Positions 1-64,000 of a stretch of DNA of 64,000 bases are shown here, piece after piece. Source of the DNA: Hydrogenophaga borbori. GTDB lineage: Bacteria > Pseudomonadota > Gammaproteobacteria > Burkholderiales > Burkholderiaceae_C. The stretch is taken from the NCBI RefSeq assembly GCF_003417535.1, contig NZ_QVLS01000013.1, positions 1 through 64,000 on the forward strand, in the 5' to 3' direction. Under the pieces are notes generated by a model that saw only the letters and a program-made list of their open reading frames with translations, was not told the origin of the DNA and ran no database searches. Both the position numbers and the translations under genes were made by a program. Numbering within the stretch: position 1 is the first letter of the stretch; every line of letters starts with the position of its first letter.

Positions 1-91
1 CGAGCACAGCATCGAGGTGGTGGGTGCCCAGCTGCGCGCCATGATGCCCTGGATCGCCAAGAACAAGCTGGTCGACCAGAGCCGCAACTGA
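1..91 (+). CDS. ilvC: Ketol-acid reductoisomerase, C-terminal end (partial)
   Basis: Only the last 29 codons lie in the window, read in frame from base 2 to the TGA at 89-91. The tail reads LRAMMPWIAKNKLVDQSRN, which matches the C-terminus I know from class I ketol-acid reductoisomerases (IlvC), the NADPH enzyme of branched-chain amino acid synthesis. No catalytic residue is visible because the body of the gene lies upstream of the window. The SDR gene follows after 25 bp on the same strand and may be co-transcribed. The call rests on this short tail only. Confidence 0.75.
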   Translation, partial: EHSIEVVGAQLRAMMPWIAKNKLVDQSRN

Positions 92-116
92 TCCCGAACG
101 AAGGAACGCCCACGCC

Positions 117-914
117 ATGCCGCAGGACGTACAGGAACACAAGGTCGCCATCGTCACGGGCGCCGCGCGTGGCATCGGCCTGGCCAGCGCGCGCTGGTTC
201 CTGGCGCGCCAGTGGCGCGTGGTCATCGTCGACAAGGACGCGCCCGCGCTGAACGCGGCGCGTGAGCAACTCGAATGGGAAGCGCCGGGCCGCTCGCTGG
301 CCCTGCCCGCCGACGTGTCCCACCCGGCGCAGGTGGCCGACGTGGTCGCGACCGTGGACACCACCTGGCAGCGCATCGATGCGCTGGTGAACAACGCGGG
401 CGTGGCCGTCTTCAAGCCGCTGGTGCAGACCAGCTTCGAGGAGTGGCGCTACGTGATGGCCACCAACCTCGACGGCGCCTACCTCTGCAGCCAGGCCGTG
501 GTGCCGGTGATGCGCCGCCAGGGCGGCGCCATCGTCAACATCGCCTCCATCTCGGGCCTGCGCGCGAGCACGCTGCGCGTGGCCTATGGCACCAGCAAGG
601 CCGCGCTCATCCACCTGACCAAGCAGCAGGCGGTGGAGCTCGCGGGCCTGGGCATCCGCTGCAACGCCATCGCGCCCGGTCCGGTGGAAACGGCCATGGC
701 CCGGCAGGTGCACACGGCGGAGATCCGCGCCGACTACCATGCGGCGGTGCCGCTGGCGCGCTACGGTTCGGAAGAGGAAATCGCCAACGGCATCGGCTTC
801 CTCTGCTCGCCGGAAGCCAGCTACGTCACCGGCCAGGTGCTGGCGGTGGACGGCGGCTTCGATGCGGCGGGGGTGGGCCTGCCCACGCTGCGGCGGGATT
901 TCGGCGGGGTCTGA
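117..914 (+). CDS. SDR-family NAD(P)-dependent oxidoreductase
   Basis: 265-residue classical short-chain dehydrogenase/reductase. The Rossmann glycine motif TGAARGIG lies at about residues 14-21, NNAG at about 92-95, and the catalytic Ser-Tyr-Lys set is S144, Y157, K161 (YGTSK). The C-terminal VDGGF motif is present and the length is normal for the family. The start at 117 has a purine-rich gaaggaa about ten bases upstream. It lies just after ilvC but its substrate cannot be inferred; SDRs act on many sugars, steroids and hydroxyacyl compounds. A cytosolic enzyme is expected, as there is no signal peptide or membrane segment. Confidence 0.9.
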   Translation: MPQDVQEHKVAIVTGAARGIGLASARWFLARQWRVVIVDKDAPALNAAREQLEWEAPGRSLALPADVSHPAQVADVVATVDTTWQRIDALVNNAGVAVFKPLVQTSFEEWRYVMATNLDGAYLCSQAVVPVMRRQGGAIVNIASISGLRASTLRVAYGTSKAALIHLTKQQAVELAGLGIRCNAIAPGPVETAMARQVHTAEIRADYHAAVPLARYGSEEEIANGIGFLCSPEASYVTGQVLAVDGGFDAAGVGLPTLRRDFGGV

Positions 915-978
915 GGCGCTCGCCTTCTTTCGGGTGTTGAAACGCCCGCCCATGGGCATCCTCTGCCGACAGGTCCTT

Positions 979-1428
979 TCAGATCCTTGCGCGAGGCTTG
1001 AGTCGGAAACTGACGCCGAGCCGGTTGATCGCGTTCATGGCGGCAATGGTCAGGGTGAGGTCCACCAGATCCTTCTCGCCGAACACGGCCAGCGCCGCGG
1101 CGTACGCCTCGTCGGAGGCATGCGTTTCGCTCACGCGCGTCACTTCTTCCGACCAGGCCAGCGCGGCACGCTCTTGCTCAGTGAACAGGTACTCGGCCTC
1201 GTGCCAGACCGGCACCAGCACGGCCTTGTCGACGGACACGCCTTCTTTGATCAGGTCGCGGGTGTGAATGTCGATGCAGTGGGCACAGCCGTTGATCTGC
1301 GACACACGCAGGAATACCAGATGGATGAGCGTGCTGGGCAGCTTCGTGTCGTTCACGACATAGTGATGCAAGGCGCCGATGGCCTTGGCGCCTTCGGGAG
1401 ATACAGCAAACCAGTTCGCGCGATTCAT
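979..1428 (-). CDS. AhpD/carboxymuconolactone decarboxylase-family protein
   Basis: 149-residue protein with the hallmark CxxCxxxH of the AhpD-like fold: C48, C51 and H55 in NGCAHCIDIH. Family members act as alkylhydroperoxidases with a redox-active cysteine pair or as small decarboxylases; the intact pair here favours a peroxidase role. The segment GEKDLVDLTLTIAAMNAINRL is typical of the family's C-terminal helices. The start ATG is preceded by AGGAAGG at good spacing. It is convergent with the SDR gene; a weak hairpin at about 930-947 (CGGGTGT/ACGCCCG) lies between them. Confidence 0.88.
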   Translation of the reverse strand: MNRANWFAVSPEGAKAIGALHHYVVNDTKLPSTLIHLVFLRVSQINGCAHCIDIHTRDLIKEGVSVDKAVLVPVWHEAEYLFTEQERAALAWSEEVTRVSETHASDEAYAAALAVFGEKDLVDLTLTIAAMNAINRLGVSFRLKPRARI

Positions 1429-1642
1429 GAGGATCGATCCTTCCTATGGGTGGGCTTTGACGGCCAGGACTCGGCCAGTCCCCCATAAGACGCACCACCT
1501 CCGCGCCTTGTGACAACCGGCGGCGGTGCGGGCCCCGCAGACGCGCCTCAACAGGGCCTTGATGCGTCGCCCACGCCGGCACCACGCCTGTGGCGCCCGC
1601 CCCTGGCGGGCCCACCCGCTGGCGCGCACCAGGCAACGGCCC

Positions 1643-1963
1643 TCACTCCCGCTCCACCCAGGCCCCGCCCTCCTCGTCCCGGCACCACTGCCGCCAGCCG
1701 TGGCGGTAGGCGTGCTGCACGTAGGGGCCGCGCAGGATGCGGGCGTCGGCTTCGGTGCTGTGCTCCTGGCCCAGCAGGTGGACCGCGCCGGCCCAGGCGC
1801 CGACCCGCGTGGGCCGGGCGCGGCGCAGGGCTTCGTCCGCGAGAGCCGCCGCCTGCTCCACCGAGCCCGCGCGCACCAGGAAGCCCGTGTCCGGCCCATT
1901 GGGGCCGCCGGTGAAGGGGTCGTCGGCGTCGTTGCCCCAGCGGATGACTTCGTACAGGTTCAT
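1643..1963 (-). CDS. Hypothetical protein, 106 aa
   Basis: Small soluble protein without signal peptide, beginning MNLYEVIRWGNDADDPFTGG. I do not recognise a characterised family. The frame stays open to a TTG at 1984, but the ATG at 1963 is preferred because the conserved-looking MNLYEVIRWGN starts there and ggaacggg lies about ten bases upstream. The sequence is rich in Trp, Arg and acidic residues in its second half (QHAYRHGWRQWCRDEEGG). It diverges from the exported protein at 2038 with about 75 bp between them, so they may share a promoter region. Confidence 0.6.
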   Translation of the reverse strand: MNLYEVIRWGNDADDPFTGGPNGPDTGFLVRAGSVEQAAALADEALRRARPTRVGAWAGAVHLLGQEHSTEADARILRGPYVQHAYRHGWRQWCRDEEGGAWVERE

Positions 1964-2037
1964 GAAAAACGTCACCCGTTCCAAGGGCCGGGGCAGTGTA
2001 CCGTCGGGGGCCCGACCAACCGTCCCCGAGCCCTCGC

Positions 2038-2577
2038 ATGAAGCCCGCCCCGATCCTCGCCGCCGCCCTGCTCGCGCTGTGTTTCACCGCCGGGGCCCAA
2101 GCCCAAGGCAACGCGGGCAAGCTCGACTTCCAGCCGCCGGACCTGCCGGCCGAGCTCAAGGGCCTGCAGAGCCTGCAGCAGATCGGCGGCGCCTGCGACA
2201 TGCTCTTCAACCGCACCACCAAGACCCTCAGCCAGGCGTACTTCAAGTCCACCGACAGCGCGCGGGCCGGCACGGTCTTCGGCTGGATGCGCGACCTGTC
2301 CGCGCGCCGGCACGCGCTGGACACCGCCGGCTTGACGGGCATGGGCATCGCGCCGGCCGACATCCCGGTGATCCAGCAAGCCTTTCGCGCGCCGAACATG
2401 AGCCCCGCCGGCATGGAGCGCGCCTTCAAGTTCTGCGACGACCTGGGCGACTCGGTCACGGTGGCGGTCAAGCAGGCGTTGGACGCCAGCGAGTGGGCGG
2501 ACTATCAGGCCCAGGTGTCCAAGCGCACGCTCAAGGCGCTGATGGACAACTCCCCCGCCGAAAAGAAAGCCAACTGA
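2038..2577 (+). CDS. Exported protein of unknown function
   Basis: 179 residues starting MKPAPILAAALLALCFTAGAQAQ, a clear Sec signal peptide with an Ala-x-Ala cleavage site near residue 21-23. The frame is open upstream to 1996 but the signal peptide fixes the start at 2038. The mature part is mostly helical and polar with two cysteines (GGACDMLF, KFCDDLG) that could form a disulfide in the periplasm. I do not recognise the family. It is convergent with the PhoD-like phosphatase, with a GC-rich hairpin between them. Confidence 0.7.
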   Translation: MKPAPILAAALLALCFTAGAQAQGNAGKLDFQPPDLPAELKGLQSLQQIGGACDMLFNRTTKTLSQAYFKSTDSARAGTVFGWMRDLSARRHALDTAGLTGMGIAPADIPVIQQAFRAPNMSPAGMERAFKFCDDLGDSVTVAVKQALDASEWADYQAQVSKRTLKALMDNSPAEKKAN

Positions 2578-2588
2578 GAAAGCCAACC

Positions 2589-2607
2589 GAGGCGGCCCGC
2601 CCGCCTC
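2589..2607. terminator. Hairpin between convergent genes
   Basis: GAGGCGG-cccgc-CCGCCTC gives a perfect 7-bp stem with a 5-nt loop directly between two convergent genes and touching the stop codon of the phosphatase gene. There is no T-run on either side, so intrinsic termination would be weak. The position suggests a bidirectional terminator or mRNA end protector. Confidence 0.35.
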
Positions 2608-4381
2608 ACTGCACCGGCGCCACCGCCAGCAGGTGGTTCGAGAAGCTGGTCTCGGTCTCGCAGCGCCAGGTCGCCCACAGCTTGCAGCCCTCGGGCGTGC
2701 CCTCGTCCAGCTCCAGCGCGAGCCAGTTGCGCGCCGCCATCACGTGCTTGTCGTGGCCGGGGAACAGCATCATCTCGGCCACGTACATCACGTCGATGGC
2801 CTGCGGGTGCTTGGCGCTCGAATTCAGCCACGACAGGAACAGGCGCTCCATCACGCCCATGAGCGAGGGGTGCACCACCGCCGACGAGGTGAACTGGTGC
2901 ATCTGCGACCAGGTCTCGGAGGCCGGCAGGTCCTTGCGGTAGGCCGTGCCCCAGGCCGCCACGTGCACGTCGCCCGAGACCAGCGACACACGGATCTTCT
3001 TGTCCTTGGCCAGGGCCGAGAACACCTCCAGCAGGCGCTTGCGCTCGCCCTCGTGGTCGTCGTGCGACCAGTGGTCCTTCAGGTCGTCGGCGTTGCTGTC
3101 GGTCACGTGGTCGGCGCCGAACTTGTCGAGCAGCAGCTCGGCCAGCGAGAGCTTGGGGTGCACCACCGGCACCGAGGACATGAACAGCAGGTGCCGGCAG
3201 GGCTTGGTCTTCGCCGGGCTGTCGCTGCCCGGCAGCGCGTTCAGCCAGGCCTTGACCTGGCGCCAGGTGTCGGTGCCCATCACCTGGTGGCGCGAGCGCT
3301 CGGTGCGCAGGTCGGCCGCCACGATGGCCAGCGGGCCGATCGGGTACACCGAGGAGAAGCCCGGCTGGGCATCGAGCAGCGGCAGGGCCAGCGGGTCCTT
3401 CGCCAAGGCTTTTGTCCAGCCGATGGGCCGGTACATCGGGTCTTGCGTCGAGAAACCCTGCGGTGTCGCGTCTTGCAGCTCGGGCAACTCGTCCAGCGCG
3501 TGCTGCATCTGGAACACCCAGAAGGCGCGCCGCGCGTGGCGGAACAGGGCCTGGAACAGCGGGCTGTGCTGCATCTCGCCGCTGTAGGACCCCCAGCCGT
3601 CGAAGATGTCGTGGTCGTCCCACATCATGATGGTGGGGATGCGCGACATGGCCGTTGCGGCATCCAGTGAAGGCAATGTCGACGACCAGGCGTTTCTGTC
3701 CTTCGGCAGCCAGCGCTGGCGGTACAGGCCAAAGTAATACGCCTCGATCTTGCGCTCCAGCGCGGCCGTCACCGGAAAACTCAGTTGGTCCGCGCGCGGC
3801 AGCGCCACCCACTGGCGCAGCGCATCGATCTCTTCCCAGATGGAATCGAAGTAGATCTGGTCGCCGCCCATGAGCATGAGGTGGAAGCGCTGCAACTGCT
3901 TGTCGTGGATGCGGCGCTCGTGGTACAGCTGTTCCTTGTCCAGCAGCTTGGGCTCGCCCGAGGGCAGCGGCACGCGCAAAGACTTGTCGTGGCTGAACAG
4001 CAGGTCTTCCCACACGGCGTTGGAGGTGCGCACCAGCTTGCGCATCACCGCCGGGTCCGAGAAGCCGTTGCACGACACGTAGGCCATTCGCGGCGCCTCG
4101 TCCTTGGCCGGCACGGTCATCGCCCAGCTCGGCCCGCCGGCGATGCCGTAGCCCACCAAACGCTCGTTCTTGAGCAGCTTGCACGACAGGTCGTAGCGCA
4201 GGTAGCGCTCGCCTGGCGTGAGCAGCAGCTCGCGCGGCCTGGGGCAAGGCTTGCCCTCCACCTCCATGGCCGGAATGGGCGCAGCCTCTTTCAGGCCGAT
4301 GAGCGCGGTGACTTTCCAGATGCCCCCCGCGCTGCCCCGAAAGGACAGCACGGGGCCGACGAGCAGGTCTTTGTCGTTCAT
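2606..4381 (-). CDS. PhoD-like phosphatase (alkaline phosphatase D family metallophosphatase)
   Basis: 591 residues from the ATG at 4381 (GGAGAA ribosome site); the frame is open about 75 codons further upstream but that part overlaps the divergent gene and looks non-coding. Metal-binding motifs of the PhoD metallophosphatase fold are visible in order: GGDQIYFD, a WDDHDIFDGWGSY block (PhoD proteins have WDDHE/D), FMSSVPVVHP and SGDVHVAAWG. No signal peptide is seen, unlike secreted Bacillus PhoD, so this may be the cytoplasmic PhoD-like branch. It likely hydrolyses phosphodiesters or phosphomonoesters; the substrate is unknown. Confidence 0.85.
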   Translation of the reverse strand: MNDKDLLVGPVLSFRGSAGGIWKVTALIGLKEAAPIPAMEVEGKPCPRPRELLLTPGERYLRYDLSCKLLKNERLVGYGIAGGPSWAMTVPAKDEAPRMAYVSCNGFSDPAVMRKLVRTSNAVWEDLLFSHDKSLRVPLPSGEPKLLDKEQLYHERRIHDKQLQRFHLMLMGGDQIYFDSIWEEIDALRQWVALPRADQLSFPVTAALERKIEAYYFGLYRQRWLPKDRNAWSSTLPSLDAATAMSRIPTIMMWDDHDIFDGWGSYSGEMQHSPLFQALFRHARRAFWVFQMQHALDELPELQDATPQGFSTQDPMYRPIGWTKALAKDPLALPLLDAQPGFSSVYPIGPLAIVAADLRTERSRHQVMGTDTWRQVKAWLNALPGSDSPAKTKPCRHLLFMSSVPVVHPKLSLAELLLDKFGADHVTDSNADDLKDHWSHDDHEGERKRLLEVFSALAKDKKIRVSLVSGDVHVAAWGTAYRKDLPASETWSQMHQFTSSAVVHPSLMGVMERLFLSWLNSSAKHPQAIDVMYVAEMMLFPGHDKHVMAARNWLALELDEGTPEGCKLWATWRCETETSFSNHLLAVAPVQ

Positions 4382-4504
4382 GGGGTTCTCCGTCCGGATG
4401 GGTTGGGGGTTGGGGCAGGCCCCGCGAGCATGCGCGGTTTCGGACGTCTCGGGCGACGGGGAGTGGACAAATGGGGGATGTGGTGCGCTGCCAGAATGCG
4501 CGGC

Positions 4505-4831
4505 ATGAAGACGCTCTACCAAGCCGCCAACGCCGTCGAAGCCCACATGCTGGCGGACTACCTGAAGCAGGAAGGCCTGCATGCGCAGGTGCTGGGTGAG
4601 CACCTGCAAGGCGCCGTGGGCGAGCTGCCGGCCGCGGGCCTGGTGCGGCTGGTGATCGACGACGAGCAGTACGAGGCTGGGCGCGAGGCCATTGCGCGCT
4701 GGGAGGCCACGCAGCCCCTGGACACGCCGGCAGCGCCCAGCGCAGTCAACCCCGGCCAGGCCCTGTGGATCTTCGTGCTGGGCCTGCTCGCCGGTGCCAT
4801 CGGCATGTACGCGCTGATGCAGGCACGCTGA
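4505..4831 (+). CDS. DUF2007-domain protein with C-terminal membrane helix
   Basis: 108 residues. The N-terminal part MKTLYQAANAVEAHMLADYLKQEG followed by AQVLGEHLQGAVGELP matches the DUF2007 'putative signal transducing protein' family, a small ferredoxin-like fold. One transmembrane helix closes the protein (ALWIFVLGLLAGAIGMYALM), with the domain predicted cytoplasmic. The function of the family is unknown. It diverges from the phosphatase with 123 bp between. Confidence 0.8.
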   Translation: MKTLYQAANAVEAHMLADYLKQEGLHAQVLGEHLQGAVGELPAAGLVRLVIDDEQYEAGREAIARWEATQPLDTPAAPSAVNPGQALWIFVLGLLAGAIGMYALMQAR

Positions 4832-4840
4832 GGACTGCCC

Positions 4841-4927
4841 ATGACCACACCCACCGTGCTCGACCGCTTCGACGAGGCCCTCAAGGCCTTGTTCGCCGAG
4901 GCATTGGCCGAGCGGCCCAGCGCGTGA
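4841..4927 (+). CDS. Possible 28-aa small protein
   Basis: ATG at 4841 with gagga nine bases upstream, running to TGA at 4925-4927; the product is MTTPTVLDRFDEALKALFAEA followed by LAERPSA, an amphipathic helix. It follows the DUF2007 gene by nine bases. It could be a genuine small protein or chance coding in GC-rich DNA; there is no family support. Confidence 0.25.
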   Translation: MTTPTVLDRFDEALKALFAEALAERPSA

Positions 4928-4948
4928 AGCGGGTATGGGGCTTCCCCC

Positions 4949-5839
4949 TCAAGCCAGAATCGCAAGGGCGGCGCCCACCACCGCCACGATGCTGCCGATC
5001 CAGGCCTGAACCGGGAAACTCTCCCCGCGAAGCACAGACATCAGGAGGATGTACATCACCGGCGACATCGACGACAAGATCACGGCGCGCACGATCCCCG
5101 TGCTGGCCAGTGCGGCCAGCAGCAAGGTCATGCCGCCGATCGTGCTGACCAGCGCGCTCACCAGGACGATGGGCAGGTGGGCGCTGCCCTTGGCGCGCGG
5201 CGCCCCCCGCAAGACCAAGAACACGGGAAGGAAGGCGATGGTGGCAGCGAAGGTTCGCAGGAAAGAGGCAAAGAACGGCGCCACCCCGTCGACCACTTCC
5301 TTGGCCAGCAAGGCACCGGCGACCTGACAGGCGAGCGCCACGGCGACCAACAAGAACCCCAGACGGGCCCGCTCGGGCTTGTGATAGACACCGCCGGCTT
5401 TCTCGGTCGGCGCGCGGAAGATGACCGCCGCGTAGACCCCCGCGAAAGCCAGCGTCACGCCAAGCAAGGTCAGGGGCATCACCGCTTCGCGGAACAGGAC
5501 GCTGCCCAGAACGGCGGTCAGCGGCGCGTGCAGCGCGAAAATGACCGAAGACCGGCGCGGCCCCAGCAGGAACACCGCCTGGAACAGGGCCGCCTCGCCC
5601 AGGGCCACGCCGATCACGCCCGAAGCCGCCAGATAGGCCATCGCGCGCGTGTTGCCGAGAGGGACATCCCCGAGCGCGAACGCAATGAGAAACAGCGCCA
5701 GGGCCGCCGTGAAGAACCGGTACATCGAAAACCGGAACGTGCCGAGCGCCTCGACGCCCTTGTAGGCCACCAGGGGACCGATGGCCCAGCACACCGACGC
5801 ACCCAGGGCGAAGCCTTCGCCCAGGAAAGGAACGGCCAT
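4949..5839 (-). CDS. EamA/DMT-superfamily permease
   Basis: 296 residues with about ten hydrophobic segments arranged as two EamA repeats, the usual size and layout of drug/metabolite transporters in the inner membrane. Its start codon overlaps the NRPS stop (TGATG on the minus strand), so it is translationally coupled and co-transcribed with the NRPS. From context it probably exports the peptide product or an intermediate, or imports a precursor. The family gives no substrate. Confidence 0.85.
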   Translation of the reverse strand: MAVPFLGEGFALGASVCWAIGPLVAYKGVEALGTFRFSMYRFFTAALALFLIAFALGDVPLGNTRAMAYLAASGVIGVALGEAALFQAVFLLGPRRSSVIFALHAPLTAVLGSVLFREAVMPLTLLGVTLAFAGVYAAVIFRAPTEKAGGVYHKPERARLGFLLVAVALACQVAGALLAKEVVDGVAPFFASFLRTFAATIAFLPVFLVLRGAPRAKGSAHLPIVLVSALVSTIGGMTLLLAALASTGIVRAVILSSMSPVMYILLMSVLRGESFPVQAWIGSIVAVVGAALAILA

Positions 5840-8800
5840 CACACCACGGCCTCGGGGACCGCCGCGCTTTGGTCGGGGCTTTCGGTGCGGACGACAGCAT
5901 CCAGCGCGCCGATCCAGGCCGAGGCGAAGGTCTCGATGTCGGCGCGATCGAACAGGTTGTTGCGGTACTGGATCAGCAGGCTGGTGGCGCCGTCGTGCTC
6001 GCGGACGTAAGACATCTTGTCGAACTTCACGGCGAAGCCGAGGTCCGAGAACCCCCACTCGCTCGGGTCGGGCGGGCTGCGGCCCGCGCCGCAGAAGTTG
6101 AGGTGGCTGATGAAGATCGTGGTCAGCGGAAACCGCGATTGCTCGAACGGCAATCCGAGGTCGGCCACCAGCCGGTCGTACTGGTAGCTTTGGTGCGTCA
6201 TCGCGCAGGCGACGTCCTGCATGGTCCGGCGCACGTGGTCCAGCGCGCTCTGGCCAGCGTCGCGGTGGCTGCGCACGCAGACCAGCGAAATAAAGTTGCC
6301 CACGAGTTCCTCGGTGCCCTGGATCTCGCGCCCGGCGGCGGGCGTGCCGATGACGAGGTCTGGCTGGTCCAGCAGGCGGTGGAGGGCCTGGAACTTGGCG
6401 CTCAGGTAGAGGCTGAACTCGGTCACCCGGTGCGCGCGCGCGTAGGCCTTGACCGCCGCGCGGGTGGCATCGGGCACCTGGACGCAATAGCCCTGGCCTC
6501 GGTCGTGGCCCGGCCCGGTCCACTTCTCAGCGAATACGTGCTTGCGGTAAGGCGTCGCGAACACCCGCGCCCAATAGGCCTGCGCCTCCGACCCTGGCCC
6601 GAAGCGCATGGGTTCCTCCCGAGCGGCCCAGTCGGCATAGGCGAGGTAGTTGAACCGCGACGGGACGGGAATGGCCCGGCCCGCTTCGAGGAAGCTGCGC
6701 AACTGGGTCTCGACGAGGTTCATCGAAAAGCCGTCGCCGATCATGTGGTGCATGGCGAACACCACCGCCGACCGGCCACCCGGCAGGTTCGCGACACTGG
6801 CGCGAAACAGCGGCCAGGTGTCCGTGGGGATCTCGGCGTTGGCCAGGTCCAGTCGCAGGGCGTTCAGCAGTCGGGCGGCGGTCTCGGCTGGCTGGTCCGA
6901 GAGATCCTGCACCTCGATGTCGAGCGAGGTGGCGTCCATCACCGGCGTTTCCTTCAGCACGACGCCACCGTTGCACGGCACGAAGCTCAGCCGCATCGAA
7001 TCCTGGTGACGCGACAGATCAAGCAGCCCGCGTTCGAGTCGTCTGGCATCGACCGCATGGTCGAACTTCAGCACGCGCACCATCGTCGCCCAGGAACGGT
7101 TGCCCTCGGGCATGTAGATGTTCCACCAGCGGCGCTGCTGCGGCGACAAGACGTAGGTCTCAGCCCGGGAAAGGTCCGGAATCGCGACGTGCGCGCGCGC
7201 GGGCGAACGCTCGATCAGCGCGGCGATCTCGGCCAGGCTGGCCAGGGCGAAGACGTCCGCAAAGGCCAGCGACTTGCCCCACTCGTCCTCGATCTTGCCG
7301 ATCAGAAAGGCGACGTGGATGGAGGTGGCGCCCAGCCCGAACAGGTCGGCCGTCGCGCAGGGGACTTCGCAGGCCAGGATCGCACCGACCGTGCGGCATA
7401 CCCAGGCTTCGGTGTCGGTGGCGGCAGCCTCGCGCCCTTCGTCGGCTGGCACCAGAAGATCCACCAGGCGCGCCCGATCGATCTTGCCGTTGGCGTTCCT
7501 GGGAAACTGCGCCACCTTGCGCCAGATGGTCGGAACGATGGCCTGCGGCAGATGGCGGAGGGCATGGTCGCGGGGAGCGTTGTGGGGCAGTGCCTGGCCT
7601 GCCGGCCCGGCGATCCAGACCGCCGCCAGCCGTGGCTCGGACCCGCCGTGCGGCGTGGTGGCGAAGACGCAGATGTCCTGCGCACCCGGATAGCCCTGCA
7701 GCGCCTGAGTGACCTCGTTGGGGTGAACCCGGACCCCATTGATCTTCACCTCGTCGTCGGCCCGTCCGACGATCACCAGATCGCCCGCGGCCGACACCTC
7801 GCCCAGGTCCCCGGTGCGGTAGGACACGGTCCCGTCGCCGTTGCGCGCGAACCGCGCGTTCTCGGCCGCTGGGGCATTGATGTAGCCCAACGTGGCGTGG
7901 CGCGTGGTGATCACCACCTCGCGCCCCGGGCCGGCGCCGCCGAACCCGAACGACGTGCCCGGCAGCGGTCGGCCGACCGGGATCGGTTCGGGGTCACCGG
8001 CATCGACCCGTCCCACCCGAAAGAAGAACTTGGCCAGCGTGGTTTCCGAGGGGCCGTAGAGGTTCACGTACTCGGTGGTTCCCGCGAACGCCGCGCGCAG
8101 CTCGGCCACGGTGGCGGGATAGAGCTTCTCGCCCGCCAGGAAGACCAGCCGCAGCGGGGGAACGGCATCGCCCATTGCGCGGGCCCAGAGTTTGGCAACC
8201 GACGGCACCGCGTGGACGACCGTGACCCTCTCGCCGGCCAGCCAGTGCGCCGTGGCGCGCGGCGTCGCGAGGTGCCGGTCCGAGGGAATGACCAGCACCC
8301 CGCCGTGCAGCAACGGCAGGAAGATGTCGCGCAGCGACACGTCGAACCCCACTGGCGTGAGGAACGAGACGCGGTCGCTGGCCGACACGCCGAATTCCGC
8401 ACCTTGCCAACGGACGAAATGCACCAGTGCCGACACCGAACCGAGGATCGCCTTGGGCTGGCCGGTGCTGCCCGAGGTGAACATGACATAGCCGGGCCTT
8501 TCCCCGTGGTTCGGATGACCAGGAATCGCACTGGGCCGCCCCGTCGCGCGCTGGCCGTCGTCCGTGATGACGGCCTGTGGCGGCACGGTGTCCATCATCG
8601 TCTGGACGCGGGCCTCGGGAAGGCGGGGGTCGATCGGCATGGCCACGGCGCCCAGCGCCAGGACCGCCAGGAGATCGACCACATACCGCTCGGATTTTTC
8701 GCAGCGAATGGCGACGACGTCGCCGTCGCGCACCAGGAACGCCAACTCCCGCGCGCGCGCATCCACCAGGGCGATCAGCTCCCCATAGGACAGGGTCCGG

Positions 8801-8880
8801 CCGTCGCATTCCACGCAGGTTCGCATCCACTGGGCAGGCTGGACACAGCGGTCAAGCCGAAAGCAATCCGGAGGTGTCAT
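5839..8880 (-). CDS. Single-module non-ribosomal peptide synthetase, order A-T-C
   Basis: 1013 residues. Adenylation domain (about 1-470): TSGSTGQPKA core near 135-145, YGPSET 275-280, YRTGDLG 354-360, GRADDEVKINGVRV 372-385, and the catalytic NANGKID with K466. Carrier domain (about 485-560): GLGATSI with the phosphopantetheine Ser at 520. Condensation domain (about 575-1000): LSPQQRRWW, RHQDSMR, intact HHMIGDG at 711-717, VGNFISLV. There is no N-terminal condensation domain and no thioesterase or reductase at the end. The substrate-pocket Asp is present (D180 in GFDVSLRD), so an alpha-amino acid is likely. A phosphopantetheinyl transferase is not in the window. Start at 8880 has only a weak ribosome site. 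Confidence 0.93.
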   Translation of the reverse strand: MTPPDCFRLDRCVQPAQWMRTCVECDGRTLSYGELIALVDARARELAFLVRDGDVVAIRCEKSERYVVDLLAVLALGAVAMPIDPRLPEARVQTMMDTVPPQAVITDDGQRATGRPSAIPGHPNHGERPGYVMFTSGSTGQPKAILGSVSALVHFVRWQGAEFGVSASDRVSFLTPVGFDVSLRDIFLPLLHGGVLVIPSDRHLATPRATAHWLAGERVTVVHAVPSVAKLWARAMGDAVPPLRLVFLAGEKLYPATVAELRAAFAGTTEYVNLYGPSETTLAKFFFRVGRVDAGDPEPIPVGRPLPGTSFGFGGAGPGREVVITTRHATLGYINAPAAENARFARNGDGTVSYRTGDLGEVSAAGDLVIVGRADDEVKINGVRVHPNEVTQALQGYPGAQDICVFATTPHGGSEPRLAAVWIAGPAGQALPHNAPRDHALRHLPQAIVPTIWRKVAQFPRNANGKIDRARLVDLLVPADEGREAAATDTEAWVCRTVGAILACEVPCATADLFGLGATSIHVAFLIGKIEDEWGKSLAFADVFALASLAEIAALIERSPARAHVAIPDLSRAETYVLSPQQRRWWNIYMPEGNRSWATMVRVLKFDHAVDARRLERGLLDLSRHQDSMRLSFVPCNGGVVLKETPVMDATSLDIEVQDLSDQPAETAARLLNALRLDLANAEIPTDTWPLFRASVANLPGGRSAVVFAMHHMIGDGFSMNLVETQLRSFLEAGRAIPVPSRFNYLAYADWAAREEPMRFGPGSEAQAYWARVFATPYRKHVFAEKWTGPGHDRGQGYCVQVPDATRAAVKAYARAHRVTEFSLYLSAKFQALHRLLDQPDLVIGTPAAGREIQGTEELVGNFISLVCVRSHRDAGQSALDHVRRTMQDVACAMTHQSYQYDRLVADLGLPFEQSRFPLTTIFISHLNFCGAGRSPPDPSEWGFSDLGFAVKFDKMSYVREHDGATSLLIQYRNNLFDRADIETFASAWIGALDAVVRTESPDQSAAVPEAVV

Positions 8881-8948
8881 CGAATGTCCCGTTTCTCAAT
8901 AGGTTCGCCCGGTCGCTTTGGGCCGGACGCTTGCCGCGCCGTGCGCCA

Positions 8949-9953
8949 TCAACCGTTCACGATGCGGACTTGGGCCGGCAGCATGTGCACCTTGTGCATG
9001 TCCAGCGACCGGACGTTCACCGTCTTCATCAGCCAGCGGTTCATGACCGCGCCTTCGTCGCCGATGCGCACGACTTCCTTGTTGTGAATGCACTCGTTGT
9101 TCGCCGATCCGACGAAGTCGCCCTTGAGGATCAGCAGGCGCTTCTTCAGCGCATGCAGGGCACGCACGACTTCGTCCACCAGTTCCTGGGAGGCCCTGTC
9201 GAGGCCGACCGTTCTGTTCTCAAAGAAGCGAATGTCGTGGTCGGTCGCCCCGCCCAAGATGGGGTGGACGGGCGCCGGGCCCAGCCTCTTGTTCGGCGAC
9301 GACAGGGTCAGATCGTCGTAGGGCGTGTGAAACTTTTCCTCGCGCAGGCCCTTCAGGACGCGCTCGTCGAGGTACGCCAGCAGGTCGCGGTTGCGCACGA
9401 ACGAGGTATGGATCTCGTTCTGCGCAGAGGCCCGCAGCCCGAGAATGTTCACCCAGTCGGGGCGGACAAAGTGGTTCGCCAGGTCTTTGTGGAAGAAGAT
9501 GGACTTGGCCGCCTTCTGGGACTGCGTGGCCATCAGCGAGCGCATCGGGTGGATGTCCTGAAAGACATCGCCGTCGTTCACGTTGATGTAGCCGATCGGT
9601 TGCTGCCCCATCAGTTCGGCATAGAGCACCAAGAAGGCTTCGGCAACGTAGGTGGTCTTGCGGTTTCGCTTGTCGACGACCGGGTTGTCAAGGTCGAGCA
9701 TCGGCAGCTCGGGGTCGACCGGGCAGTTTTTGAGAAGCACGTACGGGTCGTCCAACGGATTGACGCCTCTTTTGGCGCGACAAAGGTTGCGGAAGTCCTC
9801 TGGTATGGCGCCGGTGTCGGCCAACAGCCGCAGAACGTCGGACTGAAAACGTGCATAGCTCGTGTAAGGATTGGTCCGAATCTCCAATAGGCGCCGGGTG
9901 AGCGCTTCATTGGCCTCATTCGAGAAGACGTAGTCCACTGTCATCTCCCACAT
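8949..9953 (-). CDS. Fe(II)/2-oxoglutarate-dependent oxygenase, clavaminate synthase/AsnO-VioC type
   Basis: 334 residues. The facial triad reads H155-x-D157 (FFHKDLANH) and H290 (NECIHNKE); R306 in NRWLMK fits the 2-oxoglutarate-binding Arg that follows the distal His in this family. The block FQDIHPM..ATQSQ..HKDLANH.RPDWVNILGLR resembles amino acid beta-hydroxylases such as AsnO and VioC. Family knowledge: these hydroxylate a free or carrier-bound amino acid for peptide antibiotics. The start at 9953 is chosen because AAAGGAG lies seven bases upstream; earlier in-frame ATGs lack one. It sits 68 bp before the NRPS on the same strand, so it likely supplies or modifies the NRPS monomer. Confidence 0.82.
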   Translation of the reverse strand: MWEMTVDYVFSNEANEALTRRLLEIRTNPYTSYARFQSDVLRLLADTGAIPEDFRNLCRAKRGVNPLDDPYVLLKNCPVDPELPMLDLDNPVVDKRNRKTTYVAEAFLVLYAELMGQQPIGYINVNDGDVFQDIHPMRSLMATQSQKAAKSIFFHKDLANHFVRPDWVNILGLRASAQNEIHTSFVRNRDLLAYLDERVLKGLREEKFHTPYDDLTLSSPNKRLGPAPVHPILGGATDHDIRFFENRTVGLDRASQELVDEVVRALHALKKRLLILKGDFVGSANNECIHNKEVVRIGDEGAVMNRWLMKTVNVRSLDMHKVHMLPAQVRIVNG

Positions 9954-10273
9954 CGGGAAGCTCCTTTCCATGGCGCAACGCATGGCGCGGCGACGGGTTC
10001 GCAGCCCATGCGATGCCGCATTCCCGCCCGTTCAAGTCAAAAGGTCGCGAATTCTCAGGACCCGACGGACAGGTTTCACGCCACTGATGGGGGGCAGTGA
10101 TTCAATGTTCATGACCCGCCTTGGGCAGCGCTGAACACCAGCCCAAGCGCCAGGCGCCGCCGGGGCGCCCAGGCGTTGGCCCGTGGCGCCCAGGGTGCCT
10201 GGGTTTTTCTGATGGGCCGCTCCAAGGAGCCTGTCAGGAACTTTCTATCGGCGCCTCGACAGCGCGCTGCGGC
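9954..10273. other. 320-bp intergenic region upstream of the oxygenase-NRPS operon
   Basis: No convincing gene is seen. On the minus strand it should hold the promoter of the oxygenase-NRPS-exporter operon; a TTGACT at 10035-10040 (minus strand) could be a -35 element but no good -10 follows. On the plus strand it carries a strong intrinsic terminator with no gene in front of it. Confidence 0.5.
10189..10208 (+). terminator. Rho-independent terminator, plus strand
   Basis: CCCAGG-gtg-CCTGGG followed at once by TTTTT, a compact textbook hairpin and U-tract in plus orientation. Both flanking genes are on the minus strand, so its transcript is unassigned. Confidence 0.6.
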
Positions 10274-11026
10274 TCACAGCGCCGGCGGCGGCGCTTCCCG
10301 CGTGACGAACCACAGGCGCATCTCGATCTCGACGGCGCGATCGCGGTGCGGCTCGACGAGCGCGAACACGGTGTCGTCGAGGGCTTCGGGCACCTGGTGG
10401 CCCAGGTCCAGCACGGCGGACTGCAGTGGCACGCGGCTGCGCGAGTCATGCACGGCCAGTTCCAGGCGTTCGAGCCTCAAGCGGGAATACCAGTGGGCGA
10501 TGCGCAGCACCGCCGCCACCGTGTGGTGGCCGAACCCTTGTCCCGCGGCCCTATCCGCCTGCGCATCGGTGCCAGGGTGGCACACGGTCACGAACACGCG
10601 CCCCCGCTGATCCAGCAGCGACTCGGCTTGCGCGAGGAAGCGACCCAACTCGGCCTCGCTGAGGTAGGGCGCCACGCGCACCAGGCGCAGGTAGGCCACC
10701 CGCCCCGAGAAAGGCATGGCTTCGTCCAAGCCCATGCCCTGGATGAAGCGCAAGTTCCTGCGCGCGGCGAACCACTGGCTCAGGCGACTCAGCACCCTCG
10801 GGCATTGCTCGATGACCACGACCTGGCCGAGGGGCACGGCGTCCGACAAGGCATTTAGGTCGCGCCCCAGGCCCGGGCCCACCTCGACCACGAGCGCGTT
10901 GGGGGCCAGCTGGCGGAGCTGCTCGTCGTCGATGGGAGGGACGGTGCGTCCGCCCTTGTGCCAGTGTTCGGCAACGTCCATCAGCTCCTGCGAAGGTGCC
11001 CCGGTCCAGGGGTCCCAGTACGGCAT
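10274..11026 (-). CDS. Putative SAM-dependent methyltransferase
   Basis: Class I methyltransferase signature VVEVGPGLGRDLNAL (SAM-binding loop) followed by VVVIEQCPRVLSRL for the ribose-binding acidic strand. 250 residues if started at the ATG at 11026 (MPYWDPWTG); an ATG at 11113 and a TTG at 11221 are open alternatives, and none has a convincing ribosome site. It lies upstream of the NRPS operon on the same strand but is separated by 320 bp. A role in the NRPS product is possible but not shown. The C-terminal REAPPPAL is low-complexity. Confidence 0.6.
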   Translation of the reverse strand: MPYWDPWTGAPSQELMDVAEHWHKGGRTVPPIDDEQLRQLAPNALVVEVGPGLGRDLNALSDAVPLGQVVVIEQCPRVLSRLSQWFAARRNLRFIQGMGLDEAMPFSGRVAYLRLVRVAPYLSEAELGRFLAQAESLLDQRGRVFVTVCHPGTDAQADRAAGQGFGHHTVAAVLRIAHWYSRLRLERLELAVHDSRSRVPLQSAVLDLGHQVPEALDDTVFALVEPHRDRAVEIEMRLWFVTREAPPPAL

Positions 11027-11243
11027 GGTGTGCCAGCGCTGGGCGTGCTGATGCAGCGCTGGCACCTGCACGGGTGGCCGCCCACCGGGCAAAGCCCGGG
11101 AACCTGCCCCCATGAGCAGTGGCTTGTTCCAAGTGAATGGTGGGCATGGACGGGCACGCAGGTACACGGAGATCCTTTGCTTGGCCGGGTGGTGGGGACC
11201 CACTGGGTGGCCAAGGATCAAAGAACGATCCTGCGCGGGTCGC

Positions 11244-11690
11244 TCAAGCCCCCAAGCGCTGGCCCGTGGCGTCGCTCACCGTCAGGCGCACGTCCATGCC
11301 GGTGCGCACGCTCTGCGTGACGGTGCAGAAGGCCTCGAACTGCGCGAGCACGCGGTCCAGGTGCTCCAGCTTGGCGGCGGGCTTGCCCAGGCTCAGCGCC
11401 ACGTCCACACCCGTGACCCGCAGGCGCTTGTCTTCGTTGCGGCCGATGGTGGCCGTGGCCGTGGCGCGAACCGTGCCGGGGTCCTGCTTGTACTTCTGCA
11501 GCGAGAACACCAGGCTGGCGCTCAAGCAGTTGGCCACGGCCGCCAGCAGCAGGTGCTCGGGCGAAGGGCCTTCCCCCTGGCCCAGCGGCGCGGGCAGGTC
11601 CGCGTTGAGCGTGGGCATGGCGTCGCCAAAATCGACGAGGAACTGGTAGTTCTGCTGGCGGGTGATGGTGACGCTGACGGTATCGCTCAT
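11244..11690 (-). CDS. OsmC-family protein
   Basis: 148 residues with the OsmC fold pattern: SPEHLLLAAVANCLSAS carrying the first redox Cys and FEAFCTVTQSV carrying the second. Family members reduce organic hydroperoxides through this Cys pair; others are of unknown role. Length is normal and there is no signal peptide, so it is cytosolic. It is transcribed towards the methyltransferase, with about 220 bp between them. Confidence 0.88.
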   Translation of the reverse strand: MSDTVSVTITRQQNYQFLVDFGDAMPTLNADLPAPLGQGEGPSPEHLLLAAVANCLSASLVFSLQKYKQDPGTVRATATATIGRNEDKRLRVTGVDVALSLGKPAAKLEHLDRVLAQFEAFCTVTQSVRTGMDVRLTVSDATGQRLGA

Positions 11691-11862
11691 GGTCGGGGGC
11701 GGGTGCGGTGGTGTGGGACGGCCACACCTTAACGCGCGCGCGGCGGGCCAGGCTTGAGGCAGGTCAATACCGGCCGCCGCGGCGCACCACCCAAGGCACC
11801 TGCCGTGTCACACTGCGCCCGCCCGCCCCTCCGCTCAATCAACCGGCCCAGCCGCCACACCC

Positions 11863-12552
11863 ATGAGACACAGCGAAAGACACCGAACCCACCGCACCGG
11901 CTGGCTGCGCGCCGCCGTGCTGGGCGCCAACGACGGCATCGTCTCCACGGCCAGCCTGGTACTGGGCGTGGCGGCCACCGGGGCCGGCACGCAGGCCATT
12001 CTGGTGGCGGGCGTGGCGAGCCTGGTGGCCGGGGCCATGTCCATGGCGGCGGGGGAATACGTGTCGGTGAGTTCGCAGGCCGACACCGAAAACGCCGACC
12101 TGGCCCGCGAGAAGGCCGAGCTGGCCGACAACCCCCAGCAGGAGCACGCGGAGCTCACCGCCATCTACGTGAAGCGCGGGCTCGACCAGCCGCTGGCCTC
12201 GCAAGTGGCCACGCAGCTCATGCAAAAGAACGCACTGGAAGCGCACGCCCGCGACGAGCTGGGCATATCGGACACGCTGGCCGCCAAACCCGTGCAGGCC
12301 GCGCTCGCCTCGGCCGCCACCTTTGCGGCTGGTGCGGCCCTGCCCTTGCTGGTGGTGCTGCTGCTGCCGGCGACGGCGCTCATGTGGGGGGTAGCAGGCA
12401 CCTCGCTGTTCTTCCTGGCGGCCCTGGGCCTGATCGCGGCGCAGGCCGGCGGCTCGCCGCTGCTCGTGTCGACCGCGCGCGTGAGCTTCTGGGGCGCCCT
12501 GGCCATGGGCCTGACCGCGGGCGTGGGGGCGCTGTTCGGGGTGGCTGCGTGA
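11863..12552 (+). CDS. VIT1/CCC1-family Fe2+/Mn2+ transporter
   Basis: 229 residues. The N-terminal GWLRAAVLGANDGIVSTASLVLGVA and SLVAGAMSMAAGEYVSVSSQ are diagnostic of the VIT1/CCC1 family. A cytoplasmic acidic/helical insert with Glu-rich metal-binding region (about residues 65-140) is followed by three further membrane helices. Family members move iron or manganese across membranes, probably by proton exchange; here an inner-membrane efflux role is likely. It diverges from the OsmC gene with 172 bp between. Confidence 0.9.
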   Translation: MRHSERHRTHRTGWLRAAVLGANDGIVSTASLVLGVAATGAGTQAILVAGVASLVAGAMSMAAGEYVSVSSQADTENADLAREKAELADNPQQEHAELTAIYVKRGLDQPLASQVATQLMQKNALEAHARDELGISDTLAAKPVQAALASAATFAAGAALPLLVVLLLPATALMWGVAGTSLFFLAALGLIAAQAGGSPLLVSTARVSFWGALAMGLTAGVGALFGVAA

Positions 12553-12619
12553 AGGCTCGGTCAAGGAGCGCGGCGAGGGCTCTTCACCGACGTTCGATTT
12601 ACTGGCGGACCCGCGCCAA

Positions 12620-12676
12620 CTAAACGCCCGACAGCACGGTATCCATCGCCGACACCAAGGCTCGGCTGTTCACCAA
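12620..12676 (-). pseudogene. Possible CcdB-type toxin C-terminal remnant
   Basis: Overlapping the stop of the Mrr-antitoxin chimaera in another frame, 18 codons read LVNSRALVSAMDTVLSGV before a stop. The pattern resembles the C-terminal helix of CcdB toxins (…I..A.D.L..G.). It lies where ccdB should follow ccdA, so it is probably what is left of a deleted toxin gene. This is an inference from a very short match. Confidence 0.35.
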
Positions 12677-13374
12677 GGGCGCAAATCTGCACCTGGAATG
12701 CCGTGCGTTTCGAGGCGGGCGTTCTGGGCGGCGATCCAGTCGCCAAACTCGGCGTCGAATGCCTTCTTGCGCGCGGCGCGCGTGGACTTCTCGTGTCGGG
12801 TTTGCAGAGCCAGGTACTGTTCGGCCGAGAGGATCACGGTGTCGATCTGGCCGGCTTTCTCCACGAACACCGGTTCGCGCTTGGCCACCCGGCGCACCAT
12901 GGCTTGGCTGCACACCGGGCAGGTGGGCACTGCGGCGGCCGATGCCGCCCCCGCAGCCGCTGGTGATGCCGTGGCTTGCGCGGCGCTAGGCGCCGAGGCC
13001 GTGCGCACAAGCGCCGTGGAGGCCCCTGCGGTGGGCCGGCCGCTGCGAATGAGCTGCAGCAAGGCGGGGCCCGTGAGCAACTGGATGTTGCGGCCCTGCG
13101 CGAAAGCCTGGGCCTCGTCGGTGAACCGCCCCGAGCTGACGACGAAGCCGCCCGCCGCGCCGCGCGCGGCCATCACGCCATACAACTCGCGCACCACCGT
13201 CACGCCGACCTTCAAGGCCTTCCATTGCTTGCACTGCACCAGGAAGGTTTCGCCGTCCTTGCGCAACACCAGATCGACGCCGCCATCGGCTCCGCCGCCG
13301 CCCGACTTCTGCACCGCATAGCCGCGCTGGCGAAAGCCCTCACCCACGAGGACTTCGAAGTCGCGCCAGGACAT
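12670..13374 (-). CDS. Mrr-like restriction endonuclease fused to antitoxin-like C-terminus
   Basis: 234 residues. Residues 1-110 form an Mrr_cat nuclease domain: GGGGADGGVDLVL with catalytic D34, then the QxK motif Q47-C48-K49 and VRELYGVMAARGAAGGFVVSSGRFT. After an Ala/Pro/Ser linker a zinc-ribbon starts (C152, C155) but its second half is missing. Instead residues 167-234 read PVFVEKAGQIDTVILSAEQYL (Phd/YefM-like) and end in DWIAAQNARLETHGIPGADLRPW, which resembles CcdA-type toxin-binding tails. The usual N-terminal membrane segment is present upstream but out of frame, so the protein may start here by re-initiation or be dead. The nuclease core residues are intact. Confidence 0.7.
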   Translation of the reverse strand: MSWRDFEVLVGEGFRQRGYAVQKSGGGGADGGVDLVLRKDGETFLVQCKQWKALKVGVTVVRELYGVMAARGAAGGFVVSSGRFTDEAQAFAQGRNIQLLTGPALLQLIRSGRPTAGASTALVRTASAPSAAQATASPAAAGAASAAAVPTCPVCSQAMVRRVAKREPVFVEKAGQIDTVILSAEQYLALQTRHEKSTRAARKKAFDAEFGDWIAAQNARLETHGIPGADLRPW

Positions 13375-13483
13375 GGAGCAGCAGATAGCCCACAGGGGCG
13401 AGCGCCACGCCCACCCACCAGGGCATCAGCGCCACCAGGTCCACAAGGTCATCAAAAAAGCTGGATTTCCGCCTTCTGGGCAT
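13373..13483 (-). pseudogene. Detached N-terminal segment of the Mrr-like gene
   Basis: From an ATG at 13483 with GGAGG about ten bases upstream, 37 codons read MPRRRKSSFFDDLVDLVALM then a membrane helix PWWVGVALAPVGYLLLH. This is the N-terminus I expect for Mrr-like membrane-anchored nucleases. Its frame then runs into a stop 12 codons later, while the nuclease domain begins in another frame at 13374. An internal deletion with frameshift explains this. Confidence 0.65.
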
Positions 13484-13733
13484 TTGTGCATTTCCTCCCT
13501 GATTAACCAACACATCGGGTACACCTGTAGGCCAAGAGGCCCTTCGAACCGAACGCCCACATGTGCGCGAAAGTTGCGTTTAATGCGAAGTGCGTGAAGT
13601 ATGCATTTGGGGCGCGTTGGATGTCGGCATAATCGCCCGCGGTCCGGCAGCTCGACGTCTCATTCCGGCTTCACGCAGGTTGCGGTGCTGGATCGATGCG
13701 CATTCGGATACCCAGATCGTAGAAAGCGAATCG

Positions 13734-15104
13734 ATGATGACGATGAGAAAGGCGGCGGCGGCGGCGGTTTTCTGTTCCCTGGCTGTCGCGGCATGCGGCG
13801 GCAGCGGTTCAACTTCCTCCTCCGAAACCCCGGAGTACCGAACCATCCCGGTGACCGTCGTGGGTTTGGCCGGTACGGGTCTTGTTCTGCAGCGCGATGG
13901 CTCGGAGACGCTGAGCATCTCCTTGAGCGGCAGCTACCAGTTCACGGCCCAGGTCGCCGTCGGTAGCACTTTTGCCGTCACCGTCGCCAAGCAACCGCTC
14001 GCACCTCGACAGACCTGCACGGTCATCCAAGGCTCGGGGACGGTCGACGGCGACGCTTCATTCGGTGTGACGGTGAAATGCGTCAATCTCACCACCCGAT
14101 TCGTGTATGCCACGGACACGGGAGGCAATGAGCTGGCCGCCTTCTCCTTCGACAATGCCGGCGCCCTCTCGCTCATTGGCACGGTGAACAACGGGGCCAG
14201 CTCGTATGGCGCGGGCCTGACGCCCGATGGCTTGTTTCTCTATACCGCCAATCGCACGCCAAACACGCTCAGTGCGTACAGCGTAGACACAGGAACCGGC
14301 GTCCTGAGCGGCGTTGCCGGTGCTCCATTCGCCGTCGCGGGTCTCGCCCCAAGGGTGCTGGCCATCGCGCCGAGCGGTAAGTTCCTTTATACGGCCACAC
14401 AAAGCGGCAACACGATCGAGGGCTACGCCATAAGCCAGGGCAGCGGTGCGCTCACCTTGCCCGGATCGTCCACGGCGACCGGAGGTCAACCCCTCGATGT
14501 CACCATCACGCCAAATGGCAAGTACCTCTACGCGGCTGCTTTCAATAACCGTTCCGTGTATGGCTACAGCATCGACGCGAACACGGGTTCCCTAACGCCC
14601 GTTCCGGGCAGCCCGTTCCCGGTCTACGACCTCAGCACCTATGCGCGTTCGTTGAGCATGGATCCGCGCGGTCGATTTCTGTTCGTGCCAACGTACACGA
14701 CCTCTGTGGCCGCGATGACAATCGACGACGCGACCGGGACGCTGACGATGGTGGCGGGGTCGCCGTTCGGCACGGGCGGAGCGCAGGCGTCCTTCGCGGC
14801 AAGCGACGTGAGCGGAAAGTTTCTCTATGTGACCAACGAGAACTCGAACAGCCTCTCAGCGTACAGCGTCGATCAGACGAGTGGACAGCTGACGCCACTG
14901 CCAGGCTCTCCTTTCGCCCTCGGCTTCTCGCCGCAGGCGGTTGCAGCCGAGCCGGGCGGCCAGTACTTGCTGGTGTCGCTCCAATCGAGCAAGAGGATCG
15001 GCGTGTACGCCCTCGATGCGGACGGCGTGCCGACGGCGGTTAGCGGGTCACCCTTCTCGACGGGCTCCCTAACGCCGGGAGCCCTTGCGGTCCTGGCAAG
15101 GTAA
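13734..15104 (+). CDS. Lipoprotein with lactonase-like beta-propeller
   Basis: 456 residues from the ATG at 13734. The signal peptide ends in a lipobox LAVAAC followed by GGSGSTSSS, so the protein is lipid-anchored. A small beta domain (about 30-115) precedes seven or so propeller repeats with the recurring pattern 'G.FLYTAN...LSAYSVD..TG.L..V.GSPF', typical of the 6-phosphogluconolactonase-like (Lactonase) fold. The function is unknown; such propellers bind ligands or proteins. The frame is open upstream to 13590 but that segment does not look coding. GC is slightly lower than in core genes. Confidence 0.82.
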   Translation: MMTMRKAAAAAVFCSLAVAACGGSGSTSSSETPEYRTIPVTVVGLAGTGLVLQRDGSETLSISLSGSYQFTAQVAVGSTFAVTVAKQPLAPRQTCTVIQGSGTVDGDASFGVTVKCVNLTTRFVYATDTGGNELAAFSFDNAGALSLIGTVNNGASSYGAGLTPDGLFLYTANRTPNTLSAYSVDTGTGVLSGVAGAPFAVAGLAPRVLAIAPSGKFLYTATQSGNTIEGYAISQGSGALTLPGSSTATGGQPLDVTITPNGKYLYAAAFNNRSVYGYSIDANTGSLTPVPGSPFPVYDLSTYARSLSMDPRGRFLFVPTYTTSVAAMTIDDATGTLTMVAGSPFGTGGAQASFAASDVSGKFLYVTNENSNSLSAYSVDQTSGQLTPLPGSPFALGFSPQAVAAEPGGQYLLVSLQSSKRIGVYALDADGVPTAVSGSPFSTGSLTPGALAVLAR

Positions 15105-15108
15105 ACAC

Positions 15109-15126
15109 CTGCCGCAACCGCGGCAG
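15109..15126 (+). terminator. Hairpin after the beta-propeller gene
   Basis: CTGCCGC-aacc-GCGGCAG is a perfect 7-bp stem starting five bases after the stop codon at 15104. No T-run follows, so termination is uncertain. Confidence 0.35.
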
Positions 15127-15365
15127 CGCCGTTGACGCGCCGCACGTCGCGGGCGGTAAGCCGGCAAGACGGGCTGGCAGCCACGATCTCTACCGCCGCG
15201 TGCTTGGCCATCATTGGGATGGCCCCGCCAAGCGTATCGCTAGAGACAAGGATAAGACCGAAAGCTTCGCGCGTCCGTTGACGACGGTGCCAGTACTGAC
15301 GTAAGCACGCGGCCAACACATCTTGACGCTGGCCGCAGCGTGCGGCGGCCAGCACAAGCAGGCCG

Positions 15366-15662
15366 TCAGCTCTGCTGCCAGTGATGCGGGAGCAGTTCGT
15401 CGATGCGGCGATACGGCTGCGTCGGCAGGCGTAGGAACACGTCCTTCAGATAGGCATACGGATCGTGCCCATTGGGTTTCGCTGATTGGATCAAGCTCAT
15501 GACGGCCGCGGCGCGTTGACCAGCACGCAGGCTCCCTGCGAACAGCCAGTTCCCTCTGCCCACGGCAATAGGCCGGATCTGGTTCCCCACGCAGTTGTTG
15601 TCCGCAGACAATTTGCCGTCGTGCTTGGAAATCCGCTCAGGGCCCAGAGCGGACTTCGATTC
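15366..15662 (-). pseudogene. IS66-family transposase, C-terminal remnant
   Basis: About 98 codons read in frame from just after a TAG at 15660-15662 to the stop at 15366. The motifs LSADNNCVGNQIRPIAVGR, NWLFAGSLRAG and NGHDPYAYLKDVF are the diagnostic end of IS66 transposases (usual NN.AEN.IRP...GR.NWLF.GS). The upstream 400 or more residues are absent. A sequence gtaagccggcaag near 15155 could be the terminal inverted repeat, as IS66 ends often begin GTAAGC. The fragment abuts the stop codon of the next small gene, so the insertion interrupted the end of the gene array. Confidence 0.85.
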
Positions 15663-16028
15663 CTACCGCTTCTTCCGGTAGAGGAAGCCAAATCGTTTCT
15701 CGTCGGCTACCGCCACAGCGCGAGCATTCGGCTGGGGAAGTTGCAACTCCAACGCCGCCTTGTTGACATCGTCTGGCACTACCAGTCCGTGTTTGATGTC
15801 GAGCTCTGCGAGGGCAGCGATGATGTACTCATCGTTGTCCGCATCATCGAGCCATCCAACCACGATGCGGACGCCATCAGGCGTATCTCCTAAAGTCCGT
15901 TCCGCAAACTCGATAAGTTCCTGTGCCCCAGCTTCGGAGTTGCTGAAAGTTGCTTCCGCGTAGCCGTTGGATTGCTCAACAGCGACCTGAAGATTGCCTG
16001 ATAGCACCAATATCGCGATGAGTTTGAG
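15663..16028 (-). CDS. Hypothetical protein, 121 aa (array gene 6)
   Basis: Starts at MLKLIAILVLSGNLQVAV; the frame is open to 16067 but the extra residues (MTVIGQKRTDLS) are encoded by the intergenic repeat. The protein has an alpha/beta pattern: GVRIVVGWLDDADNDEYIIAALAEL then IKHGLVVPDDV and ADEKRFGFLYRKKR. There is a loose resemblance to the N-terminal RuvC-like part of IS110 transposases, not strong enough to name it. Its 3' end runs directly into the IS66 remnant, and the repeat that follows other genes in this row is missing here. Confidence 0.5.
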   Translation of the reverse strand, partial: LKLIAILVLSGNLQVAVEQSNGYAEATFSNSEAGAQELIEFAERTLGDTPDGVRIVVGWLDDADNDEYIIAALAELDIKHGLVVPDDVNKAALELQLPQPNARAVAVADEKRFGFLYRKKR

Positions 16029-16040
16029 CATTGAGAGGTC

Positions 16041-16075
16041 CGTCCGCTTCTGGCCGATGACTGTCATGCTAGCTG
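16041..16075. repeat. Array repeat copy A
   Basis: Plus-strand GCTTCTGGCCGATGA followed by TGTCATGCTAGCTGA. It lies between two codirectional minus-strand genes and is one of six related copies in 15.6-18.8 kb. Confidence 0.75.
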
Positions 16076-16106
16076 AAGCAATAACGAGCGCTGTTCATAC
16101 CCTGGC

Positions 16107-16574
16107 TCAGCCAGTATTCCAGCACCTGAGCACCGTGAGAGGTCTCGGCTCGTCTGGCCAGACAGTGATGCGATACGTATCCTCGCCATCCATGCCGTTG
16201 CCGGAGATTGATGCCAGGCCGCTGAACTCCACGAGCACACCATAGTGCCCAGGTGAGACTTCATGACGAAGGACTTCGCCGCCTGTGCATTCATGCACTT
16301 GCAGAACTCCAGAAGGCAGGTGCAACGAGCATTGGACCGCATGGTCGATATACTCAACGCCCATCTGCGGAGCCACATCTTGCACCTTCAACTGGACGGG
16401 AACCGTCGTATTGCGGAGCGGACAAACCACTACTACGTTCTCCGCGACCTTCGCACGGCGCCGAACGTCTTCGTCACTCCAGTCGGTCGGGGCGTCGGGG
16501 CAAACCTGTCCATCCTGGATGTAGAACTGGCGGTAATCCGCAAATACATCGAAGTCGAACGTCTGAGTACTCAT
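16107..16574 (-). CDS. Small protein, possibly ComJ-like (array gene 5)
   Basis: 155 residues from the ATG at 16574 (a TTG at 16583 is the alternative). The beginning FDFDVFADYRQFYIQDG with WSDEDVRRR and later VQCSLHLPSGVL resembles the ComJ/NucA-inhibitor-like family, small beta-rich proteins found among nuclease inhibitors and polymorphic-toxin immunity proteins. The match is from memory of pattern only. No signal peptide or membrane segment is visible. Confidence 0.5.
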   Translation of the reverse strand: MSTQTFDFDVFADYRQFYIQDGQVCPDAPTDWSDEDVRRRAKVAENVVVVCPLRNTTVPVQLKVQDVAPQMGVEYIDHAVQCSLHLPSGVLQVHECTGGEVLRHEVSPGHYGVLVEFSGLASISGNGMDGEDTYRITVWPDEPRPLTVLRCWNTG

Positions 16575-16599
16575 CCGATTCAAGCTACGTTGAGTGACA

Positions 16600-16629
16600 G
16601 CTTCTGGCCGATGACCGACATGCTAGCTG
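16600..16629. repeat. Array repeat copy B
   Basis: Plus-strand GCTTCTGGCCGATGA then CCGACATGCTAGCTGA. It separates the SUKH gene from the ComJ-like gene. A gggcccag block follows at 16640-16647, as near copies C and E. Confidence 0.75.
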
Positions 16630-16663
16630 AGACTGACCCGGGCCCAGTGCGGATTCTTTTGGG

Positions 16664-17050
16664 CTAGCTCAGGGCCGAAAAGTCTGCAGCAATCTGGTCC
16701 AGTTCTTGGCTGTCGTGACGCCAGGCGAACACCTCCGCGCCCAAGTCTTCTCCCTTTGGCATGAAGACCAATAGGTCTCCCGCCCCATTGTTTGCAATGG
16801 CAACGGCGCCCTGCGGAAATCCCGGCCAATCTCTGGCTACCAGCGTTTCACTGACCACGCTGCTAAGGGTGCGAGCGAGTCGCTTTCTGTCCGAGGAATC
16901 CGCAACAGGGTGAATCTCCCAGTCGTCATCGGGCGTAGATACCGCGCCACCATTTCGCTTCCGCATGGCCGCTCGGTAGGTCGAAGGGAATCGTGTCTGA
17001 AGGTCAGATTCCGCCGCATCGATGAAGCGGTCATCCACGTCGAACGGCAT
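16664..17050 (-). CDS. SMI1/KNR4 (SUKH) family protein (array gene 4)
   Basis: 128 residues with the SUKH pattern: an N-terminal helix ending LQTRFPSTYRAAMRKRNGG, then DDDWEIHPV, and FPQGAVAIANNGAGDLLVFMP, the conserved 'A...G.GD...' core. Family knowledge: SUKH proteins are mostly immunity proteins against secreted nuclease and polymorphic toxins, or regulators. No toxin gene is adjacent, so this is an orphan. Length is normal for the family. Confidence 0.85.
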   Translation of the reverse strand: MPFDVDDRFIDAAESDLQTRFPSTYRAAMRKRNGGAVSTPDDDWEIHPVADSSDRKRLARTLSSVVSETLVARDWPGFPQGAVAIANNGAGDLLVFMPKGEDLGAEVFAWRHDSQELDQIAADFSALS

Positions 17051-17080
17051 AGGCTTGATTTATGTGAGGTCCGCAGTTCC

Positions 17081-17125
17081 GCTTCTGGCCGAAAGCACCA
17101 TGCTAGCTCAGGCTGGGCTGGGCCC
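17081..17125. repeat. Array repeat copy C
   Basis: Plus-strand GCTTCTGGCCGAAAGCACCA, TGCTAGCTCA and then ggctgggctgggccc. It lies between the membrane-protein gene and the SUKH gene. Confidence 0.75.
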
Positions 17126-17165
17126 AAAGCCGAGTGTCAGCTCTATTGGGAAAGGCACGCCTGGG

Positions 17166-17498
17166 CTATCGGACCAAGGTCATAACTGAGCCAGCGCACA
17201 CCATCATTCCGAAGGACACCAGCATCGCGCAGCAGACGTGATACGCCACGGGTCTGTCCGAGTGATTGATGACAGCGCCCCATCGGCGAAGCGGTGCCCT
17301 GCGGCTCCAATGGCGAATCAACATGGCGGTCGTCGTCAATCCAAAAGCCAGTGCCGTACTCGCAATGCCATACCGGTTCTGGTAGCCCGCCCAAATCGCC
17401 ACCACAAGCACGATGACGCAAACGCCACTGGTAACCCAGAGGTAGTCAAGTAGCCCTGGTGGCCTGTACTTAGAAGAGTCGCTCCCCAATACCTTCAT
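17166..17498 (-). CDS. Small membrane protein, 110 aa (array gene 3)
   Basis: Starts MKVLGSDSSKYRPPG from the ATG at 17498; longer frames would read through repeat D. Three hydrophobic segments are visible: YLWVTSGVCVIVLVVAIWAG, YGIASTALAFGLTTTAMLI and a third ending in SFGMMVCAGSVMTL. Inner-membrane location is expected. No family is recognised. Its 5' end lies 52 bp after the isochorismatase stop with repeat D between. Confidence 0.6.
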   Translation of the reverse strand: MKVLGSDSSKYRPPGLLDYLWVTSGVCVIVLVVAIWAGYQNRYGIASTALAFGLTTTAMLIRHWSRRAPLRRWGAVINHSDRPVAYHVCCAMLVSFGMMVCAGSVMTLVR

Positions 17499-17513
17499 GT
17501 GTTGTCGGATGCC

Positions 17514-17535
17514 CGCTTCTGGCCGAAAGCACCTC
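17514..17535. repeat. Array repeat copy D (short)
   Basis: Plus-strand CGCTTCTGGCCGAAAGCACC. The GCTAGCT half seen in copies A, B, C and E is missing, so this copy is truncated. Confidence 0.6.
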
Positions 17536-17550
17536 TGATTACCCGACCGC

Positions 17551-18102
17551 TTACACAGCCGTGACACTTAGGTCTTGGGCTGAGACGATGCGAACCCTGG
17601 GCCCAAAGCTGCGAATATTGGAGAGCGTTTCGTTGTGGTGTTGAATCACCTGCGGCGCGGACAGGTGCCGGTTTCCCATGCTGGTGTGCCCGTCACCAAC
17701 CAGAATGACAGGAAACCCCAGTGCAAGAGCTCTGCGAGTAGTGGTGTCGACGCAGAACTCGGTATGCAGGCCGCAGGCCACGACTTCTGAGACCGCGTGC
17801 CCCCTCAGCACCTGCTCCAGGTCGGTGTGATGGAACGAGTCAGGTGTTGTTTTTCGAACGCGAATGTCTGCTTCTGCTATCTGAAGGCCGTGGGCCAGCT
17901 GCCACGTATCGGCCCCAACCTCGAGAGGCCCTGATTTCGACTCGTGCTGAATGAAAACCACGATGCCTCCTGCGGCACGGACCTTCGCTGACACTTGATT
18001 GATTCGTCCAATAACTTGAGCCGCCTCGAATGCCGCGTACTCGCCTTCACAAAGGCCTTGCTGGACGTCGATTACAAGCAGAGCGGTAGTCAATTTGGGC
18101 AT
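17551..18102 (-). CDS. Isochorismatase-family cysteine hydrolase (array gene 2)
   Basis: 183 residues. The catalytic triad of the family is complete: D12 (LLVIDVQQG), K84 (RVRKTTPDSF) and C117 (HTEFCVDTT). The cis-peptide region before the Cys and overall length fit nicotinamidase/isochorismatase-like amidohydrolases. The substrate is unknown. It is the most enzyme-like member of the gene row and is flanked by repeats D and E. Confidence 0.88.
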   Translation of the reverse strand: MPKLTTALLVIDVQQGLCEGEYAAFEAAQVIGRINQVSAKVRAAGGIVVFIQHESKSGPLEVGADTWQLAHGLQIAEADIRVRKTTPDSFHHTDLEQVLRGHAVSEVVACGLHTEFCVDTTTRRALALGFPVILVGDGHTSMGNRHLSAPQVIQHHNETLSNIRSFGPRVRIVSAQDLSVTAV

Positions 18103-18149
18103 CCTTCACACTGGGAAACGTTCAGGAATGGGCAGGGCGGCGAACGACA

Positions 18150-18195
18150 GCTCCTGGCCGATGGCCGCCATGCTAGCTCATGCTGCGATGGGCCC
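18150..18195. repeat. Array repeat copy E
   Basis: Plus-strand GCTCCTGGCCGATGG, CCGCCATGCTAGCTCA and tgctgcgatgggcccg, the copy closest to C in its extended part. It lies upstream (in coding sense) of the isochorismatase gene. Confidence 0.75.
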
Positions 18196-18251
18196 GTAGT
18201 GGACATCGCTCATGTCAAAAGTGGACGTGGCCTACCACGGCTGGCGTTGAG

Positions 18252-18704
18252 CTATGTAGGCGGAAAATCCTCGTAGCATTTCGGCAAATAGCCCCAAATT
18301 CGCATCACGTCTTTGCGAACTTCAAACTCCAGACCAATCTGTCGGAGCAATGAGACAAATCGATCTGTGTGATCGATATAGGCGGAACGCGGGAGAAGCA
18401 TGCCAGGACGCGCACCGCCATCCTGATGAAGCCCGATATCAAGCCACTGCACACCTTTGAATGGGAACGGCAGGTGATAGAACCACTCAACGTCCCAGCC
18501 GGAAACACAGCCCTCTACCGACTTCGAACGATAAGACGGCCTCCAATCAGACATGCCACGAAAATAGGAAATGAGTTCGTTCCACTTCGTGTTGTTGGCT
18601 GCTCCGACCAACCCGCGAGAAGCTGCCACGGCACGCACATCACGCTCTTTGACACCTTCGGGGCAGGCATCTGCCATAGGGTACACATTCATGCGGGGCT
18701 CCAT
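18252..18704 (-). CDS. DUF6678-like protein (array gene 1)
   Basis: 150 residues if started at MEPRMNVYPM; an ATG at 18689 is also possible, and the more distal start at 18788 is rejected because that stretch is repeat F. The pattern NTKWNELISYFRGM, SGWDVEWFYHLPFPF, VQWLDIGL and a terminal RIWGYLPKCYEDF fits what I know of DUF6678 proteins, small orphan proteins often next to immunity genes. No signal peptide or membrane segment. Confidence 0.6.
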   Translation of the reverse strand: MEPRMNVYPMADACPEGVKERDVRAVAASRGLVGAANNTKWNELISYFRGMSDWRPSYRSKSVEGCVSGWDVEWFYHLPFPFKGVQWLDIGLHQDGGARPGMLLPRSAYIDHTDRFVSLLRQIGLEFEVRKDVMRIWGYLPKCYEDFPPT

Positions 18705-19063
18705 TGGGGAAGCGTCTGTTTGAGCAAGAAGCGCAATGTCCGCTCCTGGCCGAACGCGGAAGTCTAGCCATCGCATCGTTGCGCGCAAGCGGTCGACGTT
18801 GAAAGCCAGAATCCGAATGACTGGAAAGTAACGCAGATCGCAAGCTCAAGGCGTCACTCCAGCCGACCGCTCCCAGTCTGAAGCAGCCGTTGCAGCTCCG
18901 AAGTTCAGATGAAGCGACAGCGGAAACGACCAATCTGCTTCAGGCACGTCGGCCAGTCGCCTACCTCAACCTGGCGTGATCGTCAGCGCACGCTTTGCGG
19001 CTATCGCCACATGGTTCTCGGTGATCAACCGTTGGATAGCGGGCGGCCATCTGGGGATGGCCT
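18705..19063. other. Intergenic region with degenerate repeat sequence
   Basis: No gene is supported. It contains repeat F and, at about 18868-18960, further partial copies of related motifs (gaccgctcccagtctgaagcagccg, gcttcaggcacgtcggccag) that read like decayed relatives of the array repeat. The promoter of the gene at 19064 should lie at its right end. Confidence 0.4.
18738..18770. repeat. Array repeat copy F
   Basis: Plus-strand GTCCGCTCCTGGCCGAACGC then GGAAGTCTAGCC. It lies upstream of the DUF6678-like gene and is the first copy of the row in transcription order. Confidence 0.6.
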
Positions 19064-19672
19064 GTGTACCATCGGTCCGTGGATTTCCTTCTTCTCCTTC
19101 CCATCACGCTCGTCGCTTTATGGATCACCAAGGCCAGGCAGCAGCAACGGCGCATAGCCATCTTGGCCCGCTACCTGGACGGCCGCGACATCGAAAAGCA
19201 CATTGAGACGCTTTCGCAGGGCTACTTGCGCGCCCTGGGCGAATCAGACTCCACCCGCAGCGCGCAGGTTTGGGAGGTGTTGCGCGGGACCGAAGATGTG
19301 CTGAGCCGGCAAGTCTGCAAGCTGGCGGAGGACTTTGCGGGCGTCGAGCCTACGGCCACACGCGTGAGCAAGTTCCCGATCTGGTTGCCACGCTCGCCCG
19401 CGCTCGACAGGTCCTTCGATATGCGCGAGGCGCTGCGCATACACGCCCGCGGCATCTGCCGTGCGATCGAACGACAGGGCACCTCCGCAAAGGACCGCGC
19501 CTTTTCCATTCTGGCCGAGATGCTCCTGATGCAGCACACCTGTCACTGGTATTGCCGTTCGAAGTCCGTGGCATCGGCCCGCATGCTGGCCAGCCACCAC
19601 ACGTCCTACGAGCAAGTTGTAGGAGGCGTGCTGCCGCAGACACGACAGGAGTATCTTGAGCTGGTGTCCTGA
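19064..19672 (+). CDS. Hypothetical membrane-anchored protein, 202 aa
   Basis: The N-terminus VDFLLLLPITLVALWI is a single membrane helix followed by a basic stop-transfer (TKARQQQRR). The remaining ~175 residues are helical and soluble, with HIETLSQGYLRALGE and a helical C-terminal part with MLLMQHTCHWYCRS. I do not recognise a characterised family. It is the only plus-strand gene between the minus-strand row and the OmpA-DUF900 gene. Confidence 0.6.
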   Translation: MYHRSVDFLLLLPITLVALWITKARQQQRRIAILARYLDGRDIEKHIETLSQGYLRALGESDSTRSAQVWEVLRGTEDVLSRQVCKLAEDFAGVEPTATRVSKFPIWLPRSPALDRSFDMREALRIHARGICRAIERQGTSAKDRAFSILAEMLLMQHTCHWYCRSKSVASARMLASHHTSYEQVVGGVLPQTRQEYLELVS

Positions 19673-20133
19673 CAATGGGGAATGGGGTCTCTCGTGGAGT
19701 CAGCAAAGACGAGGCTGCATCTCATGGTGTCGTCGGTGGACGATGCGTTCCTTGCGCATGGTGAGCTGCTCGTGAATAGGGCCTCGTCATGTTCTTCGGT
19801 TGCTTCTGCTGCGAAGCCGAAGTCTGGGCTTTTGGGTCGGCTCAAGACTGAACGGAGACATTCGGTCCCTGAATGAAACTGTCAGCCCTTGTGCCAGAGG
19901 CGTACTTCGAGCGAGGTCTCCAAAGAGCTCGCTGCACAAAAGACAAAGATCGAATGGCCAAGGTTCTTGACAGCGGAACAGGAATCAGCCCACTACGCCC
20001 GCAAATGGCACTTCGGATTCCGCCCGATTGAGATCATGCCAAGCATCCGACATGCTAAGGATGACACGTCCAAGGACTCCGGGTAGTCTTATGCTGGGTC
20101 TGCAGTTGGTTCATCAAGCCATCGGGGGGGATC
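19673..20133. other. 461-bp region without a supported gene
   Basis: Short open frames exist on both strands but none has a ribosome site, domain or consistent codon use. The stretch ggcttttgggtcggctcaag..ggagacattcggtc at about 19828-19870 looks like another decayed intergenic repeat. The promoter of the OmpA-DUF900 gene should be at the right end, where ggggggatc precedes the ATG. Confidence 0.4.
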
Positions 20134-21786
20134 ATGCACCTTCGAATTCTCGTGGTACTTGGCTCTCTTTTGCTGGGTGGCTGCGCCAGCGTTCAGATGA
20201 AGCCGCAGTCAGATCCTCCGCCAGTTGGGCAAGTCGTGTCCCCCATTCCACATCCGGCACCTTCACCTTCAGTGCCGCCTCCACTGGCCAAGGCTTTTCC
20301 TCTATCACCGGCAGCAACTTCAGAAAAAGTCGCGTTCTCAGTCGATACTTTCTTTGACAGCGGCCAGTCCGTTTTGAGATCCGACGCCAAGGCCAAACTG
20401 GATGAACTGGTCCGCAAGACTTCTGATGTAAGTATTGAACTCATCATCGCTATTGGACATGCTGACTCTGTTGGCTCTGATGCCTACAACCAGAAGCTGT
20501 CGATATCGCGCGCCGAGTCCGTGAAGGCTTACTTAGTGAGCAAGGGAATCGAGGCCAATCGAATCTATGCCGAAGGTGAGGGCGCGGCGATGCCAGTTGC
20601 GGACAACGCGACAGCTAAGGGACGGGCCATGAGTCGACGCGTGGAACTTGAGGTTGTCGGTACCAGAAGTTCGAGCGGAGAACCCATGGAGTCGCGAGCC
20701 CCAAAGGGCGTCGTCTCGGTTTTTTATGGAACTACCCGTGCGAAATCGGGCCGGAACAGCCCCTATGCCTATTTCACATCCGACGAATCAACCACTGCTG
20801 ATCGCCTCACCCTTGGCCGTGTTCTTGTGAACGTGCCACCCAATCGCCGGAAGGCGACTATCCCTGAGCCAGATTTTTTCTCCGTCATTCTGGAGAAGGT
20901 GACGTCTAGTTCGGTCGCCAGCTTTCTCGCCATCACGCCGATTTCTGCAGCGAACCCGATGAGCGACTTCTCCTTCGCGGGACCCGTTGAGGAGTTGACC
21001 CCCGAAGACTTCCGCGATCGTTTGAGGTTATCGGCTGCGCTCGCAAAGGGAAGAACAGCCGTTGTCTACATTCATGGCTTCTCTAACAGTTTCAAGGATG
21101 CGGCGTTCCGCACAGCGCAGGTCGCATACGACTTGGCGGATTCCGATTTTCAGGTGGTGCCGGTCATGTTCAGTTGGCCATCTGATCCCGAAAAGCTTAA
21201 CTATGTCGGCAGCGGTGATCGACTGTGGGCAGCCGGAAAGTACTTCGCAAAATTCTTAGACGAAATTGCGAAAGTACAAGATATCGGTCGCATTCACATC
21301 ATTGCTCATAGCAAGGGAGCTCAAGTGCTTACCTACGCACTCGATGAGATTCGTGTCCCCAATCTTCTTGTCGACTCGGGATTAGGATCACCACCAGTTT
21401 CTAGGTTCAAACAGATAGTTCTTGCAGCGCCCGACATTCGTGCCCTTGACTTCGAGGTTCAAATCAGCCCGGCCATAAGGAGTCGTCATTCGGTTACAAA
21501 CTATGTTGCTTCGAACGATGCCGCTCTGCGCATAGCGAAGTTTGCCAATTCCGGCCCGCGGGCGGGAGACTCTGGTGAGGGTCTATGCCTAGTGCCCGGC
21601 GTAGAAACTATTGATGTTTCTTCCGTCAACTATCGACCCGGCGGCCACTCAAGCTTCGCGGATTCTGTTGAAGTGCTGGATGACATCCGGCGCCTGCTAA
21701 AGGGGGACAATGCGGAACAACGAGGCCTGCAGCGAGTTTCACGAAAGAACTTGGGATACTGGCTACTACTCCCGCCCAACAAGTAG
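20134..21786 (+). CDS. OmpA-domain lipoprotein fused to DUF900 alpha/beta hydrolase
   Basis: 550 residues. The signal peptide ends in lipobox LLGGCAS, then a Pro/Ser-rich linker. Residues about 68-175 are an OmpA-like peptidoglycan-binding domain (FFDSGQSVLRSDAKAKLDEL, GHADSVGSDAYNQKLSISRA, GRAMSRRVELEV). Residues about 185-520 are a DUF900-type hydrolase: VSVFYGTTRAKSG, VVYIHGFSNSFKDA and the nucleophile elbow HSKGA with S393. Expected location is the outer membrane, tethered to peptidoglycan, with an esterase-like activity facing the periplasm. Codon use and GC are clearly lower than the core genes, suggesting recent acquisition. Confidence 0.85.
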   Translation: MHLRILVVLGSLLLGGCASVQMKPQSDPPPVGQVVSPIPHPAPSPSVPPPLAKAFPLSPAATSEKVAFSVDTFFDSGQSVLRSDAKAKLDELVRKTSDVSIELIIAIGHADSVGSDAYNQKLSISRAESVKAYLVSKGIEANRIYAEGEGAAMPVADNATAKGRAMSRRVELEVVGTRSSSGEPMESRAPKGVVSVFYGTTRAKSGRNSPYAYFTSDESTTADRLTLGRVLVNVPPNRRKATIPEPDFFSVILEKVTSSSVASFLAITPISAANPMSDFSFAGPVEELTPEDFRDRLRLSAALAKGRTAVVYIHGFSNSFKDAAFRTAQVAYDLADSDFQVVPVMFSWPSDPEKLNYVGSGDRLWAAGKYFAKFLDEIAKVQDIGRIHIIAHSKGAQVLTYALDEIRVPNLLVDSGLGSPPVSRFKQIVLAAPDIRALDFEVQISPAIRSRHSVTNYVASNDAALRIAKFANSGPRAGDSGEGLCLVPGVETIDVSSVNYRPGGHSSFADSVEVLDDIRRLLKGDNAEQRGLQRVSRKNLGYWLLLPPNK

Positions 21787-22153
21787 CGAATACCTGCAGG
21801 CCGAGCCGAGCGTGATAGCGCACAGAGTTTTAGCCCGGTGGCAACTGCCGTGAATTGCTCGTCGCTATCGACTGACTCCATACGCCGTGAAGTTGGTCCA
21901 CCAGCACCGTCTGCCCGAGACTGGAGTCCGACATTCGTACCGCCAGCTAGGAGGCCGCTGTCGCCGAGAGTTGATGCCCGAGCGTAACTCAAGCAGGATG
22001 ACAGGCTCTGTACAAAATTCGGACGATGTCGCCGTACACGCCGCGGCACACAGCCACTTCCTGTTCGGGGTGGAGTTCTGCAACTCCGCGTTGGGCTGGC
22101 AGGAGGGCTAGGTGGAAAAAATGTGCAGGGCGTGCGTCACCAACTGCCGCAGC
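21787..22153. other. 367-bp intergenic region
   Basis: It lies between the convergent OmpA-DUF900 and mcrC genes. No gene, clear terminator or tRNA is seen; short open frames lack ribosome sites. Confidence 0.4.
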
Positions 22154-23449
22154 CTATGTAGCCATTCGCAGCGGACGATGGGCAAATCCCAGTCGCTCTA
22201 CACCTAGTAAGCGCTCGTTATCCAGATCGAATGGAAGTACTTCCAAATGCAGCCGTTCGTCGAAGTCGAACGCGTCGAGTGGGCTATGGAACGCCTCGGT
22301 GCGTGGATAGATCAACGCCATACGCCCAACGCCGCCAAGGTACTTCTGCCCATAGGCAAATAGTTGGTAGAAGTCCGCTTGGCTCAGGCCGTACTTGTCC
22401 ACCCGCTTGCTCCTATCCAGTAACTTCCACTTGGTGTCCAGAATCCAGCGCTGGGTGCCATCTGCGATGTAGATATCGGGCTCCAAACGAAAGATCGGCT
22501 TCTGCTGGTGCTCGCAAAGCGACTCGCTGCGGGCCGGCGTGCGCATTTCCAGACCTGGTGCCAGCGATGTGCGCAGGCAGCGTGCGACGAAGCGCTCGAA
22601 GAGCTTTTCCATCGGGAACAGCAGGCTGATGCCCTGGTAGTCACCGGCGACAGCCAAGGGCATGTGCTGATTCAGGATCAACTCGCACCACGGCTTGATA
22701 GGCCGGTAGCGCGCTAGCAAGCGGTCCTGCCCCCAGGCCCGGAAATCGGCCCATACCTGACGGCTGGACGGAATTTCAGCCAGTCGGAAGCTGAGTTCTT
22801 GGGCAAGGCGCCAGTGGTTGGCATCCTGGGTGCTCTGGCGCACGCGATCCAACGCCAGCTTCATCAATCGGTTCTCGGGCCGATCAGGCAAGTAGACCTC
22901 ATGTCGTACATGAAAGCGATGGTCGCGCCCGGGAGGCTGCCGCAGTTGCTGATTGAGATTTAGCTGCCCGCGCAGGAAAGGAAGTTCCTCGTTCACTCGC
23001 TGGTACTCGAAGCGCAGGCCGCGGCGGACCAATGTGTCTAGCTCCTGCAGGAAGCGTCCCATCACCCATTCGGACAAAGGCGCGTCGAACAGTTGCAACG
23101 AGGCCACGCTGACGTCGCGTGTCGGTAGATCCAGCAAGGCTAGCAACAGCTTGCGCAGCAGCGCTCGCGCCTCGGCCAAGCTACCGTCCTCAGCTTGATG
23201 CTTGGGCACGATCTCCAACACCGTGCCGCACGGCGTCTGGATAACGCCCACGAAGTTGTCCAGCTTCAGCCGCCGTTGTCCTTCCACCTGCAGCAGACGT
23301 ACGCCTCCTCGTGAGAAGCCCTCGCTCAGGAGGCACAAGTAGTCGAACGCCGATTCGCTGACCTGGGCGCAGTCCAGCGTCGCGGTCACTGATTCAGTGC
23401 AGAGCCACGCATGCTCGCGAACGCTGACGTTGCGCGGCACCGGCCTCAT
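22154..23449 (-). CDS. mcrC: McrC-family restriction nuclease subunit
   Basis: 431 residues. The N-terminal part (about 1-180) matches McrC 5-methylcytosine restriction subunits, with GVIQTPCGTVLEIVPKH and FLRGQLNL. The PD-(D/E)xK nuclease core is seen as LEPDIYIADGTQRWILDTKWK (catalytic D, then DxK). McrC docks on the McrB ring and cuts DNA. Its ATG overlaps the mcrB stop (ATGA), so the pair is translationally coupled. Confidence 0.92.
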   Translation of the reverse strand: MRPVPRNVSVREHAWLCTESVTATLDCAQVSESAFDYLCLLSEGFSRGGVRLLQVEGQRRLKLDNFVGVIQTPCGTVLEIVPKHQAEDGSLAEARALLRKLLLALLDLPTRDVSVASLQLFDAPLSEWVMGRFLQELDTLVRRGLRFEYQRVNEELPFLRGQLNLNQQLRQPPGRDHRFHVRHEVYLPDRPENRLMKLALDRVRQSTQDANHWRLAQELSFRLAEIPSSRQVWADFRAWGQDRLLARYRPIKPWCELILNQHMPLAVAGDYQGISLLFPMEKLFERFVARCLRTSLAPGLEMRTPARSESLCEHQQKPIFRLEPDIYIADGTQRWILDTKWKLLDRSKRVDKYGLSQADFYQLFAYGQKYLGGVGRMALIYPRTEAFHSPLDAFDFDERLHLEVLPFDLDNERLLGVERLGFAHRPLRMAT

Positions 23450-26391
23450 TCTTCGTCCTGCGCCTCGCGGTGGTCAATCACGCCCAGGTAACTTTCGACA
23501 TAAAAGAATGCCTCGTTATTGACCGACCAAACCTGAGGACTGTGAGCCACATTGACATCGGCGCCGAACAGATCATCAACATCAACGCCCCGAGCGCTAA
23601 CGAACTGGAACATCTCCGGCTTGCGGTGATCGTTGAGTACCCATTGGATGCGCTGCCAATCGTCGAAAAAATACTCTTGCAGCAGCGGCAGCACCTGATT
23701 ACTGAAGATCTCCGCCAGCTTGCCCAATGTCGGCACTTGCCGCAGCGGCATGAAGTAGGCATGACCCAGGCAATGGTCCCGATCAAGCAGTGCCTCGATG
23801 CGCAGGTTGATAACCGACAACAGTTTGTCGACGAAGATGCCTTCGACCTCCACGTCTTTCAGTATGTCAACCTGCGGCGGCATAGCCTTGAACACGAAAC
23901 GGCGGCGCAGCGCCACGTCCATGCCGGTGAGCGAGCGGTCGGCCGTATTCATTGTGCCAATCAAGTAGACGTTCTGCGGCACGCTGAATGGCTTCTTAGA
24001 GTATGGAAGCACCACTTCCAAGGCCTCAGTGGCGCCTGCGCGCTTGGACGGCTCAATCAGCGTGATCAGCTCGCCGAAAATACGCGACACATTGCCGCGG
24101 TTGATTTCGTCAATGATCAGCACGCGGGCGTCATTCGCGGCCACCGCTTCGCGGTCGGCGATTGTGAGTACGGCTTCACCGAGCATCTGCTCGATCAACG
24201 GTGCCAATACGTTGGCATAGCCGTTCACAACATAGGGCTCCAGCCCCTTGCCGAGTAGACGCGGAATCGCTTGCTTGTCGCGAATGTCCTCCACACTCAT
24301 GGCGCCGCTACGGACGCCATCCGCGAGCACCCGCAACATGCTCTGAGCGAAGTGCAGCTTGTTGCCGTTAGGCTTGGACAGCTCGACCAGATCGTCGGTA
24401 ACTTGGGTGATCTTGTAGTCCGAACTGCCCACCTGTCCGAGGCGCAAATTGCCTGCCTCGACGGCGGACGTTGGTTGGCTGCCCAGCAAGCGCTGCAGCT
24501 TGTCGAGATCAATGGAAGGCGACCGCAGCTCATACAGCGTCATCTGGCTGAACTGGCTGTTCATCAGCTCGCCATGTGGCAGCGATGGCTCGTAAACGCG
24601 CAACCACTTGATCGGGCGCATCTGCGCGTAGCCGTCTGGATAGTCGCTGTGGGGCTGGAACTTGTATTCCCCGCTCACCTCGCCAATGGCTCGGAACTTG
24701 AAGTTCCCGTCGCTGATCACCATCAGGTCGCCCGGCTTCATGCGGGTGACAAAACCTGCCACGCTGGTCACGGTGTAGTCGGTTTGCGGATTCTCCACCT
24801 GAAGACCGTTCGCGGTGCAGCGCGCAAGCACGTCGCTGCGCGAGGTGCAGCCCGTGAAGTCAACGGCACCGCCATAGCCCAGCAGCGCATAACCTTTTTC
24901 GATGCACTCGTCGTAAATCGCGGCGTCGCTGCCTAGGGTGTTGCCGAGGGACATCTTCCAAATGCGCCGTCCGCGTATGTCGATCGGCGCTGCCGGCACG
25001 GCCTTCTCCTGCGGGCGAGTGACCTTGACCGCCGCCGCCTCGCACAAGGACTTGAACACGCCGTCCACCACCTCATAGCGGACCTGCCCGGTGTCCTCAC
25101 TCGTGGTCGCACGCAAGCCTTCCACAAAGTCTTCATAGCTGAAGCTCTGGTGAAAGGTCACGAAACGGATGCGGCGTTCTTGCACCAAGGCATCGAACCG
25201 AGCCTTTAACGCAGCTCGATCCATGCCGTACTGAGCCAGGAAGGTCGCGTCGAGCACCGCGAGGGCCGCATTAATCGTGGAGTATGTTTTCCCAGTGCCC
25301 GGCGGGCCATATAGGATTTGGTTCAACGGCTCATGGCTGACGGCTATACGGACCTGGTGGCCGCTTTTCTCATCCGCAGGCTGCATGGCGTTGTCCTTAC
25401 TCGCTCTTGCCGGCGGAGCTGCCGTGCCGGTGTACGCCTCCAAAAGTTTCATCAGGAACTCCCACGTCCCCACTGTGACGGCTGCAGCCTCGTTGGGTGC
25501 CGCAAGCGATGGCGCATTGGCAGTGAGCCCATGGCTGCGCGTGTCGTCCGGCGTTTTGAGCTTGAAGTTGGTCGCATTGGTGGGAACGGAGTCCGTCCAG
25601 TCACCCGGCTGAACAAAAATCACCGGCGTCTTTCGGCTGCGCAGCAAGCAAAGCTCACGGCCGTCAACGCAACGGAAACCAGCGTGCTTCTCAGTCGGAG
25701 GCTTGATAGGCGTCAAGCCTGGGTAGGCTTGCAAATAGGCAAGTACCTCGTCATTGCTCAATCTGGAGTGCAGCACCTGCTCAGCAGTACTCCACAACCG
25801 TTGTCCGTAGGTGAGCAGAGGCTCATCTTCAGGCTTGGCTGCCATCAACGCTCGATGTAACTGGGCGCAGTTGCTCTTAGGGACCGCCCCCGGCAACGCC
25901 TGTAGCGCGGCTGGGAGGAAGATGGGTAACACGCAAGGGTTCTGGCGGTCTTGGTAGAGGAAGGCGATCTTCCACTTGGTTGTCGCACCCAAGTCGACCG
26001 TTTCCACCTCGTCCAGATTGCCGGCCCGGGCCGCCTCGGCTACTGAGGCCACAATGTCACGCACCCGTTCAAACGCTTCCTCGGCACTGCCACCGTACTT
26101 GGTGAGCCAACCGTGGCTCGTGCTGAAGGCCTTTGCGTTGCTGCTCGCCGTTTTATCGGTTTGGTCCTTGCGCGAATACACGCCGAACTTGAAGGCTGAG
26201 CCGCCCCAGATCGAACCCAGATTCTCAGTGCGGGATTCCAGCCAGTAGGTAAAGCAGTCCTTGTTGCCGGCCTGGGTGTAATCCGCGAGGCTCATGCTGC
26301 GTAGCGATTCCACTGGCCAGCGGCCCAGGAACTCATCCCAAAGCGCGTTCAAGGTGGTGGATGGTGCGACGGTGGTGATCATCGCAGTCAT
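23446..26391 (-). CDS. mcrB: McrB-family GTPase/AAA+ subunit with inserted domain
   Basis: 981 residues from the ATG at 26391; the open frame extends further upstream but that part is non-coding. An N-terminal domain (about 1-330) probably recognises DNA. The AAA+ motor has Walker A GPPGTGKT (362-369), HQSFSYEDFVEGL, Walker B VLIIDEINRGN (757-767) and the McrB signature MNTADRS (814-820). Between Walker A and B, where McrB normally has a few dozen residues, there is a ~280-residue insert; its part at 470-600 (RRIWKMSLGNT..GYALLGYGG..MKPGDLMVISDGNFKFRAIGEV) looks like a PUA/EVE-type module. With McrC it should restrict modified DNA. Confidence 0.9.
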   Translation of the reverse strand: MTAMITTVAPSTTLNALWDEFLGRWPVESLRSMSLADYTQAGNKDCFTYWLESRTENLGSIWGGSAFKFGVYSRKDQTDKTASSNAKAFSTSHGWLTKYGGSAEEAFERVRDIVASVAEAARAGNLDEVETVDLGATTKWKIAFLYQDRQNPCVLPIFLPAALQALPGAVPKSNCAQLHRALMAAKPEDEPLLTYGQRLWSTAEQVLHSRLSNDEVLAYLQAYPGLTPIKPPTEKHAGFRCVDGRELCLLRSRKTPVIFVQPGDWTDSVPTNATNFKLKTPDDTRSHGLTANAPSLAAPNEAAAVTVGTWEFLMKLLEAYTGTAAPPARASKDNAMQPADEKSGHQVRIAVSHEPLNQILYGPPGTGKTYSTINAALAVLDATFLAQYGMDRAALKARFDALVQERRIRFVTFHQSFSYEDFVEGLRATTSEDTGQVRYEVVDGVFKSLCEAAAVKVTRPQEKAVPAAPIDIRGRRIWKMSLGNTLGSDAAIYDECIEKGYALLGYGGAVDFTGCTSRSDVLARCTANGLQVENPQTDYTVTSVAGFVTRMKPGDLMVISDGNFKFRAIGEVSGEYKFQPHSDYPDGYAQMRPIKWLRVYEPSLPHGELMNSQFSQMTLYELRSPSIDLDKLQRLLGSQPTSAVEAGNLRLGQVGSSDYKITQVTDDLVELSKPNGNKLHFAQSMLRVLADGVRSGAMSVEDIRDKQAIPRLLGKGLEPYVVNGYANVLAPLIEQMLGEAVLTIADREAVAANDARVLIIDEINRGNVSRIFGELITLIEPSKRAGATEALEVVLPYSKKPFSVPQNVYLIGTMNTADRSLTGMDVALRRRFVFKAMPPQVDILKDVEVEGIFVDKLLSVINLRIEALLDRDHCLGHAYFMPLRQVPTLGKLAEIFSNQVLPLLQEYFFDDWQRIQWVLNDHRKPEMFQFVSARGVDVDDLFGADVNVAHSPQVWSVNNEAFFYVESYLGVIDHREAQDEE

Positions 26392-26519
26392 ACCAACGCG
26401 GGCGCGATGGACTTGGACTCGGAGAGGTCGCCGACTAAGTGCTTGTATTCGCAGGCATTCAGATTGGCGCGCAACTTGTCGGTGGTGGCCCAGAGAGCTT
26501 TCGCGATGACGTAGAGCAT
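26388..26519 (-). pseudogene. hsdM: Type I restriction HsdM N-terminal stump
   Basis: 43 codons from ATG 26519: MLYVIAKALWATTDKLRANLN then ACEYKHLVGDL. This is the conserved start of type I methyltransferase HsdM subunits (LW..ADKLR..M...EYKH.VL.L). The reading frame leaves the homology after EYKHLV and ends SESKSIAPALV. Its TGA overlaps the mcrB start as ATGA, so if translated it would couple to mcrB, which has no good ribosome site of its own. Confidence 0.65.
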
Positions 26520-26834
26520 AGGTAGATGGCGGTTTAGGGCGGTTGGCGCTTGGAGGATACCCTGGAGATCTCTGAGCGAACCAGCCTCTGAGAACGAGCC
26601 GAAAGACCGCTCGCCGCAAAGCTGTGATTGCCTGCTGTCCATTGTGGTTCGGACCTTGTTCCCGCGCGTCGAACTTCCGCAATCGCTGCGAAGCGGTCCG
26701 CCAGTCTCAGAGATGGAGTGACTACGTCCAGTCTCCAGCCGCCCCTCGCCAGTTTCAAAAACTACGCTGCGCCGCCGCACAAGCAAAGAGCACACGCCCT
26801 CACCCAGCTCTGCGCTAAGCATCCGTCCGCACAC
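26520..26834. other. 315-bp intergenic region upstream of the hsdM stump/mcrBC
   Basis: No gene is supported. It should contain the mcrBC promoter on the minus strand. Partial intergenic-repeat-like sequence (gcgaagcggtccgccagtctcag at 26690-26712) is present, related in style to the decayed repeats further left. Confidence 0.4.
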
Positions 26835-27284
26835 TCAAGCGATTCCCCCGCGGGCCGCCCGCTCATACAACAGCCGCCGTCCCGCCACCTCCCCCACCGG
26901 CCGCAGAAACGCATCGCGCACCACCGACTCAGCGTCGCACCGAATCAACAAACGTCCCACCGTGCGGGCCTCCTCGGGTGCAGGCTTCCACACAGCATCG
27001 ATCCAATGCAGGCCCCAGCAAGGCCCGGGCCCGTGGCGCCGATCGAGGCAGGCCAGTCCGTGGACGTCGGCCGCCGCCATCTCGGCCAGCATGTCCACCA
27101 GCGCCTCGTCACAGGCCACCAAGGACGTTTGCGACACCTTATGGCCCCACTGGCAAGTCACGTCGTACACAAGCAAGTACCACGGTGCCTCCAACGCCCG
27201 GGTGACCACGGACCAGTGGTTCTGCTTGCGCGTGGCGCGAGAGGGATGGAGGAAGGGGGCCGAGCCCTTGGCGGGGATGAACAT
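26835..27284 (-). CDS. Hypothetical protein, 149 aa
   Basis: Begins MFIPAKGSAPFLHPSRATRK with agaggaac upstream of the ATG. The body is mixed alpha/beta, with WYLLVYDVTCQWGHK, ALVDMLAEMAAADVHGLACL and GPCWGLHWIDAVWKP; no signal peptide or membrane helix. I do not recognise the family. It diverges from the tandem-HTH regulator with only 15 bp between the likely start codons, so the regulator may control it. Confidence 0.6.
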   Translation of the reverse strand: MFIPAKGSAPFLHPSRATRKQNHWSVVTRALEAPWYLLVYDVTCQWGHKVSQTSLVACDEALVDMLAEMAAADVHGLACLDRRHGPGPCWGLHWIDAVWKPAPEEARTVGRLLIRCDAESVVRDAFLRPVGEVAGRRLLYERAARGGIA

Positions 27285-27299
27285 AAATGTTCCTCTGAG

Positions 27300-27866
27300 A
27301 TGGCCTCAATTCTGCCTCAGGAATGCCACCCCAGTAAATGCCAGACGAACACTTTTGGAGTGACCCACCCCTCCCCTCCATCCGTTGATCCGTTCGGCAT
27401 CTTGGTCGCCAACGTCATCGCCCTCCGCGCCAAGGGCAACTGGAGCATCCGTGCGTTGGCTGAGCAAGCGCAGTTGAGCCGAACCTTCGTGGCCAACTTG
27501 GAGAAGGGGAGCTCGAAACTGAGCTTGAGCGCCGTTGATCAACTGGCTGCGGCCTTGGGTGTCACGACCGGCTCGCTGTTCGCAGCGAAGCCAGTCCCCA
27601 GAGATGAAGAAGCCAGCGTGATTGAGGAGGTGGTCGCGCAGAACCTCGTTTCAGCGCGCCAAGCGCTGAAGCTGACCCAGGAGACGCTGGGCCAGCAATC
27701 CGGCGTCAGCATGTACGTCATCGCGCACATCGAACGTCGGGCGCGCAACCCCTCACTGCAGACGCTGGCGAGGCTGGCCGCTCCATTGCACCTGACGCTG
27801 GAAGAACTCTTGTCCGTTCCGGGCAAGGCCTCGGGTGCGCGGGGCACGCCCCAGCGCGACACCTAA
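27300..27866 (+). CDS. Tandem-HTH XRE-family transcriptional regulator
   Basis: 188 residues from the ATG at 27300 (a GTG at 27360 is also possible; neither has a clear ribosome site). Two Xre/Cro helix-turn-helix domains are seen: NWSIRALAEQAQLSRTFVANLEKGSSKLSLSAVDQLAAAL and LTQETLGQQSGVSMYVIAHIERRARNPSLQTLARLAAPL, each followed by a short L-E-L-L/SLF end. Two HTH units in one chain suggest binding to an extended operator or intramolecular dimer. It may regulate the divergent 149-aa gene or the neighbouring restriction locus. Confidence 0.82.
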   Translation: MASILPQECHPSKCQTNTFGVTHPSPPSVDPFGILVANVIALRAKGNWSIRALAEQAQLSRTFVANLEKGSSKLSLSAVDQLAAALGVTTGSLFAAKPVPRDEEASVIEEVVAQNLVSARQALKLTQETLGQQSGVSMYVIAHIERRARNPSLQTLARLAAPLHLTLEELLSVPGKASGARGTPQRDT

Positions 27867-27912
27867 CCGACCGCGCGCCGCCCCATCGGCGGCGCTCGCG
27901 CCGCCGCCCCCG

Positions 27913-28824
27913 CTACAGATGAAAGTCGCCCGCCGCCTCCGGCTGGTACAGCACCTTCTCGATGCGGATGTGGCAGGTGCGGTGAGGCATGCGCCAGTTG
28001 AAGGCGTCGCCCGCCTTGTAGCCCAGGATGGCTGTGCCGATGCCGGAGCACACCGAGAGCTTGCCGGCGCCTTCGTCGGCGTCTTCGGGGTACACCAGCG
28101 CCACTTCCCGCTCCTCGTCGTTCACTTGCAGCAGGGCCTTGGAGTTCATGGTGACCACGTCGTCCGCCACCTGCCGGGGGTCGACGACGATGGCGCGCTC
28201 GATCTCGTGCTCCAGCTCAAAAATGTCCGCGCCGCGTTCGAAGGCCAGCAGGCTCTGGAGCCGGGCCTTGTCGATTTCGGTGATGTGGATGCTGGCGGTG
28301 TGGGGCGCGGGGCGCTCGCGCAGCAGCCGCAGGTAGTGCTCCGAGTGCATCACCAGCGACTTCGTCGCGGGCGTTTCGCTGTGCGGCAGAAAGCCGCTGT
28401 TCAGAAAGGCCTTGAGCGACCGGGCGTTGTCCGGGTGGATCTTGGCAATGAGCTTCTCGGCCCGCATGTCGAAGAAGGCGAGCTTCATGCCTTCGTGGAT
28501 GGCGCTGGCGCCAAGCTTGCGGCCCCAGTTGTCGCGCTGGCCGATGACCAGCACCATTTCGCAGTCGGCACCCGATTTGACGAGGCGCACAAAGCCCACC
28601 GGCACGTCGCGCTCGTCGCAGGCCATGAAGAAGCGGCCGCCCTGGTTGAACAGGTGGGTCAGCACGGGCAGCTGGACCCGGCCGATGACCTGTTCGATGA
28701 AGCGGGAGACGTGGCGCGAGTCGCTGAGGTAGCGCGTGACTTCTTCGTCTTCCAGCCAGTCCATGAGCGTGAGCGCGTGGGACCGGGTGATTTCGGGGCA
28801 CAGGGAAATGAAAGGCTTGTTCAT
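27913..28824 (-). CDS. GNAT acetyltransferase fused to Rnk/GreA-C-like domain
   Basis: 303 residues from ATG 28824 with GGTGAAG upstream. Residues about 5-170 are a GNAT fold: GFVRLVKSGADCEMVLVIGQRDNWGRKLGASAIHEGMKLAF with the acetyl-CoA loop and AKIHPDNARSLKAFLNSGF. Residues about 175-303 match Rnk (regulator of nucleoside diphosphate kinase): a short coiled coil ending IFELEHEIERAIVV, then the FKBP-like GreA/GreB C-terminal domain VTMNSKALLQVND..REVALVYPED..VCSGIGTAILGYKAGDAFNW. The Rnk half should bind RNA polymerase; the acetyltransferase target is unknown, perhaps a transcription protein. Confidence 0.82.
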   Translation of the reverse strand: MNKPFISLCPEITRSHALTLMDWLEDEEVTRYLSDSRHVSRFIEQVIGRVQLPVLTHLFNQGGRFFMACDERDVPVGFVRLVKSGADCEMVLVIGQRDNWGRKLGASAIHEGMKLAFFDMRAEKLIAKIHPDNARSLKAFLNSGFLPHSETPATKSLVMHSEHYLRLLRERPAPHTASIHITEIDKARLQSLLAFERGADIFELEHEIERAIVVDPRQVADDVVTMNSKALLQVNDEEREVALVYPEDADEGAGKLSVCSGIGTAILGYKAGDAFNWRMPHRTCHIRIEKVLYQPEAAGDFHL

Positions 28825-28931
28825 CTTCACCACCGGTGGTTTCAAGAATGAAAGCCTTCCATGGGCGCGGCCACGGCGGTTCTTTCGAATAACCCCCAAT
28901 TTTACCGGGGATGGCCGCGCCCCGCTTGCCG

Positions 28932-28944
28932 TCTCAATTTGAGA
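28932..28944. promoter_or_regulatory. Perfect palindrome TCTCAATTTGAGA
   Basis: Arms TCTCAA/TTGAGA around one base, in the 223-bp divergent region between the GNAT-Rnk gene and the cox-type operon. Its position suits an operator. No protein can be assigned to it from sequence. Confidence 0.3.
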
Positions 28945-29047
28945 ACAAATCCTGACGCCGCCCGCCTCCAAGGGTTAACCCACCCCTCCCCTGCCGACCC
29001 CGAGTGCTCCACTGTCCCCGGCTTCCCCACGAACCCAGGAGACAACC

Positions 29048-29512
29048 ATGCCCGTAGAACTCAAGGTCAACGGCCGCGCCGTGACCGTGGACGCGGCGCC
29101 CAACACGCTGTTGGTGCACGCCCTTCGTGAACACCTGCGCCTCACCGGCACGCACGTCGGCTGCGACACGGCCCAGTGCGGGGCCTGCACCGTGCACCTG
29201 GACGGCAAGGCCATCAAGTCGTGCAATGTGCTGCTGGCCCAGGTGGCCGGGCGCGAGGTGACCACCATCGAGGGCATGGCCGCCGCCGACGGGACCATGC
29301 ACCCCATGCAGGCCGCATTCAAGGAGTGCCACGGCCTGCAATGCGGCTTCTGCACGCCGGGCATGGTGATGAGCGCGGTGGACCTGTGCCAGCGCCACCC
29401 CGGCGCCAATGAGGCGCAGATCCGCGAGCAGCTGGAAGGCAACCTGTGCCGCTGCACGGGGTACCACAACATCGTCAAGGCCGTGCAGCAAGGCGCTGCG
29501 GCCATGAAGTGA
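29048..29512 (+). CDS. coxS: Molybdenum hydroxylase small subunit, [2Fe-2S] (CoxS-like)
   Basis: 154 residues with two [2Fe-2S] clusters: a plant ferredoxin-type set CDTAQCGAC...C (about 42-62) and an all-helical set CGFC...CRCTGY (about 102-140). This is the electron-transfer subunit of xanthine dehydrogenase-family enzymes. The order small-large-medium in this operon and its accessory genes match cox-type clusters. Start has a ccaggagacaacc ribosome site. Confidence 0.93.
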
Positions 29513-29533
29513 TCGCACACAAGGAGAACGACC

Positions 29534-31909
29534 ATGGGTGCCATCGATTTCGCCAAACTCCCTCACATCGGTGAGCCGCTGCGCCGCAAGGAGGACTACC
29601 GCTTCCTCACCGGCGCCGGCCAGTACACCGACGACATCCAGCTGCAAGGCATGAAGCACGCGGTGTTCGTGCGCTCGCCGCACGCGCACGCCGCCATCCG
29701 CTCCATCAACAAGACCGCCGCGCTGGCCGCGCCGGGCGTGGTGGGCATCTTCGACGGGCAGGACGTGGCCAACGACAAGGTGGCCGGCCTGCCCTGCGGC
29801 TGGCTCATCACCAGCACCGACGGCCAGCCCATGAAGGAGCCGCCGCACCCCTTCCTGGCCCAGGGCAAGGTGCGCTACGTGGGCGACCACGTGGCCATCG
29901 TGGTGGCCGACACGGTGGAGAACGCCAAGAACGCCGCCGAGCTGGTGGAGGTGGACTACGAGCCCCTGCCCGCCGTGGTGGACGTGCGCGACGCGCCCAA
30001 AGGCACGGCGCTGCACGAGGTGGCGCCCGACAACCACTGCTACAAGTGGGCCATCGGCGACAAGGCGGCGGTGGACGCCACCTTCGCGAACGCGGCGCAC
30101 GTGACCAAGATCGACCTGGTCAACAACCGCCTCGCGCCCAACCCCATCGAGCCGCGCGCGGCCATTGGCGCCTACAACCGCGCCAACGACGAGTACACGC
30201 TCTACGTGGCCAACCAGAACCCGCACGTGGAGCGGCTGCTGATGACGGCCTTCGTGCTGGGCCTGCCCGAGCACAAGGTGCGCGTAATCGCGCCCGACGT
30301 GGGCGGCGGCTTCGGCGCCAAGATCTTCCTCTACGCCGAAGACGTGGCCGTGACCTGGGCGGCGAAGAAGCTCAACACCGCCATCAAGTGGACCTGCGAG
30401 CGCGCCGAAGCCTTCCTGTGCGACGCGCACGGCCGCGACCACGTGACGCACGCCGAGATGGCCATGGACAAGGACGGCAAGTTCCTGGGTTTCCGTGTGC
30501 ACACGGACGCCAACCTGGGCGCCTACCTGTCCACCTTCTCCACGGCGGTGCCCACCATCCTGTACGCCACGCTGCTGGCGGGCCAGTACACCACGCCGCA
30601 GGTCTACGTTGAAGTGGACGCCTGGTTCACCAACACCTCGCCGGTGGACGCCTACCGCGGCGCCGGCCGGCCCGAGGCCACCTACCTGCTGGAGCGCATC
30701 GTCAGCCGCGCCGCCTGGGAGATGAACCTGAGCCAGGACGAGATCCGCCGGCGCAACTTCATCACCCAGTTCCCGTACCAGACGCCGGTGGCGCTGCAGT
30801 ACGACACGGGCGATTTCCACGCGTGCATGAACAAGGCCACCGAACTGGCCGACGTGGCCGGCTTCGCGAAGCGCCGCGAGGCCAGCAAGGCCAAGGGCCT
30901 GCTGCGCGGCATCGGCTACAGCAGCTACATCGAGGCCTGCGGCCTGGCGCCGTCCAACCTGGCGGGCGCCCTGGGTGCGCGCGCCGGCCTGTTCGAGTGC
31001 GGCGAGGTGCGCGTGCACCCCACGGGCAGCGTCACGGTGTTCACCGGTTCGCACAGCCACGGCCAGGGGCACGAGACCACCTTCGCGCAGGTGGTGGCCT
31101 CGCGCCTGGGCATCGATCCCTCGCAGGTGGACATCGTGCACGGCGACACCGGCCGCGTGCCCTTCGGCATGGGCACCTACGGCTCGCGCTCCATCTCGGT
31201 GGGCGGCGCGGCCATCATGCGCGCGCTGGACAAGATCGAGGCCAAGGCCAAGAAGATCGCCGCGCACCTGATGGAAGCGAGCGACGCCGACATCGAGTTC
31301 GCCAACGGCGAGTTCAGCGTGAAGGGCACCGACAAGAAGATCCCCTTCGGCCAGGTAGCGCTCACGGCCTATGTGCCGCACAACTACCCGCTGGACAAGC
31401 TGGAGCCGGGCCTGAACGAGACGGCCTTCTACGACCCGACCAACTTCACCTTCCCCGGCGGCACCTACATCTGCGAGGTGGAGGTGAACCCGCAGACCGG
31501 CGAGACGCGCGTGGACCGCTTCACCGCGGTGGACGACTTCGGCACCATCATCAACCCCATGATCGTGGAGGGCCAGGTGCACGGCGGCCTGGTGCAGGGC
31601 ATCGGCCAGGCGCTGCTGGAGCACTGCGTGTACGACCGCGAGACGGGCCAGCTGGTCACCGGCTCCTTCATGGACTACGCCATGCCGCGCGCCGACGACG
31701 TGCCCAGCTTCACCCTGGGCCACGTCTGCACGCCCTGCACCACCAACCCGCTGGGCACCAAGGGCTGCGGCGAGGCCGGCGCCATCGGCTCGCCACCGGC
31801 GGTCATCAACGCCGTGCTCGACGCCCTGGCGCCGCTGGGCGTGAAGGACATCGACATGCCCGCCACGCCTTCGCGCGTGTGGCAGGCCATCCAGTCGGCC
31901 AAGCAATAA
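29534..31909 (+). CDS. coxL: Molybdenum hydroxylase large subunit, form II CoxL-like
   Basis: 791 residues, the molybdopterin-cytosine-dinucleotide subunit. The active-site loop reads AYRGAGR at 373-379, the form II signature; true form I CO dehydrogenases have AYxCSFR. GGGFGAK and the C-terminal [18 protein letters not shown], with the catalytic Glu in GEAG, are present. Form II enzymes have various or unknown substrates and only sometimes oxidise CO, so the CO assignment is nominal. The enzyme is cytosolic and assembled with CoxS and CoxM as a dimer of heterotrimers in known examples. Confidence 0.92.
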
Positions 31910-31930
31910 GCCCTTCAAGGAGACAAGACC

Positions 31931-32721
31931 ATGTACGCCTTCACCCTTGAACAACCCAAGACCCTGGCCGATGCCAAGCGGCTCACCGGCGGCGGCGCGC
32001 AGGCGCTGGCGGGTGGCCAGACGCTGATCGCCTCGCTCAAGCAGCGCCTGGCGCAGCCCGGCGCGCTGGTGGACCTCGGTGGCGTGGCCGAGCTGCGCGG
32101 CATCCGCCGCGAGGGCAACAGCCTCGTCATCGGCGCCATGACGCGCCACGAAGAGGTGGCCACCAGCGCCGACGTGAAATCGTCCATTCCCGGCCTGGCC
32201 GCGCTGGCCGGCGGCATTGGCGACCGCCAGGTGCGCGCCATGGGCACCATCGGCGGCTCGGTGGCCAACAACGACCCGGCCGCCTGCTACCCCAGCGCGG
32301 TGCTGGCGCTGGGCGCCACCATCGTCACCGACAAGCGCGAGATCAAGGCCGACGACTTCTTCCAGGGCCTGTACAGCACCGCGCTGGACAGCGGCGAGCT
32401 GATCACCGCGATCCGCTTCCCCATCCCCAAGAAGGCGGCCTACGCCAAGTTCCGCCAGCCGGCCTCGCGCTTCGCACTGGTGGGCGTGTTCGTGGCGCTC
32501 ACCGACGGCGGCGCGCGCGTGGCCATCACCGGCGCGGGCAACGGCGTGTTCCGCCACGCCGGGCTGGAGGCGGCGCTCGGCAAGGGCTTCACGCCCGAGG
32601 CCGTGCAGGGCGTGGCCATCGACGCCAGCCAGCTCAATGCCGACCTGCACGCCAGCGCCGAGTACCGCGCGCAGCTGATCCGCGTGCAGACCCAGCGCGC
32701 GGTGGCCGCGGCCAACGGCTG

Positions 32722-32722
<1 letters not shown>
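31931..32722 (+). CDS. coxM: Molybdenum hydroxylase FAD-binding medium subunit (CoxM-like)
   Basis: 263 residues. FAD-binding motifs of the family are present: AGGQTLIASLKQRL near 30-45 and TIGGSVANNDPAACYPSA near 112-130. It passes electrons from the iron-sulfur clusters to FAD and an acceptor. A purine-rich AAGGAGA precedes the ATG. Its stop codon overlaps the start of the MoxR-like gene (TGATG). Confidence 0.92.
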
Positions 32723-33636
<914 letters not shown>

Positions 33637-33649
33637 GCGCAAGCGCCGT

Positions 33650-34825
33650 ATGCAACTCGGGGATGCACGCAGCGGCAAGCTGCCGGACCAGATCACCGCC
33701 TTCGGCCGCGCCCTGCGCCGCGCCGGCGTGCCGGTGGACAGCGCGCGCATCGCCGGCGCCATCAGCGCCACGCAGCTGGTGGGCCTGGAGCGGCGCGACG
33801 ACCTGCAGGCCGCGCTGGCCGCCGTGCTGGTGAGCCGGCCGCAGGACATCGAGGTCTTCGGCGAACTCTTCGCCGCCTTCTTCCGCAACCCCGAGCTGGA
33901 AAAGCAGCTGCTGTCGCAGATGCTGCCCAAGGCCCCGTCGGCCCAACCGCCCGCGCGCAGCGCGCGTTCGCAAGAGGCGCTGACCGTGGCCGGCGCCAGC
34001 GCCAAGCAGCGCGCCCCCCAGGAGACCGAGCTGCGCCTGGACGCCGCCATGACCGCCAGCGACCTGCGGCGCCTGCGCCACGCCGATTTCGCGGGCCTGT
34101 CGGCCAGCGAGTTCCGCCTCGTCGACACCCTGGCGCGCGACATCGCCCTGCCCCTGCCCGAGCTGCCGAGCCGGCGCCAGCGGCCCGGCCCGCGCGGCCA
34201 CCGCATCCACTGGGGCCGCGCCCTGCAGCAGGCGCGCCGGCACGAGGGCGAGCTGCTCGCCCCGCCGCGCCGCGAACGGCGCCGCCAGCCGCTGCCGCTG
34301 CTGGTGCTGGTGGACGTGTCGGGCTCCATGGAGCGCTACGCGCGCCTGCTGCTGGCCTTCCTGCACCAGGCCACGCGCGGCGTGCCGCGTTCGGCCTTCG
34401 CCTTCGGCACCCGCCTGAGCGACCTGCGCGCCGCCTGGAGGCAGGCCGACGCCGACGCGATGTTGGCGCTCGCCAACGCGGCCATCGCCGATTTCGCGGG
34501 TGGCACGCGGCTGGGCGCCTCGCTGGCCGAGCTGCGCGAGCGGCACGCGCGCTGCCTGGTGGGGCGGCGCACGGTGGTGCTGCTCATCAGCGACGGGCTG
34601 GACACCGGCGCGCCCGAACAGCTCGACGCCGAGCTGCACTGGCTGCGCCGCCACTGCCGCCAGGTTCTCTGGCTCAACCCGCTGCTGCGTTACGCTGGCT
34701 ACCAGCCCCTGGCGCAGGGCGCCAGCGTGCTGCACCGCCACGCGCACGGCATGCTGGCCGTGCACAACCTGGAACACCTGCAGCAGCTGGCGAGCGCCCT
34801 GGCCGAACTGTTGAAAACCCGCTGA
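33650..34825 (+). CDS. coxE: VWA-domain protein (CoxE-like)
   Basis: 391 residues. The C-terminal half is a von Willebrand A domain with MIDAS motif LLVLVDVSGSMERYARL (DxSxS), TRLGASLAEL and LLISDGLDTG. The N-terminal half is helical, as in CoxE proteins that partner with MoxR ATPases. It is the expected partner of the preceding AAA+ ATPase in maturation of the molybdenum enzyme. Confidence 0.9.
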   Translation: MQLGDARSGKLPDQITAFGRALRRAGVPVDSARIAGAISATQLVGLERRDDLQAALAAVLVSRPQDIEVFGELFAAFFRNPELEKQLLSQMLPKAPSAQPPARSARSQEALTVAGASAKQRAPQETELRLDAAMTASDLRRLRHADFAGLSASEFRLVDTLARDIALPLPELPSRRQRPGPRGHRIHWGRALQQARRHEGELLAPPRRERRRQPLPLLVLVDVSGSMERYARLLLAFLHQATRGVPRSAFAFGTRLSDLRAAWRQADADAMLALANAAIADFAGGTRLGASLAELRERHARCLVGRRTVVLLISDGLDTGAPEQLDAELHWLRRHCRQVLWLNPLLRYAGYQPLAQGASVLHRHAHGMLAVHNLEHLQQLASALAELLKTR

Positions 34826-34854
34826 ATCCCACGCACACGCACCGGAGACCCACC

Positions 34855-35454
34855 ATGGACATGCAAGGCAGCCGCCTCCTCCCCGTCAACCAGGTGCAGG
34901 CCTGGGACGCCCTCAACGACCCGGCCGTGCTCAAGGCCTGCGTGCCCGGCTGCGACAAGTTCGAGCCCCTGGGCGACGACGCCTACGCCGTGGGCGCGGG
35001 CATCAAGATCGGCCCGGTGTCGGCCAAGTTCACCGGCCGCGTGCAGCTCAGCGAGATCGTGCCGCCGCGCAGCTACAAGCTCGGCTTCGAGGCCCAGGGC
35101 GGCGTGGCCGGCTTCGGCAAGGGCGAGTCCACGGTGACGCTGGACCCCGCGCCGGGCGGCAGCGAGCTCACCTACACCGTCAAGTCCACCGTGGGCGGCA
35201 AGATCGCCCAGCTGGGCCAACGCCTGATCGACGGTGCGGCCAAATCCATGGCCGACGACTTCTTCCGCCGCTTCGAGGAAGAATTGCTGCGCCGCCACCC
35301 CGAGGCGGCGGCCGCCCGCGCCGCCGCCGCGCCGGTGCCGGCGGTGGTCGCCGGCCCATCCGGCCCCTGGCCCGGCTGGGCCTGGCCGGCGCTGGCCTTC
35401 GCCATCACCTTCGTCATCGGCCTCATCGTTTTCTTCACCGCCGCCTGGGGGTGA
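34855..35454 (+). CDS. coxG: CoxG-family SRPBCC protein with C-terminal membrane anchor
   Basis: 199 residues. Residues 1-145 are a CoxG/SRPBCC domain: VNQVQAWDALNDPAVLKACVPGCDKFE, KFTGRVQLSEIVPPRSYKLGFEAQGGVAGFGKG and the C-terminal helix. A Pro/Ala linker leads to one membrane helix (WPALAFAITFVIGLIVFFTAAW). In known cox systems CoxG recruits the dehydrogenase to the membrane so electrons can enter the quinone pool; the anchor here fits that role. Confidence 0.9.
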   Translation: MDMQGSRLLPVNQVQAWDALNDPAVLKACVPGCDKFEPLGDDAYAVGAGIKIGPVSAKFTGRVQLSEIVPPRSYKLGFEAQGGVAGFGKGESTVTLDPAPGGSELTYTVKSTVGGKIAQLGQRLIDGAAKSMADDFFRRFEEELLRRHPEAAAARAAAAPVPAVVAGPSGPWPGWAWPALAFAITFVIGLIVFFTAAWG

Positions 35455-35464
35455 ACCGACCGCC

Positions 35465-36502
35465 ATGGAAAATCTCGATCTCTTCGTGCTGCGCACGCTG
35501 CTGGACTGGCGGCGTGCGGGCAAGGCCACGCTGCTGGCCACCGTCACCCGCACCTGGGGCAGTTCGCCGCGCCCGGTGGGCTCCATCATGGCGCTGTGCG
35601 AGGGCGGCGCCGTGGTCGGCTCGGTCTCGGGCGGCTGCATCGAGGACGACCTGATCCACCGCTTCCGCGACGCCCTGGCCGACGGCCCGCCCCAGAAAAC
35701 CAAGTACGGCGTGAGCGCCGACGAAGCCCACCGCTTCGGCCTGCCCTGCGGCGGCACCCTGGAGCTGCTGCTGGAGTTCAACCCCGACGCGGCCACGCTG
35801 GGCGATCTGGTGCAGCGCCTGAGCGCGGGCCGCATGGTCCAGCGCAGCACCGAGATCGCCAGCGGCCGCGTGACACTCACCGACATCGAGCAGCCCGAGG
35901 CCCTGCGCGAGCACGGCGGCTGGCTGCACAACGCCTTCGGCCCCGAGTACCGCCTGCTCATGATCGGCGCTGGCCAGCTCACCGAGTACCTGGCCACCAT
36001 GGCCCTGTTCAGCGGCTTCTCCGTCACCGTCTGCGACCCGCGCGAGGAATACCGCGGCGGCTGGCAGGTGGCCGGCGTGACGCTCACCACCGACATGCCC
36101 GACGACGTGGTTCGCGCCTTCCGCGCCGACCGGCGCACCGCCATCGTCGCCCTCACCCACGACCCCAAGCTGGACGACCTGGCGCTGCTGGAGGCCCTGG
36201 AGACCGAGGCCTTCTACATCGGCGCCATCGGCTCGCGGCGCAACCAGATGGCGCGCCACGCGCGCCTGATCGAGCACTTCGAGCAGACCGAGGACAGCCT
36301 GGCCCGGCTGCGCGGGCCCATCGGCATCTACATCGGCAGCAAGACGCCGGCCGAGATCGCGGTGAGCGTGATGGCCGAGGTGCTGGCCGTGAAGAACGGC
36401 GTGCCGCTGCCGCGCGACCTGGCCGTGGGCCCGGCCAAGGACCAGCTGGACGTGGCGCCGAACGCCCCGTCCATGGTCTGCTTCATGCGCGAAGACCCGT
36501 GA
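35465..36502 (+). CDS. coxI: XdhC/CoxI-family molybdenum cofactor insertion protein
   Basis: 345 residues from ATG 35465 (the frame is open further upstream inside coxG). The N-terminal XdhC_CoxI domain has ATVTRTWGSSPRPVGSIM and GSVSGGCIEDDLIHRF; the C-terminal Rossmann-like domain has LMIGAGQLTEYLA, DPREEYR and YIGAIGSRRNQMARHARL. Family members bind and sulfurate the molybdenum cofactor before insertion. It follows coxG within ten bases in the same operon. Confidence 0.9.
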   Translation: MENLDLFVLRTLLDWRRAGKATLLATVTRTWGSSPRPVGSIMALCEGGAVVGSVSGGCIEDDLIHRFRDALADGPPQKTKYGVSADEAHRFGLPCGGTLELLLEFNPDAATLGDLVQRLSAGRMVQRSTEIASGRVTLTDIEQPEALREHGGWLHNAFGPEYRLLMIGAGQLTEYLATMALFSGFSVTVCDPREEYRGGWQVAGVTLTTDMPDDVVRAFRADRRTAIVALTHDPKLDDLALLEALETEAFYIGAIGSRRNQMARHARLIEHFEQTEDSLARLRGPIGIYIGSKTPAEIAVSVMAEVLAVKNGVPLPRDLAVGPAKDQLDVAPNAPSMVCFMREDP

Positions 36503-36508
36503 GCGGCG

Positions 36509-36560
36509 CACGCCCGCCCGAAGGCGCTCGCACCGCGGCGTGCGGCGCGGAGGTTTCGCT
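36509..36560 (+). repeat. 50-bp leader repeat, copy 1
   Basis: About 50 bp containing CCGCCCGAAGGCGC, CGCACCGC and AGGTTTC, ending directly at the ATG of the nucleotidyltransferase gene. A close copy ends directly at the kdpE ATG. The final GGAGGTTTC supplies the ribosome site. Confidence 0.75.
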
Positions 36561-37235
36561 ATGAAGCCCTGGAGCGACACCACCGCGCTGGTGCTGGCGG
36601 CCGGCGCAGGCCGCCGGCTGGGCGGCGTGCCCAAGTGCCTGGTCCGCGTGAACGGCCAGACCCTGCTGCAGCGCCTGCTGGACGCGCTGGCCGAGGCCGA
36701 CGTGCACGACGTGCGCCTGGTCGTGGGCCACCACGCCGAGCCCATCGCCGCGCACGTGAGCGCCCTGGCGCCCGAGCGCCGGCCCGTGCTGCTGCGCAAC
36801 CCCGAGCCCGGCGAGGAGCCCGCCGATTCGCTGCGCGTGGGCCTTCGCAGCCTCACGTCCATGCCCAGCCGGCTGCTGGTGCTGCTGGGCGACCAGCCGC
36901 TGCTGGGCGCGCCGCAGATCCAGGCGGCCCTGGACGCCTTCGACCAGCGCGAGCGCGGCCGCCACGCCCTGGTGCCGATGGTGAACGGCCAGCCCGGCCA
37001 TCCGGCGGTGCTCGACGGCCTGGCCTGCGCCCTGCTGCGCAACCAGAGCGGCGGCCTGCGCGCCTGGCGCCAGCGCCAGCCCGAGGCTGTCGCGTTGTGG
37101 AACACATCGGACGAGGCGCACATCCGCGACCTGGACACGCCCGAGGACCTGCCCCGCCTGGCGCAGGCCACCGGCTGGACCGTGGCGCTGCCCACCGCCG
37201 AGGCTTTGCCGCGCTGCGGCATGGACAACGGTTGA
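36561..37235 (+). CDS. MobA-like NTP transferase (MocA-type cytidylyltransferase)
   Basis: 224 residues. The nucleotidyltransferase signature LVLAAGAGRRLGGVPKCL lies at 11-28; LVLLGDQPLL and the NGQPGHPAVL block follow, as in MocA/MobA-like enzymes that join a nucleotide to molybdopterin. Form II cox-type hydroxylases need molybdopterin cytosine dinucleotide, so a CTP-specific role (MocA-like) fits the context. It is the last accessory gene of the cox-type operon. Confidence 0.87.
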   Translation: MKPWSDTTALVLAAGAGRRLGGVPKCLVRVNGQTLLQRLLDALAEADVHDVRLVVGHHAEPIAAHVSALAPERRPVLLRNPEPGEEPADSLRVGLRSLTSMPSRLLVLLGDQPLLGAPQIQAALDAFDQRERGRHALVPMVNGQPGHPAVLDGLACALLRNQSGGLRAWRQRQPEAVALWNTSDEAHIRDLDTPEDLPRLAQATGWTVALPTAEALPRCGMDNG

Positions 37236-37258
37236 TCGACGCGCGGCGGGCTGATTCA

Positions 37259-38368
37259 ATGCACCCCATGCCCACCGGCCCCGCCGCCTCCCCCGCCGAC
37301 CGCCTGGCCGTGATCGCCCAGGCGCGCCGCGCCGTGCTGGACGCGCGCGACCCCGACGCCGGCCCGCGCCTGGCGCCCTGGGTGGCGCGCTCCTGGCGGC
37401 GCTGCCTGCAGCTGGGCCTGGAGCCGCGGCGCGAGGTCGCCTTCGACCCCGTGAGCAGCGCGCAGGTGCGCCACGCGCTGGACGCCAGCCAGCCGCTGCT
37501 GCGGGCCGCCGCGCCCGTCATCCGCTCGCTGGCGCGCGCCATGGCGCACACGCGCTACTTCGCCATCCTCACCGACGCGCAGGGCGTGGTGATCGACGTC
37601 AACGGCCCCGTGGACCGGCACGAGCCCAGCGTGGGCCGCATCGCGCGCGTGGGCGTGGACCTGTCGGAGCGCGCCGTGGGCACCACCGCCATCGGCATGG
37701 CGCTGACCGACCTGCAGCCCGTGTGGCTGCACCGGGGCGAGCACTTCTTCGACGCCACCAGCGTCTACAGCTGCGCCGGCGCGCCCATCTGGGACCCGGA
37801 CGGCCAGTGCGTGGGCATGCTGGACCTGACCGGCGTGAACGTGGCCGAGCAGCCCGCGCTCAAGCACCTGGTCTCGCAGTCGGCGCGCAGCATCGAGAAC
37901 GCGCTGACGCTGGCGCGCCCGCACCACCTGCTGCTGCGCCTGAACTGGCCGGGCCGCGTGCTGGGTGACGACAGCGACGGCCTGATCGGCCTGGACGCGG
38001 ACGGCCACATCACCGGCCTGAACCGGCCCGCGGCCGACATGCTGGGCGTGGCACCCGGCGCGCCGGCCGGGCACGCCAGCCTGCATTTCGCGGCGCCGGT
38101 CGAATCGCTGTTCGACACCGCCGCCGCGCACGGCGGCGCGCTGGAACTGCCGCTGTGGTCGGGCCTGCGGCTGCAGGTGCTGGCCCAGCTGGACCGCCCC
38201 GCCGCGCGCAGCGCCGCCGTGGCCCAGGCCGTGCCGCTGAAAGACCTGGAAACCGCCGCCATCCGCAAGGCGGTGGACGACGCGCGCGGCAACGTGCAGG
38301 AGGCCGCGCGGGCCCTGGGCATCAGCCGGGCGACGATTTACCGCAAGCTGGGGGCCGGGCGGCGCTGA
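37259..38368 (+). CDS. AcoR-like transcriptional regulator (GAF, PAS-like, Fis HTH) without AAA domain
   Basis: 369 residues from ATG 37259 (37268 is also in frame). Residues about 25-215 match the sensory part of AcoR-type activators: APWVARSWRRCLQLGLEP, RYFAILTDAQGVVIDVNG, VGVDLSERAVGTTAIGMALTD and YSCAGAPIWDPDG. A short PAS-like stretch (GLIGLDADGHITGLNRPAADMLG) and a C-terminal Fis helix-turn-helix (AIRKAVDDARGNVQEAARALGISRATIYRKL) follow. The central sigma-54-interacting AAA+ domain is missing, so it should act with another sigma factor. It closes the cox-type locus and is its likely regulator. Confidence 0.85.
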   Translation: MHPMPTGPAASPADRLAVIAQARRAVLDARDPDAGPRLAPWVARSWRRCLQLGLEPRREVAFDPVSSAQVRHALDASQPLLRAAAPVIRSLARAMAHTRYFAILTDAQGVVIDVNGPVDRHEPSVGRIARVGVDLSERAVGTTAIGMALTDLQPVWLHRGEHFFDATSVYSCAGAPIWDPDGQCVGMLDLTGVNVAEQPALKHLVSQSARSIENALTLARPHHLLLRLNWPGRVLGDDSDGLIGLDADGHITGLNRPAADMLGVAPGAPAGHASLHFAAPVESLFDTAAAHGGALELPLWSGLRLQVLAQLDRPAARSAAVAQAVPLKDLETAAIRKAVDDARGNVQEAARALGISRATIYRKLGAGRR

Positions 38369-38389
38369 GGCCGGGGCCAGCGCGGGATC

Positions 38390-41221
38390 TCACCAAAGAC
38401 CGAACAGGCCTTTTTTCTTCGGCTTGATGCCCGCGGCGCGGTCCTGCGCAGCCAAGCGGAACTTGAGATCAGCGTCCTGCTTGTCCCACTTGGCCTGCAG
38501 CTTGCGCTCCGCGTCGCTCAGGTCGCTCGGCGTCCGTGCGGCATTGGCCAAATCCCTGAGCACTTCATCCCACTCGCCAAAAGGATCGGCCGCCAGCGCT
38601 TGCTCCCTGTCCTCCAAGCTCTTGGCCACAGGAGGCACCACGGCGGCGCCGACCGGCACGGACTGGGACACCCGCGTCTCCACGTCTTTCCTCGTCGTCG
38701 GGTCCTGCAGCACACCATCGACACCCAACCGCGGCACGGGTGCGCCATCTTGCGGCCTATCCCTCTCCAGCAGGTACCGGTCCAGTTCCGCCTTGCTGGT
38801 CTCCGGTGTCGGGCTGCGGTAACGGCGGGAATTCAGCGGGGCCGTGGGCAGCTCGAACGCCGGTGCCGCGCCGGAGGCCCCGGGGCGTGCCGACGCCCCC
38901 CTTCGGCGCCGGTCTGCCAAGGCGCGGCCCTCCAAAGGCCTGGGGGTGCCCGGCGTGGGCTGCGAGCCGTGGTCCGCGCTCGCCGGCGGCGTCTCGGGCT
39001 CGCTGATGAAGCGATCGAATTCCTCATCGCTCATGTTGATCAGCCCGCCATAGTCCACCTTCCCATCGAGTGGTGGAAGGTCCGGGCGCACGCGCCCACG
39101 AGCCTGCCTGGTCTGCGAGGCGTGCTCGGCCTCGGTGGCATCGCCAGGCGACGCCACCGACTTGAGAGACTCCACCAGGTCGTCCATGCGCTTGGCCCGG
39201 ACCTGTGGCCGGGGTTTTCTGGGCAGAGCGCGCCCACCGCCGGACGGCGCCGAATCCGCACGCGGCCTCCGCAGCGCCGGGCTTGCGTCCGGCTTCTGCA
39301 GCAGGGCGTCAGCCTCAGCCTCGAGGCGGCTGAGGCTGGCCATGGAGGCGCGCCGCGCCAAGGGCGTGGGCCGCTGCTGCGCATCGCCTTCGACTTTCTG
39401 GGCCTTGGCGGGTCGTCGGTTGGCGGCCCCCAGGTACTGGCGTTCGGGAGGCAGCCTGGTGCTGCCCTTCCTTCCAGTCAGGAAAGCGTTGCGTGCCCCG
39501 TTGTAGATCTGCATGAGATGGCTGGCGGGCGCCACCAAGGTTTGCGCCAGCTGTACCAAGGCGGTGCCACAGGCCATGCAATCGTTGCGCCACTGCCGCG
39601 GCCAGCGCGGGTCCAGCGCCGCATTCACCAGGAAGTGGCCGATCGCGGCCACACCGCCCACATAAACGGAGGCCTGCCGCATCGTCTCTTCGCTGCACAG
39701 CACGATTTGCTCATTGAGCCAAGCCGTTGGCGTGGCCTCATAGGCGGTGCGGAGACCATCCAGCTTCTGCGAGAGCCGATTCAGTTGATCGGGAAGGTCA
39801 TTGAAGAGCCCACGGAAAACACAGTCCGACGACAAGCCATGGTCATCGGCGAAGTTCGCCCAGGCGTCTTGCAGGCCGTTGCCCAGTTGCTCCGCCAGAT
39901 CTGCATTCGGGGCCTGCGCCGGCAACCACATCCAGGCCTCGACGCGCTGCGTCGCCACATCGGCTCTATCTAGGGCTTGGTCACAGGCGGCAGCCGCCTT
40001 ACCCGATGCGTCGGCGGTGACCCGCGGCAGGGCCGGCCCGAGGTCTCCGGTTGTCAAATCCTTGCTCACCAGGCCGAGCACTTGAGGCAGCACGGCGTCG
40101 TATTGCGCCTTCGTCTGGCGGGCGGTCCGCTCATTGAGCGCCGTTCGCAGGTTCTGCGCGGCCCATTCATAGGCCGACATGAATGGGCTGTCGGGCTCCA
40201 TATCGCGAGCGGCCAGCTTCACCGCATTCACGCCCGCGGCCGCCGCCGATTGCCCCATCCTCCCAGGCAGGCTTGGCGCCAGCTCATTGGCCAGCCAGTT
40301 GCCGACCAGCGCGCGCTGCCTCACGGCCTCCCGGACGGTGCGCATCAATTCCGCGCTGAAGAGAATCAGCTGCTTTTGCCGATGGACTTCCTGCTGGTCA
40401 TTGGCGCATGCCATCTTGTGCAGATATTCGATGGTGGACTTCAACTCGAGAATGCGCTGCTCTGGTGCCACCAGCAGTTGGTGGCCCAGCGTGTCCAGCG
40501 TGATGTCGTTGTCCCGGTGAGGTTCGACCCCCATCGTTCTCCAGACGCAGGACACAAAGCGATGTGTCTCTTCGAACCGCTTGCCCAGGAACCTGCGCTC
40601 TTTCGTGGGACGCGTCGATGGTTCCTTACAAAGGTCCTGGAACAGACCGATCCACTCGTCCGTCAGCTTGCGCTCCTCGCTCTGCCTCTCCGAAGCGAAC
40701 CAGTCACCGGCCACCCGCACGTCGAGGTCTGGCGCGGCCGCGCGGCTCTCGTGACCCAGGCGCCGGGCCTCCTCCACGACGACCTCAGACACCTGGCGGG
40801 CATTGGCGCAGCGCTGCGCGTTCGACACCGGCGTCAGGGCGTCGCACAACCCATCCAGCGTGAGACTGCCCTTGTTCCTCTGAGCCAGAAGCTGCTCCTG
40901 CGCTCGTATGGCGTTGCAGTTCTTGCCGTCCTTGCCATAGTGGCCGTATGTGCGTTGATTGGCCTGGCTGCCAAAGTGGTCGGCGAAATAGAGCAAGGCC
41001 TTCTCATGCCGTCGCGCGGCACTTTTGCTGCCGGGCTTGGCCGGCACGATGTACACGGCGCCCTTGTGCTCGAGCAGTTGGATTCCCTTCTTCTTGAAGG
41101 GGGCCGCCCGTGGGTCCGAGCTGGTTTGCAAGTCATTGGCGAACTTGGCCACACGGCCAACATCCTGCGTCGTCAGGAATTTGTCCTTCTTGCTCACCGT
41201 GCCGGGAAATTTAAGTCCCAT
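38390..41221 (-). CDS. Large unknown protein; candidate type III secretion effector
   Basis: 943 residues, not recognised. No signal peptide or membrane helix. Residues 1-~600 are mainly helical with GFV-free, Gln/Arg-rich heptads and a Cys-containing block (RNDCMACGTALVQLAQTL). Residues ~610-830 are Pro/Arg/Ser-rich and probably disordered, followed by charged helices and a basic end KPKKKGLFGLW. The preceding gene, 34 bp upstream, encodes a CesT-type secretion chaperone, the usual neighbour of a type III effector. Codon use is less GC-biased than in the flanking operons, suggesting horizontal origin. No catalytic motif could be identified, so the effector call is contextual. Confidence 0.6.
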   Translation of the reverse strand: MGLKFPGTVSKKDKFLTTQDVGRVAKFANDLQTSSDPRAAPFKKKGIQLLEHKGAVYIVPAKPGSKSAARRHEKALLYFADHFGSQANQRTYGHYGKDGKNCNAIRAQEQLLAQRNKGSLTLDGLCDALTPVSNAQRCANARQVSEVVVEEARRLGHESRAAAPDLDVRVAGDWFASERQSEERKLTDEWIGLFQDLCKEPSTRPTKERRFLGKRFEETHRFVSCVWRTMGVEPHRDNDITLDTLGHQLLVAPEQRILELKSTIEYLHKMACANDQQEVHRQKQLILFSAELMRTVREAVRQRALVGNWLANELAPSLPGRMGQSAAAAGVNAVKLAARDMEPDSPFMSAYEWAAQNLRTALNERTARQTKAQYDAVLPQVLGLVSKDLTTGDLGPALPRVTADASGKAAAACDQALDRADVATQRVEAWMWLPAQAPNADLAEQLGNGLQDAWANFADDHGLSSDCVFRGLFNDLPDQLNRLSQKLDGLRTAYEATPTAWLNEQIVLCSEETMRQASVYVGGVAAIGHFLVNAALDPRWPRQWRNDCMACGTALVQLAQTLVAPASHLMQIYNGARNAFLTGRKGSTRLPPERQYLGAANRRPAKAQKVEGDAQQRPTPLARRASMASLSRLEAEADALLQKPDASPALRRPRADSAPSGGGRALPRKPRPQVRAKRMDDLVESLKSVASPGDATEAEHASQTRQARGRVRPDLPPLDGKVDYGGLINMSDEEFDRFISEPETPPASADHGSQPTPGTPRPLEGRALADRRRRGASARPGASGAAPAFELPTAPLNSRRYRSPTPETSKAELDRYLLERDRPQDGAPVPRLGVDGVLQDPTTRKDVETRVSQSVPVGAAVVPPVAKSLEDREQALAADPFGEWDEVLRDLANAARTPSDLSDAERKLQAKWDKQDADLKFRLAAQDRAAGIKPKKKGLFGLW

Positions 41222-41255
41222 GGATCATCACCCTTGGTTCAAAACAGACCAGAAA

Positions 41256-41726
41256 TCAAATGCGCTCCAGCCATTGGCTGGGCAGGCTGGGCGGGTGGGC
41301 CGGTTCACGGCCCACCCGCTCGAAGGTTTCCATCCAATGGCGCCGCAAGCTTTCAAAATGAATCAGCGCCGCGCAAAACCCCTCGACATCCGCGTCCTCG
41401 GGGCCCACTTCGCCGATCAGCAGCAGCTCACCGTCTTCGCCGTCGCGCGCCATGCGCAGCTTGCCCAGCTGGCGCCACAAGGCGTTGTAGGACAGCGCCA
41501 GGTTCAGGGCGATGCGCTCGCCCTCGGGCGGCGGGTGACCCAGTTCGGCGGTCAAGACCAGCCAGCCCCAGTCGTCTGACCACTCCAGCTCATAGGCCCC
41601 ACCGTCCTTGAACAGCACGTACCAGCGGTGCGACTCGATGGCGGCGAAACGCAGGTGCTCCTGCAGGCGCTCGCCCGCCCGCGCCAGCAGCCGGGCGGCG
41701 TCGTCGAGGGTGTTCAGGGCGGTCAT
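41256..41726 (-). CDS. CesT-family type III secretion chaperone
   Basis: 156 residues with the CesT/Tir-chaperone layout: an N-terminal helix, a twisted sheet (YVLFKDGGAYELEWSDDWGWLVLTAELG), ALNLALSYNALWRQLGKLRMARDGEDGELLLIGEV, and a C-terminal helix VEGFCAALIHFESLRRHWMETFE. The acidic character also fits this chaperone class. It should bind and keep the downstream protein secretion-competent. No ribosome site is evident before the ATG. No secretion apparatus gene is in the window. Confidence 0.72.
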   Translation of the reverse strand: MTALNTLDDAARLLARAGERLQEHLRFAAIESHRWYVLFKDGGAYELEWSDDWGWLVLTAELGHPPPEGERIALNLALSYNALWRQLGKLRMARDGEDGELLLIGEVGPEDADVEGFCAALIHFESLRRHWMETFERVGREPAHPPSLPSQWLERI

Positions 41727-41754
41727 GCAGCGACAAGAGGCGGAGGAGGTGCGC

Positions 41755-41784
41755 TTGGGTGAATCGCCGCGACGCCTTTGTTCC
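41755..41784 (-). promoter_or_regulatory. HrpL-box-like sequence upstream of the chaperone gene
   Basis: On the minus strand GGAACA, 16 bases, then TCACCCA. The HrpL sigma consensus is GGAACC-N16-CCACNNA, so there is one mismatch in each half with the right spacing. It ends 28 bp before the chaperone ATG. It is a single match by eye and could be chance. Confidence 0.3.
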
Positions 41785-41827
41785 GGGACTAGACCATCGC
41801 CCCCCGCCGCCGCGCCGAAGGGGCAGA

Positions 41828-42298
41828 ATGCCGCCCGTGCAGTGCCTGGAGACCAAGCTCCCCGCCCCCGTCATCGCCGCCCTGGTGGGCGCGGCCATGA
41901 AGTGGTCGGCGCGCGCGGCCGGCGTCGCCATCGACCCGAGCGTGCTGCGCATGCAGCTGGGCGTGGGCCTGTCTCAGCTCAGCGCCGCCCTGGCGCTGGC
42001 GGCGGTGGCGGGGCTCTGGTGGGCCCGCACCACCCTCAACCCGCTGCAGCCGGCGAAGGCCACGAGCCTGGTCACGGGCGGCGTCTACCGCGTCTCTCGC
42101 AACCCGCTGTACCTGAGCCTGCTGATGCTGCTGGTGGCCTACGCCATCCGGCTCGACGCCGCGCCGATGTGGCTGGGCCCGCTGTTCTTCGCCGCCTACG
42201 TCACGCGCTTCCAGATCGCGCCGGAAGAGCGCGCGCTGGCCCTCAAGTTCGGTGAGGACTACCAGCGCTACCGCGCGCGCACACGGCGCTGGATCTGA
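41828..42298 (+). CDS. Isoprenylcysteine methyltransferase-family membrane protein
   Basis: 156 residues. Several membrane helices are visible and the C-terminal half carries the ICMT/PEMT-like pattern VTGGVYRVSRNPLYLSLLMLL...APEERALALKFGEDYQRYRARTRRWI (the NP..L and E...L...FG..Y..Y motifs). Members are integral membrane methyltransferases or NnrU-like proteins of unknown substrate. The start at 41828 is chosen over 41759, whose extra residues are Pro/Arg-rich and overlap the divergent promoter. Confidence 0.82.
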   Translation: MPPVQCLETKLPAPVIAALVGAAMKWSARAAGVAIDPSVLRMQLGVGLSQLSAALALAAVAGLWWARTTLNPLQPAKATSLVTGGVYRVSRNPLYLSLLMLLVAYAIRLDAAPMWLGPLFFAAYVTRFQIAPEERALALKFGEDYQRYRARTRRWI

Positions 42299-42313
42299 GC
42301 GCCCGGCGGGCGT

Positions 42314-42363
42314 CTTGATGCGTTCTTGACGCCCACACCCGAAGTCTTTCGCCCGCCTTGACG
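42314..42363 (+). promoter_or_regulatory. Three CTTGAYG direct repeats upstream of kdpF
   Basis: CTTGATG at 42314, CTTGACG at 42325 and CTTGACG at 42357, in the 109-bp gap before kdpF. They may be KdpE operator half-sites or overlapping promoter -35 elements. No matching -10 element is obvious. Confidence 0.25.
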
Positions 42364-42407
42364 GGCCCCTGCCTACGCTCACCGAGGTCTTCACTTCGGG
42401 AGTTCCC

Positions 42408-42497
42408 ATGGACTTCGTGACGCTCGCCGCCCTGTTGGCGGCCGGGCTGTTTGCCTACCTCGTCGCCGTGCTCGCGCGACCGGAGGATTTCTCATGA
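42408..42497 (+). CDS. kdpF: KdpF small subunit
   Basis: 29 residues, a single membrane helix: [20 protein letters not shown] followed by VLARPEDFS. Size, sequence style (…YL..VLL.PE.F) and position directly before kdpA identify it as KdpF, which stabilises the KdpFABC complex. Its stop overlaps the kdpA start (ATGA). Confidence 0.92.
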
Positions 42498-44203
42498 GCG
42501 CCGCCTGGAGCCTGCTCGCGCTCTTCCTCGCGGCCCTGCTCGCCCTGGCCTGGCCACTGGGCCGCTGGATGCACACGGTCATGGAGGGCCGCTTCACCCT
42601 GGGCCAGCGCCTGGAGGCGCCGCTGTGGCGTCTGCTGGGCATCCGGCCCGAGGCCGAAACCGGCTGGTGGCCCTACGCGCGCGGCCTGCTGCTGTTCAAC
42701 GCGCTGGGCTTTCTCGCTGTGTTCGCGCTGCAGCGGCTGCAGGGCGCGCTGCCGCTGAACCCGCAAGGCTTTGACGCGGTGGCGGTGGATTCCGCCTTCA
42801 ACACCGCCGTCAGCTTCGTCACCAACACCAACTGGCAGGGCTATGGCGGCGAGACCACCATGAGCTACCTGACCCAGATGCTCGCGCTGACGGTGCAGAA
42901 CTTCCTGTCGGCGGCCACGGGCCTGGTGGTGGCGATGGCGCTGATGCGGGGCTTCGCCCGGCACTCGGCGCGCGCGGTCGGCAACGTGTGGGTGGACCTG
43001 TCGCGCGCCACCCTGTGGGTGCTGCTGCCGATCGCCACCGCGCTGGCGCTGGCCTTCGTGGCCACGGGCGTGATCCAGAACCTCTCGCCCTATCTCACGC
43101 TCACGCCGCTGCAGCCGGGCCTGGGCGAGCAGACGCTGGCCATGGGCCCCACGGCCTCGCAGCTCGCCATCAAGATGCTGGGCACCAACGGTGGCGGCTT
43201 TTTCAACGCCAACTCGGCCCACCCGTTCGAGAACCCCAGCGAGTGGAGCAACGCGCTGCAAATGCTGGCGATCTTCGCCATCCCGGCGGGCCTGTGCTTC
43301 ACCTTTGGCCGCGTGGTGGGCGACCGGCGCCAGGGCTGGGCCGTGCTCGGCGCCATGGCGCTGATCTTCGTGCTCGCCGCGATCGCCGCCACCCGCTTCG
43401 AGCAGCAGGGCAACCCGGCCCTGGCCGCGCTCGGCGCCGACCAGGCCGCCAGCGCGCTGCAGTCGGGCGGCAACATGGAGGGCAAGGAGGTGCGCTTCGG
43501 CATCGCCGCCAGCTCGCTGTTCGCGGTGGTCACCACCGCCGCCAGCTGCGGCGCGGTGAACGCCATGCACGACAGCTTCACCCCGCTGGGCGGCCTGGTG
43601 CCCACGGCGCTGATGCAGCTGGGCGAGGTGGTGTTCGGCGGCGTGGGCTCGGGCCTGTACGGCATGCTGGTGTTCGCGCTGCTGGCGGTCTTCGTGGCCG
43701 GCCTGATGATCGGGCGCACACCGGCCTACCTGGGCAAGAAGATCGAGCCCTTCGAGATGCAGATGGTGTCGGCGGCCATCCTGGTCACGCCGCTGCTGGT
43801 GCTGTTGGGCACGGCCGTGGCGCTGATGAGCGAGGCCGGGCGCGCCGGCATCCAGGACGCGGGGCCGCACGGCTTCACCGAGGTGCTGTACGCGCTGAGC
43901 TCGGCCGCCAACAACAACGGCAGCGCCTTCGCGGGCCTGTCGGCCAACACCCCCTTCTACAACGTGCTGCTGGCCATCGCCATGGCGCTGGGCCGCTTCG
44001 GCGTGATCCTGCCGGTGCTGGCCCTGGCGGGTTCCTTTGCCGCCAAGCCGCGCGCCGAGGCCACCACCGGCAGCCTGCCCACGCACGGGCCGCTGTTCGT
44101 CGGCCTGCTGGTGGGCACGGTGCTGCTGGTGGGCTTGCTCAACTACGTGCCCGCGCTGGCCCTGGGGCCGGTGGTGGAGCACCTGATGCTTTGGACGAAG
44201 TGA
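42494..44203 (+). CDS. kdpA: Potassium-transporting ATPase subunit KdpA
   Basis: 569 residues, a polytopic potassium channel-like subunit. K+ selectivity-filter-like loops are visible, such as [40 protein letters not shown] and [22 protein letters not shown], all conserved in KdpA. Length is normal. It lies in the inner membrane and takes up K+ with KdpB at high affinity. GGAGGATTTCTC upstream of the ATG gives a strong ribosome site inside kdpF. Confidence 0.97.
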
Positions 44204-44213
44204 GGCGCCCGCC

Positions 44214-46283
44214 ATGACACGCAAGACATTGACCCTGTTCGATCCGGCCCTGTGGCGGCCGGCCCTGATCGGCGCGCTGCGCAAGCTCGACCCGCGCGCG
44301 CAGATCCGCAACCCCGTGATGTTCGTGGTCTACGTGGGCAGCGCCTTCACCACCGCCCTGTGGTTCGCGCGGCCCGAGGGCTTCACGCTGGCCGTGGCGC
44401 TGTGGCTGTGGTTCACGGTGCTGTTCGCCAACTTCGCCGAAGCGCTGGCCGAAGGCCGCAGCCAGGCGCAAGCCGCGAGCCTGCGCGGGCTCAAGCGCAA
44501 GACCTGGGCGAAGAAACTCGACGGCGCTTTCAAGGCCGGCACGCCGCGAAGTGCCATGCGCTGGCTGCCGATCGAGGCCGACTCGCTGCGCAAGGGCGAC
44601 GTGGTGCTGATCGAGGCCGGCGACACCGTGCCCGCCGACGGCGAGGTGACCGACGGCGTGGCCTCGGTGGACGAGAGCGCCATCACCGGCGAATCGGCGC
44701 CGGTGATCCGCGAGTCGGGCGGCGACTTCTCGGCCGTCACCGGCGGCACGCGCGTGCTGTCCGACGCGGTGGTGGTGCGCGTGAGCACCAACCCCGGCGA
44801 GACCTTCGTCGACCGCATGATCGCCATGGTGGAGAACGCGCGGCGCCAGCGCACGCCGAACGAGATCGCGCTGACGATCCTGCTGGTGGCGCTGACCCTG
44901 GTCTTCCTGGGCGTGGTGGTGACGCTGCTGCCGTTCTCCACTTTCAGCGCGCAGGCCTCGGGCGGCGCCGGCCAGCCGGTCGGCCTGGTGGTGCTGGTGG
45001 CCCTGCTGGTCTGCCTGATCCCGACCACCATCGCGGGCCTGCTCTCGGCCATCGGCGTGGCGGGCATGAGCCGGCTCATGCAGGCCAATGTGATCGCCAC
45101 CTCGGGCCGGGCGGTGGAAGCCGCGGGCGACGTGGACGTGCTGCTGCTCGACAAGACCGGCACCATCACCCTGGGCAACCGGCAGGCCGCGGCCTTCCTG
45201 CCCGCGCCGGGCGCGAGCGAAGGCGCGCTGGCCGACGCCGCGCAGCTCGCCTCGCTGGCCGACGAAACGCCCGAGGGCCGCAGCATCGCGGTGCTGGCCA
45301 AGCAGCGGCACGGGCTGCGCGAACGCGAGCTGCAATCGATGGGCGCCCACTTCGTGTCATTCAGCGCGCAGACGCGCATGAGCGGCGTGGACCTGGCCGA
45401 CGGCCGCCAGATCCGCAAGGGCGCGGCCGACGCCATCCGCCGGCACGTGGAATCGCTCGGCGGCGCCTGGTCCGCCCCGGTGCAGGCCCTGGTGGACGAC
45501 GTGGCGCGGCGCGGCAGCACGCCCCTGGTGGTGGCCGAGGGCGCGCGCGCCCTCGGCGTGGTGGAGCTCAAGGACATCGTCAAGGGCGGCCTCAAGGAGC
45601 GCTTCGCCGAGCTGCGCCGCATGGGCATCCAGACCGTGATGGTCACCGGCGACAACCGCCTCACGGCGGCGGCCATCGCGGCCGAGGCCGGCGTGGACGA
45701 CTTCCTTGCCGAGGCCACGCCCGAGGCCAAGCTCGCGCTCATCCGCGAGCACCAGGCGCGTGGGCGCCTGGTGGCCATGACCGGTGACGGCACCAACGAT
45801 GCGCCCGCGCTGGCCCAGGCCGACGTGGCCGTGGCCATGAACACCGGCACCCAGGCCGCCAAGGAGGCCGGCAACATGGTGGACCTCGACAGCAACCCCA
45901 CCAAGCTGATCGAGATCGTGGAGACCGGCAAGCGCCTGCTGATGACACGCGGCGCGCTGACCACCTTCAGCATCGCCAACGACGTGGCCAAGTACTTCGC
46001 CATCGTGCCGGCCGCCTTCGTCACCACCTACCCGCAGCTGCAGGCGCTCAACGTGATGCAACTGGCCAGCCCGACCTCGGCCATCGTCTCGGCGGTGGTG
46101 TTCAACGCCCTGGTCATCGTGGCGCTGATCCCGGTGGCGCTCAAAGGCGTACCCTACCGCGCCGTGGGCGCGGCCTCGCTGCTGCGGCGCAACCTGGCGG
46201 TCTACGGGCTGGGCGGCGTGGTGGTTCCCTTCATCGGCATCAAGGCCATCGACCTGCTGATCGCCGGCCTGGGCCTGGCCTGA
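44214..46283 (+). CDS. kdpB: Potassium-transporting P-type ATPase KdpB
   Basis: 689 residues. The P-type phosphorylation motif DKTGTIT has its Asp at 313; the actuator motif ITGESAPV and the hinge [24 protein letters not shown] are intact. It drives K+ uptake by ATP hydrolysis with KdpA. Normal length; eleven bases after kdpA. Confidence 0.98.
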
Positions 46284-46300
46284 TCCCACAGGAGTTCCCA

Positions 46301-46933
46301 ATGAACACCGAATCCCCCTCCACCGACAAGGCCCCGGCCGGCGAAGGCCTGGGCACCACCCTGCGCGCCGCCGTGCTGCTGTTTCTGCTGCTCAGCGGCG
46401 TCACCGGCCTGCTCTACCCGCTGCTGGTCACGGGCGCGGCCCAGGCGCTGTTCCCGCGCCAGGCCAACGGCAGCCTGATCGAGCGCGGCGGCCGCCCCGT
46501 GGGCTCGGCCCTCATCGGCCAGGCCTTCACCGAGCCGCGCTACTTCTGGGGCCGGCCCTCGGCCACCGCGCCCGCGCCGTACAACGCCGCGGCCTCGGGC
46601 GGCTCCAACCTGGGGCCCACGAGCGAGCCGCTGAACGACGCCGTGCGCGAGCGCATCGCGGCGCTGCGCGCGGCCGATCCCGACAACACCGCGCCCGTGC
46701 CGGTGGACCTGGTCACGGCCTCGGGCAGCGGGCTGGACCCGCACATCAGCCTGGCGGCCGCGCTGTACCAGGCGCCCCGCGTGGCCCGCGCCCGTGGCCT
46801 GGCGCCGAGCGCCGTGGCGGCGCTGGTGGAACGCCAGGCGCAGCGCCCGCTGATCCCCGGCCTGGGCGAGCCGCGCGTGAACGTGCTCGAGCTCAACCTG
46901 GCGCTCGAAGCCGCCGCGGCGCCGGTGCGATGA
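46301..46933 (+). CDS. kdpC: KdpC subunit
   Basis: 210 residues. One N-terminal membrane helix ([26 protein letters not shown]) and a periplasmic domain with [33 protein letters not shown] and [27 protein letters not shown], all typical of KdpC. It stabilises KdpAB and may raise nucleotide affinity. CAGGAG precedes the start. Confidence 0.96.
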
Positions 46934-46943
46934 TGCGGTCCCG

Positions 46944-49649
46944 ATGAACGACGCACCGCTGCGACCCGACCCCGACATCCTGCTCGCGCAGGTGCGGGCC
47001 GGCGAAGACCGGGCGCGGCGGGGGCGCCTGAAGATCTTCTTCGGCGCCTCGGCCGGCGTGGGCAAGACCTACGCCATGCTGTCGGCCGCGCGCGCTGCCC
47101 AGGCCGAGGGCACGCCGGTGACCATCGGCGTGGTGGAAACCCACGGCCGGCCCGAGACCCAGGCCCTCACCCAGGGCCTGCCGCGCCTGCCCCTGCGCGA
47201 GGTGGCGCACAAGGGCCACACGCTGCGCGAGTTCGACCTCGACGCCGCGCTGGCCTTCGGCGCCCGGCACCCCGGCGGCCTGGTGCTGCTCGACGAGTTC
47301 GCGCACAGCAATGCGCCCGGCTCGCGCCACCCCAAGCGCTGGCAGGACGCCGAGGAGCTGCTGGCCACCGGCACCGACGTGTGGACCACGATGAACGTGC
47401 AGCACCTCGACAGCCTGAACGACGTGGTCAGCGGCATCACCGGCGTGCGCGTGTGGGAGACCGTGCCCGACCGCCTGTTCGACGAGGCCGACGAGGTCGT
47501 CGTCGTCGACCTGCCGCCCGACGAGCTGCTGGAGCGCCTGCACAGCGGCAAGGTGTACCTGCCGACCCGGGAAGGCGGTGGCGACGACCAGCGCGCCGAG
47601 CGCGCCGCCGCCCACTTCTTCCGCAAGGGCAACCTGCTGGCCCTGCGCGAGCTGGCCCTGCGCCGCACCGCCGACCGCGTGGACGACGAGGTGCGCGCCT
47701 TCCGCCAGGCCGGCGCGGTGCGCCCGGTGTGGCCCAACCGCGAATCGCTGCTGGCCTGCGTGGGCCCGGGCCCGGCCGCCGACAAGGTGGTGCGCTGCGC
47801 CGCGCGCATGGCCGCGCAGCTGGACCTGCCCTGGCACGCGGTGCACGTGCAGGCGCTCTCGCGCGAGCCCAGCGCCGCCACGCAGAAGGCGCTGGACCTG
47901 GCCGAGTCGCTGGGCGCAAGCGTGAGCAGCTTCAGCGACCGCGACCCCGCGGGTGCGCTGGTGCGCCACGCGCGCGAGCACAACCTCAGCCGGCTGGTGC
48001 TGGGCCGCGCGCGCCGGCGCCGGCCCTGGTCGCGCCCGCTGGCCGAGCGCATCGCGGCGGTGGCCGGCGACCTGGAGCTGCTGCAGGTGGCCGAGCCGCC
48101 CGGCGCGCGCCAACGCGAGGGCGCCGCCCCCGCGGCCGAACCGCCGAGCGGCCCGCGCTGGCCCGGCTACCTCGCCGCGGGCGTGGCCTGCGCGCTCACC
48201 GCCGTGCTGGCCACGCCGCTGATCCCGTTGCTGGAGCTCAGCAACATCGTGATGATCTTCCTGCTCATCGTGGTGGCCATCGCGCTGCGCTACGGCCGCG
48301 GGCCGGCGGTGCTGGCGGCCTTCCTGGGCGTGGCGCTGTTCGACTTCTACTTCGTGCCGCCGCGCTTCACGCTCGCCGTGAGCGACGTGCAGTACCTCGT
48401 CACCTTCGGCGTGATGCTGGTGGTGGCGCTGGCCATCGGCCAGCTCACCGCCGTGCTGCGCCAGCAGGCCGACGCCGCCACCCGGCGCGAGCGGCGCGTG
48501 CGCGCGTTGCACGACATGTCGCGCGACCTGTCCGCCGCGCTGCTGCCCGAACAGGTGGCCGACATCGGCGCGCGCTTCGTGCGGGCCGAATTCGGCATGC
48601 CCAGCACCTTGCTCGCGGCCGACCTGAACGACCGGCTGCAGCCCTTGCCCGGCGGGCAGGCGCCGGTCGACATGGCGGTGGCGCAGTGGGCTTTCGAGCG
48701 CGGCGAGCCCGCCGGCCGCGGCACCGACACCCTGCCCGCCAGCGCCACGCTGGTGGTGCCGCTGAAAGCGCCCATGCGCGTGCGCGGCGCGCTGGTGCTC
48801 GACCCCGGCGGCGCGCGCGCCCTGGACACCGAACAGCGGCGGGCGCTGGCGGCCTGCGCCTCGCTGCTGGCCATCTCGCTGGAGCGCATCCACTACATCG
48901 AGGTGGCGCAGCACAGCACGGTGCAGATCGAATCGGAGCGGCTGCGCAACTCGCTGCTCGCCGCCATCTCGCACGACCTGCGCACGCCGCTGGCCTCGCT
49001 GGTGGGCCTGGGCGAGGCGCTGCGCCTGACGCCGCCGTCGCTGTCGCCCGCGCAGGCCGAGCTGGCCGAGGCCATGGCCCAGTCGGCGCGGCGCATGGCC
49101 GCGCTGGTGAACAACCTGCTGGACATGGCGCGCCTGCAGGCCGGCGCCGTGCCGCTGCAACGCGCCTGGCAACCGCTGGAAGAGGTGGTGGGCAGCGCCC
49201 TGGCCGCCTGCGGCGACGCGCTGCACGGCCGCGCGATCCAGGTCGACCTGCCGGCCGACCTGCCGCTGCTGCAGTTCGACGCCGTGCTGATGGAGCGGGT
49301 GCTGGTGAACCTGCTGGAGAACGCCGCCAAGTACACGCCGCCCGGCTCGGCCATCCGCCTGTGGGCCGAGGCCGACGCCGAGGCGGTGCGCCTGTGCGTG
49401 GACGACCACGGCCCCGGCCTGCCGCGCGGGCAGGAGGCGCGCGTGTTCGAGAAGTTCGAGCGCGGCGCGCGCGAAAGCGCCACGCCCGGCGTCGGCCTGG
49501 GCCTGGCCATCGGCCGCGCCATCGTGGAGGCGCACGGCGGGCGCATCGAGGGCCGCAACCGCACCCGCGAAGGCCGCGTGGAAGGCGCGCGCATCGAGAT
49601 CACGCTGCCGCGCGGCGCGCCGCCGCCGGCCGACAATCCGCCTGCATGA
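46944..49649 (+). CDS. kdpD: Sensor histidine kinase KdpD
   Basis: 901 residues. Domains in order: KdpD N-terminal domain with Walker A FGASAGVGKT and WTTMNVQHLDSLNDVV; a universal-stress-like domain (about 250-380); four membrane helices (about 400-500); a GAF-like region; then the kinase core with phospho-acceptor His in AAISHDLRTPLASLVG and the N and G boxes (NLLENAAKYTPPGSA, DHGPGLPRG, GVGLGLAIGRAIVEAHGG). It senses K+ limitation and phosphorylates KdpE. The kdpD stop is 58 bp before kdpE. Confidence 0.97.
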   Translation: MNDAPLRPDPDILLAQVRAGEDRARRGRLKIFFGASAGVGKTYAMLSAARAAQAEGTPVTIGVVETHGRPETQALTQGLPRLPLREVAHKGHTLREFDLDAALAFGARHPGGLVLLDEFAHSNAPGSRHPKRWQDAEELLATGTDVWTTMNVQHLDSLNDVVSGITGVRVWETVPDRLFDEADEVVVVDLPPDELLERLHSGKVYLPTREGGGDDQRAERAAAHFFRKGNLLALRELALRRTADRVDDEVRAFRQAGAVRPVWPNRESLLACVGPGPAADKVVRCAARMAAQLDLPWHAVHVQALSREPSAATQKALDLAESLGASVSSFSDRDPAGALVRHAREHNLSRLVLGRARRRRPWSRPLAERIAAVAGDLELLQVAEPPGARQREGAAPAAEPPSGPRWPGYLAAGVACALTAVLATPLIPLLELSNIVMIFLLIVVAIALRYGRGPAVLAAFLGVALFDFYFVPPRFTLAVSDVQYLVTFGVMLVVALAIGQLTAVLRQQADAATRRERRVRALHDMSRDLSAALLPEQVADIGARFVRAEFGMPSTLLAADLNDRLQPLPGGQAPVDMAVAQWAFERGEPAGRGTDTLPASATLVVPLKAPMRVRGALVLDPGGARALDTEQRRALAACASLLAISLERIHYIEVAQHSTVQIESERLRNSLLAAISHDLRTPLASLVGLGEALRLTPPSLSPAQAELAEAMAQSARRMAALVNNLLDMARLQAGAVPLQRAWQPLEEVVGSALAACGDALHGRAIQVDLPADLPLLQFDAVLMERVLVNLLENAAKYTPPGSAIRLWAEADAEAVRLCVDDHGPGLPRGQEARVFEKFERGARESATPGVGLGLAIGRAIVEAHGGRIEGRNRTREGRVEGARIEITLPRGAPPPADNPPA

Positions 49650-49653
49650 GCAA

Positions 49654-49707
49654 CGCCCGGCCGCCCGAAGGCGCCCGCACCGCAGCGCGCCGCGCCAAGG
49701 TTTCACC
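49654..49707 (+). repeat. 50-bp leader repeat, copy 2
   Basis: Near-identical to the sequence at 36509-36560: CCGCCCGAAGGCGC, CGCACCGC and AAGGTTTC, ending directly at the kdpE ATG. The repeat fills almost the whole kdpD-kdpE gap and places an AAGG ribosome site before kdpE. Confidence 0.75.
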
Positions 49708-50400
49708 ATGAGCACCCACGCCCCGCAGATCCTGATCGTCGAGGACGAGAACGACATCCGCCGCTTCGTGCGGCTCACGCTGCAGGCCGAGGGCCATGAG
49801 GTGCACGAGGCCGCCACGCTGCAGCGCGGCCTGATCGAGGCCGGCACGCGACGCCCCGACCTGGTGGTGCTGGACCTGGGGCTGCCCGACGGCGACGGCG
49901 TGGACCTGATCCGCGACCTGCGCCAGTGGTCGGCGGTGCCGGTGATCGTGCTTTCGGCGCGCAGCGCAGAGGCCAGCAAGATCGAGGCGCTGGACGCGGG
50001 CGCCGACGACTACCTCGTCAAGCCCTTCGGTTCGGGCGAGCTGATGGCGCGCGTGCGTGCGCAGCTGCGCCGCCACCGGGCGCAGACGCCGGCCGGCGAA
50101 TCGGTGCTGCGCTTCGGCGAGGTGGAGATCGACCTGGCGCGCCACCAGGTGCAGCGCGCGGGCGAGCCGCTGCGCCTCACGCCGATCGAATACAAGCTGC
50201 TCACCCACCTGGCCAGCCAGCCCGAACGCGTGGTCACGCACGCCCAGCTGCTGCAGGCCGTCTGGGGCCCCGGCCACCGTGAGGACACCCACTACGTGCG
50301 CGTGCACATGGCCAACCTGCGCAAGAAGATCGAGCAGCACCCGGCCATGCCCCGGCACCTGCTCACCGAAACGGGCATCGGCTACCGCTTCGTGCCCTGA
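49708..50400 (+). CDS. kdpE: Response regulator KdpE
   Basis: 230 residues, OmpR family. The receiver domain has acidic pocket VEDEND and phospho-acceptor D56 (LVVLDLGLPDG), with K in LVKPFG. The C-terminal winged helix has LRLTPIEYKLLTHLASQPERVVTHAQLLQAVWG and DTHYVRVHMANLRKKIE. It activates kdpFABC under K+ limitation or osmotic stress. Confidence 0.97.
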   Translation: MSTHAPQILIVEDENDIRRFVRLTLQAEGHEVHEAATLQRGLIEAGTRRPDLVVLDLGLPDGDGVDLIRDLRQWSAVPVIVLSARSAEASKIEALDAGADDYLVKPFGSGELMARVRAQLRRHRAQTPAGESVLRFGEVEIDLARHQVQRAGEPLRLTPIEYKLLTHLASQPERVVTHAQLLQAVWGPGHREDTHYVRVHMANLRKKIEQHPAMPRHLLTETGIGYRFVP

Positions 50401-50411
50401 GGCCCGCCGCT

Positions 50412-51218
50412 TCAGTCCAGCACGTTCACCGCGCGCAGCGGCCGCAGCACGCTGGAGGGGGTCATGCCGAAGGTGTGGCGGAACATGCGGCTGAAGTGGG
50501 CCGAATCGGCGAACGCGCCGTCCAGCGCGGCCTCGGTCAGGCTGCCGTCGGGCCGGTAGGCGGCCATGGCGCGGCGCACCTGCGTCCAGATGCGGTAGCT
50601 GCGAAAGCTCACGCCCAGCTCCTCGCTGAACAGGTGGTTGAAGCGCGAGGCCGACAGGTGCGCCGCGCGCGCCAGCGCCTCGCGGTCGGGCACGCCCTCG
50701 CCCGCTTCGCGCAGGCGCCGCAGGCTGCTCAGCACGCGGGGGTCCACGCTGGCCAGGGGCGGCAGGCCGCCCGGCCCCAGCAGCGTGGGCAGGTCGAAGC
50801 TGTGCAGGCGCTGCTCGGTGTGCCAGCGGCTGCGCGCGCGCGGCACCGGCTCGCCGATCACCGGCCCCTGGGACGCGAACACCGGCCGCAGGCGGCGCAC
50901 CTCGGGCGCGTCGGGCTCCAGGTACATCAGCGCCACGCGCTCGCCCCGCGGATCGAACACATGCTCCACGCCGGCGTCGATCAAGGCGCTGTGGCAGCTT
51001 TCCTCGCGCCCCTTCGGCAGCAGCAGGCGAAACCGCCCCGACAGCCCCAGCAGCAGCACCGGCGCGGCGTGGCGGTGCCAGCCGGTGGCGGGAATCTCGC
51101 CCAGGTAGAGCGCCTTGTCGGCGCACAGGGTGAGCGCGTTGCCGCTCAACACAGCCCAAACCTCCAAGACAGGCGCGCCGCCCGCCCGTACCGTGGCGGC
51201 TTCATCCCACCGCACCAC
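50412..51218 (-). CDS. AraC-family transcriptional regulator
   Basis: 268 residues to the most distal ATG. The C-terminal third is a standard AraC double helix-turn-helix: REALARAAHLSASRFNHLFSEELGVSFRSYRIWTQVRRAM and LTEAALDGAFADSAHFSRMFRHTFGMTPSSV. The N-terminal part is a cupin-like sensor (GWHRHAAPVLLLGLSGRFRLLLPKG). The start may lie downstream, since position 51218 is only 11 bp from the divergent gene's start codon. It probably regulates that hydrolase gene or itself. Confidence 0.88.
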   Translation of the reverse strand: MVRWDEAATVRAGGAPVLEVWAVLSGNALTLCADKALYLGEIPATGWHRHAAPVLLLGLSGRFRLLLPKGREESCHSALIDAGVEHVFDPRGERVALMYLEPDAPEVRRLRPVFASQGPVIGEPVPRARSRWHTEQRLHSFDLPTLLGPGGLPPLASVDPRVLSSLRRLREAGEGVPDREALARAAHLSASRFNHLFSEELGVSFRSYRIWTQVRRAMAAYRPDGSLTEAALDGAFADSAHFSRMFRHTFGMTPSSVLRPLRAVNVLD

Positions 51219-51229
51219 AGGAGAACGAG

Positions 51230-52186
51230 TTGTCGATCCGCACCGCCCACCACTGGGCGCTGAACCTGGCCGCGCAGGCCGGCGTCGTCCACACCGCGAA
51301 GAGCGGGCTGTCGCATGTGCTCAAGTCTCCTCTGGTGAATCTGAACCGCCGGCTCGCGGGCCTTGCGGCGCGCGAGGTCCGGGTGGCGGGGCACGGCCTG
51401 CATTATCTGGAGGGCGGCCGTGGCGAGCCCGTGCTGCTGCTGCATGGCATCTTCGCCGAGAAGGACCATTGGGTGGACCTGGCGCGCCGGCTGACCCCGC
51501 ACCACCGCGTGGTCGTGCCCGACCTGCCCGGCTTCGGCGCCAGCGAGCGGCACGAGGACCAGCGCTACGGCTACGCCGAGCAGGTGGAGCGGCTGCGCGC
51601 CTTCCTGGACGCCATCGGCGTGCAGCGCGCGCACGTGGCCGGCAACTCCATGGGCGGCACGCTGGGGGCCCTGCTGGCCGGGGAATACCCCGGCCGCGTC
51701 GCCTCGCTGGCGTTCATCGGCGCGCCGCACGGCCTGCGCTCGCCGCGCCCCAGCGAGACCGACCGGCTGATCGACGCCGGACAGGCCCCGCTGATCGCGC
51801 ACGACGCGGCGGCGTTCGACGCGCTGCTGGAACGCCTGTTCGGGCAGCGGCCCTGGCTGCCCTGGCCCATCCTGCGCGCGGCGCGCGAGGACGCGATCCG
51901 CCGCGCCCCCTCGAACCTTCGCCTGTGGCAGGAACACCTGGCCGACCGCTACCTGCTGGAGCGGCGCCTCGCGCGGGTGCCGGCGCCGCTGCTGGTGCTG
52001 TGGGGGCGGCGCGACCGCGTGTTCCACGTGTCGGGCGCGCGCACGCTGCGCTGGCAACGTCCCGATGCGGACATCCAGGTGCTGGACCGTTTGGGACACT
52101 TGCCCATGATGGAGGCGCCGCTGACCGTGGCGCAGCGCTACCGCCCCTTCCTGGAACGCCACCGATGGATGCGCCACCGGACATGA
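51230..52186 (+). CDS. Alpha/beta-fold hydrolase
   Basis: 318 residues with a TTG start at 51230, chosen because AGGAGAACGAG lies directly upstream. Hydrolase motifs: oxyanion loop LLLHGIFAEKDHW, nucleophile elbow GNSMGG, acidic residue in LVLWGRRDRVF and catalytic His in LGHLPMMEAP. The family includes lipases, esterases and haloalkane dehalogenases; the substrate is unknown. The stop overlaps the next gene's start (ATGA). Confidence 0.87.
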   Translation: MSIRTAHHWALNLAAQAGVVHTAKSGLSHVLKSPLVNLNRRLAGLAAREVRVAGHGLHYLEGGRGEPVLLLHGIFAEKDHWVDLARRLTPHHRVVVPDLPGFGASERHEDQRYGYAEQVERLRAFLDAIGVQRAHVAGNSMGGTLGALLAGEYPGRVASLAFIGAPHGLRSPRPSETDRLIDAGQAPLIAHDAAAFDALLERLFGQRPWLPWPILRAAREDAIRRAPSNLRLWQEHLADRYLLERRLARVPAPLLVLWGRRDRVFHVSGARTLRWQRPDADIQVLDRLGHLPMMEAPLTVAQRYRPFLERHRWMRHRT

Positions 52187-53028
52187 GACCGCCCGCCCAC
52201 CCCCTCGCCGCGCCGGCCGCGCGCGCCGCCGCCCTGCTGGCGGCCTGCGCCGCCCTCGCCGGCTGCGAGACCGCGCCCCGTGCCGGCGGCCTGACCCGCG
52301 CCCAGGTGCTGGACGTGGTGAAGGACCGCCACGACGTCCGCGACGGCCACCCCGAGCTGTACGCGGCCCTGCGCGCCGGCGTGACCCGGCGCGAGCTCGA
52401 GCAAGGCCGGCTGTTCGAAGGCGAGTGCGGACTGCCCGACGCCGCGCAGGCCTTGGGCATGCGCTGGCTCACGGTGACGGTGCTCGCCCCGGCCGGCCTG
52501 CGCCTGGCCAGCGGCAGCGCGGTGGACGTGCGCGGCTTGCGCGCGGCCTGGCCGGCCGTGGGCGGCGGCACAGCACCGCGCTGGCACGGCGTCTATGCGG
52601 GCAGCGCCAGCGCTCAAGGCGAGGCCACGGCCTCCGCCCTGGCCCCCCGGCCCGGTGCGCCCTGCCTGGCGCCGGACGCGCCACCCGGCCAGTGGCGCGT
52701 GAAGCTGCGCGGGCCGGCGCCGGCCTGGGCCTTCGACTTCGCCCAGGCCGGCCTGCGCCGCCTGGACGCCCTGCGCGACAGCGACCTGGCCGCCGGCCGC
52801 GTGCTGCGCCTGGGCTGCCAGCTCAAGGTGTTGGACGGCGGCGACTGGTACGCCCCGGTCTGGGTGGCCACCGCCCCCGAGGCGCTGCGGCTGCGGGCGG
52901 GCGACGTGGTCCGCCTGCGCGCGGGCGCCGAAGCCGGATCGAAGGACCCGGGCCCGCCCGCCGAGGTGCTGGAACGGCTCGACGGCGTGGCCGCGCCCGG
53001 CGGCCACGCGCTGGTGCGCTGCGGCTAG
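52183..53028 (+). CDS. Putative lipoprotein of unknown function
   Basis: 281 residues from ATG 52183 (52165 is also in frame). A signal peptide with lipobox LAGC (AALLAACAALAGCETAP) indicates lipid anchoring. The mature part has five Cys and several beta-rich stretches (LRLGCQLKVLDGGDWYAPVWVA, VVRLRAGAEAG); no family is recognised. It is translationally coupled to the upstream hydrolase and ends overlapping the convergent DTW gene by four bases. Confidence 0.72.
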   Translation: MRPPAHPLAAPAARAAALLAACAALAGCETAPRAGGLTRAQVLDVVKDRHDVRDGHPELYAALRAGVTRRELEQGRLFEGECGLPDAAQALGMRWLTVTVLAPAGLRLASGSAVDVRGLRAAWPAVGGGTAPRWHGVYAGSASAQGEATASALAPRPGAPCLAPDAPPGQWRVKLRGPAPAWAFDFAQAGLRRLDALRDSDLAAGRVLRLGCQLKVLDGGDWYAPVWVATAPEALRLRAGDVVRLRAGAEAGSKDPGPPAEVLERLDGVAAPGGHALVRCG

Positions 53029-53771
53029 CCGGCCGCGCCCGGGGCCAGCGCCCTGAGCCGCTGGTGCGCCGGTCCGTCCCGGTCCACCGGCCGGTTCTGC
53101 TTGCCTTTGAGGTAGTGCTCGCTGAACACGTCCAGCCAGGCGGCCAGGGCCTCGGCCGCGCGCGCCTCGCCCGCCAGGGCCAGGCACAGGGCCGCCACCT
53201 CGGCGGTGCAGAAGTGGTCGGCGCGCGCGGCGCGGCGCAGGCGGTAGTTCGAGGGGTGGTCGGGGTGCAGGCTCAGCACCGGGAAGGGGTCGAGGTAGCG
53301 GCTCTTGTTGAACATCTTGCGCGCCTCGGACCAGGTGCCGTCGAGCAGCACGAACAGCGGGCGCCGCGCGGGCGCGCCGGCCGTGGCGGGCCCGGCCGGC
53401 GGCGGCGCCGCGATCACGCGCGCCGGGTCCACGAATTCGCCGGGGAACACCACGCAGGGCTGCCACTGAGGGTCGTTCAGCAGGGCGATGAGCGCGGGAT
53501 CGATGACCGTGCGCGACCAGGCGAAGGCCCAGGTGTGTGCCACCAGGTCGGCGATCAGCCAGCCGGTGTTGCTGGGCTTGAGCGCCTCGATATCGCCCAT
53601 GAGCAGGCAGACGCCGGCGCGGGTGTCCACGCGCGGGCGCAGGTCGCAGATGCAGTAAGGGGCCAAGAGCCGGCAGCGCTCGCAGCGCCCGGGCGCGGAG
53701 CCGCGCGCGACGAAGGGCTTGGAACTGGCGGCCAGGCGCGTGGCGCGCAGGCGGGAGACGGCGTGGGGCAT
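53025..53771 (-). CDS. tapT: DTW-domain tRNA-uridine aminocarboxypropyltransferase
   Basis: 248 residues from ATG 53771. A CxxC-type metal site is visible at GRCERCRLLAPYCICDL. The DTW-family motifs follow: LDGTWSEARKMFNKS and SNYRLRRA...FCTAEVAA, as in TapT/TuaA enzymes that attach an aminocarboxypropyl group from SAM to uridine 47 of tRNA. The length is normal. The gene symbol is given by family; the paralogue choice is not certain. Confidence 0.85.
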   Translation of the reverse strand: MPHAVSRLRATRLAASSKPFVARGSAPGRCERCRLLAPYCICDLRPRVDTRAGVCLLMGDIEALKPSNTGWLIADLVAHTWAFAWSRTVIDPALIALLNDPQWQPCVVFPGEFVDPARVIAAPPPAGPATAGAPARRPLFVLLDGTWSEARKMFNKSRYLDPFPVLSLHPDHPSNYRLRRAARADHFCTAEVAALCLALAGEARAAEALAAWLDVFSEHYLKGKQNRPVDRDGPAHQRLRALAPGAAG

Positions 53772-53809
53772 GGGGCAGCGACTGTACCGCCGCCCCGGGC
53801 GCGGCCGGT

Positions 53810-55915
53810 TCAGGGGATGAAGTTCAGCCCCTCGGGCAGATCGCCCTGGATAGGCACCTCGAACAGCGGCCCGCCGGCGTCGGGGTCGATGACCGTCGCG
53901 CCATGGCTGGCGAAGAAGACGGCGATCTGCGTCTGCGCCGCCACCGCCAGCGGCGCGGCCGCCGCGACGCCGATGTTGGTGAGGAAGGTGTGCGGGTTCT
54001 TCGGGATGCCTGGGTTGCCGGCGAAGGCCAGGTCGTTGCGGTAGTAGGTGACGCGGTCTTTGAGCCCGCCCGCGCGCACGATGGCGCTGGTGGTGGGGTT
54101 GGGCACGGTCTGGTCGCCCTTGGCGAATTGCAGGATCACCGGCTTGGCCGCGTGGCCCGCCGGCGGGTCGCGGCGGATCAGCTCGGCGTAGGACACCGGG
54201 TTGCCCGACTGCTGCACCCATTGGTTGCGGTCCAGCAGCTCGGCAATGGCCATGGCGCCCGGCACGGTGTTGATCAGCGGCGGCTGGTCGCGCAGCGGGA
54301 TGTTCTCGTCGAAGTTCAGCGGCACCGGCCGCTCGGGCGTGGGCGGCAGGTTCAGCAGCACCGGCTGGCGCGTGGCCAGGCTCAGGCCGGTGAGGATGCG
54401 AAAAGCGGGGCTCAGGCGCGCGATCTCGGTGATGGAGCCGCCCGGCACGTTGGGCACGCCGGCCTTGATGTTGCGCTCCACGCCCAGCAGGATGGTGCCG
54501 TAGATGCCGCCGAAGGACTGCCCCGCGTAGTAGATGCGGCCGGGGTCGAGATCCGGCGCGCCATCGCCGTCGGCGTCGACGCCGACCTCGATCTGGCGCA
54601 CCAGCTGCATCAGGTCAACCACCGTCTGGCGCAGGCCGTCGCGGCTGCTGACGATGGTCTGCGGCGCGGCGGCGTTCACGCCCTCGGTGCTGTCGATGCT
54701 GCCGTTGCCGTCCTGGTCGATGCCGCGCCCGCCAGCGGGGATCTGCACCGGCGCGCCCGCGGTGGGCAGCGCGTTGAGCGTGCCCAGCGCGCCGCCGCCG
54801 TGGCCCACCACGTTGATCGACACCGTGGCAATGCCCTGCGAGGCCAGCACCGAGGCCACCGTCCAGGGCGCGCCGTACATGCTGTCGGTGAAGCCGTGAC
54901 CGAAGATCGCCACCGGCCAGCCCAGGGCCGGCTTGGGTCCCGCGGGCAGGAAGAACTGGGCCGTCAGCGTCTCGCTGCCCAGCAGGCGCGGCGCGCCGGT
55001 CAGCGTATCGGTCGCGGGGATCACCTTGGCGGCGTTCTGGTACGAGGGCGAGTCGAAGCGGCCGTAGGCCACTTGGCCCACCGCGCCCGGCACCACCTGC
55101 AGGGCGGGCGTGGGCAGGAAGCTGGGCGTGAACGCCGGTGCCGTGCCGGTCTGGCGGTTGAACTGGATGCCCTGCAGCCCCGCCACCGGGAACAGCGCGC
55201 GCACGCTGCCGCCGTTGCCCACCATGAAATTCATGGGCGCGGGCGTGCTGGCCTTGATGCGCCGCTGGATCTTGAGCAGGTCGCCGGTGGCCGACTGCGT
55301 GGTGAACAGCGAGGCCGCCACCACGTTGCGGCCGCCGCCGCGCGCCATCGGCAGCGCGTCGCGCAGCTCGCGCTGCTGCGGGTCGCGCCCGTCCAGGAAG
55401 CTGGCCGGCTTGAGCTTCTTGCCGCTGGCGTCGCGCACGCCATTGGTGATCACCAGCAGGTAGCGCGAGCGCTCCTGCAGCAGCTCGTCGGATTCGAACG
55501 CCAGGGTCTTGCTCGGCGGGTCCCACACCACGCGGTTGATGCCCACCTTCTGGCCAAAGCCGCGCAGGGTGAGCACGTCGCCCAGGTTGACCAGGTAGAT
55601 GCTGTCGCTGCCCACCGACGTCGGGTCGATGTCGCCCGTGAACGGCACCGTGAAACGCGGCTGGGTGGAAAAGCCGTCCAGCGTGTTGATGACGTCGATG
55701 TCGGCGCAGTCGCTGGGCCGCGCGGCGCAGTCGGGCTTGGGCAGGTTCACCCGGCGCAGCGTGGCGTTGCCGAAGTCAGGCACCGTCCAGCGGTTGCTGG
55801 GAAAGGGGGCCGTGGTGGCGTCGTAGCGCACGGCCACGCCGTCGGCCAGGGCCAGCACCGGCCACAGGGCCAGCAAAGGAATCCAACGGGTCGAACGCGC
55901 GCGAAGTCGGTTCAT
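53810..55915 (-). CDS. Large secreted alpha/beta hydrolase with Ca-binding-like loops
   Basis: 701 residues from ATG 55915 with a Sec signal peptide (STRWIPLLALWPVLALADG). The N-terminal ~200 residues are beta-rich with an Ig-like SbsA pattern (DIDPTSVGSDSIYLVNL). The C-terminal part is an alpha/beta hydrolase with oxyanion-type loop IFGHGFTDSMYGAPW and nucleophile elbow GQSFGG. Two DxDxDG-like loops, DQDGNGSIDSTEG and DADGDGAPDLD, may bind calcium. Members of this group are extracellular lipases or polyester depolymerases; the substrate is not known. Confidence 0.8.
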   Translation of the reverse strand: MNRLRARSTRWIPLLALWPVLALADGVAVRYDATTAPFPSNRWTVPDFGNATLRRVNLPKPDCAARPSDCADIDVINTLDGFSTQPRFTVPFTGDIDPTSVGSDSIYLVNLGDVLTLRGFGQKVGINRVVWDPPSKTLAFESDELLQERSRYLLVITNGVRDASGKKLKPASFLDGRDPQQRELRDALPMARGGGRNVVAASLFTTQSATGDLLKIQRRIKASTPAPMNFMVGNGGSVRALFPVAGLQGIQFNRQTGTAPAFTPSFLPTPALQVVPGAVGQVAYGRFDSPSYQNAAKVIPATDTLTGAPRLLGSETLTAQFFLPAGPKPALGWPVAIFGHGFTDSMYGAPWTVASVLASQGIATVSINVVGHGGGALGTLNALPTAGAPVQIPAGGRGIDQDGNGSIDSTEGVNAAAPQTIVSSRDGLRQTVVDLMQLVRQIEVGVDADGDGAPDLDPGRIYYAGQSFGGIYGTILLGVERNIKAGVPNVPGGSITEIARLSPAFRILTGLSLATRQPVLLNLPPTPERPVPLNFDENIPLRDQPPLINTVPGAMAIAELLDRNQWVQQSGNPVSYAELIRRDPPAGHAAKPVILQFAKGDQTVPNPTTSAIVRAGGLKDRVTYYRNDLAFAGNPGIPKNPHTFLTNIGVAAAAPLAVAAQTQIAVFFASHGATVIDPDAGGPLFEVPIQGDLPEGLNFIP

Positions 55916-56120
55916 GGCGTGTCTCCTGGGTGAGCCGCGCAGCGGCTCTGGGGGCCGGGTGCTGTTCCGAGCGGCGGTTATAGGCCCGCCGTGGTACGCG
56001 CACCAGGGGGGTCTGGCGTTTTCCCTGAGCCGGGCGTACCGTGCCGTGTCGCCTGCGCGACGCGCCGGGCCGCGGAACCTCCGCCGGTCGCCCCGCTCCA
56101 TCCCTGGCCATGGAGATGTC

Positions 56121-56609
56121 ATGTTCAAGACCGTCAAAGACCTGATCGAGCGGCTCGCCGGCGAGCTCGCCGCCCCGACGGACACGCCGCCCGACGGGCA
56201 CACCCTGCAGCTGTCCACCGCCGTGCTGCTGGTCGAGGTGATGCGCGCCGCGCCCGAGGTGCACGAAGGCGAGTACGGCGCCGTGCTGCGCGCCCTGCGC
56301 CGTCAGTTCGAGCTCAGCGACGACGAGTTGCAGCGCCTGATCGAGCTGGCCCACGAGACCGCCCGCACCGCCTACGACTACCAGCGTTTCACCCGCCTGC
56401 TCAACGAGCGCTTCACGCACGCGCAGAAGGTGGCCATGGTGGAAGCCATGTGGGCCGTGGCCTACGCCGACGCCCACCTGGACGTGCACGAGAACGCGGT
56501 CATCCGCAAGGTCGCGGGGCTGCTGCACGTCACGCACGGCGAGTACATCGCGGCCAAGCTGCACGCGCAGCACGCGGGGCCGCCGTCGGGGCACGACGTG
56601 CTGCCTTGA
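56121..56609 (+). CDS. TerB-family protein
   Basis: 162 residues. The all-helical TerB pattern is clear: LSTAVLLVEVMRAAPEVHEGEYGAV, FELSDDELQRLIELA, and WAVAYADAHLDVHENAVIRKVAGLLHV with the conserved acidic metal-binding residues (D..HE). TerB-like proteins are linked to tellurite resistance and membrane-associated stress functions; no other ter genes are nearby. Start at 56121 follows ggagatgtc. Confidence 0.85.
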   Translation: MFKTVKDLIERLAGELAAPTDTPPDGHTLQLSTAVLLVEVMRAAPEVHEGEYGAVLRALRRQFELSDDELQRLIELAHETARTAYDYQRFTRLLNERFTHAQKVAMVEAMWAVAYADAHLDVHENAVIRKVAGLLHVTHGEYIAAKLHAQHAGPPSGHDVLP

Positions 56610-56710
56610 ACCCACACAATCTTTGCGGGGGCGCCGCAACCGGTTTACCGGCGCGATACACGGCCTGGGCACGATGAAGGCTCAACAACACCTCCCGAAA
56701 GGAGACCGAG

Positions 56711-57133
56711 ATGAAAGCCCGTTCGCTGATCTCCATCGCCGTCGCCACCGCCACGCTCGCCATGAGCACCGCTGCCCTGGCCCGCGACGACCACCGCGGC
56801 TTCTCGCGCCATGACGGCCCGCGCGCCGAGCGCCACGTCGATCGGCATGTCCACGACCGCGGTCCGCGTTTCGACCGAGGCCCGCGCTTCGGCCACGGTC
56901 CGCGCGACGTGCGCATCGTGAACCGCAACCACTACTACTACGGCCCCGGCCCGCGCTGGCAGCGCGGCCAGTACCTGCCCCGCGAATACCGCGGCGGCCG
57001 CTACATCGTGGTGCAGCACAACCCGCGCCTGTACCAGCCGCCGCGCGGCCACCACTGGGTGCAGGTCAATGGCGAGTTCCTGCTGATCGCCGCCGCCACC
57101 GGCCTGATCGCCCACGCCATCCTCAGCAACTGA
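56711..57133 (+). CDS. RcnB-family periplasmic protein
   Basis: 140 residues with a signal peptide (ISIAVATATLAMSTAALARD). The mature part is His/Arg/Gly-rich (HDGPRAERHVDRHVHDRGPR) and ends in the RcnB-type domain LPREYRGGRYIVVQHNPRLYQPPRGHHWVQVNGEFLLIAAATGLI. RcnB proteins take part in nickel/cobalt homeostasis or envelope stress; the His-rich stretch could bind metal. CGAAAGGAGACC upstream gives a good ribosome site. Confidence 0.85.
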   Translation: MKARSLISIAVATATLAMSTAALARDDHRGFSRHDGPRAERHVDRHVHDRGPRFDRGPRFGHGPRDVRIVNRNHYYYGPGPRWQRGQYLPREYRGGRYIVVQHNPRLYQPPRGHHWVQVNGEFLLIAAATGLIAHAILSN

Positions 57134-57153
57134 TCCGGCACTACCATCGCGGC

Positions 57154-57744
57154 ATGAAACGCCGCCACGCCCTCCTCTCCTCCATGGCCGCTTTCGCGGC
57201 CATGGGCTTGTTGTCCGCCTGCTCGCGCGAGCCCGAGGCCACGCCGCCGGCCCCACCCATCGACCACAGCCAGGCCCTGCAGGTGCTCGCCGCCGAAGGC
57301 AAGGGATTCACCGTGGGCGCCATGATGGCCGCCCAGACCGTCTACGTGCTGTTCGACCCGCAGTGCCCGCACTGTGCCGCGCTGTGGGAGTCGTCGCAGC
57401 CCCTGCTACGCCAAGCGCGTTTCGTCTGGCTGCCCGTGGCCCTGCTCAACGCCAAGAGCCTGCCCCAAGGGGCGGCCATTCTCGGCGCGGCCAACCCGGC
57501 CGAGGCCATGGCAAGCCACGAGAAAAGCCTGAGCACCGGCCAGGGCGGCATTTCTGCTTCCGCCAGCGTGCCTGCCGAACTGGAAGCCGCCATCAAGCAC
57601 AACACGGCCCTGCTGACGCGCCTGGGTGCGGAATCGGTGCCCTTCATCGTGGCGCGCGACCCGAAAGGCAATGGCGCCCGCACCGTGGCCGGCGCCATGC
57701 CCACCGGGCAGCTGGCCAGCTTCATCGGCCTGGGCGGGCAGTAA
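57154..57744 (+). CDS. DsbC/DsbG-like thioredoxin-fold lipoprotein
   Basis: 196 residues. Signal peptide with lipobox LLSACS. Thioredoxin-fold redox motif CPHC (YVLFDPQCPHCAALW) and the cis-Pro loop SVPFIV are intact; RTVAGAMPTGQL fits the DsbG/DsbC end. The N-terminal dimerisation domain of DsbC is absent. It likely acts as a periplasmic thiol-disulfide oxidoreductase anchored to a membrane. It follows RcnB after 20 bp and may be co-transcribed. Confidence 0.82.
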   Translation: MKRRHALLSSMAAFAAMGLLSACSREPEATPPAPPIDHSQALQVLAAEGKGFTVGAMMAAQTVYVLFDPQCPHCAALWESSQPLLRQARFVWLPVALLNAKSLPQGAAILGAANPAEAMASHEKSLSTGQGGISASASVPAELEAAIKHNTALLTRLGAESVPFIVARDPKGNGARTVAGAMPTGQLASFIGLGGQ

Positions 57745-57910
57745 AAAAACCAGCCAGGCGGCGAACGTGCAGGCATGACCGCCAGACGCAACGGATTCTT
57801 AATTAATTAGTGCCAAGGGAGTATCTAGAAAGTAGATCGATCGGCTGAAACTTGGTGGACACCCGCTACCGCTTTCGTGCGGGCCCCACCAACTGTTCAC
57901 CGATCGATCC

Positions 57911-59395
57911 ATGCCTCGTCCCTTGCTTCCACCGTGGGCCATGGCCGTCCTGGCGGCTCCGCTGGCCGTCGCACCCGGTTTTGCCCAGACCGATCCCGGC
58001 CCAGCGGCCCCTCTCCCGGCCGCCACCCCGTTCGGCGCTTCGCCCCACGCGCCCCGGCCCCCGGCAGACGGCAGCCCGGTCATGCCCGACCGGCGACCGG
58101 GGCAGGCCAGCCAGGCCCACCCGGCGGTGCAGGCCGGCGGCCTGAGCCTCAACGACTCGGGCGCCCAGTACAGCAGCGAATCGCGCGACACCCGGCTCAA
58201 CGCCAGCATCGGGCGCGACTGGGGGGGCGGCAGCGGCCTGCGCGCCGGCGTCGACTACGCCCGCCTGCTCAACGACCAATGGGCCGTGGGCGGCAACTTC
58301 ATTGCCAGCATCGAGCACCAGGAGGTCGTGCTCAACGGCCTGTACTCGCCCAGCCAGGACCTGCACCTCGGGCTGTCGCTGGGCTGGCTGCGCGACACCG
58401 ACACCTACCCGTTCTATTCCGGCCCCGCCGACGTGTCGGTCGACCAGGCCTCGTTACTGGCGCGCGCGATCAAACGCTTCGATGAAGGCTCCTGGCTCAC
58501 GCAGCTGAGCGGCAGCGTCTACATGGCCCGCGCGCGCAAGCCCGACGTGCCCGACGCGGTGATGGTGGAGGAATCGCCCACGCTCATCCGCTTCCTCGTC
58601 GACCCGCGCGAGATCGCGCCCGGCCGCCTGCAGGGCTTCAATGTGGGCATGGGCTTGCGCCCCTGGGCCAACGCCGAGCTCAAGCTCTCGCTGGGCCGCG
58701 AAACCCTGCGCTACCGCTTCCAGGACGGCTCGGGCGAAAGGGACCGCCGCACCACCGCGGGCCTGGGCTACACCCATTCCCTGCCGGGCTGCTGGCAGTT
58801 CGAAGGCAACGCCAACACCAGCGTGGCGGGCGATCGCCTGTCCCTTGGTGTGCGCCACGGCCTGTGGAACGTGGCGCTGGCGCGCGACGGCGGCGCCTCG
58901 GGCATGAAGGCCCGCACCAGCCTCGTGGTCGGCGTGGACGTTCCGCTGGGCCGCAACCACCCGGCGCGCTGCGCGGCCGGCGCAGGCCCGCGCCCGGCGC
59001 GCGACGTGCGCCGCCTGGACGAGGTCTTCCAGCGCCCGCGCGAGCTGCCCTCGCGCGCGCTCGCCAAGGTCGACCTGACCGCCACGCCCTTCGTGCTCGC
59101 CAGCCTCGACACGGCCGGCCTGGGCGGCTCCACCGTGACGGCCACACCCGACGACCTGATCATCAAGCTGCCCTCCCCCGCCACGAACGTGGCCCAGCTG
59201 AGCTTCAACGGCCTGCCCACGGGCAACCAGGGCAGCGACGGCCGACCGCTCGTCTGGGTGCAGGACGGGGCGCTGCACATCGGCATCCGCCGCTTCCCCA
59301 ACCCGGGGGCCGGTTCGGCCATCCCGGTGTCCGTGATCGTGGTGATGGCCGACGCCTCGCTCACCCTGGTCACCTTCAACGCCGTGGGGTTCTGA
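57911..59395 (+). CDS. Putative outer-membrane beta-barrel protein
   Basis: 494 residues. Signal peptide (AMAVLAAPLAVAPGFAQT), then a Pro/Ala-rich stretch, then repeated amphipathic strands with aromatic girdle patterns (LNASIGRDWGGGSGLRAGVDYARL, WAVGGNFIASIEHQEVVLNGLY, DLHLGLSLGWLRDT). The end is an Ig-like tail finishing in F (TLVTFNAVGF), the typical last residue of barrels. I do not recognise the family. It is followed one base after its stop by the Ig-like surface protein gene. A TTAATTAATTAG tract at 57800 is the likely promoter area. Confidence 0.68.
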   Translation: MPRPLLPPWAMAVLAAPLAVAPGFAQTDPGPAAPLPAATPFGASPHAPRPPADGSPVMPDRRPGQASQAHPAVQAGGLSLNDSGAQYSSESRDTRLNASIGRDWGGGSGLRAGVDYARLLNDQWAVGGNFIASIEHQEVVLNGLYSPSQDLHLGLSLGWLRDTDTYPFYSGPADVSVDQASLLARAIKRFDEGSWLTQLSGSVYMARARKPDVPDAVMVEESPTLIRFLVDPREIAPGRLQGFNVGMGLRPWANAELKLSLGRETLRYRFQDGSGERDRRTTAGLGYTHSLPGCWQFEGNANTSVAGDRLSLGVRHGLWNVALARDGGASGMKARTSLVVGVDVPLGRNHPARCAAGAGPRPARDVRRLDEVFQRPRELPSRALAKVDLTATPFVLASLDTAGLGGSTVTATPDDLIIKLPSPATNVAQLSFNGLPTGNQGSDGRPLVWVQDGALHIGIRRFPNPGAGSAIPVSVIVVMADASLTLVTFNAVGF

Positions 59396-59396
59396 C

Positions 59397-62075
59397 ATGC
59401 GCCTCGTCCCTCGCTTCGCTGCCTGGTTCGCGCGGTCGCTCGTCCAGGGCCTCGTTCAGCGGCCCTGGCGGTGCCTGTTGCTGCTCACGCTCGGCACCCC
59501 CTTCGCATGGGCCACCGGTGTGAGCATCAACCACCTGGTGATCACCAACGTCAAGCAGCTGTCGTTCGCGCAGGCCCGGATGGAAGTGCCGGTGGGCGGG
59601 CATACCACGCAGACCGCCACGGTGCGCCTGAGCCCGGGCGCGGTCACCTACCGCAGCGGCGACACCGCCGTGGCCACAGTCAATGCCCAGACGGGCCAGG
59701 TCAGCGGCGTGCTCTCGGGCGAGACCACCATCGTCGCCACCCAGGCCGCCTCGCCGCCCTACCCGGCCGCCAGCGCCAGCTACACCCTACAGGTGAAAGG
59801 CCAGCCCCTCACCTTCCACCCCTGGCAACTGGCCAGCGTGGCGTACGGCGTGCCGTCCTTCCAGATCGCGCCCCCCACCTCCAACGTGCAGGGCGCGACC
59901 ATCGTCTACAGCCTGAAGGACCAGGCCACCGCGGTGGCCAGCATCACCGAGCAAGGCCTGGTCACGGTGAAAGCCGTCGGCAAGACCACCATCGTGGCCA
60001 CCCAGAAGCCGTTCGGCGCCTACGACGGCGGCACCACGGAGGCCGAGCTCGAGGTGACGGCGGTCACGGGCCTGAACGACAGGGAGATTCCCTACACCGC
60101 GGTCCCCATCGACCTGCCGCCCCAGCTGGGCGGCCAGCCGGTGACGTACGCCAGCGGCAACACGGGCGTGGCGACCCTCACCGGCACCAGCGCCCAGCCC
60201 CAGGTGTCCCTCAAGGGCCTGGGCCAAACCCAGCTGAAGGCCGCCAACGCCGCGGGCACCGTGATCGCCACGGCCACCTGGACGGTGATCGCGGCGCCGT
60301 CCGGCCTGAACCTGGCCAACGTGACGCTCCCGTCCACCACCTTCGAGACCACCCTGCAAGCGAGCTCGGACAGCCCGGGCGCCATCAGCTACAGCATCCC
60401 GAGCCAGGACACACCCAACATCGCCGAGCTCAGCCCGAGCGGGCATCTGCTCGTCAAAGGACCGGGCACCGTTCAGGTGCAGGTGTCGCAAGCGGCCAGC
60501 GGACCGTATGCCGCGGCCACCACCACGGCGTCCGTCACCATCAGCGATGGCCGGCCGGGCGTCGTGATCACCTCGTGGCCCACGCAGGTCTTGCACGCGA
60601 ACGACACCTTCGAGGTCCGCTACCGCGTCAACTATTTCCCTGGCGGGGTGAGCGGCGGCGTCTTTTCGTACAACGGTTCGACCGGCTGGGGCACCGACGG
60701 CAACATCCAGCGGGTGTCGTACACCCCGCCACCGGCGGCCGGCCAAGAGGGCGTATTCGTGTTCAAGGTCGTCGACCACCCCCTCACGGGCGGCTACCGG
60801 TTCGCACTGACCTACGTGGGCGGACCCTTCAGCGGCTACCTCGAAGGGGAGTTCGACAACCCGGACGTCTACCGCGACATCGCGGTCCAGTACATCAACC
60901 CGCACCCGCTCAACCTGGGACCGGCGTGGCAGATGGTGTACGGCGACAAGCCGGTCATGCCCCCCACCTACGACGATGCCGGGAACCTCATTGCCACGAA
61001 CGATCCCCGCTACTGCCCCTATTTCATGTCCAGCAACCCGAACGTGCTGCGCGGCGTGGGCGTTCCTTTTGGCAGCGCGGCGTACGACAAGGACCATTGG
61101 GAAACCACGGGGGTCGGCCAAACCACCATCAGTTGTGGCAAGACCGGCGACTACCTGAGCACCACGCTGACAGTGATCGGCGCCGACCCCCGGTTGCAGG
61201 CCTTCCCGGCGGTCACCCTGGGCATGGATTCGAATCCCTATCCGCTGCTGCCGGCGGCGTCGCTCAACCCCTCGAGCGACTGGCGCTACGAGATCGTCCA
61301 GACCCCGGGCCAACCCGTGGTGGCCCAGATCCAGAACGGCCAGGTCGTGCCCCTGGCGGCCGGCACGGCCACCCTGCGCGCCACCCAGGCGGCCAGCAAC
61401 AACTTCCGCGAAGCCTCCATCGATGCCACCTTGACGGTGACGCCGGCCCAGGCCCGGGTGTTCGACAACATCGTGGCCACCTTTGGCGACCCCGACTTCG
61501 ACGTCCCGCGCCCGCAGGGCATCCCGGGCAACGCGCCGGTGTCGTACCAGTTCCCGCAGGCGGGCCAGGACGTGGCCACCCTCATCGGCGGAAAGATCCA
61601 CATCCTGCACGCGGGCACGACGCCCATCCAGGCGGTGGTCGGCGGCACCACGTACACCGGGACGCTCACGGTGAACAAGGCCAAGCCCCGGCTGTTCTTC
61701 TACTTCACGCCGCAACTCTTCTTTTCGTCCACTTGCGGACAGGAATGGACCTGGCCCATCGCCAACCAGGGCACCAACAACACCGTGGGCGGCACCCTGA
61801 TCACGAACAGCGACGGTCCCTTGTTCTACCCCATGGGTTCGGAGCCCGGCAACATCGGCAATGCCGGGCCCAACCAGTTCAAGCCCTACTACCTGCGGTG
61901 GATAAACCACCGGGCCTACACGCCAGAGATGGCGGTGTGGAGCGATGCCTGGGTGGAGCAGGGTGCCACCAGGGACTTCGAAGCCGCGACCAGCGAGAAG
62001 ATCCAGTTCTCCGTCTGGGGCAACGACCGCGTGATCTTCAGCAACGGGCAGTGGGTCTTGTCCTGCAACCAATGA
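59397..62075 (+). CDS. Secreted protein with BIG2-like repeats
   Basis: 892 residues. An N-terminal hydrophobic segment (RCLLLLTLGTPFAWATG) after a basic start acts as signal peptide. Several bacterial Ig-like (Big_2) repeats follow, recognised by the recurrent TVAT/A..NAQTGQVSGVLSGETTIVATQ and ...TVKAVGKTTIVATQKP patterns (about 60-260, 330-400, 600-740). The C-terminal 140 residues form a different beta domain ending CNQ. Such repeats are typical of surface adhesins. It is coupled to the barrel gene, which may carry it to or hold it at the surface. Confidence 0.72.
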   Translation: MRLVPRFAAWFARSLVQGLVQRPWRCLLLLTLGTPFAWATGVSINHLVITNVKQLSFAQARMEVPVGGHTTQTATVRLSPGAVTYRSGDTAVATVNAQTGQVSGVLSGETTIVATQAASPPYPAASASYTLQVKGQPLTFHPWQLASVAYGVPSFQIAPPTSNVQGATIVYSLKDQATAVASITEQGLVTVKAVGKTTIVATQKPFGAYDGGTTEAELEVTAVTGLNDREIPYTAVPIDLPPQLGGQPVTYASGNTGVATLTGTSAQPQVSLKGLGQTQLKAANAAGTVIATATWTVIAAPSGLNLANVTLPSTTFETTLQASSDSPGAISYSIPSQDTPNIAELSPSGHLLVKGPGTVQVQVSQAASGPYAAATTTASVTISDGRPGVVITSWPTQVLHANDTFEVRYRVNYFPGGVSGGVFSYNGSTGWGTDGNIQRVSYTPPPAAGQEGVFVFKVVDHPLTGGYRFALTYVGGPFSGYLEGEFDNPDVYRDIAVQYINPHPLNLGPAWQMVYGDKPVMPPTYDDAGNLIATNDPRYCPYFMSSNPNVLRGVGVPFGSAAYDKDHWETTGVGQTTISCGKTGDYLSTTLTVIGADPRLQAFPAVTLGMDSNPYPLLPAASLNPSSDWRYEIVQTPGQPVVAQIQNGQVVPLAAGTATLRATQAASNNFREASIDATLTVTPAQARVFDNIVATFGDPDFDVPRPQGIPGNAPVSYQFPQAGQDVATLIGGKIHILHAGTTPIQAVVGGTTYTGTLTVNKAKPRLFFYFTPQLFFSSTCGQEWTWPIANQGTNNTVGGTLITNSDGPLFYPMGSEPGNIGNAGPNQFKPYYLRWINHRAYTPEMAVWSDAWVEQGATRDFEAATSEKIQFSVWGNDRVIFSNGQWVLSCNQ

Positions 62076-62096
62076 AGCCCCGGCGGCCGCGGCAGT

Positions 62097-63038
62097 TCAG
62101 CGCCGCCGCGGCCCGCGCGGCGGCCGCCGCTCCTGCAGGCGCTCCTGGCGGCGTTGCGCGTCCGCCACCTGTCCCGCGCGCAGCCATTGCAGGTACTGCT
62201 CGGGCGTCTCCAGCGTGATGCGCCCCATCAGCGTGGCGCGGAAGTCGCCGATCACCAGCTCGGCGGCCTTCTGCGCGTCCACGCGCCCACCGCTCACCAG
62301 CGCGCCGCGCTGGCGGCCGATGGCGTCGAGCAGTTCTTCCGCGGGTGCCTGGGCCAGTGCCTCGGCCGTGAGGCCGAAGCCGTAGCGCGCGAGCAGCAGC
62401 GCGGGATAGGCGAGCTTGAGGTTGTCCAGCAGCTCCAGCGCCACCTCCTGGTCGTCGTAGGCGTTGCGGCCCACCGCCCCGCTGGCCGCCAGGTGAAAGC
62501 CGCTTTGCGGGACGATGATGCGCGGCCACAGCATGCCCGGCGTGTCGTAGAGGTAGAAGTCGTCGGCCAGCACCAGGCGCTGCTCGGTGCGCGTCACCCC
62601 CGCCTCGTCACCGGTCTTGGCCGAGCGTTTGCCGACCAGGGTGTTGATGAGCGTGCTCTTGCCCACGTTGGGGATGCCGCAGATCAGCACCCGCAGCGGC
62701 TTGACCATGCCGCCGCGGTTCGGCGCGAGTTCGCGGCAAGCCGCGATCAGGGCGCGCGCGGGCGCCGCCACGCCCGCGTCGAGCGGGATGGCGCGGGTGC
62801 CGGGTTGGGCGTTGTAGTGCGCCAGCCAGAGCGCGGTGCGCTCGGGATCGGCCAGGTCCTGCTTGTTGAGCACCTTGAGCGAGGGCCGCTTCTTGGTGAG
62901 TTCCCCCAACAGGGGATTGGCGCTGGAGCCCGGCAGGCGCGCGTCCAGCATCTCGATCACCACGTCGATGGACTTCACGCGCTCGGCGATGGCCTGGCGC
63001 GTGAGGTGCATATGACCGGGGAACCACTGGACGCTCAT
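62097..63038 (-). CDS. ylqF: YlqF/RbgA-family ribosome biogenesis GTPase
   Basis: 313 residues. Circularly permuted GTPase motif order: G4 NKQDL near 58-62, then G1 GIPNVGKST (about 126-134), G2 T and G3 DTPGM. MSVQWFPGHMHLTRQAIAE is the diagnostic N-terminus. It helps late assembly of the 50S subunit. The C-terminus is Arg/Pro-rich (RLQERRPPRGPRRR). Confidence 0.94.
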   Translation of the reverse strand: MSVQWFPGHMHLTRQAIAERVKSIDVVIEMLDARLPGSSANPLLGELTKKRPSLKVLNKQDLADPERTALWLAHYNAQPGTRAIPLDAGVAAPARALIAACRELAPNRGGMVKPLRVLICGIPNVGKSTLINTLVGKRSAKTGDEAGVTRTEQRLVLADDFYLYDTPGMLWPRIIVPQSGFHLAASGAVGRNAYDDQEVALELLDNLKLAYPALLLARYGFGLTAEALAQAPAEELLDAIGRQRGALVSGGRVDAQKAAELVIGDFRATLMGRITLETPEQYLQWLRAGQVADAQRRQERLQERRPPRGPRRR

Positions 63039-63176
63039 GGGAAGACGGGCGGCGAACGGATGCGCCGCGAAGGGGCTGGAAGGTCGCGCATTGTGCCTTG
63101 GTGTAAGCCCGTAGGCCGCCCCCGGGCGGCCTGCCTAGAATGCCCCGTCCCTCTTCCCACCCAGCGAAAGGCGCCC

Positions 63177-63659
63177 ATGGCCATCACCGTCAAGATCGAC
63201 CTCGGCTACGAATTCGCCGTCAAGGCCAAGGCGGCCGATGTGTTCAAGCTGCTGTCGGACGTGCCCGCCTCGGTGGCCCACTTCCCCAAGGTCGACAAGC
63301 TCACCGACCTCGGCGGCGGCAGCTACCAATGGGAGATGGAGAAGGTCGGCACGGCCCAGGTCAACATCCAGACCGTGTACGCCAGCAAGTACACCAGTCA
63401 GTGGAATGACGCCAAGGGCACGGGCACCGTGAAATGGGTGCCCGTCAAGGGTGTGGGCAACGCCCAGGTGGGCGGGCACTGGAAGATCAGCGACCAGAAG
63501 AAGTCCACCGCGATCGAATTGGCCATCGAGGGCACGGTGGACGTGCCGCTGCCCAGCCTCATGAAGATGGTGGTGGCGCCGGTGGTCGAGGCGGAATTCG
63601 AAAAGCTGGTCGACAAGTACATCGCCAACCTGGTCAAGAAGTTCGGCGGCGAGGCCTGA
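63177..63659 (+). CDS. SRPBCC-family protein
   Basis: 160 residues from ATG 63177. The START/SRPBCC helix-grip fold is suggested by an N-terminal FKLLSDVPASVAHFPKVDKLTDLGGGSYQWEMEKVG and a long C-terminal helix (AEFEKLVDKYIANLVKKFGG). These proteins bind hydrophobic ligands or act as small chaperones; no ligand can be inferred. Cytosolic, no signal peptide. Confidence 0.82.
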   Translation: MAITVKIDLGYEFAVKAKAADVFKLLSDVPASVAHFPKVDKLTDLGGGSYQWEMEKVGTAQVNIQTVYASKYTSQWNDAKGTGTVKWVPVKGVGNAQVGGHWKISDQKKSTAIELAIEGTVDVPLPSLMKMVVAPVVEAEFEKLVDKYIANLVKKFGGEA

Positions 63660-63678
63660 AGATGATGTGAACGGGCGC

Positions 63679-64000
63679 TCAGGCCGCCAGCGCCTGGCCC
63701 TGCCCCGCCACCGTGCGCGGGCGCCCCAGCCGCTCCGCCGACACGTACTCCTGCCGGTACACCTCGAACGGCAGGGTGTCGGCCGCCTCGATGGCGCGCT
63801 GGTCGTCCAGCGACCGTTGGGCCAGCGCCTCGAAGCGCGACTGCTGCGGCTCGCCCCAGGGCAGGCCCAGCAACTGCCGGTGCGTCAGCGCCGACTGGCC
63901 GCGCACGAAGGCGACGAAGGAGTCGTCGTGGTGCGCCGACATGGCGTGCAGCACGCGCGCCGAGGGCAGCAGGTCGGGTTGGCGCAGCGTGCTGCGCGCA
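63679..64000 (-). CDS. gshA: Glutamate-cysteine ligase, C-terminal part (partial)
   Basis: The frame is open from the stop at 63679 to the window end. It reads LRQPDLLPSARVLHAM, FVAFVRGQSALTHRQLLGLPW, SRFEALAQRSLDDQRAIEAAD and TLPFEVYRQEYV. This is the C-terminal end I know from proteobacterial type II GshA, the first enzyme of glutathione synthesis. The catalytic part lies outside the window. Confidence 0.7.
   Translation of the reverse strand, partial: ARSTLRQPDLLPSARVLHAMSAHHDDSFVAFVRGQSALTHRQLLGLPWGEPQQSRFEALAQRSLDDQRAIEAADTLPFEVYRQEYVSAERLGRPRTVAGQGQALAA

Follow-up and report, generated by a model that had tools for sequence, protein, structure and literature searches.

The amb (AMB) cluster of Pseudomonas aeruginosa, in the part of PMC4357302 that deals with it, combines an NRPS with a T and a C domain (AmbB), Fe/2-oxoglutarate oxygenases and an exporter. 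The operon described here lies at 4949-9953 of the window (the whole stretch of 64,000 nucleotides of Hydrogenophaga borbori DNA that was analysed) and consists of three minus-strand genes, for a 2-oxoglutarate/Fe oxygenase, an A-T-C NRPS and an EamA/DMT exporter. It differs from the amb type in having one oxygenase instead of two, an EamA (PF00892) rather than a LysE-type exporter, and no counterpart of the second NRPS, AmbE, with its MT and TE domains. We take the domain order of AmbB to be A-T-C also, but AmbB activates L-Ala, and the window A-domain code differs in kind; this is a comparison of descriptions, the amb sequences lying outside it.

Three further systems also come close. The first module of ACV synthetase activates aminoadipate on its delta-carboxyl, as a passage of PMC7147772 has it, but that enzyme is trimodular with a thioesterase and its product passes to isopenicillin N synthase; it is likened to the window NRPS by code, not by sequence. 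Zmn16 of the zeamine system is part of a large NRPS/PKS/FAS line, and a section of PMC3547906 gives its A1 domain the code DPRHLALLAK, predicted for 2-aminoadipic acid. The sulfazecin initiation module SulI puts a gamma-linked glutamate onto a small beta-lactam warhead, but the residue is D-glutamate and the module works with multimodular SulM and a TE, according to the relevant part of PMC11298585.

Operon layout and conservation

The features of the operon are collected in Table 1. The oxygenase and NRPS genes are 68 bp apart. The sequence-only reading had described a trio of minus-strand genes, the last two coupled by TGATG and the third encoding a DMT exporter, and all of this holds, with EamA matching the exporter in two stretches. 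It had also found no MbtH and no second NRPS. That is right for the window, where a six-frame motif scan finds no open frame with an MbtH-like motif and only one real gene with a C-domain motif, but it is not right for the genome, which has further NRPS modules on contig C12, with an NRPS/PKS region at 268-298 kb. There are no Rfam matches in the window. The oxygenase starts at the ATG at 9953, with AAAGGAG ahead of it at 9967-9961; an alternative ATG lies further upstream at 9983, and the frame is also open from there.

Table 1. Features of the oxygenase/NRPS/exporter operon, in window positions
Feature	Position	Strand	Details
2-oxoglutarate/Fe(II) oxygenase, 334 aa	8949..9953	-	clavaminate synthase/AsnO superfamily, HXD...H variant
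Oxygenase metal/2OG residues	H155 9491-9489, D157 9485-9483, H290 9086-9084, R306 9038-9036	-	
NRPS, 1013 aa	5839..8880	-	domains A-T-C; Pfam domains over gathering score
Adenylation domain	7453..8823	-	pocket code read DVRHFALLAK
Thiolation (carrier) domain	7213..7404	-	LGATS serine present
Condensation domain	5884..7161	-	HHMIGDG intact
TGATG stop-start overlap	5837..5841	-	NRPS stop TGA 5841-5839, exporter ATG 5839-5837
EamA/DMT-family transporter, 296 aa	4949..5839	-	PF00892; start overlaps NRPS stop

The NRPS has its A, T and C domains with their catalytic motifs (HHMIGDG in C, LGATS in T and NANGKID at A10). AMP-binding (aa 20-310), PP-binding (493-556) and Condensation (574-999) are all above the Pfam gathering score. 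AMP-binding_C has no Pfam match in the protein, no thioesterase or reductase domain was detected in it, and the A domain scores 272.7 bits against a TIGR01733 cut-off of 317.4. Its structure was poorly predicted (pLDDT 47.1, from a shallow alignment of 4 rows).

This gene set recurs, its order unchanged, in three of the eight loci recovered by the oxygenase scan, two in alphaproteobacterial MAGs (L003 and L004) and one in a MAG of the cyanobacterium Hormoscilla (L010), so that the other three carriers are all MAGs, and the L004 genome is partial at 1.5 Mb. Identities to the window for oxygenase, NRPS and exporter are 83%, 71% and 73% in L003 and 81%, 68% and 68% in L004. In Hormoscilla, the NRPS is 50% and the exporter 55% identical, and the oxygenase is 5'-truncated, with the C-terminal third alone found. 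A phosphopantetheinyl transferase is the fourth gene at both alphaproteobacterial loci and belongs to the set there. Neither frames nor motifs are broken in the window, L003 or L004, and for all three genes dN falls some 5-15-fold below dS (window-L003 and L003-L004, the comparisons with moderate dS). Together with the recurring gene order, this makes the arrangement more than a chance one. At the level of sequence, an oxygenase, a complete A-T-C module and an exporter have been kept together under purifying selection. The synteny check asked for in the sequence-only reading, which had proposed a compact pathway of oxygenase, one-module NRPS and exporter, thus comes out in its favour: the oxygenase and NRPS are not conserved apart, because both occur together in four genomes, the window's own included. 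A literature search, with MIBiG outside its scope, gave no described pathway or characterised cluster with these three genes. A decaying or non-functional remnant is hardly credible given the intact frames and the purifying selection, even with the truncated Hormoscilla oxygenase to suggest it.

No orthologue of the operon was found among 59 congeners, and therefore its horizontal spread is likely. In one congener (G028), the PhoD gene, which runs to 4569 in the window, is 9 bp from the OsmC gene, which begins at 11236. We considered this as an empty insertion site and set it aside: the first codons of DUF2007 are kept there, followed by a stop. Since the arrangement may be a deletion in that congener, it is not used to date the gain. 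A comparison by exact words of two short stretches at the operon ends showed neither direct nor inverted repeats.

The oxygenase and the pocket code

The oxygenase shares a superfamily with clavaminate synthase, AsnO and VioC. Its motif is intact as H155-K-D157...H290 plus R306, and these metal and 2-oxoglutarate residues, D157 included, are invariant across 12 aligned homologues. The matches to solved members are weak (CAS1, E 4.7e-11; lysine 3-hydroxylase, 4.7e-10; AsnO, 4.5e-10), identity is in the 25-35% range or below, and the scores are far under the equivalog cut-offs, at 60 vs 450 bits for Cs1, 54.9 vs 345 for GntD and 36.3 vs 418.6 for VioC. In a passage of PMC6097109, the iron motif of clavaminate synthase is HXE. 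Among the matches listed, the four alignments to solved relatives also have HXE, the VioC motif lying outside them. Because it has HXD and not HXE as in clavaminate synthase and AsnO, the window oxygenase is, on its sequence, only an outlying relative of AsnO, VioC and clavaminate synthase. Thus, of the label "AsnO/VioC-type oxygenase" in the sequence-only reading, the superfamily stands and the closer assignment does not. The structure prediction is poor here also (mean pLDDT 57.1, shallow alignment of 7 rows).

The pocket code DVRHFALLAK, read by manual placement of its positions on GrsA numbering, is identical in 4/4 NRPS orthologues. It equals the Zmn16-A1 code at 8/10 positions, the Zmn16-A1 substrate being itself a prediction, and it equals DPRHVSLLAK, listed for asparagine, at 7/10. 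Its nearness to a code that has been predicted to select 2-aminoadipate makes an acidic amino acid a plausible substrate, perhaps activated via its side-chain carboxyl. As read, the code carries Arg239 and His278; the first module of ACV synthetase presumably has the same two residues, and we assume that this signature is tied to side-chain carboxyl activation. A literature search for pocket codes of side-chain activation found none of those sought.

Relatives of single parts are informative about which genes depend on each other. Pseudomonas has oxygenases about 52-53% identical to that of the window in loci without this NRPS. At one of these (L005), the 53%-identical oxygenase accompanies kinase-like and MFS genes, with no match to the window NRPS; therefore, the oxygenase has no need of this NRPS and uses a free substrate. 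Conversely, Azospirillum brasilense (L048) has an A-T-C NRPS whose gene overlaps an EamA gene as in the window, but no oxygenase of the window clade is annotated in the 33 kb shown, and therefore the NRPS works without this oxygenase. The Azospirillum NRPS is 35% identical to the window NRPS and its code, DVRHLALLAK, differs at one position; the two EamA proteins are barely alike, and FAD oxidoreductase and GST genes follow the Azospirillum pair.

A candidate pathway and its alternatives

The reading we prefer, tentatively and at somewhat less than even confidence as a whole, is a small pathway, complete in itself and spread horizontally, that makes an amide of two parts. Its substrates and product are what we infer. 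A free amino acid would be oxidised by the oxygenase. An acidic one, whether of aminoadipate, glutamate or aspartate type, would be activated by the A domain, perhaps through its side-chain carboxyl as in ACV synthetase, and attached to the T domain once this has been phosphopantetheinylated, by the dedicated transferase at the alphaproteobacterial loci and by one from elsewhere in the genome for the window operon. The oxidised amino acid, in free form, would then receive the acyl group from the C domain on its amino group, and this transfer to a free amine would release an (iso)dipeptide without a thioesterase, for export by the EamA protein. Inside the producer, the attached group would serve to mask an amino acid that is reactive or an antimetabolite. 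That the three genes are a dedicated unit is highly probable, and that the EamA protein exports the product is likely. The acceptor is rather more probably a free molecule than a bound one. For an acidic donor we see the chances as evenly balanced; its activation through the side chain is possible at a little short of that, as is, separately, the identity of the acceptor with the oxygenase product.

The sequence-only reading had made the hydroxylated amino acid the activated one. On that alternative, the A domain's amino acid is the substrate of the oxygenase, whether before loading or once carrier-bound, and the hydroxylated residue is then coupled to a free amine by the C domain; we think this possible, on the less probable side. 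The oxygenase gene neighbours the NRPS gene and is conserved with it, a plasmid of Vibrio halioticoli carries an oxygenase of 29% identity together with a different A-T-C NRPS, and AsnO and lysine 3-hydroxylase, which are amino-acid hydroxylases, are among the nearest solved relatives. In addition, CysJ, a SyrP-type oxygenase, hydroxylates carrier-bound Asn, and some SyrP-type enzymes act on carrier-bound substrates only, as described in part of PMC7966384. It is opposed by the Azospirillum NRPS, with nearly the same code and no such oxygenase annotated nearby, and by the Pseudomonas oxygenases; since the latter lack this NRPS and the pocket code points to an acidic residue, the oxidised compound may instead be a free acceptor. 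Counting against our preferred two-part amide are carrier-only action like that of CysJ, the predicted nature of the aminoadipate call, the similar code listed for asparagine and the manual placement of the code positions. So do the limitation of the other carriers to MAGs, the shortened oxygenase and 17 C-domain matches of Hormoscilla, and the slight likeness between the Azospirillum and window EamA proteins. A carrier-bound acceptor on another, undetected protein could still exist.

The NRPS content of the hosts bears on how the product is released. In the L003 genome, a 4.0 Mb MAG, one condensation domain was seen, that of the operon, and the sole other A domain over the NRPS cut-off belongs to a protein of formyltransferase-A-luciferase-like-A-T layout, which lacks a C domain. 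No second C domain was seen in the partial L004 genome, whereas Hormoscilla has 17 C-domain matches. With no further condensation domain seen in one host genome, the operon NRPS probably works by itself with a free amine as acceptor, and the absence of a thioesterase would then be accounted for. A partner NRPS in trans is correspondingly weakened. It is improbable that the A-T-C protein supplies another NRPS as its loading module, in the manner of AmbB and AmbE: the NRPS/PKS region on C12 and the Hormoscilla C domains could provide a partner, but L003 and L004 offer none, and the three-gene set is the same across hosts of unlike NRPS content. A small metal-binding compound, such as a hydroxy acid or amide metallophore, is very improbable. 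Hydroxylated acidic amino acids do bind iron, and sigma-factor-like and TonB-receptor-like ORFs were seen by eye upstream of the L005 oxygenase homologue; these ORFs are, however, absent from the L007 and L008 lists, and inspection by eye, without a family search, recognised no receptor gene beside the window operon.

If the two-part amide is correct, this is near the smallest complete NRPS pathway open to test, needing three to four genes and a single module but neither a thioesterase nor a partner synthetase. One could then test directly whether hand-over from a C domain to a free amino acid can be a normal release step, and whether the Arg/His code marks side-chain activation. A shared oxygenase clade with varying capping and export genes would guide the search for amino-acid antimetabolites. 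A bolder form, which we consider doubtful, jointly proposes a transferable one-module pathway to an isopeptide of an acidic and a freshly oxidised free amino acid, released without a thioesterase, and an exchangeable-cap design. The HXD oxygenase clade would be combined with an A-T-C NRPS, a kinase-like protein or an ATP-grasp ligase, the exporters would also be swapped, and the output would be masked antimetabolites.

Further relatives

A class-wide search with the NRPS alignment gave, among the matches listed and with at most two scored candidates per genome, the L003 genome and one other, with a 2483-aa frame. There are at least 40 plasmid matches to the NRPS, two of which were opened (H21 and H22, the latter without annotation), and at least 15 to the exporter. 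Distant oxygenase relatives on Streptomyces and Staphylococcus plasmids lie in LeuA/isochorismatase/FAD clusters. Neither these nor the Vibrio relative mentioned below could be linked to the window pathway; alahopcin, our guess here, was dropped, the one paper found dealing, to judge from title and abstract, with something else. The Staphylococcus cluster also has LeuCD, and a Vibrio oxygenase relative lies near LeuCD-like genes.

Operon organization and distribution

The sequence-only reading described the operon as three minus-strand genes encoding an oxygenase, an A-T-C NRPS and a DMT exporter, with TGATG coupling of the last two. This gene description is accurate, and all of these features were seen; TGATG is the overlap between the NRPS stop and the transporter start. 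A Pfam search of the NRPS returned no domain besides A, T and C, and the C domain keeps its HHxxxDG, the T domain its serine and the A10 motif its lysine. The GC content of the oxygenase gene is 0.605, versus 0.686 and 0.676 for the other two genes and 0.679 for the window. Upstream of the oxygenase, in the same orientation, is a methyltransferase-like gene (window 10274-11221, minus strand; Methyltransf_25, 23.4 bits, below the gathering score). Searched against congeners, that stretch matched weakly and over short lengths only, and no such gene was recognized next to the operons of the other loci.

Coordinates of the operon genes and of the phosphopantetheinyl transferase genes at two related loci
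Feature	Sequence	Position	Strand	Remark
Oxygenase	window	9953-8949	-	matches to solved structures
NRPS	window	8880-5839	-	A, T, C domains over Pfam cut-offs
EamA transporter	window	5839-4949	-	start overlaps NRPS stop
Phosphopantetheinyl transferase gene	L003	15261-16049
Phosphopantetheinyl transferase gene	L004	15262-15966

Scanning 84,980 species genomes with six exact peptide patterns, which detect close relatives only, gave eight oxygenase loci. Three of these also encode the NRPS and transporter, downstream of the oxygenase and in unchanged order: two from alphaproteobacterial MAGs (L003 and L004) and one from a MAG of the cyanobacterium Hormoscilla (L010). Identities of oxygenase, NRPS and transporter to the window are 83/71/73% for L003, 81/68/68% for L004, and 71% (105 residues only), about 50-51% and 55% for Hormoscilla. 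In Hormoscilla, the first two thirds of the oxygenase are missing: the 3 kb upstream contain nothing recognizable, and a genome-wide search gave that one piece alone. The remaining five loci, four in Pseudomonas and one in Aestuariivita, have no match to the window NRPS or transporter at 1e-5. In Pseudomonas sp. TNT3 (L008 8450-9444), the oxygenase homologue is split over two overlapping frames, by either a broken gene or a sequencing error.

A search of 100 relatives (E 0.001) matched two, the window's own genome and, as a 20-bit partial match, another genome (G029); no orthologue was found in 59 congeners, several of whose genomes are incomplete. In group samples, which are not exhaustive, matches occur in 3 of 399 genomes at the family level (1e-20; its own and two at 47% identity, with an SDR, an MFS protein and a protein without a Pfam hit as neighbors), in 3 of 390 from the order of L003's host (L003's genome and two at 31%), and in 1 of 388 from the class of Hormoscilla's host (its own). 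For the three genes, dS is 0.8-1.0 and dN 0.10-0.20 between the window and L003, and 0.54-0.67 and 0.04-0.10 between L003 and L004, a pattern of purifying selection on all three; dS between the window and L004 (1.65-3.5) and with Hormoscilla is at or beyond saturation. The modest divergence across classes is in line with horizontal transfer of the operon.

Oxygenase relatives and possible exchange of partners

Pfam gives no hit to the oxygenase at 1e-3, and its scores fall far short of the curated Cs1, GntD and VioC cut-offs. It matches structures of clavaminate synthase, AsnO and lysine 3-hydroxylase, and the iron and 2OG residues H155, D157, H290 and R306 are invariant across 12 homologues. 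Its metal motif is HXD, whereas those three enzymes have HXE in printed alignments; the HXE of CAS has been remarked on as unusual (PMC6097109). Distant relatives occur on plasmids of Staphylococcus epidermidis (L022 6137-18648; 26% to the window's) and Streptomyces (L020 320-11084; 32%). Both clusters carry LeuA-like, isochorismatase-like, FAD-binding, cupin and aminotransferase genes, with LeuC/LeuD also in L022, a content that we read as a modified-amino-acid pathway.

In Pseudomonas L005, the genes after a 53%-identical oxygenase homologue encode an APH/choline-kinase-like protein and an MFS protein, and ORFs in L007 and L008 have starts similar, by eye, to those of L005. In an independent pairing on a Vibrio halioticoli plasmid (L021 5010-15887), a different A-T-C NRPS (24% identical, code DINHDGGVLK) precedes an oxygenase of 29% identity; an MFS protein, a double ATP-grasp protein, a LysR-regulator-like gene (by eye) and aconitase-type genes come next. 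Two of the 40 plasmid hits listed for the NRPS were inspected. The first-ranked of 1836 plasmid records, from Azospirillum brasilense, carries an A-T-C NRPS (35% identical, code DVRHLALLAK). The gene for this NRPS overlaps that of an EamA protein with hardly any similarity to its counterpart in the window. Encoded 3' of this pair are an FAD oxidoreductase, a protein without a Pfam hit and a GST, and no gene at the locus is annotated as an oxygenase. These two plasmid arrangements suggest that an exporter regularly belongs to such sets, while the capping and oxidizing enzymes can be replaced independently of each other.

Proposed substrate, release and pathway

A manual alignment of the A4 and A5 regions gives DVRHFALLAK as the pocket code of all four operons, at positions that we take to follow GrsA numbering. 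Arg239 and His278 are common to the codes of ACV synthetase and of microcystin synthetase modules using side-chain carboxyls; our literature search found no paper for these codes. Zeamine Zmn16-A1, predicted to use 2-aminoadipic acid, has DPRHLALLAK in place of DVRHFALLAK (PMC3547906, Table 2), and DPRHVSLLAK is among the codes of asparagine-activating domains (PMC12283262). ACV synthetase activates aminoadipate via its delta-carboxyl (PMC7147772). On this basis, our first guess is an acidic amino acid; activation on its side-chain carboxyl would be a weaker second step.

A phosphopantetheinyl transferase gene lies 3' of the transporter in L003 and L004 (78% identical to each other). The window's genome has two such domains away from the operon, on contigs C12 and C35; the one on C12 is ~41 kb from an NRPS/PKS-like region (262-300 kb; L043, L044) including a 4233-aa NRPS frame. 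A condensation-domain search gave one match in L003's genome (4.0 Mb), one in L004's (1.5 Mb, partial), 17 in Hormoscilla and five in the window's genome, four of them on C12. In L003's genome, just one protein exceeds the NRPS adenylation cut-off; its domain order is formyltransferase-A-luciferase-like-A-T, and it has no C domain. The operon's own A domain scores below that cut-off, so a similarly odd A-T protein may hide among the weaker matches there. On the simplest reading, and with the completeness of L003's genome reserved, the single module would pass the aminoacyl group on to a diffusible amine, with condensation doubling as release.

In the pathway we propose, the oxygenase would produce an oxidized free amino acid, the NRPS would form an amide between that product's amino group and an acidic amino acid and release it, and EamA would export the amide. 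Since the Pseudomonas loci have no carrier protein of the window-type NRPS, the oxygenases there probably act on free substrate. CysJ of cystobactamid biosynthesis, which hydroxylates Asn when carrier-bound and not when free (PMC7966384), is a point against a free substrate. Nearly as likely is the order of the sequence-only reading, oxidation followed by activation of that same amino acid. Under our proposed order, the coupled cap may protect the producer, by analogy with AMB, for whose flanking residues such a role has been discussed, and with phosphinothricin tripeptides (PMC4357302). The domain types are already known; a search of open-licence PMC papers found no described match to the three-gene combination or pathway.

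Elsewhere in the window, 15600-26700 has a GC content of about 0.55-0.63, below the rest, with several short genes, and by composition looks like a separate island. By eye, genes at 29048-36500 resemble a CO-dehydrogenase-type cluster and those at 42494-50400 a Kdp potassium system.
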